43,063 bases of DNA, taken from an uncultured bacterium. Lineage in GTDB: Bacteria > Bipolaricaulota > Bipolaricaulia > UBA7950 > UBA9294. Location: NCBI GenBank assembly GCA_903857865.1, contig CAIOGO010000020.1, forward strand, positions 1 to 43,063. The letters are read 5' to 3'. The notes beneath the pieces were generated by a model, which was not told where the DNA came from, searched no databases, and saw nothing but the letters and a program-made list of their open reading frames with translations. A program made the translations under genes and the position numbers. Below, piece by piece: positions 1 through 43,063 of the stretch (its first letter is position 1; each line of letters begins with the position of its first letter).

Positions 1-142
1 GCCTGTTCAGCGTTGCAGACTGCAACCACCTTTGCCATGGCGTACGAACTCGCTGCGTCGCAAGCGGTGAGCTGCCACAGTTTGCCCACCCCCTTCAGCT
101 TCCCGATGTAGAAGGTGTCGATGCACACGAGTTCACCCGGCG
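1..142 (-). CDS. Partial transposase, integrase (rve) core, IS481-like
   Basis: The complement of the window edge reads in one frame as PGELVCIDTFYIG followed by LWQLTACDAAS. This is the start of a DDE integrase core, with the first catalytic Asp in CIDTFY and a conserved Asp in TACDA. The wording resembles IS481-family integrase-core transposases. The rest of the gene lies outside the window. The frame stays open upstream into the sequence that precedes the RAYT remnant, so the true 5' boundary is unclear. It may be an element edge abutting the RAYT leader. Family placement is from recalled motif similarity only. Confidence 0.6.
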
Positions 143-145
143 ATG

Positions 146-193
146 GGGTCAGATCTTGACTTGACAGGTCCGGTTCACCAGACTGGCGCCATG
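146..193 (+). repeat. RAYT leader repeat, copy 1
   Basis: The segment starts GGGTCAGATCTTGACTTGAC and ends at an ATG opening MARPLR. A second copy lies on the minus strand at 36390-36342, with the same GGGTCAGATCTT(G/C)ACTTGACAGGT core and the same distance of about 45 nt to an ATG opening MARPLRVE. It is read here as the conserved 5' flank, probably with promoter, of REP-associated transposase genes. Confidence 0.6.
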
Positions 194-600
194 GCGCGTC
201 CACTACGCAATCGAGGGCTGCTTCCTCTGGAAGGAGCTGGGGAGTCGGCCGCGATTCCGAGTCGACCTGCCGACTCCTTGATCGTCTCGGTTCTACGTCA
301 CGAGTCGCGGCAACACACGGCAGGGCATCTTCCTCGTCGATCCGGATCGCCGACTGTTCCTCGACACGCTCGCTGACACGGTCCACCGCTTCGGTTGGAT
401 CTGCCACGCCTACGCCGCGAACGATCAGGCGAACGCAGTTCGCCCCTAGCAACGCGCAGCGTTGCCAATCACTATCATCTTCTCATCGAGACGCCGGAGC
501 CGAACCTGTCGCGTGGGGTGCGCCACCTGAACGGCGTCTACACCCAGGCGTTCAACCGCCGGCACTTGCGGAGCGGTCACGTGATGCAGGGCCGGTTCAG
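191..600 (+). pseudogene. Decayed REP-associated tyrosine transposase (Y1/HUH)
   Basis: Pieces of a RAYT/IS200-like transposase appear in order but in different frames. They are MARPLR at 191, then RFYVTSRGNTRQGIF and DTVHRFGWICHAY (about 288-410), then NHYHLLIETPEPNLSRG (about 467-520) and VYTQAFNRRH with GHVMQGRF (about 535-600). NHYHLL carries the HUH metal-binding pair. The frame is broken after MARPLR and again just before NHYHLL. Both breaks contain palindromic inserts: GGAGTCGG/CCGACTCC at 241-277 and two hairpins at 428-465. The catalytic-Tyr C-terminal part is lost, so no active enzyme can be made. Confidence 0.8.
428..465. repeat. Paired-hairpin REP-like element inside RAYT remnant
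   Basis: There are two adjacent perfect hairpins. GGCGAAC-GCA-GTTCGCC spans 428-444, then CCTA, then GCAACGC-GCA-GCGTTGC spans 449-465. They sit between the CHAY and NHYHLL segments of the transposase remnant, where no extra sequence belongs, and they bring a TAG stop. The two-hairpin plan matches the pairs at 4535-4580 and 4605-4646. Confidence 0.5.
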
Positions 601-645
601 AGAGGGCCGATGGACGGCCGTCGGGCGGAGTTGTATCCTCCGTCC

Positions 646-900
646 GTGGGTGAACACGCGAAGTTGTACGAGCACATCATGTTGCGGCGCTCGGACTCGA
701 ACGTCTCGTTTGCCGGGTTATGTGCGCTTCTCAAGCGGCTTGCGTTCGAAGAGCGCATCCGGGGCGGCCACCACATCTTCACCATGAGCCAGGTGGAAGA
801 GATCCTCAACCTGCAGCCGAAGAGCGGAAGGGCCAAGCCGTACCAGGTGAAGCAGATACGCGGTGTGATCCTGAGGTACAATCTGCACTTGGAGGACTAG
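646..900 (+). CDS. hicA: HicA-type toxin (mRNA interferase family)
   Basis: This small basic protein of 84 residues contains LAFEERIRGGHHIFT and the C-terminal block ILNLQPKSGRAKPYQVKQIR. That wording matches the HicA branch usually written GFEERIRGSHHIF...ILNLQP...AKPYQVKQVR. HicA toxins are dsRBD-fold mRNA-cleaving enzymes, and the His in the GGHHIF segment is the expected active-site position. A GTG at 646 gives the usual family length and N-terminus. An ATG at 679 would be shorter, and no strong ribosome-binding site decides between them. The gene ends 2 nt before hicB, the usual toxin-first HicAB order. It lies directly downstream of the transposase remnant. Confidence 0.75.
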   Translation: MGEHAKLYEHIMLRRSDSNVSFAGLCALLKRLAFEERIRGGHHIFTMSQVEEILNLQPKSGRAKPYQVKQIRGVILRYNLHLED

Positions 901-902
901 CC

Positions 903-1115
903 ATGGATTCGAAGTACGAGATCATCATCTTCTGGAGCCACGAAGACAGCGCGTTCGTCGCCGAGGTTCCGGAGCTTTCGGGCTGCATGGCCGATGGCGA
1001 GACCTATCAGGAGGCCTTGTCGAACGCCGAACAGATCATCCGGGAATGGGTCGAAACAGCGAAGGAACTCGGAAGATCTGTCCCACAGCCAAGAGGGCGA
1101 CTCGCCTACGCCTAG
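903..1115 (+). CDS. hicB: HicB-type antitoxin
   Basis: The product has 70 residues. YEIIIFWSHEDSAFVAEVPELSGCMADGETYQEALSNAE is the typical HicB partial RNase-H-fold domain, with the hallmark pattern of E-x-PELSGC followed by a Gly and an amphipathic helix. It ends after RGRLAYA, so no separate C-terminal DNA-binding domain is present, as in many short HicB proteins. It is translationally coupled to hicA, with a 2-nt gap. The expected role is to bind and neutralise HicA and repress the pair. Confidence 0.85.
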   Translation: MDSKYEIIIFWSHEDSAFVAEVPELSGCMADGETYQEALSNAEQIIREWVETAKELGRSVPQPRGRLAYA

Positions 1116-1345
1116 AAGAATGGGACTGCGGCGACGGGGTTCGGTCCTGCATTTACGCCTTCCGCGCTCGCACGTTGCGCCCTCTCTCGCACTCTCGTCC
1201 GCCCGTCTCCTCGGAACCGCCCTGGGTTTGAGCAATGCAGAGCTTGACTACACCGTCGCAGCCGCTCCGCGCAGGAGTGTTGCCCGCTGCAGACCAGTGC
1301 GCCACAATGGATACGAGAAGCGCGCTGGAAGGAGAGGAACGCCAC

Positions 1346-1837
1346 ATGACGCTCAGAGCTCTACTCGTCGTGTACTCGTATCACCACAAGAACACAGAGG
1401 CCATCGCGAAGGCTTTCGCGCCGGTGCTTGCTGCCAAGATCGTGACGCCACAGGAAGTAGATCCGACGGAGGTCGCGGGATACGACCTCGTGGGCTTCGG
1501 CTCAGGGATCTACGACGCACGACACCACACATCTCTGCTCGATCTGGCAGACCGGCTGCCACACATCTCGGACAGGAATGCGTTCATCTTCTCGACCTGC
1601 GGAATCCCAGCGTTCGGATTCTCTCAGGGGTTCGTTCTGAAGAACCACACGGCGCTGCGGGAGAAGCTCGTGTCCAAGGGCTACAAGATCGTCGATGAGT
1701 TCGGCTGCGTCGGCTGGAACACGAATAGCTTCCTCAGGTTCTTCGGCGGCCTCAACAAGGGTCGACCGAACGCTGAGGACCTCAAGCGCGCTGAGGACTT
1801 CGCGCGGGGTCTGACCCAGAAGATGCGCGACCCGTAG
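1346..1837 (+). CDS. Flavodoxin-domain protein
   Basis: The product has 163 residues. The N-terminal strand and loop VVYSYHHKNTEAIAKAF fits the flavodoxin phosphate-binding loop that holds the FMN phosphate. It is followed by a YDLVGFGSGIYDARHH segment and an IFSTCGIP strand-loop, as in flavodoxin/menaquinone-dependent protoporphyrinogen-oxidase-like domains. GGAGAGGAA at 1331-1339 is a good ribosome-binding site for the ATG at 1346, so a longer open frame from 1235 is not used. It probably transfers electrons or reduces quinone-type substrates in the cytoplasm. No partner gene is adjacent; it lies between toxin-antitoxin pairs. Confidence 0.8.
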   Translation: MTLRALLVVYSYHHKNTEAIAKAFAPVLAAKIVTPQEVDPTEVAGYDLVGFGSGIYDARHHTSLLDLADRLPHISDRNAFIFSTCGIPAFGFSQGFVLKNHTALREKLVSKGYKIVDEFGCVGWNTNSFLRFFGGLNKGRPNAEDLKRAEDFARGLTQKMRDP

Positions 1838-1887
1838 CCGGCAAGTCCGGAGAGTCCGGGCTGGAGACTGCTCGCTCCCGTGCGCGT

Positions 1888-2115
1888 CTACGACGGCGTC
1901 TTCTCCAGATGCCGAGCGACGAGGACTTTGATCAGAGCTTGTCGCGGCACGCCGAGCCGCTTCGCCTCGCGGTCGAGCGACTCGACCATCCAGATCGGGA
2001 AGTCGACGTTCACCCTCTTCTGCTCGTGCCCCGGCCGGCGCGCCTTCGAGAGGTCGAGGAACTGCGTCACGTCCTCGCCGTCATCGAACCTGCGATCAAG
2101 ATCCTTCGCTTTCAT
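1888..2115 (-). CDS. brnA: BrnA-like antitoxin (ribbon-helix-helix)
   Basis: The 75-residue product has KRVNVDFPIWMVESLDREAKRLGVPRQALIKVLVARHLE at the C-terminus. This is a CopG/BrnA-type ribbon-helix-helix in which the short strand KRVNVDFP sits in the DNA major groove. It starts inside the last codons of brnT (20-nt overlap), the standard BrnTA arrangement. BrnA proteins dimerise, repress their own operon and neutralise BrnT. The ATG at 2115 is used because upstream residues in the same frame overlap the toxin and show no family similarity. Confidence 0.8.
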   Translation of the reverse strand: MKAKDLDRRFDDGEDVTQFLDLSKARRPGHEQKRVNVDFPIWMVESLDREAKRLGVPRQALIKVLVARHLEKTPS

Positions 2116-2365
2116 ACCACGACACCTCCTCCCGGTGCGACCGGCGCACGGAGATGATCCGAATCCGTTCCCCGCGGCGTGTGATGACTGCCGACCACCA
2201 AGCATCGCCGATCTTGCCGATGATCAGCGAACGCGGCTCGTCATCTGTCCGCGCCGGGATCCCCATCAGGTCCGGATCATCCCAAAGAGCCTGCGCGTCA
2301 ACGAAGTTGACTCCATGCTTGGCGGCATTCGCTGCGCTCTTCGCAGGGTCGAATTCGAACTCCAT
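2096..2365 (-). CDS. brnT: BrnT-like ribonuclease toxin
   Basis: The 89-residue product is a full-length BrnT. EFEFDPAKSAANAAKHGVNF opens the family's RelE-like fold, followed by ALWDDP, then RSLIIGKIGD and ERIRIISVRRSHREE at the end. The family cleaves RNA, and the C-terminal Arg/His-rich strand holds catalytic residues. The ATG at 2365 starts the family-typical FEFD(P)xK motif. A TATAAT box lies at 2378-2373 on this strand, so the transcript would begin within about a base of the ATG, and a leaderless mRNA is likely. Confidence 0.85.
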   Translation of the reverse strand: MEFEFDPAKSAANAAKHGVNFVDAQALWDDPDLMGIPARTDDEPRSLIIGKIGDAWWSAVITRRGERIRIISVRRSHREEVSWYESEGS

Positions 2366-2372
2366 GGTGCGG

Positions 2373-2402
2373 ATTATATACCTCGCCGGTATCCCGCGGC
2401 AA
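2373..2402 (-). promoter_or_regulatory. Predicted sigma70 promoter of brnTA
   Basis: On the minus strand TTGCCG (2402-2397) is followed after 18 nt by a perfect TATAAT (2378-2373). The expected start is near 2366, immediately before the brnT ATG at 2365, which predicts leaderless translation. Confidence 0.55.
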
Positions 2403-2492
2403 CCGTATGAGCACCGCGGAGTGCGGCTTGCCCCGCCGTGAGTCGTCGGCGCGAGGACGCGCATCACACATCACGCTCATGCCGATCCGCCG

Positions 2493-2521
2493 TTGGCGCA
2501 GCGCCCCGCGCGGGTTATACT
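2493..2521 (+). promoter_or_regulatory. Predicted promoter of first mazEF-like pair
   Basis: TTGGCG (2493-2498), a 17-nt spacer and TATACT (2516-2521) form a good sigma70-type promoter. The expected start is about 2528, the same base as the antitoxin ATG, again implying a leaderless transcript. Confidence 0.5.
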
Positions 2522-2527
2522 CCAGGT

Positions 2528-2764
2528 ATGAAGACCGCGATCTCGATCCCCGACGATCTCTTCCAGCAGGCTGAGCGCCTGGCGCGGCGGGCGGGCACGA
2601 CGCGGAGTCATCTCTACTCGAGCGCGGTACGCGAGTACCTGGCGCGGCACGCTCCCGACGAGGTGACCACAGCCATGGATCGCGTCTGCGATGCCGTGGG
2701 GAATGCGCGGGACCCATTCGCAGATGCGGCCGCAAGACGCACGCTGGAGCGGACGGAGTGGTGA
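2528..2764 (+). CDS. Ribbon-helix-helix antitoxin of MazF pair 1
   Basis: The 78-residue product opens KTAISIPDDLFQQAERLARRAGTTRSHLYSSAVREYLARH. This is a CopG/MetJ-type ribbon-helix-helix: strand KTAISIPD, helix, SRSHL-like turn, helix. Such N-terminal domains bind the operator, while the acidic tail binds the toxin. It overlaps the MazF-type toxin gene by a few bases. The ATG at 2528 follows a TATACT box by 7 nt and has no separate ribosome-binding site, consistent with leaderless start. It is a CopG-type rather than an AbrB-type MazE. Confidence 0.8.
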   Translation: MKTAISIPDDLFQQAERLARRAGTTRSHLYSSAVREYLARHAPDEVTTAMDRVCDAVGNARDPFADAAARRTLERTEW

Positions 2765-3102
2765 TCGCGCAAGGCGAGGTGTGGTGGGCTGACCTTCCTG
2801 CTCCCACCGGATCCGCTCCGGGCTTCCGCCGGCCCGTGATCGTCGCCCAGAGCGATGCGCTGAACCGGAGTCACTTGGGAACCGTCGTTTGCGTGCCCCT
2901 GACGAGCAACCTCGCTTGGGCTGAAGCCCCGGGCTGCGTCCATCTTCCAGCTCGCACGACGGGATTGCCCAAGGATTCCGTGGCGAACGCGGCGCAGCTC
3001 GTCACGCTGGATCGAGTCCTTCTCACAGAGCGGGCGGGGCAGCTCCCCCGCGCGAAGCTCGATCTCGTGCTGGTCGCGATCGACGTCGTCCTCGGCCGCT
3101 AG
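2758..3102 (+). CDS. mazF: MazF/PemK-type endoribonuclease toxin 1
   Basis: The 114-residue product carries GEVWWADLPAPTGSAPGFRRPVIVAQSD, the conserved MazF opening (x-G-x-(I/V)-(W/Y)-x-x-(D/N)-hPxxGsexxktRPvvIlQ), then VVCVPLTSNL and KDSVANAAQLVTLDR. These correspond to the PlTs and (D/K)(S)-x-(a/v)-x-x-x-Q-(i/l)-x-(t/s)-(l/v)-(d)-(k/r) blocks of the SH3-like fold. MazF cleaves single-stranded RNA at short specific sequences. GTG codons at 2758 and 2761 both fit, and both lie at the antitoxin stop, so translation is coupled. Confidence 0.88.
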   Translation: MVIAQGEVWWADLPAPTGSAPGFRRPVIVAQSDALNRSHLGTVVCVPLTSNLAWAEAPGCVHLPARTTGLPKDSVANAAQLVTLDRVLLTERAGQLPRAKLDLVLVAIDVVLGR

Positions 3103-3165
3103 CCCGCACCAGCGCGCCGGGCTCTGACCGTTGGCTGGACGAAGCAAGTGAAGGAGGCATTCGGG

Positions 3166-3648
3166 ATGGCACGAGAGAACAAGGTACTGAAGGTGGGGGA
3201 CAAGGCCCCTGATTTCGCGTTGCCCGACGCGCTCACCGGTGAGACGGTCAGGTTGGCCGACCTCCTGGGGAAGCCCGTTCTCGTCTACTTCGGCCGCGGC
3301 ACCTGGTGCCCAACTTGCCGCAAGTGGATGAGCGAAATCGAGAAGAACATGCCGGAGCTTGAGAAGAGGGGAGCCCGGGCGGTGGCGATCATGGCCCAGG
3401 ACCCTGCCCGCATGCAGGACTACCTCAAGAGCCACTCCCATCCCTTCCCTGTCCTGGCGGACGCCGAACGCAAGGTCGTGAGGGAATACGGCGTGTACGT
3501 CAGGGCCAACTTCGAGTCCATCAACATCGCCCGCCCGGCCAACTTCGTTCTAAACACCGCGGGGACGATCCGCTTCATCCACGTCTCGAGCGTCCAGTTC
3601 GAGTTCGCGTCGTTTGACGACATCCTCGCCACCGTCGACGCCATGTAG
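3166..3648 (+). CDS. Peroxiredoxin (AhpC/TSA or Bcp-like)
   Basis: The 160-residue thioredoxin-fold protein has GDKAPDFALPDA at residues 11-22. The active-site loop is GTWCPTCRKW, with C48 and C51 in CxxC spacing instead of the single peroxidatic Cys of PxxxTxxC. It also has FPVLADAERKVVREYGVY, the usual middle block of AhpC/TSA proteins. It should reduce peroxides or act as a thiol oxidoreductase in the cytoplasm, as no signal peptide is seen. AAGGAGG ends 7 nt before the ATG at 3166, deciding this start over the GTG at 3148. It lies alone between two MazF pairs. Confidence 0.85.
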   Translation: MARENKVLKVGDKAPDFALPDALTGETVRLADLLGKPVLVYFGRGTWCPTCRKWMSEIEKNMPELEKRGARAVAIMAQDPARMQDYLKSHSHPFPVLADAERKVVREYGVYVRANFESINIARPANFVLNTAGTIRFIHVSSVQFEFASFDDILATVDAM

Positions 3649-3734
3649 AAACGACAGCAGGAGAAACAGGGACACAAACCCTATTCCTCTTCTCGCGTGG
3701 CCGGGGAACGAGGTCTGGGCGACGTGATCAGCGC

Positions 3735-3763
3735 TTGACGCAGCGCATCGCGGTGATTACTGT
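3735..3763 (+). promoter_or_regulatory. Predicted promoter of second mazEF pair
   Basis: TTGACG (3735-3740), 17 nt, then TACTGT (3758-3763) precede the antitoxin GTG at 3789. The transcript would have a short leader carrying the GGAGG ribosome-binding site at 3777-3781. Confidence 0.4.
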
Positions 3764-3788
3764 GTACTTACGCCCCGGAGGTGAGGCA

Positions 3789-4037
3789 GTGAAGGCCAAG
3801 CTTGTTCGGATTGGCAACTCGAGAGGCATTCGGCTCCCCAAGCTGCTTATCGACCAAGTGGGACTGGCGGACGAAGTCGACCTCGAAGTCCGGGAAGGGC
3901 AGATCGTGATCTCCGCCTCCGAGCCCGCCCGGAGCGGTTGGGCGGCTGCGGCACGCGCCATGGCGGATCGCCATGAGGACGCGCCCCTCGACCCCTATGT
4001 GCCGAGCCACTTCGACGATCGAGAGTGGAAGTGGTGA
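3789..4037 (+). CDS. mazE: MazE-like AbrB-fold antitoxin 2
   Basis: The 82-residue product opens KAKLVRIGNSRGIRLPKLLI, followed by GLADEVDLEVREGQIVI. This is the swapped-hairpin AbrB/MazE DNA-binding domain (the (L/V)xxxGNSxGIRLPK consensus). The C-terminal tail is acidic and hydrophobic and ends HFDDREWKW, like the segment MazE threads along MazF. The GTG at 3789 has GGAGGTG just upstream and gives the family-typical N-terminus; the in-frame ATG at 3735 would add an unrelated extension. The stop overlaps the mazF ATG (TGATG). Confidence 0.88.
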   Translation: MKAKLVRIGNSRGIRLPKLLIDQVGLADEVDLEVREGQIVISASEPARSGWAAAARAMADRHEDAPLDPYVPSHFDDREWKW

Positions 4038-4366
4038 TGGCGCTCGACGTACTCCGTGGCCACGTCTACCTCGTGTCGCTCGACCCAACCATCGGCCAGG
4101 AGATCCAGAAGACGAGGCCCTGCGTGGTCGTGTCGCCCGACGAGCTGAACGCTCACATGAGTACGTGCATTATCGCGCCGATGACCACGGCGAGCCACGC
4201 GTACCCGTTCCGTGTTCCTTGCCGGTTCCAGGGCAGGGCTGGGTATGTCGTCCTCGACCAGATCCGCAGGGTGGACCGTATACGGCTCGTGAAGAGGCTC
4301 GGGCGGCTCTCTAGTCCAGCGCTCGAGAACTCACTTCGGGCGTTGGAGGAGATGTTCGCGCCGTAG
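4037..4366 (+). CDS. mazF: MazF endoribonuclease toxin 2
   Basis: The 109-residue product has all MazF blocks: RGHVYLVSLDPTIGQEIQKTRPCVVVSPDELN, then CIIAPMTTASHAYPFRVPC, then GYVVLDQIRRVDRIRLVKRLGRL. It is close to the well-known MazF of the GxEixKTRPcvVvSpDelN type. The gene is translationally coupled to mazE by a TGATG overlap. It differs clearly from the MazF at 2758-3102 and has a different antitoxin fold, so the two pairs are not a recent duplication. Confidence 0.92.
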   Translation: MALDVLRGHVYLVSLDPTIGQEIQKTRPCVVVSPDELNAHMSTCIIAPMTTASHAYPFRVPCRFQGRAGYVVLDQIRRVDRIRLVKRLGRLSSPALENSLRALEEMFAP

Positions 4367-4400
4367 ATGCGGGGCGGGACCCGCCACAAGGGAGGTAGCG

Positions 4401-4560
4401 ATGCGACGATTCCTGATCGTCGCGGAGCGAGCGGGCGCGAGCTTCTCGCCTACTCGACAGATCCTCCAGGGTGCGTTGCCACAGGCAAGACTTGGGGCGA
4501 TGGGGTCTACCATCGGATCTGCGCAGGGACGGTGGCTGCCCAGCTCGTCTGGGCAGCTAG
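4401..4560 (+). pseudogene. Frameshifted HicB-type antitoxin remnant
   Basis: ATG at 4401 behind GGAGGT (4391-4396) begins MRRFLIVAERAGASF, the start of a full-length HicB (family form MRRYLVVIERAGxNFSAYSPDLPGCVATG). The match then moves one frame to AYSTDPPGCVATGKT, meaning one base was lost near 4446-4448. A further match, GSAQGRWLPSSS, resembling the LRxDGLPVPxxSS block, returns in the first frame near 4520-4553. At least two frameshifts make it non-functional. No hicA partner is visible. It is a different HicB type from the intact one at 903-1115. Confidence 0.7.
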
Positions 4561-4647
4561 GGAGTTGCCAGCGCAACTCCTGGCTGGTCCGGCGCGATGT
4601 AGACGGCTGCTCGCCGCGAGCAGCCGGAGAGTTGCTGCGGCAACTCC
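4535..4647. repeat. Cluster of four hairpins (two paired-hairpin units)
   Basis: There are four perfect stems. GCTGCCCAG/CTGGGCAGC spans 4535-4557 and GGAGTTGC/GCAACTCC spans 4561-4580, separated by TAG. GGCTGCTCG/CGAGCAGCC spans 4605-4625 and GAGTTGC/GCAACTC spans 4629-4646, separated by GGA. The order is type A, type B, A', B', with the B stems sharing GAGTTGC. It overlaps the dead end of the hicB remnant. The plan matches the pair at 428-465 inside the RAYT remnant and resembles REP/BIME elements. Confidence 0.6.
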
Positions 4648-4869
4648 TTCACCGTAGGCTCCACAACGCAGTTCTGACGCCTGTCATGGAACTTCCGCTT
4701 CCACGAACCTTCCTTCTTCTTTTCACTTCCATCCTAGCACCCAACCTGGGCAGTCCTCGTAAGGAGTGCGGCGTTGGTCGGAAGACGTTGCGCTGTTACC
4801 ATGCAGCTGGCCAATGCCCAAGCACGCACTGTGAGGGGCTCGGATCGCGGTGAATCGGGAGGCAGGAAC

Positions 4870-6114
4870 TTGACGAGACGCAAACCAGAGCAGCAAGTGC
4901 GGAGAGCAGGCGAAACGCGCCAATCGCTCTTGCGCGCTGGGGAGCAGGTGTTCAGCGAGCGCGGGTATCACGAGGCGTCCGTCTCGGCAATCTGTCAGTA
5001 CGCCGGGCTTGCCAACGGGACGTTCTATCGGCATTTCGAGAACAAAGAGGAGATCTTCGCTGTGCTGGTCGAGCAGCTCCAGTGGGCGATGCGCGAGCGG
5101 ATTGAGCGGGCTGCCGATGGGGCGGGGAGTTGTCAAGTGGCGCTCACGCGAGCCTGTCGAAGCGTCCTCTCCTATGCAGAAGAGGAGTCTGCCCTGTATC
5201 GAGTCGGGCGGAGCGCCGAGTCGATGAAGATGGGAATCCATAGGCAGTTTCGCGCGAACCTCGCGGACGCCTTGCGTGAGATTCTCAGCGCAGGGATCCG
5301 GGCTGGCGAGTTGCGGCCCGTCGATCCGAACATAGCAGCCTACGCTTTGTTGGGGATCATCGAGTTCACAGTCATGCGGTACGTGCTCTGGGAACCGGGC
5401 TCTCTCGACGAGCGAGTGCTGGAGACGCTCGATTCCCTGATCCTTCGCGGATTCGACTCCGGGAGAGAGCCGACGCACGTCCCGAGAGAGGCAACGGAGG
5501 CTCCCCCGCGCCTCTCCAGCAATGGAGCGGGGGAGCTGCACGGCGGCGAGGCCACACGACAGGCGCTGCTCGCAGCGGCCGAGCGGTTGTTCGGGCAGGC
5601 GGGGTTCTACCAGACGCCGATCTCAGGGATCACGTACGTTGCGAGCGTGGCGCAGGGCACATTCTACCTCTACTTCCCGAGCAAGGTGGCCGTGTTTGTA
5701 GAGCTCGTACGCGAGATCAACCGGCAATTCCGGCTTGATGAGCAGGCTGCGCTCGCTGGACTCGTCGATCGCCGCGAAATCGAGCGAGTGGGCTTTCGGA
5801 CCTTCTTCCGGTTCATCGATGCACACCGGAGCGCCTATCGGATTCTGCGAGAAGCCGAACTGGTCGATCCGGAAACGGGACGCTGGTACTACGAGCGCCT
5901 CGCCAGGGGCTACATGCGAGGCTTGCACGGTGGCATGGACCGAGGGGAGATCCGCGCCCTAGCCCTCGAGCCGTTGGCATACGCTCTGCTGGGAGTCGGC
6001 CATTCGGTGGCCTTGTGGGGGCAATCAGACGGAGCGGAAGCCGTGATCACCGAGAGCATGGTGGCGGCGCTGCTCGACGTTCTCGAACGAGGTGTTGCGG
6101 CCGACCCCTCCTAA
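4870..6114 (+). CDS. Tandem double TetR-family transcriptional regulator
   Basis: The 414-residue product is two TetR units in one chain. The first DNA-binding domain has RQSLLRAGEQVFSERGYHEASV then LANGTFYRHFENKEEIF (about residues 17-65). The second begins ATRQALLAAAERLFGQAGF near residue 226, with VAQGTFYLYFPSK. Each is followed by an all-helical ligand/dimer domain. A single TetR is usually about 200 residues. GGGAGG at 4857-4862 lies 7 nt before the TTG at 4870, which is preferred over the ATG at 4801. It lies just upstream of, and in line with, the catabolic operon, so it is the probable local repressor. Confidence 0.85.
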   Translation: MTRRKPEQQVRRAGETRQSLLRAGEQVFSERGYHEASVSAICQYAGLANGTFYRHFENKEEIFAVLVEQLQWAMRERIERAADGAGSCQVALTRACRSVLSYAEEESALYRVGRSAESMKMGIHRQFRANLADALREILSAGIRAGELRPVDPNIAAYALLGIIEFTVMRYVLWEPGSLDERVLETLDSLILRGFDSGREPTHVPREATEAPPRLSSNGAGELHGGEATRQALLAAAERLFGQAGFYQTPISGITYVASVAQGTFYLYFPSKVAVFVELVREINRQFRLDEQAALAGLVDRREIERVGFRTFFRFIDAHRSAYRILREAELVDPETGRWYYERLARGYMRGLHGGMDRGEIRALALEPLAYALLGVGHSVALWGQSDGAEAVITESMVAALLDVLERGVAADPS

Positions 6115-6297
6115 GAGCGAACGGAAGGACGGCATCGCGGGCAGGCAGGTCTCCCGAGGCAGGGCCTGGGCCGACTGCGATTCGCGTAGGGCAGCTACCA
6201 GGTACGTCCTGACGCATCTCGTCGGGGGAGCGCCGCCGCCGTCCGGCGCTGAAGCCTGTTGCCTAGCTCACCTTCATCCTCTGCCTGAGCGGCGCGA

Positions 6298-6369
6298 TTG
6301 ACGAAGACCCAAATCCATGATAGCGTGAGACCTGAGTCAGGTGTCACGAGTTCGTCGTGTCGGCGACAC
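6298..6369 (+). promoter_or_regulatory. Operon promoter with two 13-bp palindromes
   Basis: TTGACG (6298-6303), 17 nt and TAGCGT (6321-6326) form a plausible promoter for the thiolase operon. At the expected start lies ACCTGAGTCAGGT (6330-6342), a perfect palindrome around a central G whose near-symmetry extends to 19 bp. A second, different palindrome, GTGTCGGCGACAC (6357-6369), is centred 27 bp downstream. Both precede the ATG at 6408 and are candidate operators for the tandem TetR regulator. Confidence 0.45.
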
Positions 6370-6407
6370 CGCGGAGACGAGTCCTGGGGAAGCCATAGGG
6401 AGGCGTC

Positions 6408-7574
6408 ATGGGGCATGTCGCGGTCGTAGGCATCGGACAGAGCCGCTTTGGAATTCGGTCCGACGCGTCGCTGCGTGAGCTGGCATTCGAGGCGGTCAAG
6501 GCGTGCCTCGAGGACGTCGGCGTCCAGTTGGCCGAAGTGGAGTCGATGGTCGTCAGCGTGGCGTCCGATGAGTTGAGCTTCGCGCTCCAACCTTCGGCAC
6601 AGGTGACCGACTACATCGGATTCCATCCCAAGCCCAGCTTCCGCGTGGAGGCAGCCTGTGCCTCGGGCAGCATGGCCGTCCGAGCCGGGTGGATGAATGT
6701 TGCGTCCGGGCTCGCGGATCTCGTGCTCGTCGTCGGGGCGGAGAAGATGACCGAGGTTCCGACACCCATCGCGACTGAGGTGCTTGGCCGAGCCGGCGAC
6801 TCCCTGTGGGAGTACCCGTTCGGGATGACGTTTCCTGGGTACTACGCGCTGATCGCGCAAGCGCACATGGCGAAGTACGGGACCACGGAGGCGCAACTGG
6901 CCGCAGTCGCGGTCAAGAACCACTACTACGGAGCGCTGAATCCCTACGCACACATGCGCAAGGAGATCACGCTCGAGAAGGCTCTGAGCTCCTTCGTGGT
7001 TGCATCGCCCCTCAAGCTCTATGACTGCTGTCTGATCTCGGATGGAGCCGCTGCGATCTTGCTGGCTTCGGAGAAGGTGGCCAAGCGACTCCGCAAGAAT
7101 CCGATCTGGCTTCGCGGGTTGGGACTCGGGACGGGCAGCCTCTCACTTGCGCACCGCGAGGACTTGACGACCCTCGGGGCGAGCGTCGAGGCGGCACGCC
7201 AGGCCTACGACATGGCGGGCGTCGGTCCGAAGGAGATCGATGTGGCCGTCGTCCATGACTGTTTCACCATCGCGGAGATCGTCGCTTACGAAGATCTCGG
7301 CTTCTGCCCCAAGGGAGAGGGAGGGCCCCTGGTTGAGGATCGGCAGACCTACATCGGCGGCAGGATCCCGGTCAATGTGGACGGAGGGCTAAAGTCGAAG
7401 GGGCATCCGATCGGAACGACGGGAGTCTCGATGGCCGTCGAGATCACGAAGCAGCTGCGCGGCGAAGCCGAGACGGGACGTCAGGTTCCGAACGCCGAGA
7501 TCGGGCTTTCGCACAACGTCGGAGGGAACGGACAGCACGCAGCCGTCCACGTTTTCGGCCGGGACAAGGAGTAG
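6408..7574 (+). CDS. Thiolase-family protein (SCP2/archaeal ACAT type)
   Basis: The 388-residue product is a full-length thiolase of the SCP2/archaeal acetyl-CoA acetyltransferase group. The nucleophile is C84 in EAACASGS. His residues lie in VVHDCFTIAE (H283) and KGHPIGTTG (H333). The C-terminal CxG loop of biosynthetic thiolases is replaced by HNVGGNG, as in the SCP2-like branch. It should cleave or form a 3-ketoacyl-CoA. It is the first gene of the operon and ends 3 nt before a DUF35 partner, a pairing known for archaeal ACAT-DUF35-HMG-CoA synthase complexes and for PhlC-PhlB. The substrate is unknown. Confidence 0.88.
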   Translation: MGHVAVVGIGQSRFGIRSDASLRELAFEAVKACLEDVGVQLAEVESMVVSVASDELSFALQPSAQVTDYIGFHPKPSFRVEAACASGSMAVRAGWMNVASGLADLVLVVGAEKMTEVPTPIATEVLGRAGDSLWEYPFGMTFPGYYALIAQAHMAKYGTTEAQLAAVAVKNHYYGALNPYAHMRKEITLEKALSSFVVASPLKLYDCCLISDGAAAILLASEKVAKRLRKNPIWLRGLGLGTGSLSLAHREDLTTLGASVEAARQAYDMAGVGPKEIDVAVVHDCFTIAEIVAYEDLGFCPKGEGGPLVEDRQTYIGGRIPVNVDGGLKSKGHPIGTTGVSMAVEITKQLRGEAETGRQVPNAEIGLSHNVGGNGQHAAVHVFGRDKE

Positions 7575-7577
7575 GAC

Positions 7578-8024
7578 ATGGAATTCCGAGACTTTAGCCT
7601 GCTGATCCGAGACACGAAAGTCCACGGCTTCGTCGACGGACTGGAGCGGGGCGAGCTGCTCGCATCGAAGTGTTCGTCCTGCGGCGCAATCCAGTATCCG
7701 CCCCGGAGCGACTGCTCTCACTGTTTCGGCACGGAGTTCGAGTGGGTGGCGGTGCGCGGGGTCGGAACGCTCGTCTCGTTCACGTCGGTCTTCGTCACGC
7801 CGGAGCACTTCACTCCCGACTTCTCCGGGAGCGCGCCTTTCTCGACGTACGGATACCAGCCGGCACCGGTCGGGATCGTTGAGATGGAAGGCGGGCTCCG
7901 CGTGATGGGCTGGATCCCCGGTGTGAAGGCCGAATCGCTACGAGTGGGGATGCGCCTCGCGCCACGACCGGAGGTCCTTCCTGACGGTCGGGTGACGGTG
8001 GTCCTGGCGAAGGCGGAGGGCTGA
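7578..8024 (+). CDS. Zn-ribbon/OB-fold DUF35 protein
   Basis: The 148-residue product has an N-terminal helix segment, then a rubredoxin-like Zn ribbon with C32, C35, C46 and C49 (CSSCG...CSHCF). An OB-fold domain follows with GVGTLVSFTSVFV and GIVEMEGGLRVMGWI. DUF35 proteins hold thiolase and HMG-CoA synthase/KASIII-like partners together, and their OB domain binds the CoA moiety. The gene sits exactly between those two partners here. AAGGAG at 7567-7572, overlapping the thiolase stop, serves as its ribosome-binding site. Confidence 0.9.
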   Translation: MEFRDFSLLIRDTKVHGFVDGLERGELLASKCSSCGAIQYPPRSDCSHCFGTEFEWVAVRGVGTLVSFTSVFVTPEHFTPDFSGSAPFSTYGYQPAPVGIVEMEGGLRVMGWIPGVKAESLRVGMRLAPRPEVLPDGRVTVVLAKAEG

Positions 8025-8030
8025 GCTGCG

Positions 8031-9050
8031 ATGGAGAAGAAGATCAGGGAAGCACGGATCGCGGGGGTTGGAATGTACCTCCCCGAGGAATGCATAACCA
8101 ACGCGCAGCTTGGAGAAATGATGGACTACGACGTGGAGTCCTATCTCGCAGAGAAAGGCATCGGAGTCCGGTACCGCGCCGCAGCAGACGAGTCGACGTC
8201 CGACATGGCGACCCTGGCTGCGCGCAATGCGCTGCGACAGGCAGAGCTGTCGCCAGACGACGTCGACCTGATCATCCTGGCGACGGATACGCCTGACTTC
8301 GTCAGCCCCCCGACCTCGGCGATCATCCAACACAAGTTGGGCGCGAAGAACGCCGGTGCGTTTGACATCAACGCTGCGTGTACCGACGAGACGATCGCCC
8401 TCGCGATTGGCGCGCACTACATCGCGCTCGACCCAGCCATCAACCATGTCATCGTTGTGGGGGCGTACGGCATGACGAAGTGGCTGGATTGGGGGCCGTA
8501 CAGCCAGTCTGCCTCCAAGGTGCTAGCGATGCTGTTCGGCGATGGAGCGGGAGCCGTCGTCCTCTCCCCATCCGACCAGCCGGGGTACCTCTCCAGCAAG
8601 ATGATGAGCGACGGGAGTTGCTGGGACACCTACGGCATCTACCTCGGGACGGGGCGCCCCCTCACGCCCGAGATGGTGGCGAAGAAGCAGCACTACCTCC
8701 GTTTCCATGAGAACGCGCACCGCGTCCCGGGCGACTTCAACGTCACGCGTTGGCCGGCGCTCCTGCGGCAGACGACGGGGGCCGTGGGGCTTTCGCCCTC
8801 CGACCTCGACTTGGTGCTCATGAACCAGGTGGAGCAGGGGGCCGTGCGCGCAACGCTCGAAGCGCTGGGGCTCTCGATGGAGAAGACGCACTGGGTGGCC
8901 GACCGGTTTGGCTACGCCGGGTCGGCCTCCGTGTTCATGGCGCTGTTCGACGCCGTCGAGAAGGGGCGGCTCGCTCCGGGGGATCTTGTGGCGTTCTGTA
9001 CGTCAGGCGCGGGTTTCGTCCTATCGACGGCGCTCTTCCGATGGGTGTAG
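8031..9050 (+). CDS. KASIII (FabH)-like synthase with altered active site
   Basis: The 339-residue thiolase-fold protein resembles 3-oxoacyl-ACP synthase III. It has ARIAGVGMYLPEE at the N-terminus, the nucleophile C117 in DINAACTD, and the FabH C-terminal block ending GDLVAFCTSGAGFVLSTAL. The usual His of PHQAN is N265 (LMNQVEQ) and the usual Asn of DRYGNTS is Y295 (DRFGYAGS), so only Cys of the Cys-His-Asn triad remains. It may form an acyl-enzyme but use a different condensation or transfer chemistry, perhaps in complex with the thiolase and DUF35 protein. GGAGGG at 8014-8020 supports the ATG at 8031. Confidence 0.85.
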   Translation: MEKKIREARIAGVGMYLPEECITNAQLGEMMDYDVESYLAEKGIGVRYRAAADESTSDMATLAARNALRQAELSPDDVDLIILATDTPDFVSPPTSAIIQHKLGAKNAGAFDINAACTDETIALAIGAHYIALDPAINHVIVVGAYGMTKWLDWGPYSQSASKVLAMLFGDGAGAVVLSPSDQPGYLSSKMMSDGSCWDTYGIYLGTGRPLTPEMVAKKQHYLRFHENAHRVPGDFNVTRWPALLRQTTGAVGLSPSDLDLVLMNQVEQGAVRATLEALGLSMEKTHWVADRFGYAGSASVFMALFDAVEKGRLAPGDLVAFCTSGAGFVLSTALFRWV

Positions 9051-9066
9051 AAAGGAGACGACTGCG

Positions 9067-9804
9067 ATGCGTCTAGCGGGAAAAGTGGCGATCATCACCG
9101 GAGCCGGTCGTGGGATCGGCCGCGAGGCAGCCCTCTTGTTCGCTCGGGAGGGGGCGAAGGTGATCCTCGCCGACGTCGACCCCCAAGCGGAGAAGGTTGT
9201 TCTGGAGATCCAAGGATTCGGTGGCGAAGCGACCTTCGTTCGCAGCGACGTTACGAATCGTGAGAGCTGCGTTGCGTTGGCCGACGCTGCAGCAGAGACG
9301 TTCGGGCGGATCGACGTCCTGGTCAACAACGCCGGCATCACACGCGATGCGCAGCTCATCAAGCTCTCGGAGAGCGACTTCGATCGAGTGATCGGGGTCA
9401 ACCTGAAGGGAACGTTCAACGTCACGCAGGCCGTGGCCCCGCGGATGATCGAGCAGGGCAGCGGACGAATCATCAATGTCTCCTCCGTTGTCGGGTTGTA
9501 CGGCAACTTCGGGCAGACCAACTACGCTGCGACCAAAGCCGGCGTGATCGGGATGACCAAAGTGTGGGCCCGCGAGCTCGGGCGGAAAGGGATCACCGTG
9601 AACGCCGTCGCCCCAGGGTTCATCCAGACCGAGATGACTGAGAGCGTGCCCGAGAAGGTCCTCGAATTGATGCGCGGGAGGACACCGATGGGACGGCTTG
9701 GAACTGCGCGCGATGTGGCCAACATCTACCTGTTCCTGGCTTCGGACGATGCGGCGTACGTCAACGGCGCTGTAGTCTGTGTCGATGGAGGACTCATCCC
9801 GTAG
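9067..9804 (+). CDS. SDR oxidoreductase, FabG-like
   Basis: The 245-residue classical short-chain dehydrogenase has TGAGRGIG (11-18) for dinucleotide binding, NNAG (87-90), S140, Y153 and K157 (YAATK) as the catalytic set, and ends with VNGAVVCVDGGLIP. It is close to 3-oxoacyl-ACP reductase (FabG) types. In this operon it more likely acts on hydroxyacyl- or ketoacyl-CoA intermediates. D36 after the second strand (ILADVD) suggests NAD(H) preference. The ATG at 9067 follows GAAAGGAG (9050-9057) and begins at the first strand of the fold. Confidence 0.9.
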   Translation: MRLAGKVAIITGAGRGIGREAALLFAREGAKVILADVDPQAEKVVLEIQGFGGEATFVRSDVTNRESCVALADAAAETFGRIDVLVNNAGITRDAQLIKLSESDFDRVIGVNLKGTFNVTQAVAPRMIEQGSGRIINVSSVVGLYGNFGQTNYAATKAGVIGMTKVWARELGRKGITVNAVAPGFIQTEMTESVPEKVLELMRGRTPMGRLGTARDVANIYLFLASDDAAYVNGAVVCVDGGLIP

Positions 9805-9851
9805 TGGTGTGGAGGGCGGGTACTTGGCAGGGAGTGAAGGGAGTCGACCAA

Positions 9852-11102
9852 GTGCAACTACCGCGAGGTCGCTGGGTGTGGGGCGCCTGGGTCCTGGTCT
9901 GCGCGAGCCTGCTCACGTCCTGTACAGGAACCGTCCCGACCGAAGCGGTGTCTAAGAGAGAGGAGGGCAGACTGATTCAGGTGTCGAGCGGAGAAACGAT
10001 CCACGTCCGTCGCGCCGGGCATGGCCCGGCGCCGGTGATCTTGCTTCCCGGCAACAACTGCTCCGGCGCGGCGTTCGATGCGCTTCTCACGCTGGTGGGC
10101 GAGAGCAAGGACGTGCGAGAGAAGTACAGCTTCTTCGCCATGGACTACCGCGGCAGCGGCAAGTCTTCCTACCACCAACCCGTCGGGTCCCTCGAAGATT
10201 TCGCCCGCGACTTCGCCGACGTCGTGTCGAGCGATCCTCTCTTGCGGAAGGGCGGGATCACCCTCGTCGGTCACTCCATGGGATTCGGCGTTGCGCAGTG
10301 CATGGTCGCGTTGGATCCGTCGCGCTACGCGGGAGTGATCTCTCTTGCAGGAATCGGAACTCGTGGCGTTCGGGTGATCTTCGCGGGGAACACCGTAGGC
10401 ACGGATCCTGAGACCGGGAAGCTCTACGTCCTCGGCGATTGGGCGGACTCAATCAGTGCGATCGCATTCCAGCAGCGTTCGTGGAGTGGTGCGAACCGTA
10501 CGTCGGAGACGGTGTCCGCCACCTGGAACATGGTCGTCTTCAACGACATCCTGAAGTTCGACCCGGCGAGCTTCAAGGTCACCGATCCGACGTACTTGGC
10601 CAATCCGGGGTACCAGATTGCGATTGCCGATGTGCTGACGACGGTCTACATGCCCGAGTCGCTCTACGCGAGCCACTTCTTCAACTCGACGGCGGCCGCG
10701 GTGCAGCACACGAATCGTGACGGCACGACGGTGACCATCCCGGGTGCCGACAGGCTCGATGCCTTTGAGGGCCTCAAGGTGCTCTTGGTGAAAGCGGAGA
10801 CGGACCGCGCGGGTTGGCGCGGCGATCTGGTAGTCGACGATTCGATTACCCAGAACACGAAGTACGACCTGCGCCGTGCGGGAGCGCGCGTCACCGTGGT
10901 CATGCTCAGGCCCGGCGCTGGATACGACCACGGGTTCCCGATTCACCACCCGAAGGAGACTCTGCAGATGATCGCGGCGTTTGCCGAGACCCGGGCGGAG
11001 CTCCGTGCTGCCCAAGTCGAGTCGGTCTTCGGAGAGGGAAACGCCACGGTCTATGCGGACAAGGAGACGGACTGGGAGCGCGAGACGTACGGCGGGTTCT
11101 AG
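9852..11102 (+). CDS. Alpha/beta hydrolase, predicted lipoprotein
   Basis: The 416-residue product has a signal sequence WGAWVLVCASLLTSC, with the lipobox Cys at residue 24, so it is probably anchored outside the cytoplasmic membrane. The hydrolase fold shows ILLPGNNCSG (oxyanion region), a GHSMG nucleophile elbow (S142) and a late His in GYDHGFPIHH. It is longer than most alpha/beta hydrolases, with a cap insertion around residues 185-290. GTG at 9852 follows AGGGAG (9837-9842); an earlier GTG at 9804 overlaps the previous stop. Secretion suggests it releases a transportable acid from an ester before uptake. Confidence 0.8.
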   Translation: MQLPRGRWVWGAWVLVCASLLTSCTGTVPTEAVSKREEGRLIQVSSGETIHVRRAGHGPAPVILLPGNNCSGAAFDALLTLVGESKDVREKYSFFAMDYRGSGKSSYHQPVGSLEDFARDFADVVSSDPLLRKGGITLVGHSMGFGVAQCMVALDPSRYAGVISLAGIGTRGVRVIFAGNTVGTDPETGKLYVLGDWADSISAIAFQQRSWSGANRTSETVSATWNMVVFNDILKFDPASFKVTDPTYLANPGYQIAIADVLTTVYMPESLYASHFFNSTAAAVQHTNRDGTTVTIPGADRLDAFEGLKVLLVKAETDRAGWRGDLVVDDSITQNTKYDLRRAGARVTVVMLRPGAGYDHGFPIHHPKETLQMIAAFAETRAELRAAQVESVFGEGNATVYADKETDWERETYGGF

Positions 11103-11124
11103 CGGAGCCGGTAAAGGGCGGAGG

Positions 11125-11877
11125 ATGACGGATTCTCTGGATCAGCAGGTCGTGATCATCACGGGTGCCAGTTCGGGGATCGGCGCCGCGCTCGCGCGCG
11201 CCTGCTCGCAACGGGGAGCCCTTGTTGCCCTTGCTGCGAGGTCTAGAGAGCGCTTGTCGAGGGTCGCCAGTAGCTGCCCGGGAGAGACCCTGGTCGTGCC
11301 TTGCGACGTCACGGTCGCGGACGAGCGGCGCAAGCTGGTGGGCGTCGTCATAGAGCGATGGGGCAGGGTCGATATCCTCGTCAACAACGCCGGCATCGGG
11401 TACTACGCGTCGTTTGAAGAGGTGGACGAAGCCAGCCTCCGAGCGCTCCTCGAGGTGGATTTCCTTGCGGTCTTCGGGATGACCCAGGAGGCGCTTCGCG
11501 TCATGAAACCGGCCCGCCGAGGTCTGATCCTTCAAGTTGCCTCTACGGGAGGCCTCATCGCCCACGCTCCGAGCGTGGCCGCATACCTGGCAGTGAAGCA
11601 CGCGGTCGTGGGGATGAGTCGCGGCCTGCGAAGGGACCTGGAAGGAACGGGCGTCCGTGTCCAGGTCGTCTGCCCGCATCTGACCGACACGGGGTTCTTC
11701 GAGGCCGGAATAGGTGCCGAGGCAATGAAGGAGGTTGCCGACCGCGTGCGTGGGCACATGGACACGGCCGATCAGGTGGCTGAAGGGATTCTCCGACAGA
11801 TGGGCTCCGAGCGATTCATCGTCTTCCCGACCGATCGGGCGAGATCGGCCTACGAGCACTTCCTGGAGGTGGCATGA
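11125..11877 (+). CDS. SDR oxidoreductase 2
   Basis: The 250-residue short-chain dehydrogenase has TGASSGIG (13-20), NNAG (87-90), S140, Y154 and K158 (YLAVK). After the active site it reads VCPHLTDTGFF, then a C-terminal FPTDRARSAYEHF. This resembles the broad group of SDRs acting on hydroxy-steroids, long-chain or alicyclic alcohols more than FabG. The ATG at 11125 follows GGAG directly (11120-11123) and is the only sensible start for the fold. It overlaps the next gene by 4 nt (ATGA), so the two are co-translated. Confidence 0.87.
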   Translation: MTDSLDQQVVIITGASSGIGAALARACSQRGALVALAARSRERLSRVASSCPGETLVVPCDVTVADERRKLVGVVIERWGRVDILVNNAGIGYYASFEEVDEASLRALLEVDFLAVFGMTQEALRVMKPARRGLILQVASTGGLIAHAPSVAAYLAVKHAVVGMSRGLRRDLEGTGVRVQVVCPHLTDTGFFEAGIGAEAMKEVADRVRGHMDTADQVAEGILRQMGSERFIVFPTDRARSAYEHFLEVA

Positions 11878-12641
11878 CACCGGCAACAGGGACCTCGGAG
11901 GCGTTCGTCTGCCGAACCGCACTTGTGACGGGCGGGGGATCGGGAATCGGACAGGCGGTAGTCGAGGCGCTGTGCGAACGGGGCGCACGGGTCTTCGTCG
12001 CCGACATTGACCTCGCTCGGGCGACGGGCGTCGCGGCCAGGATCGAACGCGACGGCCGGAGGGCGGAGGCGGTTCACTTGGACGTCTCGAACAGCTCTCA
12101 GGTTGTAGAGCTGTTCGCGACCCTGAGGAAACGGTGCGCGGGGCTCGATCTCCTCGTCAACGGCGCGGCCGTGCTCGGGGAGTCTGCTTTCATTGAGGAC
12201 ATGACCGACGAGCAGTGGACGCGTGTGATGTCGGTGAATCTCAACGGAACGTTCTTCTGCTGTCGCGAGGCGGTTCGGTGGATGAAGGAGACGGGCGGCG
12301 GTCGGATCCTCAACTTCAGCTCGGTCGCTGCCTTGATGCCCACGCCGGGAGCGCTTCACTACAGCGCGAGCAAGGGAGGCGTCATCCAACTGACGAAGAC
12401 GCTGGCCCGAGAGACGGCTCGCTACAACATCCGCGTCAACGCGGTGGCACCGGGGTACATCCAGACACCGATGCTCGACGCGATGGACGCGACGTTCCGC
12501 GAGCAGACGCTTCATCGGACGCCGCTGAAGCGGTTTGGCACCCCAGAGGAGATTGCCGGGCTGGTGGCCTTCCTCGCCAGTTCGGAGGCTGACTTTTTCA
12601 CCGGGCAGGTGCTGAGTCCGAACGGCGGGCTGGCGATCTAG
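11874..12641 (+). CDS. SDR oxidoreductase 3
   Basis: The 255-residue classical SDR has TGGGSGIG (19-26), S150, Y163 and K167 (YSASK), the PG-(Y)-I-x-T block in VAPGYIQTPM, and an ending like FTGQVLSPNGGLAI. The usual NNAG is NGAA (96-99), so the structural Asn is shifted to NG, a mild variation. AD at 43-44 (VADID) suggests NAD preference. It starts at the ATGA overlap with the preceding SDR. It is the third SDR in the operon, implying at least two alcohol/ketone steps in the pathway. Confidence 0.88.
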   Translation: MTPATGTSEAFVCRTALVTGGGSGIGQAVVEALCERGARVFVADIDLARATGVAARIERDGRRAEAVHLDVSNSSQVVELFATLRKRCAGLDLLVNGAAVLGESAFIEDMTDEQWTRVMSVNLNGTFFCCREAVRWMKETGGGRILNFSSVAALMPTPGALHYSASKGGVIQLTKTLARETARYNIRVNAVAPGYIQTPMLDAMDATFREQTLHRTPLKRFGTPEEIAGLVAFLASSEADFFTGQVLSPNGGLAI

Positions 12642-12664
12642 TGAAGCCCGAAGGAGGCGCTTGC

Positions 12665-13489
12665 GTGAATCGGCGATGGAAGCACCTGGCGGTCCGCGAG
12701 GCGAACGGCGTCTCCTGGGTCACGATTGATCGGGCCGATGACCGGAACTCGCTCGATTCCGAGACGATCGGGGAACTCCAAAACCACCTCGAGGCTACGG
12801 AGAGGGCGGACGCGCGGGCGATTGTCTATCGCGGGGCTGGCGCGACGCATTTCATCGGCGGTGCAGATGGTGTCGAGATGTGCGAGTTCGGGTCCAGCGA
12901 GGCGCGGAGCTTCTCGCATCGTATCCAGGACCTCTTCCTGCGGATGGAGTCGAGCCCCCTCTTCCTGATCGCCGCAATCCACGGGCTCTGCTTCGGTGGC
13001 GGGCTTGAGTTCGCCCTTGCGTGCGATCTGCGCCTTGCGGCGGAGGACGCCCGGCTCGGCCTCCCCGAGGTCCGGTTGGGGGTCATCCCGGGGGGCGGCG
13101 GAACGCAACGTCTGCCGAGGATCGTTGGCTTCGGGCACGCGGCGGGGATGATCCTTGGGGGCCGCCTGATCGCGGCCGACGAGGCTCTACGGATCGGTCT
13201 CGTGAGCGCGGCCGTGCCAGTCACCGACCTCGAGAAGTGCGCTGCCGAATGGGCAAGCCGCGCGCTGGGGATTCCCACGTACGCGTTCGCCGCGGCGAAG
13301 CAAGCGGTCCACGTCTCGCGCGACCTTCCGCTCGCCGAGGGACTGGCGGCCGAGGCGGACCTGTTTGCCGGCTGCTTCAAGGAGCGGTATTTCGCTGACC
13401 GCGTGCGCGAGCAGCTCGCGGAGGGACGGCTCACAACGACACGACCGCACGCCGGGGAAGGGAAGGGGCACGATCATGCCAACGCTTAG
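12665..13489 (+). CDS. Enoyl-CoA hydratase/isomerase (crotonase)
   Basis: The 274-residue crotonase-fold protein has a FIGGADGVEM oxyanion segment, HGLCFGGGLEFALACD with E115, and GLPEVRLGVIPGGGGTQRL with E135. Both glutamates used by hydratases (rat numbering 144 and 164) are present, so true hydratase activity is plausible. GTG at 12665 lies 7 nt after AAGGAGG (12651-12657); an earlier GTG at 12641 lacks such a site. The 3' end overlaps the next gene by 14 nt. It supplies the hydration step expected between acyl-CoA activation and SDR oxidation. Confidence 0.92.
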   Translation: MNRRWKHLAVREANGVSWVTIDRADDRNSLDSETIGELQNHLEATERADARAIVYRGAGATHFIGGADGVEMCEFGSSEARSFSHRIQDLFLRMESSPLFLIAAIHGLCFGGGLEFALACDLRLAAEDARLGLPEVRLGVIPGGGGTQRLPRIVGFGHAAGMILGGRLIAADEALRIGLVSAAVPVTDLEKCAAEWASRALGIPTYAFAAAKQAVHVSRDLPLAEGLAAEADLFAGCFKERYFADRVREQLAEGRLTTTRPHAGEGKGHDHANA

Positions 13490-14288
13490 GACGCGAGATG
13501 GGGTGGAGCTGTACTACGAGGTCCACGGCAACGGAGAGCCTCTGGTGCTTCTGGGTGGGATCATGATGAGCGCGGCGAGTTGGGCGCAGCACGTGCCAGT
13601 CCTTTCTCGCCACGCGCGCCTCATCCTCTTGGACATGCGTGATCAGGGCCGGTCGGGGAGGATGCGCGGCGAGTATCCGTTGGATGTTCACGTGCCGGAC
13701 GTCCTTGCCTTGCTCGATGAGCTCAAGGTCGAGCGCACGCACTTGATGGGGGTCTCGTACGGCGGGCAGGTAGCGCAGCGTGTGGCGCTCACGCATCCGG
13801 AGCGCTTGCGGACCCTCATCCTCGCGAATGTGAACCACTACATCACCAACCTCCTCGCCGAGATCGGACAGGCTTGGGAAGTCGCCGCCAAGCTGAACGA
13901 CGGGGAACGGTTCTTCCAGCTCGCGGTGCCGTTCATCTACTCGCGGGCATTCTATGCCGACCATCTGGAGGCGCTGCATCAGCGCCAGGCGATGTTCAAG
14001 AGCACCTTGACTCAAGAGTGGTTCGAGGGATTCGTGCGTCTCTGCCACAGCGCGATGGGGTTCCGCATGACGGCGGACGATCTGCGCCGCCTGGAGATGC
14101 CGACCTTGTTGCTCGGCGCGGACGAGGACCAGTTGACACCCCTGCGCGTGATGGAGGAGATGTACGAGGCGATTCCGCATTGCGAGTTCGTGAACCTCCC
14201 GGGCACTGGGCATGGTGCGTGCCTCGAGCGGCCCGACGACTTCATGACGGTAGTGATTGGCTTCTTGGCGAAGCACAGGCAGGCGTAG
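13476..14288 (+). CDS. Alpha/beta hydrolase (ring-opening/enol-lactonase-like)
   Basis: The 270-residue cytoplasmic alpha/beta hydrolase begins RDGVELYYEVHGNGEPLVLLGG. It has the nucleophile elbow GVSYGG (S94), an acidic segment GADEDQLTP and H246 in GTGHGACLE, the full Ser-Asp-His set. The family includes 3-oxoadipate enol-lactonases, C-C bond hydrolases and esterases, so the reaction is not fixed. In this operon it could hydrolyse a thioester, lactone or ring-cleavage product. The ATG at 13476 overlaps the hydratase gene. Confidence 0.85.
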   Translation: MPTLRTRDGVELYYEVHGNGEPLVLLGGIMMSAASWAQHVPVLSRHARLILLDMRDQGRSGRMRGEYPLDVHVPDVLALLDELKVERTHLMGVSYGGQVAQRVALTHPERLRTLILANVNHYITNLLAEIGQAWEVAAKLNDGERFFQLAVPFIYSRAFYADHLEALHQRQAMFKSTLTQEWFEGFVRLCHSAMGFRMTADDLRRLEMPTLLLGADEDQLTPLRVMEEMYEAIPHCEFVNLPGTGHGACLERPDDFMTVVIGFLAKHRQA

Positions 14289-14394
14289 AGTGAGCCACAA
14301 ACTGGCAGTCCATCTTCTTTGACGGAGGAGGTGACCGGAGCGCGGAGACGGCAAGTGGAGGAGAAGCACGCGGTCAAGTAGCAAGGAGGTTCAC

Positions 14395-15612
14395 GTGAGT
14401 CTGAAAGGCAAGGCAATGGGTCTCAGGGTTTGGGCTCTCGCGATTCTGGTTGTCGTGGGAGCAGGATTCCTTGTCGCGGCGGAAGAGGGCCCCATCAAGC
14501 TGGGGGCTGTCCTCCCGTTGGCGGACATCACCGGCGCTCAGGGATCGAAGGCGATGCAGCTCGCGGTCGACGAGATCAACGCTGCCGGTGGGGTCCTTGG
14601 ACGGCAGCTCGAGCTGATCATAGTTGACGACGAGAGCAAGGCGGAGAAGGGTGCAGCGGCCATCGACAAGCTGGCGACGGTCGACAACGTCGACGTGTTC
14701 ATCGGTGGCATGTCGAGCGGCGTCCACCTTGGCGAGCTCCCGGCTCTGAAGAAGTACGAGAGAGTCACGGTGTGGATCGGCGCGGCGTCGTCGCTCGTCG
14801 AGCAGGCGGTCGTCGGCCTCGACTGGTACTTCCACATCCATCCTTGGGACTACCTGCAGGGCGCGAGCTACGTCGAGGGGTGGGCAGCCCTTCAGGCTGA
14901 GTACCCGTTGATCAAGATCCACAAAGCGTTCTGGGCCTATGAAGAGGGTGCGTTCGGCACGAGTTCGTACCAGGGCAGCTTGGTCGCATTCTCGAACTGG
15001 GAGAACGTCGGCGAGTCGTTCAAGAGCGCGCTCTTGGGCGGTGGTGACTACCGCGCGGTGCTACGCCACGCGCAGGAGTTCGACCCCGACTTGTTCATCT
15101 GGGTTGGGTACGCCGCGGACGCGCTTCCGATTATGGAGCAGGCAGCGGAGATTGGCTTCACCCCGCCGCTCTTCGTGGGATCCCCTCCGGGCTGGCCCGC
15201 TGACTTCGGCACGTCCCCGCTCGCCGACGGCGTCATCGCCTACGGAATGTGGGCGCCATCGATCAAGGACGTGAGCCCAGTCAGCCAGCATTTCTGGGAC
15301 GCCTACATCGCCAAGTACAACGAACAACCGGCAACCTACTTTGCTCCGCTCGGCTACACAAACATCTACGTCGTGGCGGAAGCAATCGCGCGCGCTGGGA
15401 CGCTCGACAAGGAGGCGCTCATCACGGCGCTCGAGGCGACGAACTACGCGTCCCCGCTCGGCGAGACGCTAACGTTCACGCCGTCGAATCTGATCCAACA
15501 CCAGGGTTTCCGGAACCAGAAAATCCTCCAGTGGCAGAACGGTGCACAGCAGGTGCTGTGGCCCTTTGAGTACGCAACGGCTCTACCTGCGTACCCGTTC
15601 ACTGGGCCGTAG
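14395..15612 (+). CDS. Liv-type ABC transporter substrate-binding protein A
   Basis: The 405-residue periplasmic binding protein of the Leu/Ile/Val family has signal sequence LRVWALAILVVVGAGFLVAA, then IKLGAVLPLADITGAQG and AVDEINAAGGVLGRQLELI, the typical family opening. GTG at 14395 lies 5 nt after AAGGAGG (14383-14389). It is the first transporter gene of a complete SBP-permease-permease-ATPase-ATPase set embedded in the catabolic operon. Liv-type binding proteins also carry aromatic acids, amides and other organic acids, so the ligand is probably the pathway substrate rather than an amino acid. Confidence 0.9.
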   Translation: MSLKGKAMGLRVWALAILVVVGAGFLVAAEEGPIKLGAVLPLADITGAQGSKAMQLAVDEINAAGGVLGRQLELIIVDDESKAEKGAAAIDKLATVDNVDVFIGGMSSGVHLGELPALKKYERVTVWIGAASSLVEQAVVGLDWYFHIHPWDYLQGASYVEGWAALQAEYPLIKIHKAFWAYEEGAFGTSSYQGSLVAFSNWENVGESFKSALLGGGDYRAVLRHAQEFDPDLFIWVGYAADALPIMEQAAEIGFTPPLFVGSPPGWPADFGTSPLADGVIAYGMWAPSIKDVSPVSQHFWDAYIAKYNEQPATYFAPLGYTNIYVVAEAIARAGTLDKEALITALEATNYASPLGETLTFTPSNLIQHQGFRNQKILQWQNGAQQVLWPFEYATALPAYPFTGP

Positions 15613-15641
15613 AGCGTGTCGGACGTTTGGGCTAAGACGCT

Positions 15642-15670
15642 GGGCCGGCCCGATACCTTCGGGTCGGCCC
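15642..15670 (+). other. Intercistronic stable hairpin after SBP gene
   Basis: GGGCCGGCCC (15642-15651) pairs with GGGTCGGCCC (15661-15670) through a 9-nt loop with one G-U pair. No T-run follows, so it is unlikely to be a full terminator. It lies between the binding-protein and permease genes, where such structures often protect the upstream mRNA. Confidence 0.5.
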
Positions 15671-15692
15671 GGCGACAAGGAGTCGGGGAGAG

Positions 15693-16628
15693 ATGACACT
15701 GTTTCGCACACTGCGGCGGTGGCAGCTGCTGCTGCTTCTCGCGTCGTTGGGCGTGCCGATTGTCTTGATGCTATGGAAGCCGTACGTGCTGATCGAGGGG
15801 TTGCAGCGCGGCGGGCTCTACGCGGTGATCGCGCTGCCGATGGCGCTGATCCTCGGCGTCGTGGGCATTATCAACCTCGCGCATGGCGAGTTCATGATGT
15901 TGGGGGCGTACTTCGCCTACTGGATGGGCGTGTACGCAGGCCTCGATCCGCTGGTGGCAATGATCCCGGCCGTCGTCGCGTTCGCGTTGTTGGGCGCGAT
16001 CACGTACGTCTTGACGATCCGTCGGGCCCTCAAGGCGCCGGAGCTCAACCAGCTTCTCTTGACGTTCGGAATGGCCATGGTCGGCACGGAGTTCGCGAAC
16101 CTGATGTGGACCTCGCAGCCGCTGAAGCCGCACTTGTCCTATGTGTACTCCTCCGTGGCGCTTGGCAAGCTTCGGTTTGGGACGTATGCGTTCATCTACA
16201 CGGCCGCGGCGATCGTTCTGCTGGTTCTCCTCCAGCTTTTCCTCCGGAAGACGCGACTCGGGAGGGCAGCTCTCGCCGTTGGACAGAACCCGCGCGGGGC
16301 GAGACTCGTCGGGATTGACGTCAACCGGACGTACCTCCTGATCTTCAGCGTCTCCATCGCGCTAGTCGGCGCGCTCGGCGCCATGTTCCTGACAAGGCAC
16401 TCGGTGTTCCCGTCGGCCGGCTCCCCGTTCACGATGAAGTCGTTCTGTCTGATTGCCATGGCCGGCATCGGGAACTTGCCGGGCGTGGTCTGGGGGGGAT
16501 TCGGTCTCGGGATCGCGGAGGCTCTCGTTTCGTCGTTCCGAGGGTACGGAGGGTGGGCCGACGTGGTGTTCTTCGCCGTGCTCGTCGCGGTGATCATGGG
16601 CAAGTCGTACCGGAGGCAGACGGCATGA
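15693..16628 (+). CDS. livH: Liv-type ABC permease (LivH family) A
   Basis: The 311-residue, very hydrophobic product has about eight membrane segments. GLQRGGLYAVIALPMALILGVVGIINLAHGEFMMLGAY is the LivH signature (NLAHG-(E/D)-(F/L)-(M/Y)). NPRGARLVGIDVNRTYL is the cytoplasmic EAA-like loop that contacts the ATPases. GGGGAGAG directly precedes the ATG at 15693. The stop overlaps the next permease start (ATGA). It forms the inner-membrane channel with the LivM-like partner. Confidence 0.92.
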   Translation: MTLFRTLRRWQLLLLLASLGVPIVLMLWKPYVLIEGLQRGGLYAVIALPMALILGVVGIINLAHGEFMMLGAYFAYWMGVYAGLDPLVAMIPAVVAFALLGAITYVLTIRRALKAPELNQLLLTFGMAMVGTEFANLMWTSQPLKPHLSYVYSSVALGKLRFGTYAFIYTAAAIVLLVLLQLFLRKTRLGRAALAVGQNPRGARLVGIDVNRTYLLIFSVSIALVGALGAMFLTRHSVFPSAGSPFTMKSFCLIAMAGIGNLPGVVWGGFGLGIAEALVSSFRGYGGWADVVFFAVLVAVIMGKSYRRQTA

Positions 16629-17563
16629 GGATGACAAGATACCTCCCCTACGTGCTCGGCGCCGCGTTGGCCGCGCTGTTCCCTCTCTTCTCGGGGGCGT
16701 ACCTGGAGCAGGTGGCGGTCGGGATGCTGATCTACTTGACGCTCGCCTTGAGCTGGGACATGCTGCTGCGATCAGGCCAACTAGGTTTTGGCACGGCAGG
16801 CTTCTTCGGACTCGGCAGCTATGCCGCTATCCTTCTCTTTCTCAACGTGGGCGTCCACCCGTTCGTGAGCATCGCTTTCGGCGGCGTCGTGGCCGGGGTG
16901 GTCGCGCTGCTCGTCGGCCTGGCCGTCCTCAGGCTGCGGGGCATGTACTTCGCGATCACGACGCTGGCGCTTGCCGGCATCTTCGCGGTCGTTCTCCGCA
17001 ACTTCCCGGGCTTGACCGGTGGGTCCGAGGGAAGGATGCTCCCGAACTGCATCTACGCGGGAAACACGACCAAGATCTACTGGCTCGTTCTGGCGCTCGC
17101 GGTGTTCACGATCGTCATCTCGGAGGTGTTCGAGCGGACGAGGATTCGTCTCGCGCTGACGTCCATCCGCAATGACGAACGAGTCGCCAAGTCAAGCGGG
17201 GTGAACGTCTTCAAGTACCTCGTCTTCGTGTTCGCCGTGACGTCGGCGATTCAGGGCCTCGCGGGAGGCACTTACGCGCACGTCTTCGGGTTCGTTTCTC
17301 CAGAGGGCAGCTTCAGCGCCAACTTCCTCTTGTTGCCCCTGGCGATGGCGCTGCTGGGCGGCGTTCACAGCACGTGGGGACCGGTGGTCGGAGGCCTCGT
17401 CCTGGGCGCCCTGTCAGAGTACCTCAAGCTGCAGATCCCATACGGACACCTCTTGGTCTACGGAGCCATCATCGTCGTGGTGACGCTCTTCCTGCCACAA
17501 GGCCTGATGGGAACGGTCAGGGCGTGGTGGCGTCGGTCACACGTGACGCGAGGTGCGCAATGA
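16625..17563 (+). CDS. livM: Liv-type ABC permease (LivM family) A
   Basis: The 312-residue integral membrane protein has TLALSWDMLLRSGQLGFGTAGFFGLGSYAAILL, equivalent to the LivM 'LNLxxGxxGxxSlGhaaFfgiGAY' block. IRNDERVAKSSGVNVFKYL is the ATPase-contact loop (R-(E/D)-(D/N)-E-x-(A/V)-A-x-x-x-G). It starts at the ATGA overlap with livH; an ATG six bases later is a possible alternative. Order and overlap fit one transporter complex. Confidence 0.92.
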   Translation: MRMTRYLPYVLGAALAALFPLFSGAYLEQVAVGMLIYLTLALSWDMLLRSGQLGFGTAGFFGLGSYAAILLFLNVGVHPFVSIAFGGVVAGVVALLVGLAVLRLRGMYFAITTLALAGIFAVVLRNFPGLTGGSEGRMLPNCIYAGNTTKIYWLVLALAVFTIVISEVFERTRIRLALTSIRNDERVAKSSGVNVFKYLVFVFAVTSAIQGLAGGTYAHVFGFVSPEGSFSANFLLLPLAMALLGGVHSTWGPVVGGLVLGALSEYLKLQIPYGHLLVYGAIIVVVTLFLPQGLMGTVRAWWRRSHVTRGAQ

Positions 17564-17642
17564 TGCGCGCGCTCCGAGGGAGGTCGGCGCGGCCGGTAGG
17601 CGCCCCGTCGAGAGGGCAGGGCACTACGAGGGAGAGTCGGGG

Positions 17643-18368
17643 GTGCGGGCAATGGCTGTCTTGAGGACGGAGGCCCTGGAGCGGCGCTTCGGGGGCCTAG
17701 TCGCGGTGCACGACTTGACGTTTGAGCTTGCCGAGAACGAGATCCTTGGCATCATCGGACCGAACGGCGCAGGAAAGACGACGGCGATCAACGCCATCAG
17801 CGGGCTCTACATGCCGACTGCTGGACGCATCTTCCTTGGTGAAGAGGACATCACCTACTCGCCGCCGCACGTTCGGTGCCACCTGGGCATCGGGCGAACG
17901 TTCCAACTGGTGCACCCGTTGGTCGACCTTACGGCGAGGGAGAACATCATGGTCGGGGCGCTCTTCGGCCAGCACCGGTCCCTTCGCCAAGCACGAAAGA
18001 CGGCGGAAGAGATCGCAGCTCAGCTTGGCCTTGAACGAATCGACCGCAGTGTCTCGGACCTGACGGTCCTCGAGATCAAGAAACTGGAGATCGGGCGCGC
18101 GCTGGCTTCCGATCCAAAGGTCCTCTTCTTGGACGAAGTCATGGCCGGGCTGAACTCGGACGAGACGAAGGCTGCGTTGGACGCCGTCCGTGGGATCCGC
18201 GATCAGGGCGTTGCGATCTGCGTCGTAGAGCACGTGATGAGCGTCATACGCGACCTGACGGATCGCGTGATCGTGCTCGACGGGGGAACCATCATCGCGG
18301 AGGGACCGTACTCCAAGGTGTCCGCCGATCCGCGCGTGATCGCCGCCTATCTCGGCGAGGAGGAGTGA
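17643..18368 (+). CDS. livG: Liv-type ABC ATPase (LivG family) A
   Basis: The 241-residue ATPase has Walker A GPNGAGKTT, the LivG-typical GIGRTFQLVHPLVDLTARENI Q-loop region, Walker B VLFLDEVMAGLN and switch His in VVEHVM. The signature motif is unusual: LTVLEIKKLEIGRAL occupies the place of LSGGQ-xxRLEIARAL. Some LivG-like proteins have similarly degenerate 'LTLxxRKRLE' signatures, so it may be functional. GTG at 17643 is 6 nt after AGGGAGAG (17629-17636); an ATG at 17652 is an alternative. The stop overlaps livF. Confidence 0.9.
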   Translation: MRAMAVLRTEALERRFGGLVAVHDLTFELAENEILGIIGPNGAGKTTAINAISGLYMPTAGRIFLGEEDITYSPPHVRCHLGIGRTFQLVHPLVDLTARENIMVGALFGQHRSLRQARKTAEEIAAQLGLERIDRSVSDLTVLEIKKLEIGRALASDPKVLFLDEVMAGLNSDETKAALDAVRGIRDQGVAICVVEHVMSVIRDLTDRVIVLDGGTIIAEGPYSKVSADPRVIAAYLGEEE

Positions 18369-19069
18369 TGCTTGCCGTCGCGAAGCTGAACCATTACTAC
18401 GGAAAGGCTCACGTCCTGCGCGACGTCTCGCTCGACGTTGGGACGGAATCCGTCGGCGTGTTCGGACCGAACGGAGCTGGCAAGACGACGCTGGTCCACG
18501 CGATCGTCGGGCTCGTCCGGCCGAGAAGCGGGGACGTCACGTTCGACGGGCGCTCGCTGTTGCGGCTGCCTACGCACGAGGTGATCCGTTCGGGCGTCGC
18601 GCTGGTGCCGCAGGAGCGCGAGCTCTTCCCGTATATGTCCGTCCGGGCGAACCTCGAGTCCGGGGCGGCGTATATCCCCGGCGCCCGCAAGGACTTGCCC
18701 GCCGCGCTTCAGGCCTCGTTCGAGATGTTCCCCATCCTCAAAGTTCGCGCGCGGCAGCTCGCGGGCACGTTGAGTGGCGGCGAACAGAGGATGCTCGCCA
18801 TCGCGCGCGCCATGATGTCCTCCCCGAAGCTCCTCATCTTGGATGAGCCGTCGCTAGGCTTGCAGCCATCTCTCGTGACCGAGCTCTTCCACAAGGTGCG
18901 GAACCTCGGCGAGCGGAGCGCAATCCTCATGGCCGAACAGAACGTGCGCCAGAGCCTGAAGGCCGTCGGCCGGGGCTACGTGATTGAGAATGGACAGATT
19001 GCTCTCGAGGGTCCCTCCGACGAACTCCTTCGGAACGATCACGTCCGGCGGGCGTACCTTGGGTTGTAG
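18368..19069 (+). CDS. livF: Liv-type ABC ATPase (LivF family) A
   Basis: The 233-residue ATPase has Walker A GPNGAGKTT, GVALVPQERELFPYMSVRANLE (LivF Q-loop block), a canonical LSGGEQRMLAIARAL-like signature (LSGGEQRMLAIARAM), Walker B LLILDEPSLGLQP and AEQNVRQSL with Gln-Asn in the switch region, as usual in LivF. It starts at ATG 18368, overlapping the livG stop (TGATG). Because LivG has a degenerate signature and LivF an intact one, the two ATP sites may be asymmetric. Confidence 0.92.
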   Translation: MLAVAKLNHYYGKAHVLRDVSLDVGTESVGVFGPNGAGKTTLVHAIVGLVRPRSGDVTFDGRSLLRLPTHEVIRSGVALVPQERELFPYMSVRANLESGAAYIPGARKDLPAALQASFEMFPILKVRARQLAGTLSGGEQRMLAIARAMMSSPKLLILDEPSLGLQPSLVTELFHKVRNLGERSAILMAEQNVRQSLKAVGRGYVIENGQIALEGPSDELLRNDHVRRAYLGL

Positions 19070-19096
19070 AGGACGACGGCGGGAAGCGAGGGCGGG

Positions 19097-19693
19097 ATGA
19101 GCGCTAGAGCTTTGGCACTCTGTGGTAGCCCCCGCGCGGGGAGCAACACGCAGACGTACCTCGAGGCGGCCCTCCAAGTCCTGGGAGAGCACGGCGTCGA
19201 GACCGAACTCATCGCGTTGCGGGGCAAGACGATCCACAGCTGCAAGGCCTGCTATGCCTGCTGGCGCCATGGCGGCGACATCTGTCAGATTGCAGACGAC
19301 GACTTCCGCCCCATCTTCGAGAAGATGCTCTCGGCAGACGCGCTGATCGTCGGATCTCCGGTGCACTACAGCGCGGTCCACCCGGACCTCTGGTCTGTCC
19401 TCGTCCGCGCCGGGTTCCCCGGAATGGCAGGACATCCGCACAGCGCTCCGCGGCCGTTCGCGCGCAAGGTCGGCGGGCCCATCACGGTGGCTCGCCGCGC
19501 CGGCCAGAACTTCGCCCTCGCTCAACTGCTCCTTTGGTTCAACATCAATGGCTTCATCGTGCCCGGCTCGATCTACTGGCCGGTGGGCGTTGCCCGATCC
19601 GTCGGTGACGCCGCGAAGGACACAGAAGGGATCGAGACCGCGGTCGCCTTTGCGGAGAACGTGGCCTGGCTCCTGGAGAAGACACAGACGTAG
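19097..19693 (+). CDS. NADPH-dependent FMN reductase / iron-sulfur flavoprotein-like
   Basis: The 198-residue flavodoxin-like protein has ALCGSPRAGSNTQTYLEAAL, the phosphate-binding loop of the NADPH:FMN reductase group. Next comes HSCKACYACWRHGGDICQIADD, a Cys-rich segment like that of iron-sulfur flavoproteins and multimeric flavodoxin WrbA relatives. ADALIVGSPVHYSAVHPDLWSVL is the expected middle block. It follows the transporter ATPase by 27 nt and precedes the acyl-CoA ligase, so it is probably the electron-transfer or reductase member of the same pathway. GAGGGCGGG upstream serves as the ribosome-binding site. Confidence 0.85.
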   Translation: MSARALALCGSPRAGSNTQTYLEAALQVLGEHGVETELIALRGKTIHSCKACYACWRHGGDICQIADDDFRPIFEKMLSADALIVGSPVHYSAVHPDLWSVLVRAGFPGMAGHPHSAPRPFARKVGGPITVARRAGQNFALAQLLLWFNINGFIVPGSIYWPVGVARSVGDAAKDTEGIETAVAFAENVAWLLEKTQT

Positions 19694-19738
19694 CCACTCG
19701 GCGCGTCCGCGCCCGTGGGCAGAAAGGAGACGAAGGGG

Positions 19739-21334
19739 ATGGAGATAGGTGTGCGTGAGTCAGCGTATCCTGGGCCAGGAAGCGTCTACAATCTCGGGCA
19801 CCTCCTGTCCCGCAATGGCGCACTGTCGGGATTCCCTGACCGTGTCGCAATCCTTGACGCCGGCCAGCCCGAGGGACGAGGGATCACCTATCGGACGCTC
19901 AACGGTCGGGCCACTCGATGCGCCAACGCTCTCTTGTCCATGGGCGTCAAGAAGGGCGATCGCGTCTTCGCCGTCCTCCCGAATCGGGTCGAGACACTCG
20001 AAGTCCTCTATGGCTGCGCCAAGATCGGTGCCGTCTTCACGCCGGCGAACTTCCGTTTTGCTGCCGAGGAGATCGGGTTCCTGATCGACGACGTCGCTGC
20101 CGCAGTTCTTGTCTTCGACTCGGAGTACGGCGACAAGGTCCGGGAGCTGATCCAGGAACGCCGGAAGCTGCGTCTCCTCGAGATCGGTGGGCACGCCGTC
20201 GAGCCCGCCAGGACCTACGAGGAGTGCCTCGCGGCCGCCTCGGAGTCCGAACCTGTCTGTGCTACGGCACCGGACGAGGTCTGCATGATCCTGTTCACCG
20301 CGGGGACGACAGGACGCCCGAAGGGCGTGAAGCTGACGTATCGCAGCACGTTCTTCGCTTGCTTGTCGAACGGGATTTCCGCGTCGATGACGAGGGACGA
20401 CGTGTACCTTGGCGCGCCGCCGATGTTCCACGCGGGCGGGCTGACGTGCTTCCAGCTCTACATGCTGATGATCGGTGGCAAGATCGTTGTGCAGAACCGA
20501 TGGGCGGCGCAGGAGGCATTGGAGCTGATCCAGCGTTACGGCGTGACGTACCACTTCGGGATCGCAACGCAACTCAAGATGATGGTCCAGGTGGAGGGTT
20601 GGGAGAAGTACGTCGTCTCCCTGCGCGCCGTCAATGGCGGCGGGGAGCCCCAGCCTGCTGAGTTGAAGCACGCCTTCATCAACCAGGGCATCACCTACGT
20701 CAGTGGCTACGGGCTGACCGAGACCGGCGCCACGGGCTTCAACTGGCCCGCATCGTCAAAGGACGATCCGACACTGAGCAAGGCAAGCGAGTGCATGGGG
20801 AAGCCGCCGGCCTTCGTCGAGGTCAAGATCGTCGACCCGACCGGCAAGGAGACCCAGGCGGACGAGTACGGCGAGATCATCATCCGCAGAGAGCCTACGG
20901 GAGCCGCCGGGTACTGGAACCGCCCTGAGGATGAAACCAAGAAGTTCCGCGGAGATTGGATCTTCACCGGGGATCTTGGCAAACGCGATGCCGAAGGGTA
21001 TTTCTACGTCGTGGGCCGCACCGACGACATGATTATCAGTGGTGGGGAGAACATCTACCCCTCGGAGGTCGAACGAGTCATTTTCGGGCACCCGAAGGTC
21101 GCGGATGTCGTCGTCGTGCGTGGTCGACATCCTCAGTGGGGGCAGACGCCGAAGGCCGTCATCGTCCCGAAGCCCGGCCGAACGATCACCGAGGAGGAGA
21201 TCCAGGAGTTCGTGGGAGAGCACCTCGCATCCTACAAGAAGCCGCGCAAGATCGTGATCGTTGACAGCGTTCCTCGATCTGAGACGGGGAAGATCGACAG
21301 GAAAGCGATCAGGAAGTTGTACGAGGAGATCTAG
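19739..21334 (+). CDS. Acyl-CoA synthetase (AMP-forming)
   Basis: The 531-residue ANL-superfamily ligase has the P-loop motif ILFTAGTTGRPKGV, then PMFHAGGL, then SGYGLTETG. Next come GDWIFTGDLGKRDAEGYFYVVGRTDD, the hinge, and SGGENIYPSEVE. The C-terminal catalytic Lys is in SETGKIDRKAI. It activates a carboxylic acid through an acyl-AMP to the CoA thioester. The form is closest to medium/long-chain or aromatic acyl-CoA ligases. It is the last gene of the block, supplying CoA esters to the hydratase, SDRs and thiolase. AAAGGAG at 19723-19729 supports the ATG at 19739. Confidence 0.93.
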   Translation: MEIGVRESAYPGPGSVYNLGHLLSRNGALSGFPDRVAILDAGQPEGRGITYRTLNGRATRCANALLSMGVKKGDRVFAVLPNRVETLEVLYGCAKIGAVFTPANFRFAAEEIGFLIDDVAAAVLVFDSEYGDKVRELIQERRKLRLLEIGGHAVEPARTYEECLAAASESEPVCATAPDEVCMILFTAGTTGRPKGVKLTYRSTFFACLSNGISASMTRDDVYLGAPPMFHAGGLTCFQLYMLMIGGKIVVQNRWAAQEALELIQRYGVTYHFGIATQLKMMVQVEGWEKYVVSLRAVNGGGEPQPAELKHAFINQGITYVSGYGLTETGATGFNWPASSKDDPTLSKASECMGKPPAFVEVKIVDPTGKETQADEYGEIIIRREPTGAAGYWNRPEDETKKFRGDWIFTGDLGKRDAEGYFYVVGRTDDMIISGGENIYPSEVERVIFGHPKVADVVVVRGRHPQWGQTPKAVIVPKPGRTITEEEIQEFVGEHLASYKKPRKIVIVDSVPRSETGKIDRKAIRKLYEEI

Positions 21335-21612
21335 ACTGCCCGTCTTCGTGACCCGCTCACCGCCCAAAGTGGACCAAGGATTGGGTGCATCCTTGCCTGG
21401 GCTCACACTCCGGAGGACGAGGCGCACGGGACAGTCGAGATTCGCCGAAGCGCTCCGGCGCGGGGATTCCTCGCTTCTTCTTGGCGACATCTGCATTCGA
21501 GACGCTTGCGAGACGAGCGGCGGAACATGATTGTGTTGCGCGGCCGTCGCGAGGCTACCTCGAGGGAGCCGAGGCAGTCCTTGCGATCGGAGTCGCGCCA
21601 AAGGAGATGCGC

Positions 21613-22596
21613 GTGTCCACTCGCTCGCTTGCCCTGCCGCAGGATCTCGTCTCGGCCGCCGACGCTGTCGCAAAGGCGTTCCAGTACCCCGGCCACCCGG
21701 AGTAGGAGCTTGACCCCGCCGAGCAGGAGCGGTTCGCCGACGCGATTCGTAGGATCCGCCGGGCTTGGCCCGCAGTGCGGCTGTTTCAGTGCGTCTCTCC
21801 CGCGATGCGCGACCTCATGCGCGGTTTCGTGTGGGAAGAAGGCGGGGTGTTTGGAGGTTTCGTCGTCGCTCTGCGCGACGGGCAGACGACCGTGTGGCAG
21901 ATCGAGCCTCTCGGCGTCTTGCCGGAGTTCCGCCGGCGCGGCATCGCCCGCCGGCTGATGACAGAAGCGCTCGCCATGATGCGTACGCGCGGCGCGACGG
22001 GGGTGCGGCTCGGCGTCATCGATGGCAACACCCCGGCTCAGACCCTCTATCGCTCGCTCGGGCTCGTTGACTATGGTGGGACCGCTCTCTACGAGCGCGC
22101 GCCCTCCGGCGCCTGCCAGCAACCGACGTTGCCCGCGGGCCATGAGGAGCTGCGTCTCGCGAGGTTCGACTGGCGCACTCGCTATGAGATGGACCAACGG
22201 ATCGTCCCGGCGGGCGTTCAGAAGTTCGAGGCGATCGCCCCCGGGCGGTATCGCACGCCTCTTTTGATGCGCGCTCTCGCGCCGTTCTTCCGCACCTCCG
22301 TGGACCACGACATCCTCGTCCGGCGCGTGCAGGATCGTGTCGCGGTCGGACGGGCCGGCTGGTCGATCGCGAAGAGCGGCAAAGGCAAGAGCTCGATCCG
22401 CGTCTGCCTCGACCCCGCTCACGCGGACCTCGCCCCGTACCTCGTGCAGCGCGCGCTCTACGAGGTCCTGTCACAGCGCCCCAACCTGCCGGTTCACCTC
22501 TTCCTCCCGGCATGGATGCCGGAAGTTGCAGGTCAAGCCGAGGCTGTGGGCTTCGTGCGCAAGAGAACCCACAAGGCCATGGGCATGAAGCTCTAG
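21613..22596 (+). pseudogene. GNAT-family acetyltransferase interrupted by in-frame TAG
   Basis: AAGGAG at 21601-21606 precedes a GTG at 21613 opening STRSLALPQDLVSAADAVAKAF. After about 30 codons a TAG (21703-21705) interrupts, and the same frame continues without shift to 22596. The continuation carries the GNAT acetyl-CoA site: WQIEPLGVLPEFRRRGIARRLM followed by GVIDGNTPAQTLYRSLGL. A second C-terminal region (about 22140-22596) resembles another degenerate GNAT half. The part after the stop could still be made from GTG 21775 as a 273-residue protein. TAG ends many other genes here, so amber recoding is unlikely. It may be recent decay or an assembly error. Confidence 0.7.
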
Positions 22597-22790
22597 GAGC
22601 TTGACCGACGCGACGCTGAGGTCAGGGCCGGCGCCGCGCGTGCTCCCGTTCATCCTTACGATGCGCCGCCGCGGCCGCATATCGGCCACGTGCTCACTCC
22701 ACGCGCGCTGTATCATCGCGCGCCGGCAGCATGGCGCTGCATTCCAGCACCGTCGCTGTGCGACGTGCAGGCGTCAGGAGGCAGTCTGCG

Positions 22791-23624
22791 GTGGAACCCA
22801 GAGAACGAACGGTCATTGGACGCGGGCGCACGGCCGAGATCCTCGCATGGGGCGAGGGTCGAGTGCTCAAGCTCTACGTCGAGGGCAGCGGCCGGGAGTA
22901 CGTGCGTCGCGAGGCCGAAGTCTCGCGGCTCGTCCATCGCGCTGGCCTTCCGGCTCCGGCCGTCTACGACTCCGATGTATCGGACGGACTCTACGAAGTC
23001 GATGGGCGTCTCGGCATCCTGTATGAGCGCATCGACGGCCCGACGATGCTGCGCGACCTTGGATCGAGGCCGTGGAGGCTCCGCGCGTACTCGGAGCAGC
23101 TGGCAGCGCTCCACGCCCGAATCCACTCCGCGCCCGGCGAGGGGCTGCCGGTGCTGCGAGATCGAATCGAACGGAGCATCGACCGGGCGAGCGCGTGGGT
23201 CAGCGACGGCGCTCGGGCCGCGGCGCACGAGACGCTCCAGCGGCTCCCCGACGTACGGCGAGTCTGCCACGGGGACTTCCATCCCGACAACGTCATCCTC
23301 CGGAAGGGCGGGCCGATGGTCATCGATTGGGGGCCGGCCTCGTCGGGCCATCCCGCGGCCGACGTCGCGTGGACGGTGCTGCTCTTCCGATCGGCCGGCA
23401 CACCGCCAGGTACTCCTCTTTCGACGCGGCTTCTCCTGTCCGTCGTTCGGCGTTGGTCATTGCGCATCTACCTGCGAGCCTACTCCGATCTCGCCGGCCT
23501 TTCGTGGCATGAGGTCAAGGAGTGGCTCGGCGTCGTTGCGCTCCTTCGGTTGAGCGACAACATCCCGGAGGAGAGGGCGTCGCTTGTACGCCTGATCGAG
23601 AAGGAGTTGGCCGCTTCGCGCTGA
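22791..23624 (+). CDS. Aminoglycoside phosphotransferase (APH)-family kinase
   Basis: The 277-residue kinase-fold protein has a TVIGRGRTAEILAW nucleotide loop and VLKLY with the ATP-binding Lys near residue 27. The catalytic loop is CHGDFHPDNVIL with D162 and N167, and the metal-binding Asp is D179 in MVIDWG. The family phosphorylates diverse small molecules (choline, macrolides, aminoglycosides, fructosamine), so a resistance role is not implied. AGGAGG at 22777-22782 lies 8 nt before the GTG at 22791, preferred over the upstream in-frame ATG at 22731. Confidence 0.85.
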   Translation: MEPRERTVIGRGRTAEILAWGEGRVLKLYVEGSGREYVRREAEVSRLVHRAGLPAPAVYDSDVSDGLYEVDGRLGILYERIDGPTMLRDLGSRPWRLRAYSEQLAALHARIHSAPGEGLPVLRDRIERSIDRASAWVSDGARAAAHETLQRLPDVRRVCHGDFHPDNVILRKGGPMVIDWGPASSGHPAADVAWTVLLFRSAGTPPGTPLSTRLLLSVVRRWSLRIYLRAYSDLAGLSWHEVKEWLGVVALLRLSDNIPEERASLVRLIEKELAASR

Positions 23625-23757
23625 GACCTCGCACCCCTCGCGCATGCTGCGAGACTCGACCGGTGCTGCCGGCAGTCACCGGGGGCGCGAAGCTCCCATT
23701 CCGGGAGCAGAGCGAGGTATCATCTTCGGACGTCCGTTGGGCGGGGAGGGGACCGCA

Positions 23758-24189
23758 ATGCTCAGCGATGAGATCGCGAAGTTCGTCGAGGGAATCCCGG
23801 CGACTCTGAAAGAGAAGCGGGGAGTCCATTCCGTGGAGTTCACGGTCGCGGAGAGGAGAGCTTTCCTCTCGAAGAAGAAGCTCACCTACAGCGCGAGGTT
23901 CCGGATCGACGAGGACAAGAAGGAGCTGCGTTTCACGGAGATGCTGAAAGAGTCCGGCTCCGGCGTGTCGTCGGGAGACGGTGATCTTGGCCCGGGCTTC
24001 GGGTTCAAGAAAGAGACCTACAAGATCGGCACGGGGCCGCGGGAAGGCTCCATCGAAGAGCAGTCCAAGCTGTTCGGCGCGCAGTACAGCTACGCGTTCG
24101 ACTTCTCGAAGGTGCGAGCCTTCATCGAGAGCGAGACGGTGAAAGCCGGCTACGCGTTCAAGTACCAGATCACCTCTCTCGGCTTGTAG
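23758..24189 (+). CDS. Conserved-looking hypothetical protein, 143 aa
   Basis: I do not recognise a family. The 143-residue product is charged and soluble, with no signal peptide or membrane segment. It has alternating strand-like segments (SVEFTVAERR, LTYSARFRIDEDKKELRFTEML), a Gly/Ser-rich linker (SGSGVSSGDGD) and YAFDFSKVRAFIESETVKAGYAFKYQITSL at the end, an alpha/beta layout. GGGGAGGGG (23742-23750) precedes the ATG at 23758. The codon use fits its neighbours, so it is probably a real gene. No context clue gives its role. Confidence 0.65.
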   Translation: MLSDEIAKFVEGIPATLKEKRGVHSVEFTVAERRAFLSKKKLTYSARFRIDEDKKELRFTEMLKESGSGVSSGDGDLGPGFGFKKETYKIGTGPREGSIEEQSKLFGAQYSYAFDFSKVRAFIESETVKAGYAFKYQITSLGL

Positions 24190-24310
24190 ACACAGCGCTT
24201 GGCTGTCCGTAGCAGTGGCGGGCGGTGGAGTCGAGATGTTCCTGGGAGCGGAGGAGAGGGTACAGTCGAGGACAGTGCGGTCGCTGTCACGTAGCTGAAG
24301 GAGTTGGTCT

Positions 24311-25754
24311 ATGAGGATTCCACAGTCATGGCGAACCCCAATACTGTTGGCAGTCGCCTGCGCGGTAGGTCTGTCGATCATCTCGGCCGTTCCTGCGTCA
24401 GCGCAGGAGCTCAACTGGCGTGAAGAGTACGCGTACACCCTCGGCGTGCAGGCCTTCATCTACGGCTTCCCGTGGACCTTCTTGCCCCAGCTTCGATGGC
24501 AATGGGTGACCCAGGCTCCCTCCGACCCCGCGGGAGGGCCCTACGCGCCCCTGAACGAGTTCTGGCATGCACGACGGCTCAGCTCGGCAGCGGACCGCTC
24601 GGGCGGCTCGCCGAACAACGACACCCTGTACTCCATTGCGTGGGTCGATCTCTCGGCGGAACCCGTGATCCTTTCCGTCCCCGCCATTCCCGACCGCTAC
24701 TACACATTCGAGATGTCCTCCATGGACTCGGACAACTTCGCGTACGTTGGAACGCGGGCCACTGGCACGAGTGCCGGAGACTATGCCATCGTCGGCCCCC
24801 AGTGGGCCGGGACGCTGCCTCGGGGAGTCACAGCGCTGCCGCCTTCACGCACGCCGTATGTCCTCATCACGGGGCGTACTCTCGTGTACGGAAGCGAGGA
24901 CGTGGCGAACGTTCATCTGATTCAAGATCAGTACAGGCTGACGCCCCTGAGCCTGTGGGGCACCTCGGAGGTGTCGGCCGATCGCCGCGACGTGTGGGCT
25001 CCCTATCCGACCAGCGACCCGCTCGCTGCCTGGAAGACGATGAATCGAGCCATGACCGAGAATCCGCCGAACGTCCCCGGCCAGGAGTCCCTACTCCGCT
25101 CCTTCGCCACGATCGGCGTCGGTCCGGGCCAGGATGTCGAGGCAATGGACGACGTCAGTCACAAAGCAGGGATTGGAGCGCGCGGCGCAGGAAGCCATGG
25201 CGATCACGCATGGCTTCAACCTGGCTGGAGGGACTGGCCACAAGGTGAACGGCTGGACGTACCCGCCGTCAACTCTGGGGCGCGCCGGGCAATACGACGA
25301 GTTTCTCACGCGCGCAGCGGCCCAGTGCTGGGCCGGGATCGTGGCCAATGACCCGGAGGAGGCCATCTACCTCAACACAAGCACGGACGAAGAGGGAGTC
25401 CAGCTCAACGGTGCAAACGCCTACGTCATGAGATTCCCTCCGAACGGCTTGCCCGATGTGGGAGCCTTCTGGTCGGTCAGCATGTACGGCATGGATCACA
25501 ACCTTGTAGACAACCCATTGAACCGCTACAAGGTGGGTACGTATCCGGAAGGCATCATGCGCTTCGATCCGGACGGCACTCTCACGATCTACGTGCAGCA
25601 CGAGTCGCCGGGCGTGGATAGAGAGTCGAACTGGCTCCCGGCACCGGCCGGTGACTTCTACCTCATCCTGCGCACCTACCTGCCGGGGACCAGCATCCTG
25701 AATCAGACCTGGGAACCGCCTGCGGTAGTGGCCGTGCTAAGGCGGCCAGCCTAG
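24311..25754 (+). pseudogene. DUF1254/DUF1214 exported protein, frameshifted by 4-bp duplication
   Basis: The N-terminal part (24311 to about 25157) has a signal peptide ending ASAQ and the DUF1254 pattern: GVQAFIYGFPW, SPNNDTLYSIAWVDLSAEPVILSVP and FEMSSMDSDNFAYVGTRATG. The C-terminal DUF1214 part (GWTYPPSTLGRAGQYDEFLTRAA, then NGLPDVGAFWSVSMYG) continues one frame over to 25754. The junction carries GTCA twice in tandem (25154-25157, 25158-25161). Removing one copy restores DDVTKQGLERA and a single gene of about 480 residues. The break is therefore a 4-bp duplication. Such proteins are periplasmic or outer-membrane-associated and of unknown enzymatic role. Confidence 0.85.
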
Positions 25755-25849
25755 ATCCGTGGGACGGGGTTCGAACCGCTCGACGTGTTAGGGGTTCTGC
25801 ATCAGCGCGCGGTTGAGCCGCGCCCCGTCTGTCGGCGTGTTGGCTTTTT

Positions 25850-25931
25850 GCCTACACCCGTAGGCCTCCTGCCTACAAGGCGGTGCGGCCGCTCGCTTGA
25901 CATCGTAGGCCATCTGCCTACACTTGTAGGC
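25850..25931. promoter_or_regulatory. Mirror-symmetric operator and promoter of MNT-HEPN pair
   Basis: Six hexamers form two triplets. GCCTAC-4-GTAGGC-5-GCCTAC spans 25850-25876 and GTAGGC-5-GCCTAC-4-GTAGGC spans 25905-25931. The second triplet is the reverse-complement plan of the first. TTGACA (25897-25902), 16 nt and TACACT (25919-25924) form a promoter overlapping the second triplet, with a start expected near 25931, about 4 nt before the ATG. The N-terminal HTH of the downstream protein is the obvious ligand, giving autorepression. Confidence 0.75.
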
Positions 25932-25934
25932 GCT

Positions 25935-26513
25935 ATGACTACGACGAGCCTCACTCAGGCGCTGTTCCCCGCGAGCCGCACGGCCGTCTTGGCGGCGCTG
26001 ACGGATGCCGGTGACGAGGGGCTTCACCTTCGCGAGGTGGCGCGGAGAACCAACCTCAACTCGAAAACCGTCATGCGCGAGCTGCATTCGCTCCGCGACG
26101 CGGGCATCCTCGTCTCCCGCGACGTCGGCCGGCAGGTCGTCTACCGACTCAACCCAGACTGCCCGATCCGTGACGAACTGCGGTCCATCATTCGCAAGAC
26201 GGTGGGACTGGCCGGCGTATTGCGGGCGGCGCTCGAGCCGTTCGGCGATCGCATCGAGCGGGCGTACGTTTACGGAAGCCACGCTCGTGGCGAGGAACGC
26301 CCGGACAGCGACGTCGATGTCATGGTCGTCGGCTCGGTGTCGCTTCGGGAGCTGAGTTCTCCACTCCGTCAGTCGGGCCGCGCGCTCCGCCGCGCGGTGA
26401 GTCCCACGCTCTACACGCAGGAGGCCTACCAGCACGAACTCAAGACGGAAGACTCGTTTGTGTCGCGCGTCCACAGCGGCGAACGCCTCGACCTCCTCGG
26501 AGGCGCTCGATGA
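25935..26513 (+). CDS. wHTH-MNT nucleotidyltransferase antitoxin
   Basis: The 192-residue fusion has an N-terminal winged helix-turn-helix (TAVLAALTDAGDEGLHLREVARRTNLNSKTVMRELHSLRDAGILV, residues 16-60) with wing RQVVYRLN. A minimal nucleotidyltransferase domain follows with YVYGSHARGEERPDSDVDV: G114-S115, ten residues, D126-x-D128, the exact GSx10DxD motif. In HEPN-MNT modules the MNT protein inactivates the toxin, in studied cases by adding AMP to it. The HTH suggests this antitoxin also binds the repeats upstream of its own gene. It overlaps the HEPN gene by 4 nt (ATGA). Confidence 0.88.
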   Translation: MTTTSLTQALFPASRTAVLAALTDAGDEGLHLREVARRTNLNSKTVMRELHSLRDAGILVSRDVGRQVVYRLNPDCPIRDELRSIIRKTVGLAGVLRAALEPFGDRIERAYVYGSHARGEERPDSDVDVMVVGSVSLRELSSPLRQSGRALRRAVSPTLYTQEAYQHELKTEDSFVSRVHSGERLDLLGGAR

Positions 26514-26947
26514 GCCTCGACGACCTCCTCTTCCGAAGCGAGATCGTGCGGGAAAAGCCGGTCCTCGGAGAGATTGACCGGCTTCTCGAGGCCGTCGAGC
26601 GGCGCTTGGAAGACGCCGCCCACGCGTCGATCCATCCCGAAACGCGGCTCGAACAGGCCTACCACGCCATCCTCGGCTGCGCGATGGTCGGGCTCCGCGC
26701 CCACGGCCTGCGGACCGTCGACCGGCCCGGCCACCACGTCGTTGCTCTCGAATCCCTTGCAGATACCGTTGGCATCTCGATCGATCGTATCGACTACTTC
26801 CAGACGCTGCGCGATCTGCGCAACAAGGACCTCTACACGGGAAGCACCCACATCGGTGACAGCCAGGCGGCGGAGGCGGTCGAGGAAGCCCGCAAACTGG
26901 CGGCTGACGCCAAGCGCTGGCTCGACCAGCGCGGAGGCAACGTCTAG
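26510..26947 (+). CDS. HEPN-family toxin candidate
   Basis: The 145-residue all-helical protein is translationally coupled to the MNT gene. A helix with LEQAYHAILGCAMVGLRAHGLRT and a late helix LRDLRNKDLYTG (R104, N105, Y109) resemble HEPN domains. The RNase motif is normally R-x4-6-H (often RNxxxHxY). Here RNKDLYTG has Tyr where His is expected, with a His only at 114. It may be an inactive or unusual HEPN, or use another residue. The role as toxin is inferred from gene order and size, not from an intact motif. Confidence 0.7.
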   Translation: MSLDDLLFRSEIVREKPVLGEIDRLLEAVERRLEDAAHASIHPETRLEQAYHAILGCAMVGLRAHGLRTVDRPGHHVVALESLADTVGISIDRIDYFQTLRDLRNKDLYTGSTHIGDSQAAEAVEEARKLAADAKRWLDQRGGNV

Positions 26948-27067
26948 CACCGGCCCCCAGCTTGGGGCCGGTCTAACCCCTGCGTCTGTGCCCTCCGCCG
27001 GCATCGACCGCTGGCCCGTGAGGGGGGAGCGCGTGCCAAGAGTGGGTCGATGGTCTCAGAAACACCC

Positions 27068-27096
27068 TTGACGCCACCCCCGTTTCGCCCTATGCT
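27068..27096 (+). promoter_or_regulatory. Predicted promoter of leader and SBP gene B
   Basis: TTGACG (27068-27073), 17 nt and TATGCT (27091-27096) form a strong sigma70-type promoter. The expected start is near 27103, only about 4 nt before the ATG of the short leader ORF. No convincing second promoter is seen between the downstream terminator and the SBP gene. Confidence 0.6.
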
Positions 27097-27106
27097 GCTT
27101 TCTAAC

Positions 27107-27193
27107 ATGACCACACGGAGAGCTGTCGCGAATCGGATGACTTCTCGCGCCGCCTTCTTGTTGGTCATTTGCGAGCTCTGCGTCCGCGAGTAG
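27107..27193 (+). CDS. Putative leader peptide with Leu-Leu-Val-Ile codons (28 aa)
   Basis: The near-leaderless ATG opens 28 codons encoding MTTRRAVANRMTSRAAF, then LLVIC and ELCVRE. Codons 18-21 are TTG TTG GTC ATT. Such runs of codons for the amino acids handled by the downstream gene are the hallmark of attenuation leaders. The TAG stop (27191-27193) lies inside a long hairpin, and an intrinsic terminator follows before the Liv-type binding-protein gene. Two rather than many control codons and a weak antiterminator keep this tentative. It could also be chance translation of a small regulatory RNA. Confidence 0.4.
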   Translation: MTTRRAVANRMTSRAAFLLVICELCVRE

Positions 27194-27227
27194 CGACAAA
27201 CGCTATCCTCGCGAAGGGCGCAGAGCT
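27174..27227 (+). ncRNA. Long leader hairpin
   Basis: AGCTCTGCG (27174-27182) pairs with CGCAGAGCT (27219-27227). Inside it CGCGAG pairs with CTCGCG and TAGCG with CGCTA around an ACAAA loop. There are 20 paired bases with small bulges. It starts just after the Leu-Leu-Val-Ile codons of the leader ORF and contains its stop codon. Confidence 0.6.
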
Positions 27228-27230
27228 GTG

Positions 27231-27268
27231 AGACTGCAGGTGTTGACCTGCGGTCTTTTTCTTTTTTT
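27231..27268 (+). terminator. Intrinsic terminator upstream of SBP gene B
   Basis: AGACTGCAGG (27231-27240) and CCTGCGGTCT (27247-27256) form a 10-bp stem with one U-G pair and a TGTTGA loop, followed by a long T-rich run to 27268. It lies between the leader ORF and the SBP gene. It therefore ends a short transcript or acts as an attenuator. Confidence 0.85.
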
Positions 27269-27351
27269 GCCCCCCGTCGCGAGGACGAGGAGGTGGTTGT
27301 TGGAAGCACAGTGCGGGTTTCAATGACACCAATACAGCCAAGGAGGTTTCG

Positions 27352-28575
27352 ATGAACAGATCTAGACGCTCTTCCCGTTGGATGGCCATGGTGGCCGTGA
27401 TCCTCTGCGTGACCGCGGTGGCGGCCGCGGCCGAGGACACGATCAAGATCGGTGCACTCATGTCTCTCACCGGGGCGCTCGCGCCCTACGGTCCCCCTAT
27501 CGCCAACGGAGCCCTCCTCGCCGTGGAACAGATCAACGCGGCCGGTGGGATTCTCGGCAAGCGGCTCGAGCTCATCATTGAGGACGATGGGACCTCGCCC
27601 GATGTCGGACGCAACGCAGCAAGCAAGTTGGTGGAGATCGACGGCGTTTCCGCGATCGTTGGAGCCCTCAGCAGCGGGGTGACGCTGGCCGCATCGAGCG
27701 TGACCATCCCTGCGGAAGTCATCCTCATGTCGCCCGCGTCCACGGCTCCTTCCATTCCGGCGTTGAACGACAACGATTTCGTCTTCCGGACCGTGGTGTC
27801 GGACGAAGTGCAGGGCTTGGTCATGGCCCGCCTCGCGTTGTTGCTGGGGCATCGAACGGCGTCGATCATCTTCGTCAACAATGACTACGGCAAAGGACTC
27901 GCCGATACGTTCCGGGATACATTCCAGACGCTCGGCGGCCAAGTACTCGAGGCGGTCCCGTACGAGGAGAACAAGCCCTCGTACCGCGGCGAAGTTGAGT
28001 CGCTGTTCGCAGGATCCCCCGACGTGATCGTCCTGATCAGCTATCCGGTCGATGGGAACAAACAGATCGTCGAAGCGGTCGAGGCCGGCTACCAGGGCAA
28101 GTTCCTTTTCTCCGATGGGATGAAGGGGGAGGGAGTTGCCCCCGGCCCGGCGTGCGCGGCGGCCAACGATCTAGGTCCGATCGAAGGCGCGTACGGCACG
28201 GTGGCAGCGTCCGGGTTCCGTACGGCCGAGTTCGATGCTGACTACAACGCCGCCTTCGGATCGAGCACGGTGCCGTACAACTACAACGCGTATGACGCCG
28301 TCATGCTCATCGCGCTGGCGATGGTGCGAGCCGGCGACACCAGCGGCCCTGCGATTCGCGACAACCTCCGTGCGGTGGCGAACCCGCCGGGCGAGCCGAT
28401 CTACTACGGCGAATGGGCGAAGGCCGTCGCGCTGTTGAGCGCGGGGGAGGACATTGACTACCAGGGGGTTTCCGGTCTCGTGGACTTCAAGGACACGGGC
28501 GACGTGGCTGGCGGCATCCTCATCTGGAGGATCGAGGGCTGTCAGGTGAAGGCGGTGATGGAGGCGGCGGGATAG
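27352..28575 (+). CDS. Liv-type ABC transporter substrate-binding protein B
   Basis: The 407-residue binding protein has signal sequence WMAMVAVILCVTAVAAAA, then DTIKIGALMSLTGALAPYG and AVEQINAAGGILGKRLELIIED. GALSSGVTLA and SPASTAPSI form the expected ligand-binding segments. Compared with protein A (14395-15612) it is closer to classical Leu/Ile/Val binding proteins. AAGGAGG at 27340-27346 gives a strong ribosome-binding site for the ATG at 27352. It stands alone on this strand and converges on the permease operon of 28665-32071, its likely partner. Confidence 0.92.
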   Translation: MNRSRRSSRWMAMVAVILCVTAVAAAAEDTIKIGALMSLTGALAPYGPPIANGALLAVEQINAAGGILGKRLELIIEDDGTSPDVGRNAASKLVEIDGVSAIVGALSSGVTLAASSVTIPAEVILMSPASTAPSIPALNDNDFVFRTVVSDEVQGLVMARLALLLGHRTASIIFVNNDYGKGLADTFRDTFQTLGGQVLEAVPYEENKPSYRGEVESLFAGSPDVIVLISYPVDGNKQIVEAVEAGYQGKFLFSDGMKGEGVAPGPACAAANDLGPIEGAYGTVAASGFRTAEFDADYNAAFGSSTVPYNYNAYDAVMLIALAMVRAGDTSGPAIRDNLRAVANPPGEPIYYGEWAKAVALLSAGEDIDYQGVSGLVDFKDTGDVAGGILIWRIEGCQVKAVMEAAG

Positions 28576-28624
28576 GCGAGCGCCGCTCGGCGGGGGCGTC
28601 ACACGAGGGACGTCTCCGGCAAGA

Positions 28625-28649
28625 GGGGGAGACGACTGACGTCTCCCCC
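28625..28649. terminator. Bidirectional terminator between SBP B and livM B
   Basis: GGGGGAGACG (28625-28634), loop ACTGA, and CGTCTCCCCC (28640-28649) form a perfect 10-bp stem. ATTTCTCTT follows on the plus strand, with a weaker run on the other side. It lies between two convergent genes and can end both transcripts. Confidence 0.8.
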
Positions 28650-28664
28650 ATTTCTCTTGGTCGG

Positions 28665-29684
28665 CTACAACGCTCGACGCTTCGCGCCGATCTCGGGGAG
28701 GATGCCCTTCGGCCGCCAGACGATGACGACCTCGAGGAGAAGACCGATGGCGACGATGCGCAGCGCGGCAACTTGGGGCGCCGTCCACGGAAGGTAGCCG
28801 GTGACGAAATCCGTCGCCGCCCAGATGCCCCACACGACCAACGCGCCGAGCATCGCCCCCTTGTTGTTGCCGGTGCCCCCCACCATCAGCATCACCCAGA
28901 CGATGAACGTCCCATACAGTGGCTCAAACGACGCGGGAGAAATGAATCGCGCCGAGTGCGCGTACAGCGCTCCAGCCATTCCCATGATCATCGCACCGAG
29001 CACGAGCGATTGGAGTTTGAATGCGAACACATTCTTGCCCGACATGGCCGCGGCGTCTTCGTCTTCGCGAATCGCCCGGAGCACGCGACCCCATGGGGAT
29101 CGGATGAGCCGCTTCAGGACGAAGTAGAGCGCGATCAGTACCGCAATGACGAGCAGCAAGTAGAACCAGTTGTACGCCCGACTCACGAGCAGCCGCTGCC
29201 ACTCCGGGAGGCCCGGATGTGCGGTGATGTACGCCGCCGTGCGCTGATGAATCACGCTGTACAACGGGGATGGGATCTGTTGCAGTCCCCACACGCCGTT
29301 CGTAAGCCACGCCTCGTTCTTCAGGATCAAGCGGACGGTCTCCGCAATCCCGATTGTCGCGATGCCGAGGTAGTCGGCCCGCAGACGAAGCGTCGGGAGG
29401 CCGATGAGTAGAGCGAGCGCTCCCGAAACCAGCGCCGCGGCGAGGAGGCCGACGGCGAACGGGAGTTCGAATCCCCCGACCACCCGGCCGTCCCACGCGG
29501 TGGGAGGCAGACCGCAGATCAGGGCCGAGGTGTAAGCGCCGACAGCGTAGAACCCGGCGATCCCGATGTTGAACAGGCCTGTGACACCCCATTGCAGGTT
29601 GAGCCCCAGGGTCAAGACGCCGTAGATTCCGGCGGAGATCGCGAAGAAGACGAGATAGTTGACCACGCCGATGAGGTGTTCCAT
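28665..29684 (-). CDS. livM: Liv-type ABC permease (LivM family) B
   Basis: The 339-residue polytopic membrane protein has GVLTLGLNLQWGVTGLFNIGIAGFYAVGAYTSALI, the LivM core block. LRADYLGIATIGIAETVRLILKNE and AIREDEDAAAMSGKNVFAFK form the ATPase-contact loop. It begins at ATG 29684, sharing its first base with the end of the livH coding region, and is the last gene of the minus-strand operon livG-livF-livH-livM. Confidence 0.92.
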   Translation of the reverse strand: MEHLIGVVNYLVFFAISAGIYGVLTLGLNLQWGVTGLFNIGIAGFYAVGAYTSALICGLPPTAWDGRVVGGFELPFAVGLLAAALVSGALALLIGLPTLRLRADYLGIATIGIAETVRLILKNEAWLTNGVWGLQQIPSPLYSVIHQRTAAYITAHPGLPEWQRLLVSRAYNWFYLLLVIAVLIALYFVLKRLIRSPWGRVLRAIREDEDAAAMSGKNVFAFKLQSLVLGAMIMGMAGALYAHSARFISPASFEPLYGTFIVWVMLMVGGTGNNKGAMLGALVVWGIWAATDFVTGYLPWTAPQVAALRIVAIGLLLEVVIVWRPKGILPEIGAKRRAL

Positions 29685-30613
29685 TAGCTTCTCCTCGTGA
29701 GCAACCCGGTGGGCTTGATGAGCAACATCAGGATCAGAATGAGGAAGGCAACGGCTGGCTTGTAGGCGGTCGAGATGAACGCGGTGGAGACCTCCTCGGA
29801 GACGCCCACCACGATCCCGCCGACGATGGCTCCGTACGGGTTTCCGAATCCCCCGAGGATCACGGCGGCGAAGATGGGGAGGAGCATTTGCCAGCCCAGT
29901 TCCGGCGTGACGAACTTGTTCTCGATTCCGATCAGGACCCCGGCGACCGCCGCGAGGGATACGCCGATGACCCACGTCCAGGCGATGACTCTTTCGGTGT
30001 TGATCCCGGTGACTCGCGCCAGAGACGCGTTGTCCGCTGTGGCCCTCATCGCCTTGCCGATCTTCGTGTAGCGAAGGAACACGTGGAGCAAGACCGCCAG
30101 GCTGATCGCCACGGCCATGACAAAGACTTGGTCAGGTTTGATCTTGACTCCGAGCCCGGGCAGCACCGTCGCCATCTGGATCTTCGCCGAGTAGTAGCGC
30201 GGCTGCGGCCCCCAGAAGAACTGGATCACGTTCCGCAACCCGAGCGCCACCCCCACGGTTGCGATCATCAACGTGATTCTCCCCGCGCCTCGCAACCGAC
30301 GGAAGAGCACCCGATCGAGCACAAGGACCACGCCGCACGCCCCGATCGCGGCCAGCACGAGGGCCACGACGAAGTCCGGCCCGAACGAGAGGCTTCCCAG
30401 CGGCTGGCTGCCGACTCCGGCGGCCGACACCAGAGGAAGCACGGCCAGCGCCAGATAGGCACCCAACGCCATGACATCCCCGTGCGCGAAGTTCGAGAAC
30501 CCGAGGATGCTGTAGGTGAGCGACACGCCGATGCCGCCCAACGAGAGGATGGATCCCGATACGAGACCATAGACCAGAAGCTGAGGGATTCTCGCGAGCG
30601 TTTCCATTCTCAC
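29684..30613 (-). CDS. livH: Liv-type ABC permease (LivH family) B
   Basis: The 309-residue membrane protein has SLTYSILGFSNFAHGDVMALGAYLAL, the NFAHGD form of the LivH signature, and ATADNASLARVTGINTERVI as the cytoplasmic contact loop. It is followed by GIENKFVTPELGW and a Gly-rich ILGGFGNPYGAIVGG segment. The GTG at 30613 overlaps the livF stop (GTGA); an ATG at 30607 with GGTGAG upstream is an equally good start, two codons shorter. Confidence 0.92.
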   Translation of the reverse strand: MRMETLARIPQLLVYGLVSGSILSLGGIGVSLTYSILGFSNFAHGDVMALGAYLALAVLPLVSAAGVGSQPLGSLSFGPDFVVALVLAAIGACGVVLVLDRVLFRRLRGAGRITLMIATVGVALGLRNVIQFFWGPQPRYYSAKIQMATVLPGLGVKIKPDQVFVMAVAISLAVLLHVFLRYTKIGKAMRATADNASLARVTGINTERVIAWTWVIGVSLAAVAGVLIGIENKFVTPELGWQMLLPIFAAVILGGFGNPYGAIVGGIVVGVSEEVSTAFISTAYKPAVAFLILILMLLIKPTGLLTRRS

Positions 30614-31317
30614 TCACCACCTAGGTACAGCCGTCCGATGTTCTCATTCGCCAGGATCGCCGGCCCCGAGTCCTCGAAACACTTCACCCCCGCGGCAAAA
30701 ACGCACCCGCGGTGCGACAGCCGGAGTGATTCCTTCGCGTTCTGCTCGACGATCAGAATCGCCGTGCCGGTCTCGTTGATCGCGAGGATGCGTTCAAAGA
30801 TGGTCGCGGTGAGGTTCGGAGCGAGGGCCGCCGACGGTTCGTCGAGCATCAGCAACCTGGGATCCAGCATCAGCGCCCGCCCCATCGCTACCATTTGCCT
30901 CTCCCCGCCGCTCATCCTGCCGACTCGCATCCTCTGCCGCGTCATGAGCGGGGGAAACAGCTCGTAGATCCGGTTGAGACGCTCGCGAGGAACCCGAGCG
31001 CCGATGAAGGCCCCCATTTCGAGGTTCTCGCGCACCGTGAGCGAGGGGAAGACGTTCTCGACCTGCGGCACATACGCCAGGCCGAGTCGAACGATGCGGT
31101 CGGCGGAGAGCCCCGTGATCTCGTTCCCTTCGAACTCAATCCTGCCCTTCGTCGGCTTCAGGAGGCCAAAGATCGTCTTCATCAGCGTCGACTTCCCGGC
31201 ACCATTCGGGCCGATGATCGTGACAATCTCCCCAGCCTCTACATCGAGGTCGATGCCGTGCAGAACCTGCATATCGCCGTAGCCGCTCTCAATGGCTCTA
31301 GCACTCAACAGCGACAT
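30610..31317 (-). CDS. livF: Liv-type ABC ATPase (LivF family) B
   Basis: The 235-residue ATPase has Walker A GPNGAGKST, the Q-loop block LAYVPQVENVFPSLTVRENLE, signature MSGGERQMVAMGRALM (Met in place of the first Leu), Walker B LLMLDEPSAALAP and VEQNAKESL. It starts at ATG 31317, overlapping the livG 3' end by 20 nt, and its stop overlaps livH. It couples ATP hydrolysis to the LivH/LivM channel. Confidence 0.92.
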   Translation of the reverse strand: MSLLSARAIESGYGDMQVLHGIDLDVEAGEIVTIIGPNGAGKSTLMKTIFGLLKPTKGRIEFEGNEITGLSADRIVRLGLAYVPQVENVFPSLTVRENLEMGAFIGARVPRERLNRIYELFPPLMTRQRMRVGRMSGGERQMVAMGRALMLDPRLLMLDEPSAALAPNLTATIFERILAINETGTAILIVEQNAKESLRLSHRGCVFAAGVKCFEDSGPAILANENIGRLYLGGE

Positions 31318-32071
31318 ACTGCCCCCCGAGATACGCACCCAACACGCGCTGGTCTCCCTGGATGTCCTTCGGGTTTCCTTCAGCCAAAACCCGTCCCTCG
31401 CTCATCACGACGACCCGCTTGCAGAGGCGCATCACGAAGTCCATGTCGTGCTCGATCAGGAGGAACGTCATCCGGCGCTCGGCGCACAGTCCCCGGATGG
31501 AGTCTGCCAGTCGCTTGAGCAGCGTGCGATTCACGCCGGCGCCCGGCTCGTCGAGCAACACGAGTTTCGGATCTGACATCATTGTCCGAGCGAGCTCCAG
31601 GAGCTTCTTCTGTCCACCCGAGAGGTTTCCCGCCCTCTCATCGGCGGCGCGCGTCAGTTCAAGGAACTCCAGCACCTCCATGGCCTTCTGCCGCGCGGTG
31701 GTCTCCTGTCTCCGCACTGCGCCGGGACGGATGAGCGGATTCCATATCTCCTCGCCCAGTTGTCCGGGAAAGGCCATCATCAAATTGTCGACGACCGACA
31801 TCTCCCGGAACTCACGCGGGACCTGGAATGTTCGGCAAATACCGGCACGGAAAATCCGGTGCGGCGATTGGCCGGTGATGTCCTTGTCTTCGAATCGAAC
31901 GTGGCCGCCGTCCGGCTTGATGAAGCCGGTGAGCAAGTTGAACAACGTCGTCTTTCCTGCGCCGTTGGGTCCGATCAGCCCGGTGATCGTCGCCGGTTGG
32001 ACCGAGAAGGCGCAGCCGTCGACCGCCTTCAGCCCTCCGAATCGCTTCGACAGTTGGTCAATGCAGAGCAC
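31298..32071 (-). CDS. livG: Liv-type ABC ATPase (LivG family) B
   Basis: The 257-residue ATPase has SKRFGGLKAVDGCAFSV, Walker A GPNGAGKTT, FRAGICRTFQVPREFREMSVVDNL, a canonical LSGGQKKLLELARTM signature, Walker B LVLLDEPGAGVNRTL and LIEHDMDFVM. GGGAGGTG directly precedes the GTG at 32071 on the minus strand. The longer open frame upstream (to 32149) runs through a terminator hairpin and is not used. It is the first gene of the permease/ATPase operon of system B. Confidence 0.92.
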   Translation of the reverse strand: MLCIDQLSKRFGGLKAVDGCAFSVQPATITGLIGPNGAGKTTLFNLLTGFIKPDGGHVRFEDKDITGQSPHRIFRAGICRTFQVPREFREMSVVDNLMMAFPGQLGEEIWNPLIRPGAVRRQETTARQKAMEVLEFLELTRAADERAGNLSGGQKKLLELARTMMSDPKLVLLDEPGAGVNRTLLKRLADSIRGLCAERRMTFLLIEHDMDFVMRLCKRVVVMSEGRVLAEGNPKDIQGDQRVLGAYLGGQYVAVEC

Positions 32072-32083
32072 GACACCTCCCAA

Positions 32084-32117
32084 CAAAGGAAAACCGAAAG
32101 CCACACTTGGCTTTCGG
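32084..32117 (-). terminator. Terminator-like hairpin in the livG B leader
   Basis: On the minus strand CCGAAAGCCA (32117-32108), loop AGTG, and TGGCTTTCGG (32103-32094) form a perfect 10-bp stem followed by TTTTCCTTTG. It ends only about 12 nt before the livG start codon. It either stops upstream transcription or attenuates the operon from a promoter further upstream. Confidence 0.7.
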
Positions 32118-32155
32118 AACGTGCGACCCAGGACTCGTGAGAGCCGCAAGCCGCA

Positions 32156-32362
32156 CTACAACGTAATAACGAACAAGCTCGTACTGCTTAGCGGATGCGC
32201 CACCTCCAGGAATCGCTCGTTCTTTGTCATCAACATCATAGGCTCACTCAGTCCCATCCTAGCGGAGCGCGCAACCGCCGTCAAGACATCATCGCGCGAG
32301 GCTCGCACGGGCCCGACAGGATGCCGTCGCAGGCGATCGCGGGCTTGCCCATCGGCGGACAC
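32156..32362 (-). pseudogene. Possible PIN-domain C-terminal remnant
   Basis: A 68-codon minus-strand frame contains ASRDDVLTAVARSARMG followed by MLMTKNERFLEV. This recalls the C-terminal PIN pattern S-x-x-D-x-L-x-A-x-A ... L-x-T-x-N-x-x-x-F of VapC-type toxins. The N-terminal half with the first acidic residues is missing and no antitoxin is adjacent. Weakly supported; it may be a chance frame in the 360-nt space between the livG leader and the asparagine synthetase leader. Confidence 0.25.
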
Positions 32363-32368
32363 GTCCTC

Positions 32369-32397
32369 TTGACGACTCCCCCCGCCCGCGCTAGGCT
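32369..32397 (+). promoter_or_regulatory. Predicted promoter of asparagine synthetase unit
   Basis: TTGACG (32369-32374), 17 nt and TAGGCT (32392-32397) form a plausible promoter. The start would be near 32404, ahead of the ribosome-binding site AGAGGTGG and the ATG of a 55-codon ORF. Confidence 0.5.
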
Positions 32398-32427
32398 TCG
32401 TTCATCCTACAAGAAGAGGTGGTCACG

Positions 32428-32595
32428 ATGACAGCACGTACAGGCTTTGCGGCGTTCCCGGGAGTAGGACGGACGCAGCAGAACCAGAATCTCCTCTTCT
32501 TCCACCAGAATCAGGGCACCGGCAACCCAATGAGTCGGGTTGCCGGCTCGACCGCCCAACATGCCGCGGCGCCGTTTGCACTCGGCGCATTCTAG
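32428..32595 (+). CDS. Putative Asn/Gln-rich leader peptide, 55 aa
   Basis: The ORF has a promoter, GAGGTGG (32416-32422) and an ATG at 32428. Residues 26-43 read QQNQNLLFFHQNQGTGN: four Asn and five Gln codons, ahead of a 10-bp hairpin. It ends 104 nt before an asparagine synthetase A-like gene. A peptide rich in Asn before an Asn-forming enzyme suggests attenuation by Asn-tRNA supply. No T-tract terminator is visible after it, so control of translation or RNA folding is as likely. A simple small protein of unknown role is the alternative. Confidence 0.45.
   Translation: MTARTGFAAFPGVGRTQQNQNLLFFHQNQGTGNPMSRVAGSTAQHAAAPFALGAF
32519..32546 (+). other. 10-bp hairpin inside Asn/Gln-rich leader ORF
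   Basis: CCGGCAACCC (32519-32528) pairs perfectly with GGGTTGCCGG (32537-32546). The 3' arm TTGCCG can alternatively pair with CGGCAA at 32599-32604, just after the leader stop, so two exclusive folds exist. A further ACGCCC/GGGCGT stem lies at 32642-32661, before the ribosome-binding site of the next gene. Confidence 0.5.
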
Positions 32596-32699
32596 AAACG
32601 GCAAGCCAGCCACACTCTGAAACACTCATCCAAACGTCCGAACGCCCTTGCATTCGGGCGTGTGACTCGTTGGGTGATCCCAACGATCTGGAGGACATC

Positions 32700-33608
32700 A
32701 TGCGTGTAACTACCGAAACAGAACGGATTGCGGTGTTGACTCTGAGCAGTGAGATCGTCCGCGCCGCAGGCGCGTTCCTTCGCGACGAGGGGTTCCTGGA
32801 GATCCTCCCCGTGCTTCTCTCGCCGATCACGGACCCTTTGCATCACGAGACCTACGCCGGAAGCGTCGACTTCTACGGCGCGCCGTACCAGCTGATGAAG
32901 AGCATGATCTTCCACAAGCAGATCGCGCTCCGGACGGTGCCGAGGATCTTCTGCTTCTCGCCGAACGTGCGAATGGAGCCGCCCGAGCGGGCTGCCCTCG
33001 GGCGGTACCTGGCCGAATTCGTTCAGCTTGACCTCGAAGTTCGCGATGCCTCCCGGGACGACGTGCTGGCTCTCGGCGAAGGCCTCGTGGTCGCGGTGCT
33101 CAAAGCGGTCGGCGAACGGTGCCCCGACGAACTGGCGCGGCTCGGCCGAAACCTGAAGATCCCGTCGGCACCGTTCGTGCGGATTCGTTACGCCGACGCG
33201 GCGGACCGCTTCGGCGAACCGTTCGACGACGCCCTGTCGGCATCGATCGATGCTCCGGTGTGGGTCATTGACTTCCCACGCCGCGTCCGCGAGTTCTACG
33301 ATCGCGAGGATCCGGGCCGGCCCGATGTCCTCCTCGACATGGATCTCATCTACCCGGAGGGATACGGAGAGGCGCTGTCCGGCGGCGAGCGCGAGCATGA
33401 GTTGCCGCGGATCCTCGATCGGCTTCGGAGGGACGGGATTCCCCGCGAGCGCGTCTCCGCCTACCTGACGTACGTGGAGAAAGGGGTCCCACGCTCGGCC
33501 GGGTTCGGAATCGGCGTCGAACGCCTGACGCGCTATGTCGCCGGTCTCGATCGAATCGAGGATGCTCGTCTGTTCCCCAAGATCCCCGGTGATACTCGCG
33601 CGATCTAG
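32700..33608 (+). CDS. Archaeal-type asparagine synthetase A-like (class II AsxRS core)
   Basis: The 302-residue product is the catalytic core of an Asp/Asn-tRNA synthetase without the anticodon-binding OB domain. It has the motif 2 region RIFCFSPNVRMEPPE...GRYLAEFVQLDLEV (with the motif Arg) and the motif 3 region GFGIGVERLTRYVAGLDRIEDARLFPK. Free-standing proteins of this kind in archaea are asparagine synthetases (AsnA related), making Asn from Asp, ATP and ammonia; this function is inferred from the family. GGAGG (32690-32694) lies 5 nt before the ATG at 32700. An Asn/Gln-rich ORF precedes it. Confidence 0.75.
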   Translation: MRVTTETERIAVLTLSSEIVRAAGAFLRDEGFLEILPVLLSPITDPLHHETYAGSVDFYGAPYQLMKSMIFHKQIALRTVPRIFCFSPNVRMEPPERAALGRYLAEFVQLDLEVRDASRDDVLALGEGLVVAVLKAVGERCPDELARLGRNLKIPSAPFVRIRYADAADRFGEPFDDALSASIDAPVWVIDFPRRVREFYDREDPGRPDVLLDMDLIYPEGYGEALSGGEREHELPRILDRLRRDGIPRERVSAYLTYVEKGVPRSAGFGIGVERLTRYVAGLDRIEDARLFPKIPGDTRAI

Positions 33609-33803
33609 CGTAGCGAGGGAGCGTACGACGTGATCCTTGTCGGAGTCGGCGCGGTAGAGCAGGCGCTCGTCGATCAGATCCGCCGGCGTGGCGACACCCG
33701 GCGGCCATCCGCTGGGGATGCGCTTCGGCTGGCCGGTCTCGTGGACCGCGGAGGGGGCCTCTACAACGAACACGACCTCTCCGAGAGACAGGGCAACACG
33801 GCC

Positions 33804-34136
33804 ATGGCTGCGAAAAAGGCCGATGGGTCTATCGCGAGCGTGGCGTCCGCCTCCGAGGGTCGACCGGATCCTCGGGAGCTCGTCCATCGTTGGTCCATGT
33901 TCGTGGGCGCGACCGACGCGGACGGCGTGGTGGCGACATGGCTCGCCGCCCTGCGCCGAGGAGGCAGCGTCGTCGTCATCTCCACCGCTCACGGCTTGAG
34001 CCTCACGCAGTTCAAGAGCGACGTGGTCTCAGGCGCAGGCCACTTGGTCGATCCCCGCCGCGGGAACCGCCCGACGCCTGTGCCGGCGTCTCTCTCGGAG
34101 CTTCGAGACGCGTTGAGCCGCATCCTGGACGCCTGA
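33804..34136 (+). pseudogene. Threonine synthase C-terminal fragment
   Basis: About 110 codons read ADGSIASV, then RWSMFVGATDADGVVATWLAALRRGGSVVVISTAHGLSLTQFK. The tail is RGNRPTPVPASLSELRDAL. Order and wording fit the C-terminus of threonine synthase (cofactor-domain end, STAHGLKFT-like strand, RxxNxPxxxPA tail). The whole N-terminal domain with the PLP Lys is missing, so it cannot be active alone. The same frame stays open back to 33630 without family-like sequence. No ribosome-binding site is obvious at the ATG 33804. Probably a decayed remnant. Confidence 0.45.
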
Positions 34137-34385
34137 CACGCCGCGCGTCCCGGCCGCGCCGGCCGTGTCTTCGCGCGTCGCGGCATGGCACTCCCTTTGC
34201 GACGACGTCTGACGCGCATCCGCAGCACCCCGCGCCCGAGCGATGGAGAGGCTATCCGGGGACGCCCTGACCACTCGTAGACCGCGAGCCCGTCGACACT
34301 CGATCGGGCCATTGGCCTGCGGCGGCGCATGCGTGCTAGACTGGCCAACGAGGTGGATCGCGCTGACCCATCCGGGGAGGTAGAG

Positions 34386-36158
34386 ATGCTCCACGGCACG
34401 CGAAAGAGTGGCGGCACTCAGCCTTCTCACGCGTTGTTCGGAACGGCGTTTCGTTGGGGCTGGCTGCTCGGCGCGCTTGCGTGGCTCGTCTTTGGGGCGA
34501 CCTGCAGCGGCACAGGCCCCGGAGCCTACGTGCTGTCCGCGACGTTCAACGGCGCAAGCCGCGCCTACGTCGCACCGGGTTCCGCAGTCGAAGTCGCCGT
34601 GACCGTTGAGCTCGTCGGCAGTGAAGGCACCGACAGCTGGTGGTGCTCGACCAGGTACGAGTTCTCGTGCCCGGAGACTCAGGTGATCGCGGGGGGATGC
34701 GTCGACGAACCGAGCCCCGCCGGCGGCTGTTACTGCAATTGGGGCTGTCTGGCGGAGTCGACGGCGTGGGAGGCCACGTTCTCCGCGACGTTCACCGTCG
34801 CGGCCCCATCCGTCGCCGGCACGTACGACGTGACGCTATGCGCGCTCAACCAAGAAGACGCGTGCGGCGTCGCGGTGTGCAACTCCCCAAGGACGTTCGT
34901 GGATGCCGTCAGCGTCACGTGCGGCGCGACCAACGTTCCGTCCGTGGCGATCGGAGGCTCGCGCGCCCTGACGTGCACCGCGCCGTCGGTGACGCTGACG
35001 GCGACCGCGAGTGGCGGCACGCCTCCGTACACGTACCTCTGGACTCCCGGCAACTCGACATCGCAGAGCATCGCCGCAAGTGCGGCGGGGACGTACACGG
35101 TCAAGGTGACGGGCGCGAATGGATGCTACGCCACGGCGACCGCGGTCGTCCCGGAGGACAAGGCGCCGCCCTCCGTCGACGCCGGGGATCCCCAGGTGCT
35201 GACGTGCGCGGCGCCGTCTGTGACTCAAACGGCGAGCGCGACGGGCGGGACACCGCCCTACACGTACCTCTGGACTCCCGGCAATTCCACGTCGCAGGGC
35301 GTCACCGTGAGCGCGCCAGGCACGTACACGGTGAAGGTGACCGGCGCGAACGGATGCTCGGCAAGCGACAGCGTCGTGATCGGGGAGGACAAGGTGCTTC
35401 CTTCCGTTGAGGCGGGACTTCCCCAGGTGTTGACGTGCGCGGCACCTTCCGTGACGCAGACAGCAAGCGTAACGGGCGGGACGCCTCCCTACACCTACCT
35501 GTGGACTCCCGGCAACGTGACGTCGCAGAGCATCGCCGTAGACGTTCCCGGTACGTATACGGTGAGAGTGACTGGGGCAAACGGATGCTCAGCGAGCGAC
35601 AGCGTGGTCGTCTTGGCTCTCGACTCGTGGACCGAGCGCCTCGCGAACGGCGGATTCGAGAAGGGGCTTGATGGCTGGCGACTCCACCCAAGCCTCGATC
35701 CGGGCGAGCCGACGGCGACATTCGCCGCCGTCGCGCCCTACTTCCCGCCGGCGAGCGCGAGCACCTGCCTGCAGAGTGGAACTGCGTACCTACAAGGTCA
35801 CGCCGTCGATCCAGGCAGTACCGTCTGGCTCGTGCAGGACGTGACCGCGCTTCTCCGGTCCGGCCGTTTGTACCGACTTTCGGGCTGGATTTGGCGTGAC
35901 GCGACAGACTCCGTAGGCCCCGTGATCGCGCTGTACTACGTGATGGAGGACGGATCGACACTGCCTGGCGGCGTCGCCGTCGAGTTGCGGCTCCCGGCGG
36001 ACCGGGACCCAAGCCAGTGGGTCTACTGTGCGTCCAGTCCCTTCGTTCACGTGATGCCTGCAGGCTGCACGCAGGTCTGGCTCGTGCTCGGTCTCGTGAA
36101 CTGCACGGGCTACGCCTGGTGGGACGACGTATCGCTCATGGAGTACGGCGCGCCGTAG
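34386..36158 (+). CDS. Large exported protein with three 77-aa Ig/PKD-like repeats
   Basis: The 590-residue product has an N-terminal hydrophobic segment WGWLLGALAWLVFGA followed by Cys40 in a non-ideal lipobox. A Cys-rich domain (about 45-190) comes next, then three tandem repeats of 77 residues. Each has LTC-(T/A)-APSVTxTA, GGTPPYTYLWTPGN and GTYTVKVTGANGC, the PKD/SprB-type beta sandwich found in surface proteins. The C-terminal domain NGGFEKGLDGW ... LVNCTGYAWWDDVSL looks like a carbohydrate-binding jelly roll. GGGAGG (34375-34380) supports the ATG at 34386. It is probably surface-located, in adhesion or polymer binding. Confidence 0.8.
   Translation: MLHGTRKSGGTQPSHALFGTAFRWGWLLGALAWLVFGATCSGTGPGAYVLSATFNGASRAYVAPGSAVEVAVTVELVGSEGTDSWWCSTRYEFSCPETQVIAGGCVDEPSPAGGCYCNWGCLAESTAWEATFSATFTVAAPSVAGTYDVTLCALNQEDACGVAVCNSPRTFVDAVSVTCGATNVPSVAIGGSRALTCTAPSVTLTATASGGTPPYTYLWTPGNSTSQSIAASAAGTYTVKVTGANGCYATATAVVPEDKAPPSVDAGDPQVLTCAAPSVTQTASATGGTPPYTYLWTPGNSTSQGVTVSAPGTYTVKVTGANGCSASDSVVIGEDKVLPSVEAGLPQVLTCAAPSVTQTASVTGGTPPYTYLWTPGNVTSQSIAVDVPGTYTVRVTGANGCSASDSVVVLALDSWTERLANGGFEKGLDGWRLHPSLDPGEPTATFAAVAPYFPPASASTCLQSGTAYLQGHAVDPGSTVWLVQDVTALLRSGRLYRLSGWIWRDATDSVGPVIALYYVMEDGSTLPGGVAVELRLPADRDPSQWVYCASSPFVHVMPAGCTQVWLVLGLVNCTGYAWWDDVSLMEYGAP
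34968..35660 (+). repeat. Three 231-bp tandem repeats in coding sequence
   Basis: The units begin at 34968, 35199 and 35430 (ctgacgtgc / ctgacgtgc / ttgacgtgc). The spacing is exactly 231 bp, and there are long near-identical stretches around the sequence coding for GGTPPYTYLWTPGN. They encode the Ig/PKD-like domains. The last unit fades into the C-terminal domain. Copy number could vary by recombination. Confidence 0.85.
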
Positions 36159-36281
36159 GCTCGACTGCAAGTTCCTTTCACGCGCCGCGTCAGGGGACGC
36201 GGTGTGTCGGCCGCCGGCTGCTAGGTTGCGTACGGCCGGCATCTTCGTGTCGCACTTTGACGATCCGGGGCGCACTGTGGC

Positions 36282-36390
36282 GCTTGGCCTCCGTTCCGCT
36301 GCGTATTGCAGGACCTCGCATTCGACCCGTAGTGGTCGTGCCATGGCGGCAAGCTTTCCAACTCGAACCTGTCAAGTGAAGATCTGACCC
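36282..36390 (-). pseudogene. RAYT 5' remnant, copy 2
   Basis: On the minus strand the RAYT leader GGGTCAGATCTTCACTTGAC (from 36390) is followed at 36344 by an ATG opening MARPLRVE, the conserved N-terminus of REP-associated transposases. Similarity then fails after a segment resembling the NERRP part (AAERRP, ending near 36285). The rest of the gene is gone. The remaining space to 36159 holds only an imperfect palindrome (CCGCGTC/GACGCGG, 36187-36201). This is the only content of the gap between the two large repeat proteins. Confidence 0.6.
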
Positions 36391-36461
36391 TGCGGCCCCT
36401 TCGCGAAGCGCACGGTCTTGGTTGCGTTGCCGGATCTCAGGCTGCCAGTCGCCCCTGTTCC

Positions 36462-38546
36462 CTACTCCCCGACTGCCCACAACCGCACCGTGTTGTCCAT
36501 AGACCCAGAGGCGACGAGCTGGCCATCGGCGGAGAAGGCGACGGAGAGGACAGAGTCAGTATGACCAGCGAGGGTGCGTGCTATTGCCCCGGTTGCGACG
36601 TCCCACAACCTCACTGTCTTGTCAAGCGACGCCGAGGCGAGGAGCTTGCCGTCAGGGGAAAAGGCAACGGACATGGCACCGCGTTCGAGAGTTCGCCGCA
36701 CCGTCCCCGTTGTGACGTCCCACAGTCTCATTGTGCCATCAAATGACCCCGAGGCAAGGAGCTTGCCGTCGGGAGAGAAGGCGACGGAGAAGACGAAGTT
36801 GGTGTGACCCGCGAGGGTTCGCACAGCTTCTCCTGTGGCGACGCTCCACAGCCTCACTGTCGTGTCATTCGACGCCGAGGCGAGGACTCTCCCATCGGCG
36901 GAGAAGGCGACAGCCCGGACAATACCGGTATGGCCTGCGAGGGTCCGCGCCACCGTCCCTGTTGTGACGTCCCACAACTTGACCGTATCGAGCGACGCCG
37001 AGGCGAGGAGGTTGCCATCGGGGGAAAAGGCGACGGAGAGAACAGAGTCGGCATGACCCACGAGGGTGCGGACAGCTTCTCCAGTGGCGACGTCCCACAG
37101 CCTCAGTGTCTTGTCCCTCGACGCCGAGGCGAGGAGCTTGCCGTCGGGGGAGAAGGCAATGGAGTTGACCCAGTCTGTGTGACCCGCGAGGGTGCGCCGC
37201 ACATGCCCCGATGCGACGTCGCATAGGCTCACTGTCTTGTCGTTCGACGCCGAGGCGAGGAGCTTGCCGTCAGGGGAGAAGACGACGGAGTTGACCCAGT
37301 CTGTGTGGCCCGCGAGGGTCTGCACAGGCGACAGCGATGGAGTGGGCACGGATGGCAGCGATCCTAGGTCCGTCGCCTCTTCCCCATCCCACACCGCCCA
37401 GAGCTTCGCCGTGCCGTCGTTTGAACCTGAGGCAAGGAGGTTCCCGTCTGGAGAGAAGGCGACAGAGAGGACAGCGTCCGTATGACCGCTGAGAGTGCGC
37501 ACCAGCGCCCCCGTAGCCACGTCCCACAGCCTCACTGTGTTGTCGGGCAAACCCGACCCTGAGGCGAGGAGCGTCCCGTCGGGGGAGAAGGCAACCGTGA
37601 AGACGTAGGCAGGATGACCGCTAAACGTGCGCAGCGCCGCTCCCGTAGACGCGTCCCATAGCTTGATCATCACGGTTGAGTCCCCAGCCTCACTGCCGTC
37701 GTATAGCCCAGCGGCGAGAAGCTTGCCGTCAGGGGAGAAGCCGACGGAATTGACAACGTTGGGATAGCAATCAAGAGTGAGCGTCTCATTCCCTGTGGCA
37801 ACGCTCCACAGCTTCACCTTTCCATCTCCCCCCTCCGCGAGCAGCTTACCATCTGGAGAGAAGGCAACAGAGCGAACGGAGTTGATGTCACCTGTGAGGG
37901 TGCGCACGAGGCTCCCAGTCGCCACGTCCCACAGCCTGATCGTTTTCCCCGTTCCAGAGGCAAGAAGCTTGCCGTCGGGAGAGAAGGAGACGGAGTAGAC
38001 GTAGCTGGTGTGACCGCTGAGGGTGCGCAGCAGGCTCCCGGTTACCACGTCCCACACTCTCACCATGTCGTCGTCTGACCCCGTGGCGAGGAGCTTGCCG
38101 TCGGGAGAGAAAGCGACTGACCAGAATTTGTATGGTTCGCTGCGAGATGGGAATAGGTTGGTAAGAGTATAGCCATCGCTGCTGAGGGTGCGCAGCAGGT
38201 TCCCGGCCGCCACGTCCCACAGCTTCACCGTGTGGTCGGCTGCCCCCGTGGCGAGGAGCTTGCCGTCCGGGGAGAAGGCGACTGCTCTAGCGAAACTGGT
38301 GTGGCCGCGAAGGGTGCGCACGGATGGCGGCGTCCCGTCGAGACCCACCTCCGTTGAGCTGGCGGGCGTGCTCGCTGCTGTCCCGGGTGACGGCGCAAGC
38401 GGAGTGGGCGTCGGCAATGTCGGGGGCGTCGTTGCGGGAGCGGTAGCAGTCGGCGTCGGCGGTGTGGTCGCCTTCTTGGGCGCCGCGCAGCTTGCCAGCG
38501 TCAGACACAGGACAACACACAGCAGCCCAAGAACCGCACTTCTCAT
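36462..38546 (-). CDS. Lipoprotein with 14 WD40 repeats
   Basis: The 694-residue product has signal sequence SAVLGLLCVVLCLTLASC with the lipobox Cys at residue 20, then a Thr/Pro/Ala-rich linker (about 23-75). Fourteen WD40 repeats follow (SVAFSPDGKLLASGS...TVRLWD type, some WD positions reading WS, WA or CD). Fourteen blades fit two seven-bladed propellers. No kinase, NACHT or caspase domain is fused. It is likely anchored outside the cytoplasmic membrane as a protein-binding scaffold. GGGAGG lies just upstream of the ATG at 38546. The repeats are very similar, suggesting recent internal duplication. Confidence 0.92.
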   Translation of the reverse strand: MRSAVLGLLCVVLCLTLASCAAPKKATTPPTPTATAPATTPPTLPTPTPLAPSPGTAASTPASSTEVGLDGTPPSVRTLRGHTSFARAVAFSPDGKLLATGAADHTVKLWDVAAGNLLRTLSSDGYTLTNLFPSRSEPYKFWSVAFSPDGKLLATGSDDDMVRVWDVVTGSLLRTLSGHTSYVYSVSFSPDGKLLASGTGKTIRLWDVATGSLVRTLTGDINSVRSVAFSPDGKLLAEGGDGKVKLWSVATGNETLTLDCYPNVVNSVGFSPDGKLLAAGLYDGSEAGDSTVMIKLWDASTGAALRTFSGHPAYVFTVAFSPDGTLLASGSGLPDNTVRLWDVATGALVRTLSGHTDAVLSVAFSPDGNLLASGSNDGTAKLWAVWDGEEATDLGSLPSVPTPSLSPVQTLAGHTDWVNSVVFSPDGKLLASASNDKTVSLCDVASGHVRRTLAGHTDWVNSIAFSPDGKLLASASRDKTLRLWDVATGEAVRTLVGHADSVLSVAFSPDGNLLASASLDTVKLWDVTTGTVARTLAGHTGIVRAVAFSADGRVLASASNDTTVRLWSVATGEAVRTLAGHTNFVFSVAFSPDGKLLASGSFDGTMRLWDVTTGTVRRTLERGAMSVAFSPDGKLLASASLDKTVRLWDVATGAIARTLAGHTDSVLSVAFSADGQLVASGSMDNTVRLWAVGE

Positions 38547-38834
38547 AAGACCTCCCTAGCGCTATCTCGCAACGGACTGCTGCCCTACCTCCACCGTTCG
38601 GTCCAGTCCGCTTGAATCAGTCTAGCGCAAGTCCATCAACGGCAGCTAACGCCGCCGGTGCAGCTGGCCGGCAACCACAGCATGCAGGGCCACTCGAGGC
38701 TTGTCCTGCCTAGATCACGCGCATGCAAGACCGCGCGTTGAACCCGATCGTTGACGAGTGCGCTCGTACGATGTGGGCTGAGTGTCGGGGACCCAATAGT
38801 CTTTGACGGGGGAGAGGGACCGCGCTGGCAGGGT

Positions 38835-38871
38835 GCCTCGAAAAGGCAGAGCGCCCTCCGGGAGGGCGCTC
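38835..38871 (-). terminator. Terminator of tRNA-Thr
   Basis: On the minus strand GAGCGCCCT and AGGGCGCTC (38871-38849) form a 9-bp stem with a CCCGG loop. TGCCTTTTC follows. It lies 11 nt beyond the tRNA 3' end. The remainder of the 335-nt gap 38547-38881 shows nothing I can name. Confidence 0.7.
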
Positions 38872-38881
38872 GAATCTATCG

Positions 38882-38957
38882 TGGAGCCGGCGACAGGAAT
38901 CGAACCTGTGACCCACGGTTTACGAAACCGTAGCTCTACCGGCTGAGCTACGCCGGC
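38882..38957 (-). tRNA. tRNA-Thr (anticodon CGT)
   Basis: The minus strand reads GCCGGCG as the acceptor 5' arm, TAGCTCAGCCGGTAGAGCTA for the D arm, and the stem ACGGT/ACCGT with loop TTCGTAA, giving anticodon CGT. The T arm is ACAGG TTCGATT CCTGT, followed by CGCCGGC-T-CCA. All stems pair fully and CCA is encoded. It decodes ACG threonine codons. Confidence 0.97.
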
Positions 38958-38970
38958 GATACAATGGCGC

Positions 38971-38999
38971 AGTATAGCTTGGGGTCTCGGGATCTGCAA
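38971..38999 (-). promoter_or_regulatory. tRNA-Thr promoter
   Basis: On the minus strand TTGCAG (38999-38994), 17 nt and TATACT (38976-38971) end 14 nt before the mature tRNA 5' end. A short leader is thus removed by RNase P. Confidence 0.7.
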
Positions 39000-39010
39000 C
39001 CGGAGGGCTG

Positions 39011-40609
39011 ATGGACGGTCTAGCGATTGCCGCTTCGCTCGTTGAGATCCGTCGCGCGGCCGAAGGCGGGCTGGTGCGGACGGTTCACGAGCCGCGCCCG
39101 GGGTTCTTCTTGTTCGGCGTTTACGGAGCCGGCAACTGCACGCTTCTCGTGTGCCCCCGCGAGGCGGCGATCCGTTTCACGAGCCTCTCCTTTCGCAACC
39201 CGGAGAGGCCGAGCAGCTTCGTGATGCAGGTGCGCAAGCATGTGCGCGGCGCGCGCATCCGCACCATTCGCCAGAGCGGCTGGGAACGCACGGTGTTCAT
39301 GGACGTCGTCCACAGCGAAGGCGGCGAACGCCACGAGGCGACGCTCGTGGCAGAGCTCACCGGACTTCGAGGGAACCTCCTCCTCATCGAAGGCGGGATC
39401 GTGATCGGGTCCCTGCGCCGGGATCCGCGCAATCCGATAGGACAGTCCTACACGCCTGTCACGGCACAGGAGAAGGAGGATCCGCGTTCCGTATCGGTCG
39501 AGACGCTCGCGGGGATCCTGTCTCTCGACGGCACGGCCCGTGCGCTCGCGGGCAACCTTCACGGAGTGGGTCGGCAGACGGCCGAAGACCTGCTCACTCT
39601 GGCCTCCGGGTCGTGCAGCGGCGCGCCATCGCCAGCTCGCGTAGCCGAGGCGCTCCGAACCCTGCTCGCTCACGTCGAGGATCCGAAGCCGCACTTCGAC
39701 GCCGACCTCGGCAGAGCGACGTTCTACGCGCTGCCTGGCCAGGCGATCTCCACGGCCTCTTTCGGCGAGGCGCTCGACCGCTCGGCCCGCGAGCGAGTGG
39801 CCGACGACGCGGTGGGGGAGGATCGCACGGTGCGAGACCGGATTCTGCAGGCCATCGCCCGCGGCACGCGCACCGCGAGATCTCTGCGACAATGGCTGGA
39901 CGCGGCGGAGAACGCGGCCGTGCTGCGTCGCCGCGCGGATTTCCTCATGCTTCACGCGGTCGACCTCGGCCGCGGCACGACGGCGGTCGCGGGCAAGGAC
40001 CTCGTGCGCGACGAGTGGCTGTCGTTCCCGGTTTCGCCACGCATGAACGCCATCGAGAACGCCCAGAATCTCTACAAGAAGGCACGCAAGCTCGACCGCG
40101 GCCGCCCGACGGTGGCCGCGCGTTTACGCCGCATCGAGGCTGATCTCGTCCGACTGCAAGCGGCGTTACAGGATTTGGAGTCCGGTCGCGGCGTCGATGC
40201 CGCCACGGAGGAGCTCGTGGCCCGCCGCTCGAGCCAGAAGGCATCGCCCGCGCCATCCTCCCCGCGGGAGTTTGACGTGGACGGTTACACCGTTCTCGTA
40301 GGGCGAAGCGCGGCGCAGAACGATGAGCTCACTCGTCGGGCAAGGCCATCTGATCTCTGGTTGCACGTGCGCGACGCCTCGGGATCCCACGTCATCGTCT
40401 GCCGCAAGGACCAGTCCGAGACTCCGGCGCACGTCGTTCTCGAGGCGGCACGGCTCGCGGCGCGCTACTCGAAGGCCGATCGCCGGGGCAAGGTCGCCGT
40501 CGTCTGCACGGAGGCGAGACACGTCCGAAAACCGCGCGGGGGCGCTCCAGGCCTGGCAATCGTCACCAACGAGAGTACACTGACGGTTGAACTCGAGGAG
40601 ACGCAATGA
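39011..40609 (+). CDS. rqcH: RqcH/NFACT family protein (ribosome rescue)
   Basis: The 532-residue product has the NFACT-N domain (MDGLAIAASLVEIR at the start, then ELTGLRGNLLLIEGG). A helix-hairpin-helix/coiled-coil middle (ENAQNLYKKARKLDRG, then AARLRRIEADLVRLQAAL) and a C-terminal NFACT-R domain (SDLWLHVRDASGSHVIV) follow. RqcH binds stalled large subunits and adds C-terminal Ala tails with tRNA-Ala. The Asp-Arg pair thought important in the N-domain appears here as Glu-Arg (GWERTVFMD), if aligned correctly. GGAGGG (39002-39007) precedes the ATG. It is divergent from tRNA-Thr and overlaps the next gene. Confidence 0.88.
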   Translation: MDGLAIAASLVEIRRAAEGGLVRTVHEPRPGFFLFGVYGAGNCTLLVCPREAAIRFTSLSFRNPERPSSFVMQVRKHVRGARIRTIRQSGWERTVFMDVVHSEGGERHEATLVAELTGLRGNLLLIEGGIVIGSLRRDPRNPIGQSYTPVTAQEKEDPRSVSVETLAGILSLDGTARALAGNLHGVGRQTAEDLLTLASGSCSGAPSPARVAEALRTLLAHVEDPKPHFDADLGRATFYALPGQAISTASFGEALDRSARERVADDAVGEDRTVRDRILQAIARGTRTARSLRQWLDAAENAAVLRRRADFLMLHAVDLGRGTTAVAGKDLVRDEWLSFPVSPRMNAIENAQNLYKKARKLDRGRPTVAARLRRIEADLVRLQAALQDLESGRGVDAATEELVARRSSQKASPAPSSPREFDVDGYTVLVGRSAAQNDELTRRARPSDLWLHVRDASGSHVIVCRKDQSETPAHVVLEAARLAARYSKADRRGKVAVVCTEARHVRKPRGGAPGLAIVTNESTLTVELEETQ

Positions 40610-41313
40610 CGATCGAGACGATCCTCAGCACCGTGCTGTCGCTCATCGCTGTGTTCATGGCGATCGTGTTCCACGAAGTCGCGCATGGGCTCGTGGCAGC
40701 AAGGTTGGGCGACCCGACCGCCAAGAGCGGCGGCCGCCTGTCGTTGAACCCTCTGGCTCATGTCGATCCCGTCGGAACGATTCTCGTGCCGCTCACTCTC
40801 GCCGTGCTCAGGATCTTCGCACCCCAGACCGTCCTCTTCGGCTGGGCGAAGCCCGTTCCGGTCAATCCGAACTACTTCCGCAACCCGTTCCGTGGCATGT
40901 TGTTCGTTGCCCTCGCCGGCCCCGGCGCGAACCTCGCTCTCGGGGCGGCGGCAGCGATCCTCGGACGGCTGCTGTTCTTCGCCATCCCCGACCTGGGAAT
41001 GACGCTCATCTTGCGCGAAGGACTGGGTGCGAATGCACTTCACGCCGTGTTCTTCGTCCTCGGCATGTTCGTCATTTACTGCGTCATTCTGGCCGCGTTC
41101 AACATGATCCCGATACCGCCCCTCGACGGATCCCGCGTCCTCACGTATTTCCTCCCGCCGAGCGGACGAAAGGCCATGCTTTCCCTCGAGCGATACGGCT
41201 TCATGATCCTCATCGCCATCATCTTCCTCGGGGGCCTCGACTTCGTCTTCACCGGAGTCGCCCCTCTTTGGGGATGGCTTCTCGGGCCGGAGTGGCTGTA
41301 CGCGATGGGGTAG
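40606..41313 (+). CDS. Site-2-protease-like (M50B) membrane metalloprotease
   Basis: The 235-residue membrane protein has HEVAH (H23, E24, H27), the zinc-binding HExxH motif in the first membrane segment. The third zinc ligand Asp is in NMIPIPPLDGSRV. Between them lies GWAKPVPVNPNYFRNP, typical of the short M50B/YwhC-like rhomboid-independent group. There is no PDZ domain. It should cut substrates within the membrane. The start overlaps the rqcH stop (ATGA), so the two are co-translated. Confidence 0.92.
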   Translation: MTIETILSTVLSLIAVFMAIVFHEVAHGLVAARLGDPTAKSGGRLSLNPLAHVDPVGTILVPLTLAVLRIFAPQTVLFGWAKPVPVNPNYFRNPFRGMLFVALAGPGANLALGAAAAILGRLLFFAIPDLGMTLILREGLGANALHAVFFVLGMFVIYCVILAAFNMIPIPPLDGSRVLTYFLPPSGRKAMLSLERYGFMILIAIIFLGGLDFVFTGVAPLWGWLLGPEWLYAMG

Positions 41314-41327
41314 CTAGCGCCGATCTA

Positions 41328-41369
41328 GCGGATGCGGCTGGCGCCGATGCGGATGCGGCTGACGCCGAT
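41328..41369 (+). repeat. 21-bp tandem direct repeat upstream of tig
   Basis: GCGGATGCGGCTGGCGCCGAT (41328-41348, here split as GCGGATGCGG and CTGGCGCCGAT) repeats at 41349-41369 with one change (G to A). A partial third copy (GCTAGCGCCGAT, 41313-41324) precedes it. It lies between the protease stop and the tig promoter. Confidence 0.75.
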
Positions 41370-41384
41370 CCGTACAGCGTTTCC

Positions 41385-41413
41385 TTGCCCCCCGTAGTGC
41401 ACCGGCGTATAAT
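41385..41413 (+). promoter_or_regulatory. Promoter of tig-clpP
   Basis: TTGCCC (41385-41390), 17 nt and a perfect TATAAT (41408-41413) predict a start near 41420. That leaves a 29-nt leader with GGAG (41441-41444) before the tig ATG. Confidence 0.75.
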
Positions 41414-41448
41414 CCCCGATCGAATCAAGGTCCAGAATACGGAGTGGA

Positions 41449-42702
41449 ATGACGAACAACACCCAGTACGAGATCGCAACGCGCGACGACACGGCGGCCA
41501 CCGTGCGGGTCGCGATTCCCCAACAGGATGTCCTTCAGGAGATCGAGTCGGTCTACGCCCAGTACTCGAACGAGCTGAACGTGCCCGGATTCCGCAAGGG
41601 ACGCGTGCCGAAGAGCGTCCTTGAGACTCGGTTCGGGCGAGACGTGTTCGTCCTCGAAGCGAAGGACGAGCTGGAGCGAAAGCATCTTCCCGCCGCGCTC
41701 GAACGGCTCGACCTTCACCCGGTATCCGTCCCGAAAGTGCAGGAGGTCTCCTTCGACCCGGAGGGAGGCTTCGTCTTCCAGGCTTCGTTCGCCGTCCTGC
41801 CCGACGTGAAGCTCCCCCCGTACCGTGGGCTTGAGGTGGCCGTCCCACCGAAGCGCGATGTTTCCGAAGAGGACGTGACTCAGGCGTTGGCCGAGATCCA
41901 GAGTCAATTCGGCACGCTCGCCGAACGCGAGGGCGACACGGTATCCGAGGGGGACATCGTGCGCGTCCGCGAGAAGGGCGAGGAGTGGGACACGCGGGCG
42001 GAGAAGGAGAATCCGGTCACGAGCGCGCTCGTCGGGCGCCGGGTCGGCGACTCCGTCGACATCGACGTGTCTCTTGAGGATGACGCCAAGCACATGAAGG
42101 CGACGGTCGCCGTCGTCGGGTTGCGCCAGGTCGTACTCCCCGCGATTGACGACGAGTTGGCGAAGGACGCCGGGTTTGACACGCTCGCCGCGCTGCGCGA
42201 CGACGTCCGTCGGCGGATGGTCGAAGCACGCGACGAACGTCATCGCCGCGCGATCGAGACGCTGCTCCTCGACACGCTCGTGGAGAAGACGTCGCTTCCC
42301 TTGCCGGAGCCGTTCGTCGTCGAGTTGGTGGACGAAGAGGTCGAGCGAGTCCGATCCGCACTCGAGCGCCCCGGCTCGTCCTTGTCGTTTGCCCGTTACC
42401 TAGAACAGCGAGCGACCACGGAGGAGGACCTTCGCAAGGAGATCCGAGGCTCCGTCGAGCGCCGTCTCCGGCGCGAGCTCGTGCTCGGGAACGTGGCAGA
42501 AGCCGAGGGCGTAGCGATCAGCGACGCCGAGTTGGAGGACATGGCTAAGGCCGACGCGCAGGGAGCGGGAGAGGATGGGCTACGCTTCGTCGCTCGCCTC
42601 AAAGCCGAAGAGCGTTGGGACGACTATCGTTCGGCCAAGGTGACCGAGCGGCTCCTCGGGATCCTCCGGGAGTCCGCCATCATCACGGAGAAGGAGGAGT
42701 AG
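41449..42702 (+). CDS. tig: Trigger factor
   Basis: The 417-residue product is a ribosome-bound chaperone with peptidyl-prolyl isomerase domain. The N-terminal ribosome-docking loop is GFRKGRVPKSVLETRFG (about residues 47-63). An FKBP-type domain follows near 150-240 (REGDTVSEGDIVRVREKG), then the helical C-terminal arms (FVVELVDEEVERVRSAL, LRKEIRGSVERRLRREL). Length and order match bacterial Tig. It has its own TATAAT promoter and lies directly upstream of clpP, the common tig-clpP order. Confidence 0.96.
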   Translation: MTNNTQYEIATRDDTAATVRVAIPQQDVLQEIESVYAQYSNELNVPGFRKGRVPKSVLETRFGRDVFVLEAKDELERKHLPAALERLDLHPVSVPKVQEVSFDPEGGFVFQASFAVLPDVKLPPYRGLEVAVPPKRDVSEEDVTQALAEIQSQFGTLAEREGDTVSEGDIVRVREKGEEWDTRAEKENPVTSALVGRRVGDSVDIDVSLEDDAKHMKATVAVVGLRQVVLPAIDDELAKDAGFDTLAALRDDVRRRMVEARDERHRRAIETLLLDTLVEKTSLPLPEPFVVELVDEEVERVRSALERPGSSLSFARYLEQRATTEEDLRKEIRGSVERRLRRELVLGNVAEAEGVAISDAELEDMAKADAQGAGEDGLRFVARLKAEERWDDYRSAKVTERLLGILRESAIITEKEE

Positions 42703-43063
42703 ATGGTTGCGCAGATTCCGTTTGTCATCGACCACTCCGGGCACGCCGAGCGGACATACGACATCTACTCGCGCCTGCTCGAGGATCGGATCATCTTCCT
42801 GCGCGACGGAATCGACGACGACGTCGCGAATGTCGTCATCGCGCAGATGCTGTTTCTCGCTGCCAAGGACCCGACGAAGGACATTCGCCTCTACATCAAT
42901 TCCCCCGGGGGTTCGGTGACCTCCGGGTTCGCCATCTACGACACCATGCGTTACGTCAAGTGTGATGTCGCGACGATCTGCATCGGCCAGGCCGCGAGCA
43001 TGGCCGCGGTTCTGCTCACCGCAGGGACTGCTGGGAAGCGCTCGGCCTTGCCCAACTCGCGCA
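42703..43063 (+). CDS. clpP: ATP-dependent Clp protease proteolytic subunit (partial)
   Basis: The first 120 residues of ClpP are present. [29 protein letters not shown] and [23 protein letters not shown] match the family, and the catalytic Ser is S99 in [11 protein letters not shown]. The His and Asp of the triad lie beyond the window edge. GAAGGAGGAG upstream serves as ribosome-binding site, and the ATG follows the tig stop by a single base pair of codon space. ClpP forms the tetradecameric peptidase used by ClpX/ClpA/ClpC. Confidence 0.97.

Follow-up and report, generated by a model that had tools for sequence, protein, structure and literature searches.

Does the DUF35 protein encoded between a thiolase and a KASIII-fold enzyme in an uncultured member of the Bipolaricaulota join its two neighbours into one channelling complex, or do the three genes represent two enzymes that share an operon? 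The window, by which we mean the whole stretch of 43,063 nucleotides that was analysed, carries on its plus strand the genes of a DUF35-type (ACAT/SCP2-like) thiolase (6408..7574), a DUF35 zinc-ribbon/OB protein (7578..8024) and a KASIII-fold enzyme (8031..9050), with gaps after the stop codons of 3 nt between thiolase and DUF35 and 6 nt between DUF35 and KASIII. The adjacency and the order thiolase, DUF35, KASIII, as read in the first-pass annotation, agree with the coordinates and with the Pfam assignments, which are Thiolase_N and Thiolase_C_1 (6408-7571), zf-ChsH2 (Pfam ID PF12172) and OB_ChsH2_C (Pfam ID PF01796) (7578-8021), and ACP_syn_III and ACP_syn_III_C (8031-9047).

The triad follows a gene for a tandem TetR regulator (4774..6114), a single protein with two TetR_N domains (two Pfam stretches), and precedes a series of genes on the same plus strand. 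In order, these encode SDR1, a FabG-type 3-oxoacyl reductase/3-hydroxyacyl dehydrogenase (9067..9804; NCBIfam PRK05653.1-3, 310.6 bits versus a cut-off of 296); an alpha/beta hydrolase with a lipoprotein-like N-terminus and an uncertain start codon (9804..11102; Pfam Abhydrolase_6); SDR2 (11125..11877; Pfam adh_short); SDR3 (11874..12641; Pfam adh_short_C2); an enoyl-CoA hydratase/isomerase (12641..13489; Pfam ECH_1); a PcaD/MhpC-like alpha/beta hydrolase (13476..14288; Pfam Abhydrolase_1, with TIGR02427 below its cut-off); a LivK-type substrate-binding protein (14395..15612; homologue searches); the ABC permeases and ATPases of livH, livM, livG and livF (15693..19069; read from the translations); an NADPH-dependent FMN reductase (19097..19693; Pfam FMN_red); and an AMP-forming acyl-CoA ligase (19715..21334; NCBIfam PRK06187.1 with 433 bits, below the cut-off of 476; PDB relatives 8weu and 3r44). 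Every component that had been claimed for an operon headed by the triad, namely the SDRs, hydratase, hydrolases, Liv transporter and CoA ligase, was identified downstream.

Several of these genes differ in how far they are shared. The lipoprotein-like hydrolase, a weak match to an scl-PHA depolymerase in NCBIfam that stays below the cut-off, is present only in the window's locus among the loci examined. The liv gene cluster is conserved together with the triad in locus L027, and tandem TetR genes of the long form (about 400-446 aa) are neighbours of KASIII in Caldisericota and in many Bipolaricaulota. A promoter and terminator scan gave no excess over shuffled sequences, and the PDB relatives of LivK and the CoA ligase, consulted as a clue to the substrate, were weak or generic. 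Liv transporters and CoA ligases occur in non-degradative settings too, which counts against a catabolic reading.

The first two proteins of the triad are conventional in their residues. The thiolase retains the nucleophile Cys84 and the motifs HDC285F, GH333P and N370VGG intact in the motif alignment, and is therefore predicted to be a thiolase and not a retro-aldolase of the Sal/Ltp2 type, a candidate excluded by its HDCF motif and Cys84. It passes the cut-off of the PRK06064 subfamily (NCBIfam PRK06064.1, NF004720; 517.1 versus 420 bits), and its PDB scores are 295.8 bits for 7yvy, 257.5 for the archaeal ACAT 6esq and 119.2 for PhlC. The DUF35 protein carries a canonical C4 zinc site, C32-x2-C35-x10-C46-x2-C49 (7671-7724), followed by the OB fold (Pfam and alignment). 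The pair was rejected as BbsAB proper, with the thiolase scoring 205.1 bits versus a BbsB cut-off of 750 and the DUF35 protein 33.8 bits versus a BbsA cut-off of 250.

An orthologue survey of 100 genomes of the phylum found a close KASIII orthologue in seven, namely the window's own genome (G000), G001, G005, G009, G038, G094 and G099, with 75-89% identity besides the window's own. A DUF35 orthologue is present in the same seven genomes (62-84% identity besides the window's own); in locus L025 of G094 it has 61% identity. The thiolase orthologue (79-100% identity, own included) is found in six of the seven, the exception being G099, whose contig starts 88 nt before DUF35; in G086, the thiolase is present and the contig breaks off shortly after DUF35 begins. 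Because all seven KASIII-bearing genomes also hold the DUF35 orthologue, the triad is seen to be inherited as a unit in the window's lineage. It is conserved, and the association, with KASIII and DUF35 matching exactly in 7 of 100 genomes, is beyond chance. The KASIII phylogeny joins the window and its genus mate to family f4 and not to the other members of family f1 (100/98), a placement that fits an exchange between families.

This strict co-inheritance, in which the thiolase takes part, together with the adjacency and short spacing of the genes and a fold set equal to that of two solved three-part complexes (PMC6392133), speaks for a stable ternary channelling complex of the kind known from archaea (ACAT-DUF35-HMGCS) and from PhlACB; here DUF35 would join the thiolase to the KASIII-fold enzyme and acyl-CoA would be passed between the sites. 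However, the AlphaFold2 model of the KASIII-fold protein (pLDDT 94.1) has FabH as its nearest PDB fold (PDB ID 4ryb; Z score 45.8, 316 residues, rmsd 1.8), and neither HMGCS nor PhlA is among the best 50 fold matches, a result still compatible with a distant relation. The gene neighbourhoods of KASIII relatives argue in the same direction. Thiolase and DUF35 come before KASIII in the window's clade, whereas other DUF35 loci are ordered KASIII-ligase-thiolase-DUF35 (L039 and L041) or KASIII-CoA-transferase-thiolase-DUF35 (L064 and L069). The thiolases scanned from these loci (L039 and L064) pass the PRK06064 cut-off, and the DUF35 proteins of L064 and L069 have lost the zinc cysteines in the alignment. 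In L031, L032, L072 and L118, a BktB/AtoB-type thiolase replaces the thiolase together with DUF35, which was not found in these loci, and in L029 and L049, which like L031 and L032 hold near KASIII relatives, the KASIII gene comes directly after the tandem-TetR gene and DUF35 is absent. Within the KASIII-fold protein, neither the state of N265 nor an insertion near residue 155 tracks the presence of DUF35.

Because a BktB/AtoB-type thiolase can substitute for thiolase plus DUF35, the conserved need is the thiolase step and not DUF35 itself. DUF35 accompanies only the thiolase type that uses it, which suggests that thiolase-DUF35 is one enzyme and KASIII another, and since relatives retain the KASIII-fold enzyme in comparable operons where DUF35 is missing or the thiolase is of a type that does without it, the complex cannot be essential to the KASIII-fold enzyme. 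The unit is kept in the window's clade; elsewhere the thiolase-DUF35 pair is absent, reordered or replaced. This makes it unlikely that the three proteins form an obligate channelling complex, and we also regard a stable ternary complex of the ACAT-DUF35-HMGCS or PhlACB kind as doubtful, though one could exist in the seven genomes that combine the three genes.

The hallmark of KASIII-fold enzymes, which are known for starting chains, is a His/Asn dyad at which the malonyl donor is decarboxylated. In the alignment of the window's protein, C117 (8379-8381) is kept, the position of the KASIII His is occupied by N265 (8823-8825; Thr in most relatives) and that of the KASIII Asn by Y295 (8913-8915). 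None of D86 (8286-8288), C117, Q266 and Y295 varies among 56 clade sequences, and the replacement of His by Asn or Thr and of Asn by Tyr runs throughout. When the clade is aligned jointly with FabHs (those of Nitrospirota and the host's own, L002) and one Thorarchaeota HMG-CoA synthase, D86 shares its column with the catalytic Glu of HMGCS, a position at which the FabHs carry Thr or Val, and the His column holds His in HMGCS and the FabHs and Asn or Thr in the clade. True FabHs from the same scan, like the host's own, keep Cys-His-Asn. The tree places 72 clade sequences in one group (85/99), separate from 15 true FabHs (100/97).

The decarboxylation dyad is missing in the clade because of these two replacements, and the normal KASIII reaction is therefore not expected of it. 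Judged by its residues, the KASIII-fold enzyme, with two of the three usual catalytic residues lost, probably carries out a different chemistry. The clade is apparently a widespread, undescribed KASIII-fold group with an Asp-Cys-[Asn/Thr]-Tyr site, and neither it nor the thiolase-DUF35-KASIII triad is described among the titles and abstracts returned by literature searches, which left subscription papers mostly outside.

The loss of His and Asn could also mean that the KASIII-fold protein is structural or thioesterase-like instead of a C-C bond enzyme. The retained Cys and the lost dyad would suit a Cys thioesterase or an acyl-CoA:alcohol/amine acyltransferase that makes no C-C bond and detoxifies or recycles acyl-CoA, and a non-Claisen precedent exists in ChlB3, a KASIII-like acyltransferase without Claisen chemistry (PMC9573744). 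We nevertheless judge this role improbable, since C-C chemistry is the better fit both for an acid that never varies at the HMGCS Glu position and for the thiolase and SDR genes that often accompany the clade. That the gene is an ordinary FabH starter synthase lying in the operon by chance is very improbable, although FabH is nearest in both fold and sequence: the protein scores below the FabH cut-offs (TIGR00747, 190.9 versus 292.1 bits; PRK09352, 218 versus 249 bits), the decarboxylation-site residues are lost clade-wide, the host has another FabH with Cys-His-Asn, and SDR, ligase and importer genes go with the clade but not with the FabH loci. A further reading, which takes the triad for a bacterial version of the archaeal complex of the mevalonate pathway (thiolase-DUF35-HMG-CoA synthase), can draw on the same Pfam families and on D86 at the catalytic Glu position, but is hardly credible given that the KASIII-fold protein lies far below the archaeal HMG-CoA synthase cut-offs (TIGR00748, 43.4 versus 353.35 bits; PRK04262, 63.1 versus 244 bits), that it departs from the HMGCS Glu-Cys-His set with Asp86 and Asn265 on either side of a present Cys, that the host genome has no TIGR00748 match, and that a Thorarchaeota genome (G100) has both a true HMGCS-thiolase (ACAT)-DUF35 operon and, at the separate locus L058, the window's KASIII type.

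For the wider clade, 79 loci were mapped and compared with 15 FabH loci treated alike. Of the 79 clade loci, 45 carry an SDR directly beside KASIII, 58 a CoA ligase in the vicinity and 31 a thiolase, while Liv components occur in 29 of the 56 loci of at least 12 kb. In the 15 FabH loci, such SDR, ligase, hydrolase and thiolase genes were all missing, and one locus gave a Liv match. Among 71 further neighbour proteins, Pfam identified 19 TonB-type outer-membrane receptors, 8 periplasmic binding proteins and 6 CoA-transferases, and no acyl-CoA dehydrogenase is among the 25 commonest neighbour families (45 rarer families fall outside these). The means of import varies between Liv and a TonB-type receptor, and that of activation between a ligase and a CoA-transferase (L064); constant across the clade is a pattern of import, activation, SDR, KASIII, thiolase and hydrolase, which suggests a degradative pathway. 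The catabolic, transporter-linked setting proposed for the window is supported by the gene content and by these clade neighbourhoods.

On this evidence we incline, by a small measure, towards two functional units in one catabolic operon, a DUF35-dependent thiolase and a non-decarboxylating KASIII-fold enzyme of the Cys-acyltransferase or Claisen type; we infer the formation of a thiolase-DUF35 complex, the catabolic direction and the chemistry of the KASIII-fold enzyme. The Liv transporter would import the substrate acid, the CoA ligase would activate it, and SDR1 would make a 3-oxoacyl-CoA. The thiolase and DUF35 would be the two subunits of one enzyme of the BbsAB/ACAT type. In it, DUF35 may cap the thiolase and shape the acyl-CoA site, and the enzyme would perform the final thiolytic cleavage of the 3-oxoacyl-CoA delivered by SDR1. 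The KASIII-fold enzyme, working on the same acyl-CoA pool as thiolase-DUF35, would form an acyl-Cys117 intermediate from an acyl- or oxoacyl-CoA and might then catalyse a non-decarboxylating acyl transfer or a (retro-)Claisen-type step; the likely acid/base groups are Asp86 and Tyr295.

A bolder reading extends to the clade as a whole, whose hosts include Bipolaricaulota, Chloroflexota, Acidobacteriota and Thorarchaeota, among others. The clade might represent a new catalytic KASIII-fold type common to all of these, a non-decarboxylating enzyme of the (retro-)Claisen kind that serves degradation by cleaving a C-C bond of an acid taken up by the cell and activated with CoA, and that, in the window's lineage, is also part of a ternary complex with the DUF35 thiolase; we put this forward tentatively, as possible but not the expected outcome. 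Here a widespread clade has lost the dyad and kept the Cys, with an acid at the position where HMG-CoA synthase has one, and its genes lie in degradative operons linked to uptake, in Asgard archaea as well as in uncultured bacteria. This combination points to a kind of acyl-CoA chemistry not recognised so far and to an unknown carbon source. The exchange of a DUF35 thiolase for an ordinary thiolase beside KASIII is, in addition, a natural experiment on the role of DUF35.

Among the known systems, the first-pass annotation had likened the triad to ACAT-DUF35-HMGCS and PhlC-PhlB-PhlA, and the likeness stands for the set of folds but not for the third partner, which is FabH-like, reaches 43 and 63 bits with the HMG-CoA synthase profiles, keeps the Cys unlike PhlA and lacks the His of HMGCS and KASIII. 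The archaeal ACAT/DUF35/HMG-CoA synthase complex (PDB ID 6ESQ) comprises the same three folds, and its thiolase and DUF35 are sequence relatives of those in the window, whereas the third partner in the window is something other than HMGCS, with a FabH-like fold, Asp at the Glu position and the catalytic His missing, and the context is degradative. The gene order differs as well, being thiolase-DUF35-KASIII in the window and HMGCS-thiolase-DUF35 in the Thorarchaeota locus. Benzoylsuccinyl-CoA thiolase BbsAB (PDB ID 7PXP), a catabolic two-subunit thiolase with DUF35, is the probable model for the region 6408-8024, and we know of no KASIII partner for it.

The Friedel-Crafts acylase PhlACB (PDB ID 5M3K) has KASIII-fold, thiolase and DUF35 subunits encoded together, as in the window. 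PhlA has Gly115 instead of the Cys and Cys83 instead of the acid (PMC6392133), whereas the window's protein has both C117 and D86, and the window's thiolase is closer to ACAT than to PhlC. A homologue of PhlACB is ruled out by C117, which is present and invariant in the clade. The Sal/Ltp2 steroid retro-aldolases likewise pair a thiolase fold with DUF35; in Sal, Gly replaces the nucleophilic Cys and the motif reads YDCY (PMC12329534). KASIII/FabH itself has the fold and the nucleophilic Cys in common with the window's protein, in which the His and Asn of the triad are replaced and the genome context differs. An OleABCD-like set of KASIII, hydrolase, ligase and SDR was considered and set aside, with 3row and its relatives, which we take to be OleA structures, scoring about 47 bits versus 150 for FabH, and with the SDR being of the FabG type. 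Within the Bipolaricaulota, family f7 has an HMGCS-like-DUF35-thiolase triad whose HMGCS-like protein lacks the catalytic Cys (L165 and L166) and in this recalls PhlA. The phylum holds at least two kinds of triad, and that of the window is distinct from both known types.

The genes that flank the operon in the window include three toxin-antitoxin-like gene pairs (one of the BrnT type and two of the MazF/PemK type) immediately upstream, at 1888-4366, followed at 4774-6114 by a regulator in which a single protein carries two complete TetR-type DNA-binding domains. Long forms of this tandem TetR protein (about 400 to 446 residues) lie upstream of the KASIII gene in many Bipolaricaulota and are also found near KASIII in Caldisericota.

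Elsewhere in the window, two overlapping reading frames at 24311-25754 hold a DUF1254 half and a DUF1214 half, which looks like a frameshift within one gene. A separate, second Liv-type transporter set occupies 27352-32149; its binding protein is encoded on the plus strand and its other components on the minus strand. The stand-alone catalytic core of a class II (D/K/N) tRNA synthetase (312 residues) is encoded at 32670-33608, in which the Pfam scan found no anticodon-binding domain.

Additional KASIII paralogues occur at two loci (L061, 3356-6118; L057, 1906-2928), each within a gene cluster that also holds the KASIII type of the window; where scanned, they belong to the unexplained family PRK06840. 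The host genome has a second thiolase-DUF35 pair, which is not accompanied by a KASIII gene (L162, 10034-12348, G000:C22).

The DUF35 proteins at L064 (13882-14328) and L069 (13869-14330) have lost their zinc-binding cysteines, with the thiolase gene still adjacent. At L041 (17801-19899), a thiolase-fold gene adjoining a DUF35 gene has the nucleophilic cysteine replaced by glycine and carries a YDPF motif; this Bipolaricaulota gene may encode a retro-aldolase of the Sal/Ltp2 kind.

In the Bipolaricaulota family f7, an HMGCS-like gene without the catalytic cysteine adjoins DUF35 and thiolase genes (L165, 9214-11809; L166, 1633-4186). The encoded protein is a predicted inactive subunit resembling PhlA of the PhlACB complex, and the arrangement is a third kind of triad.
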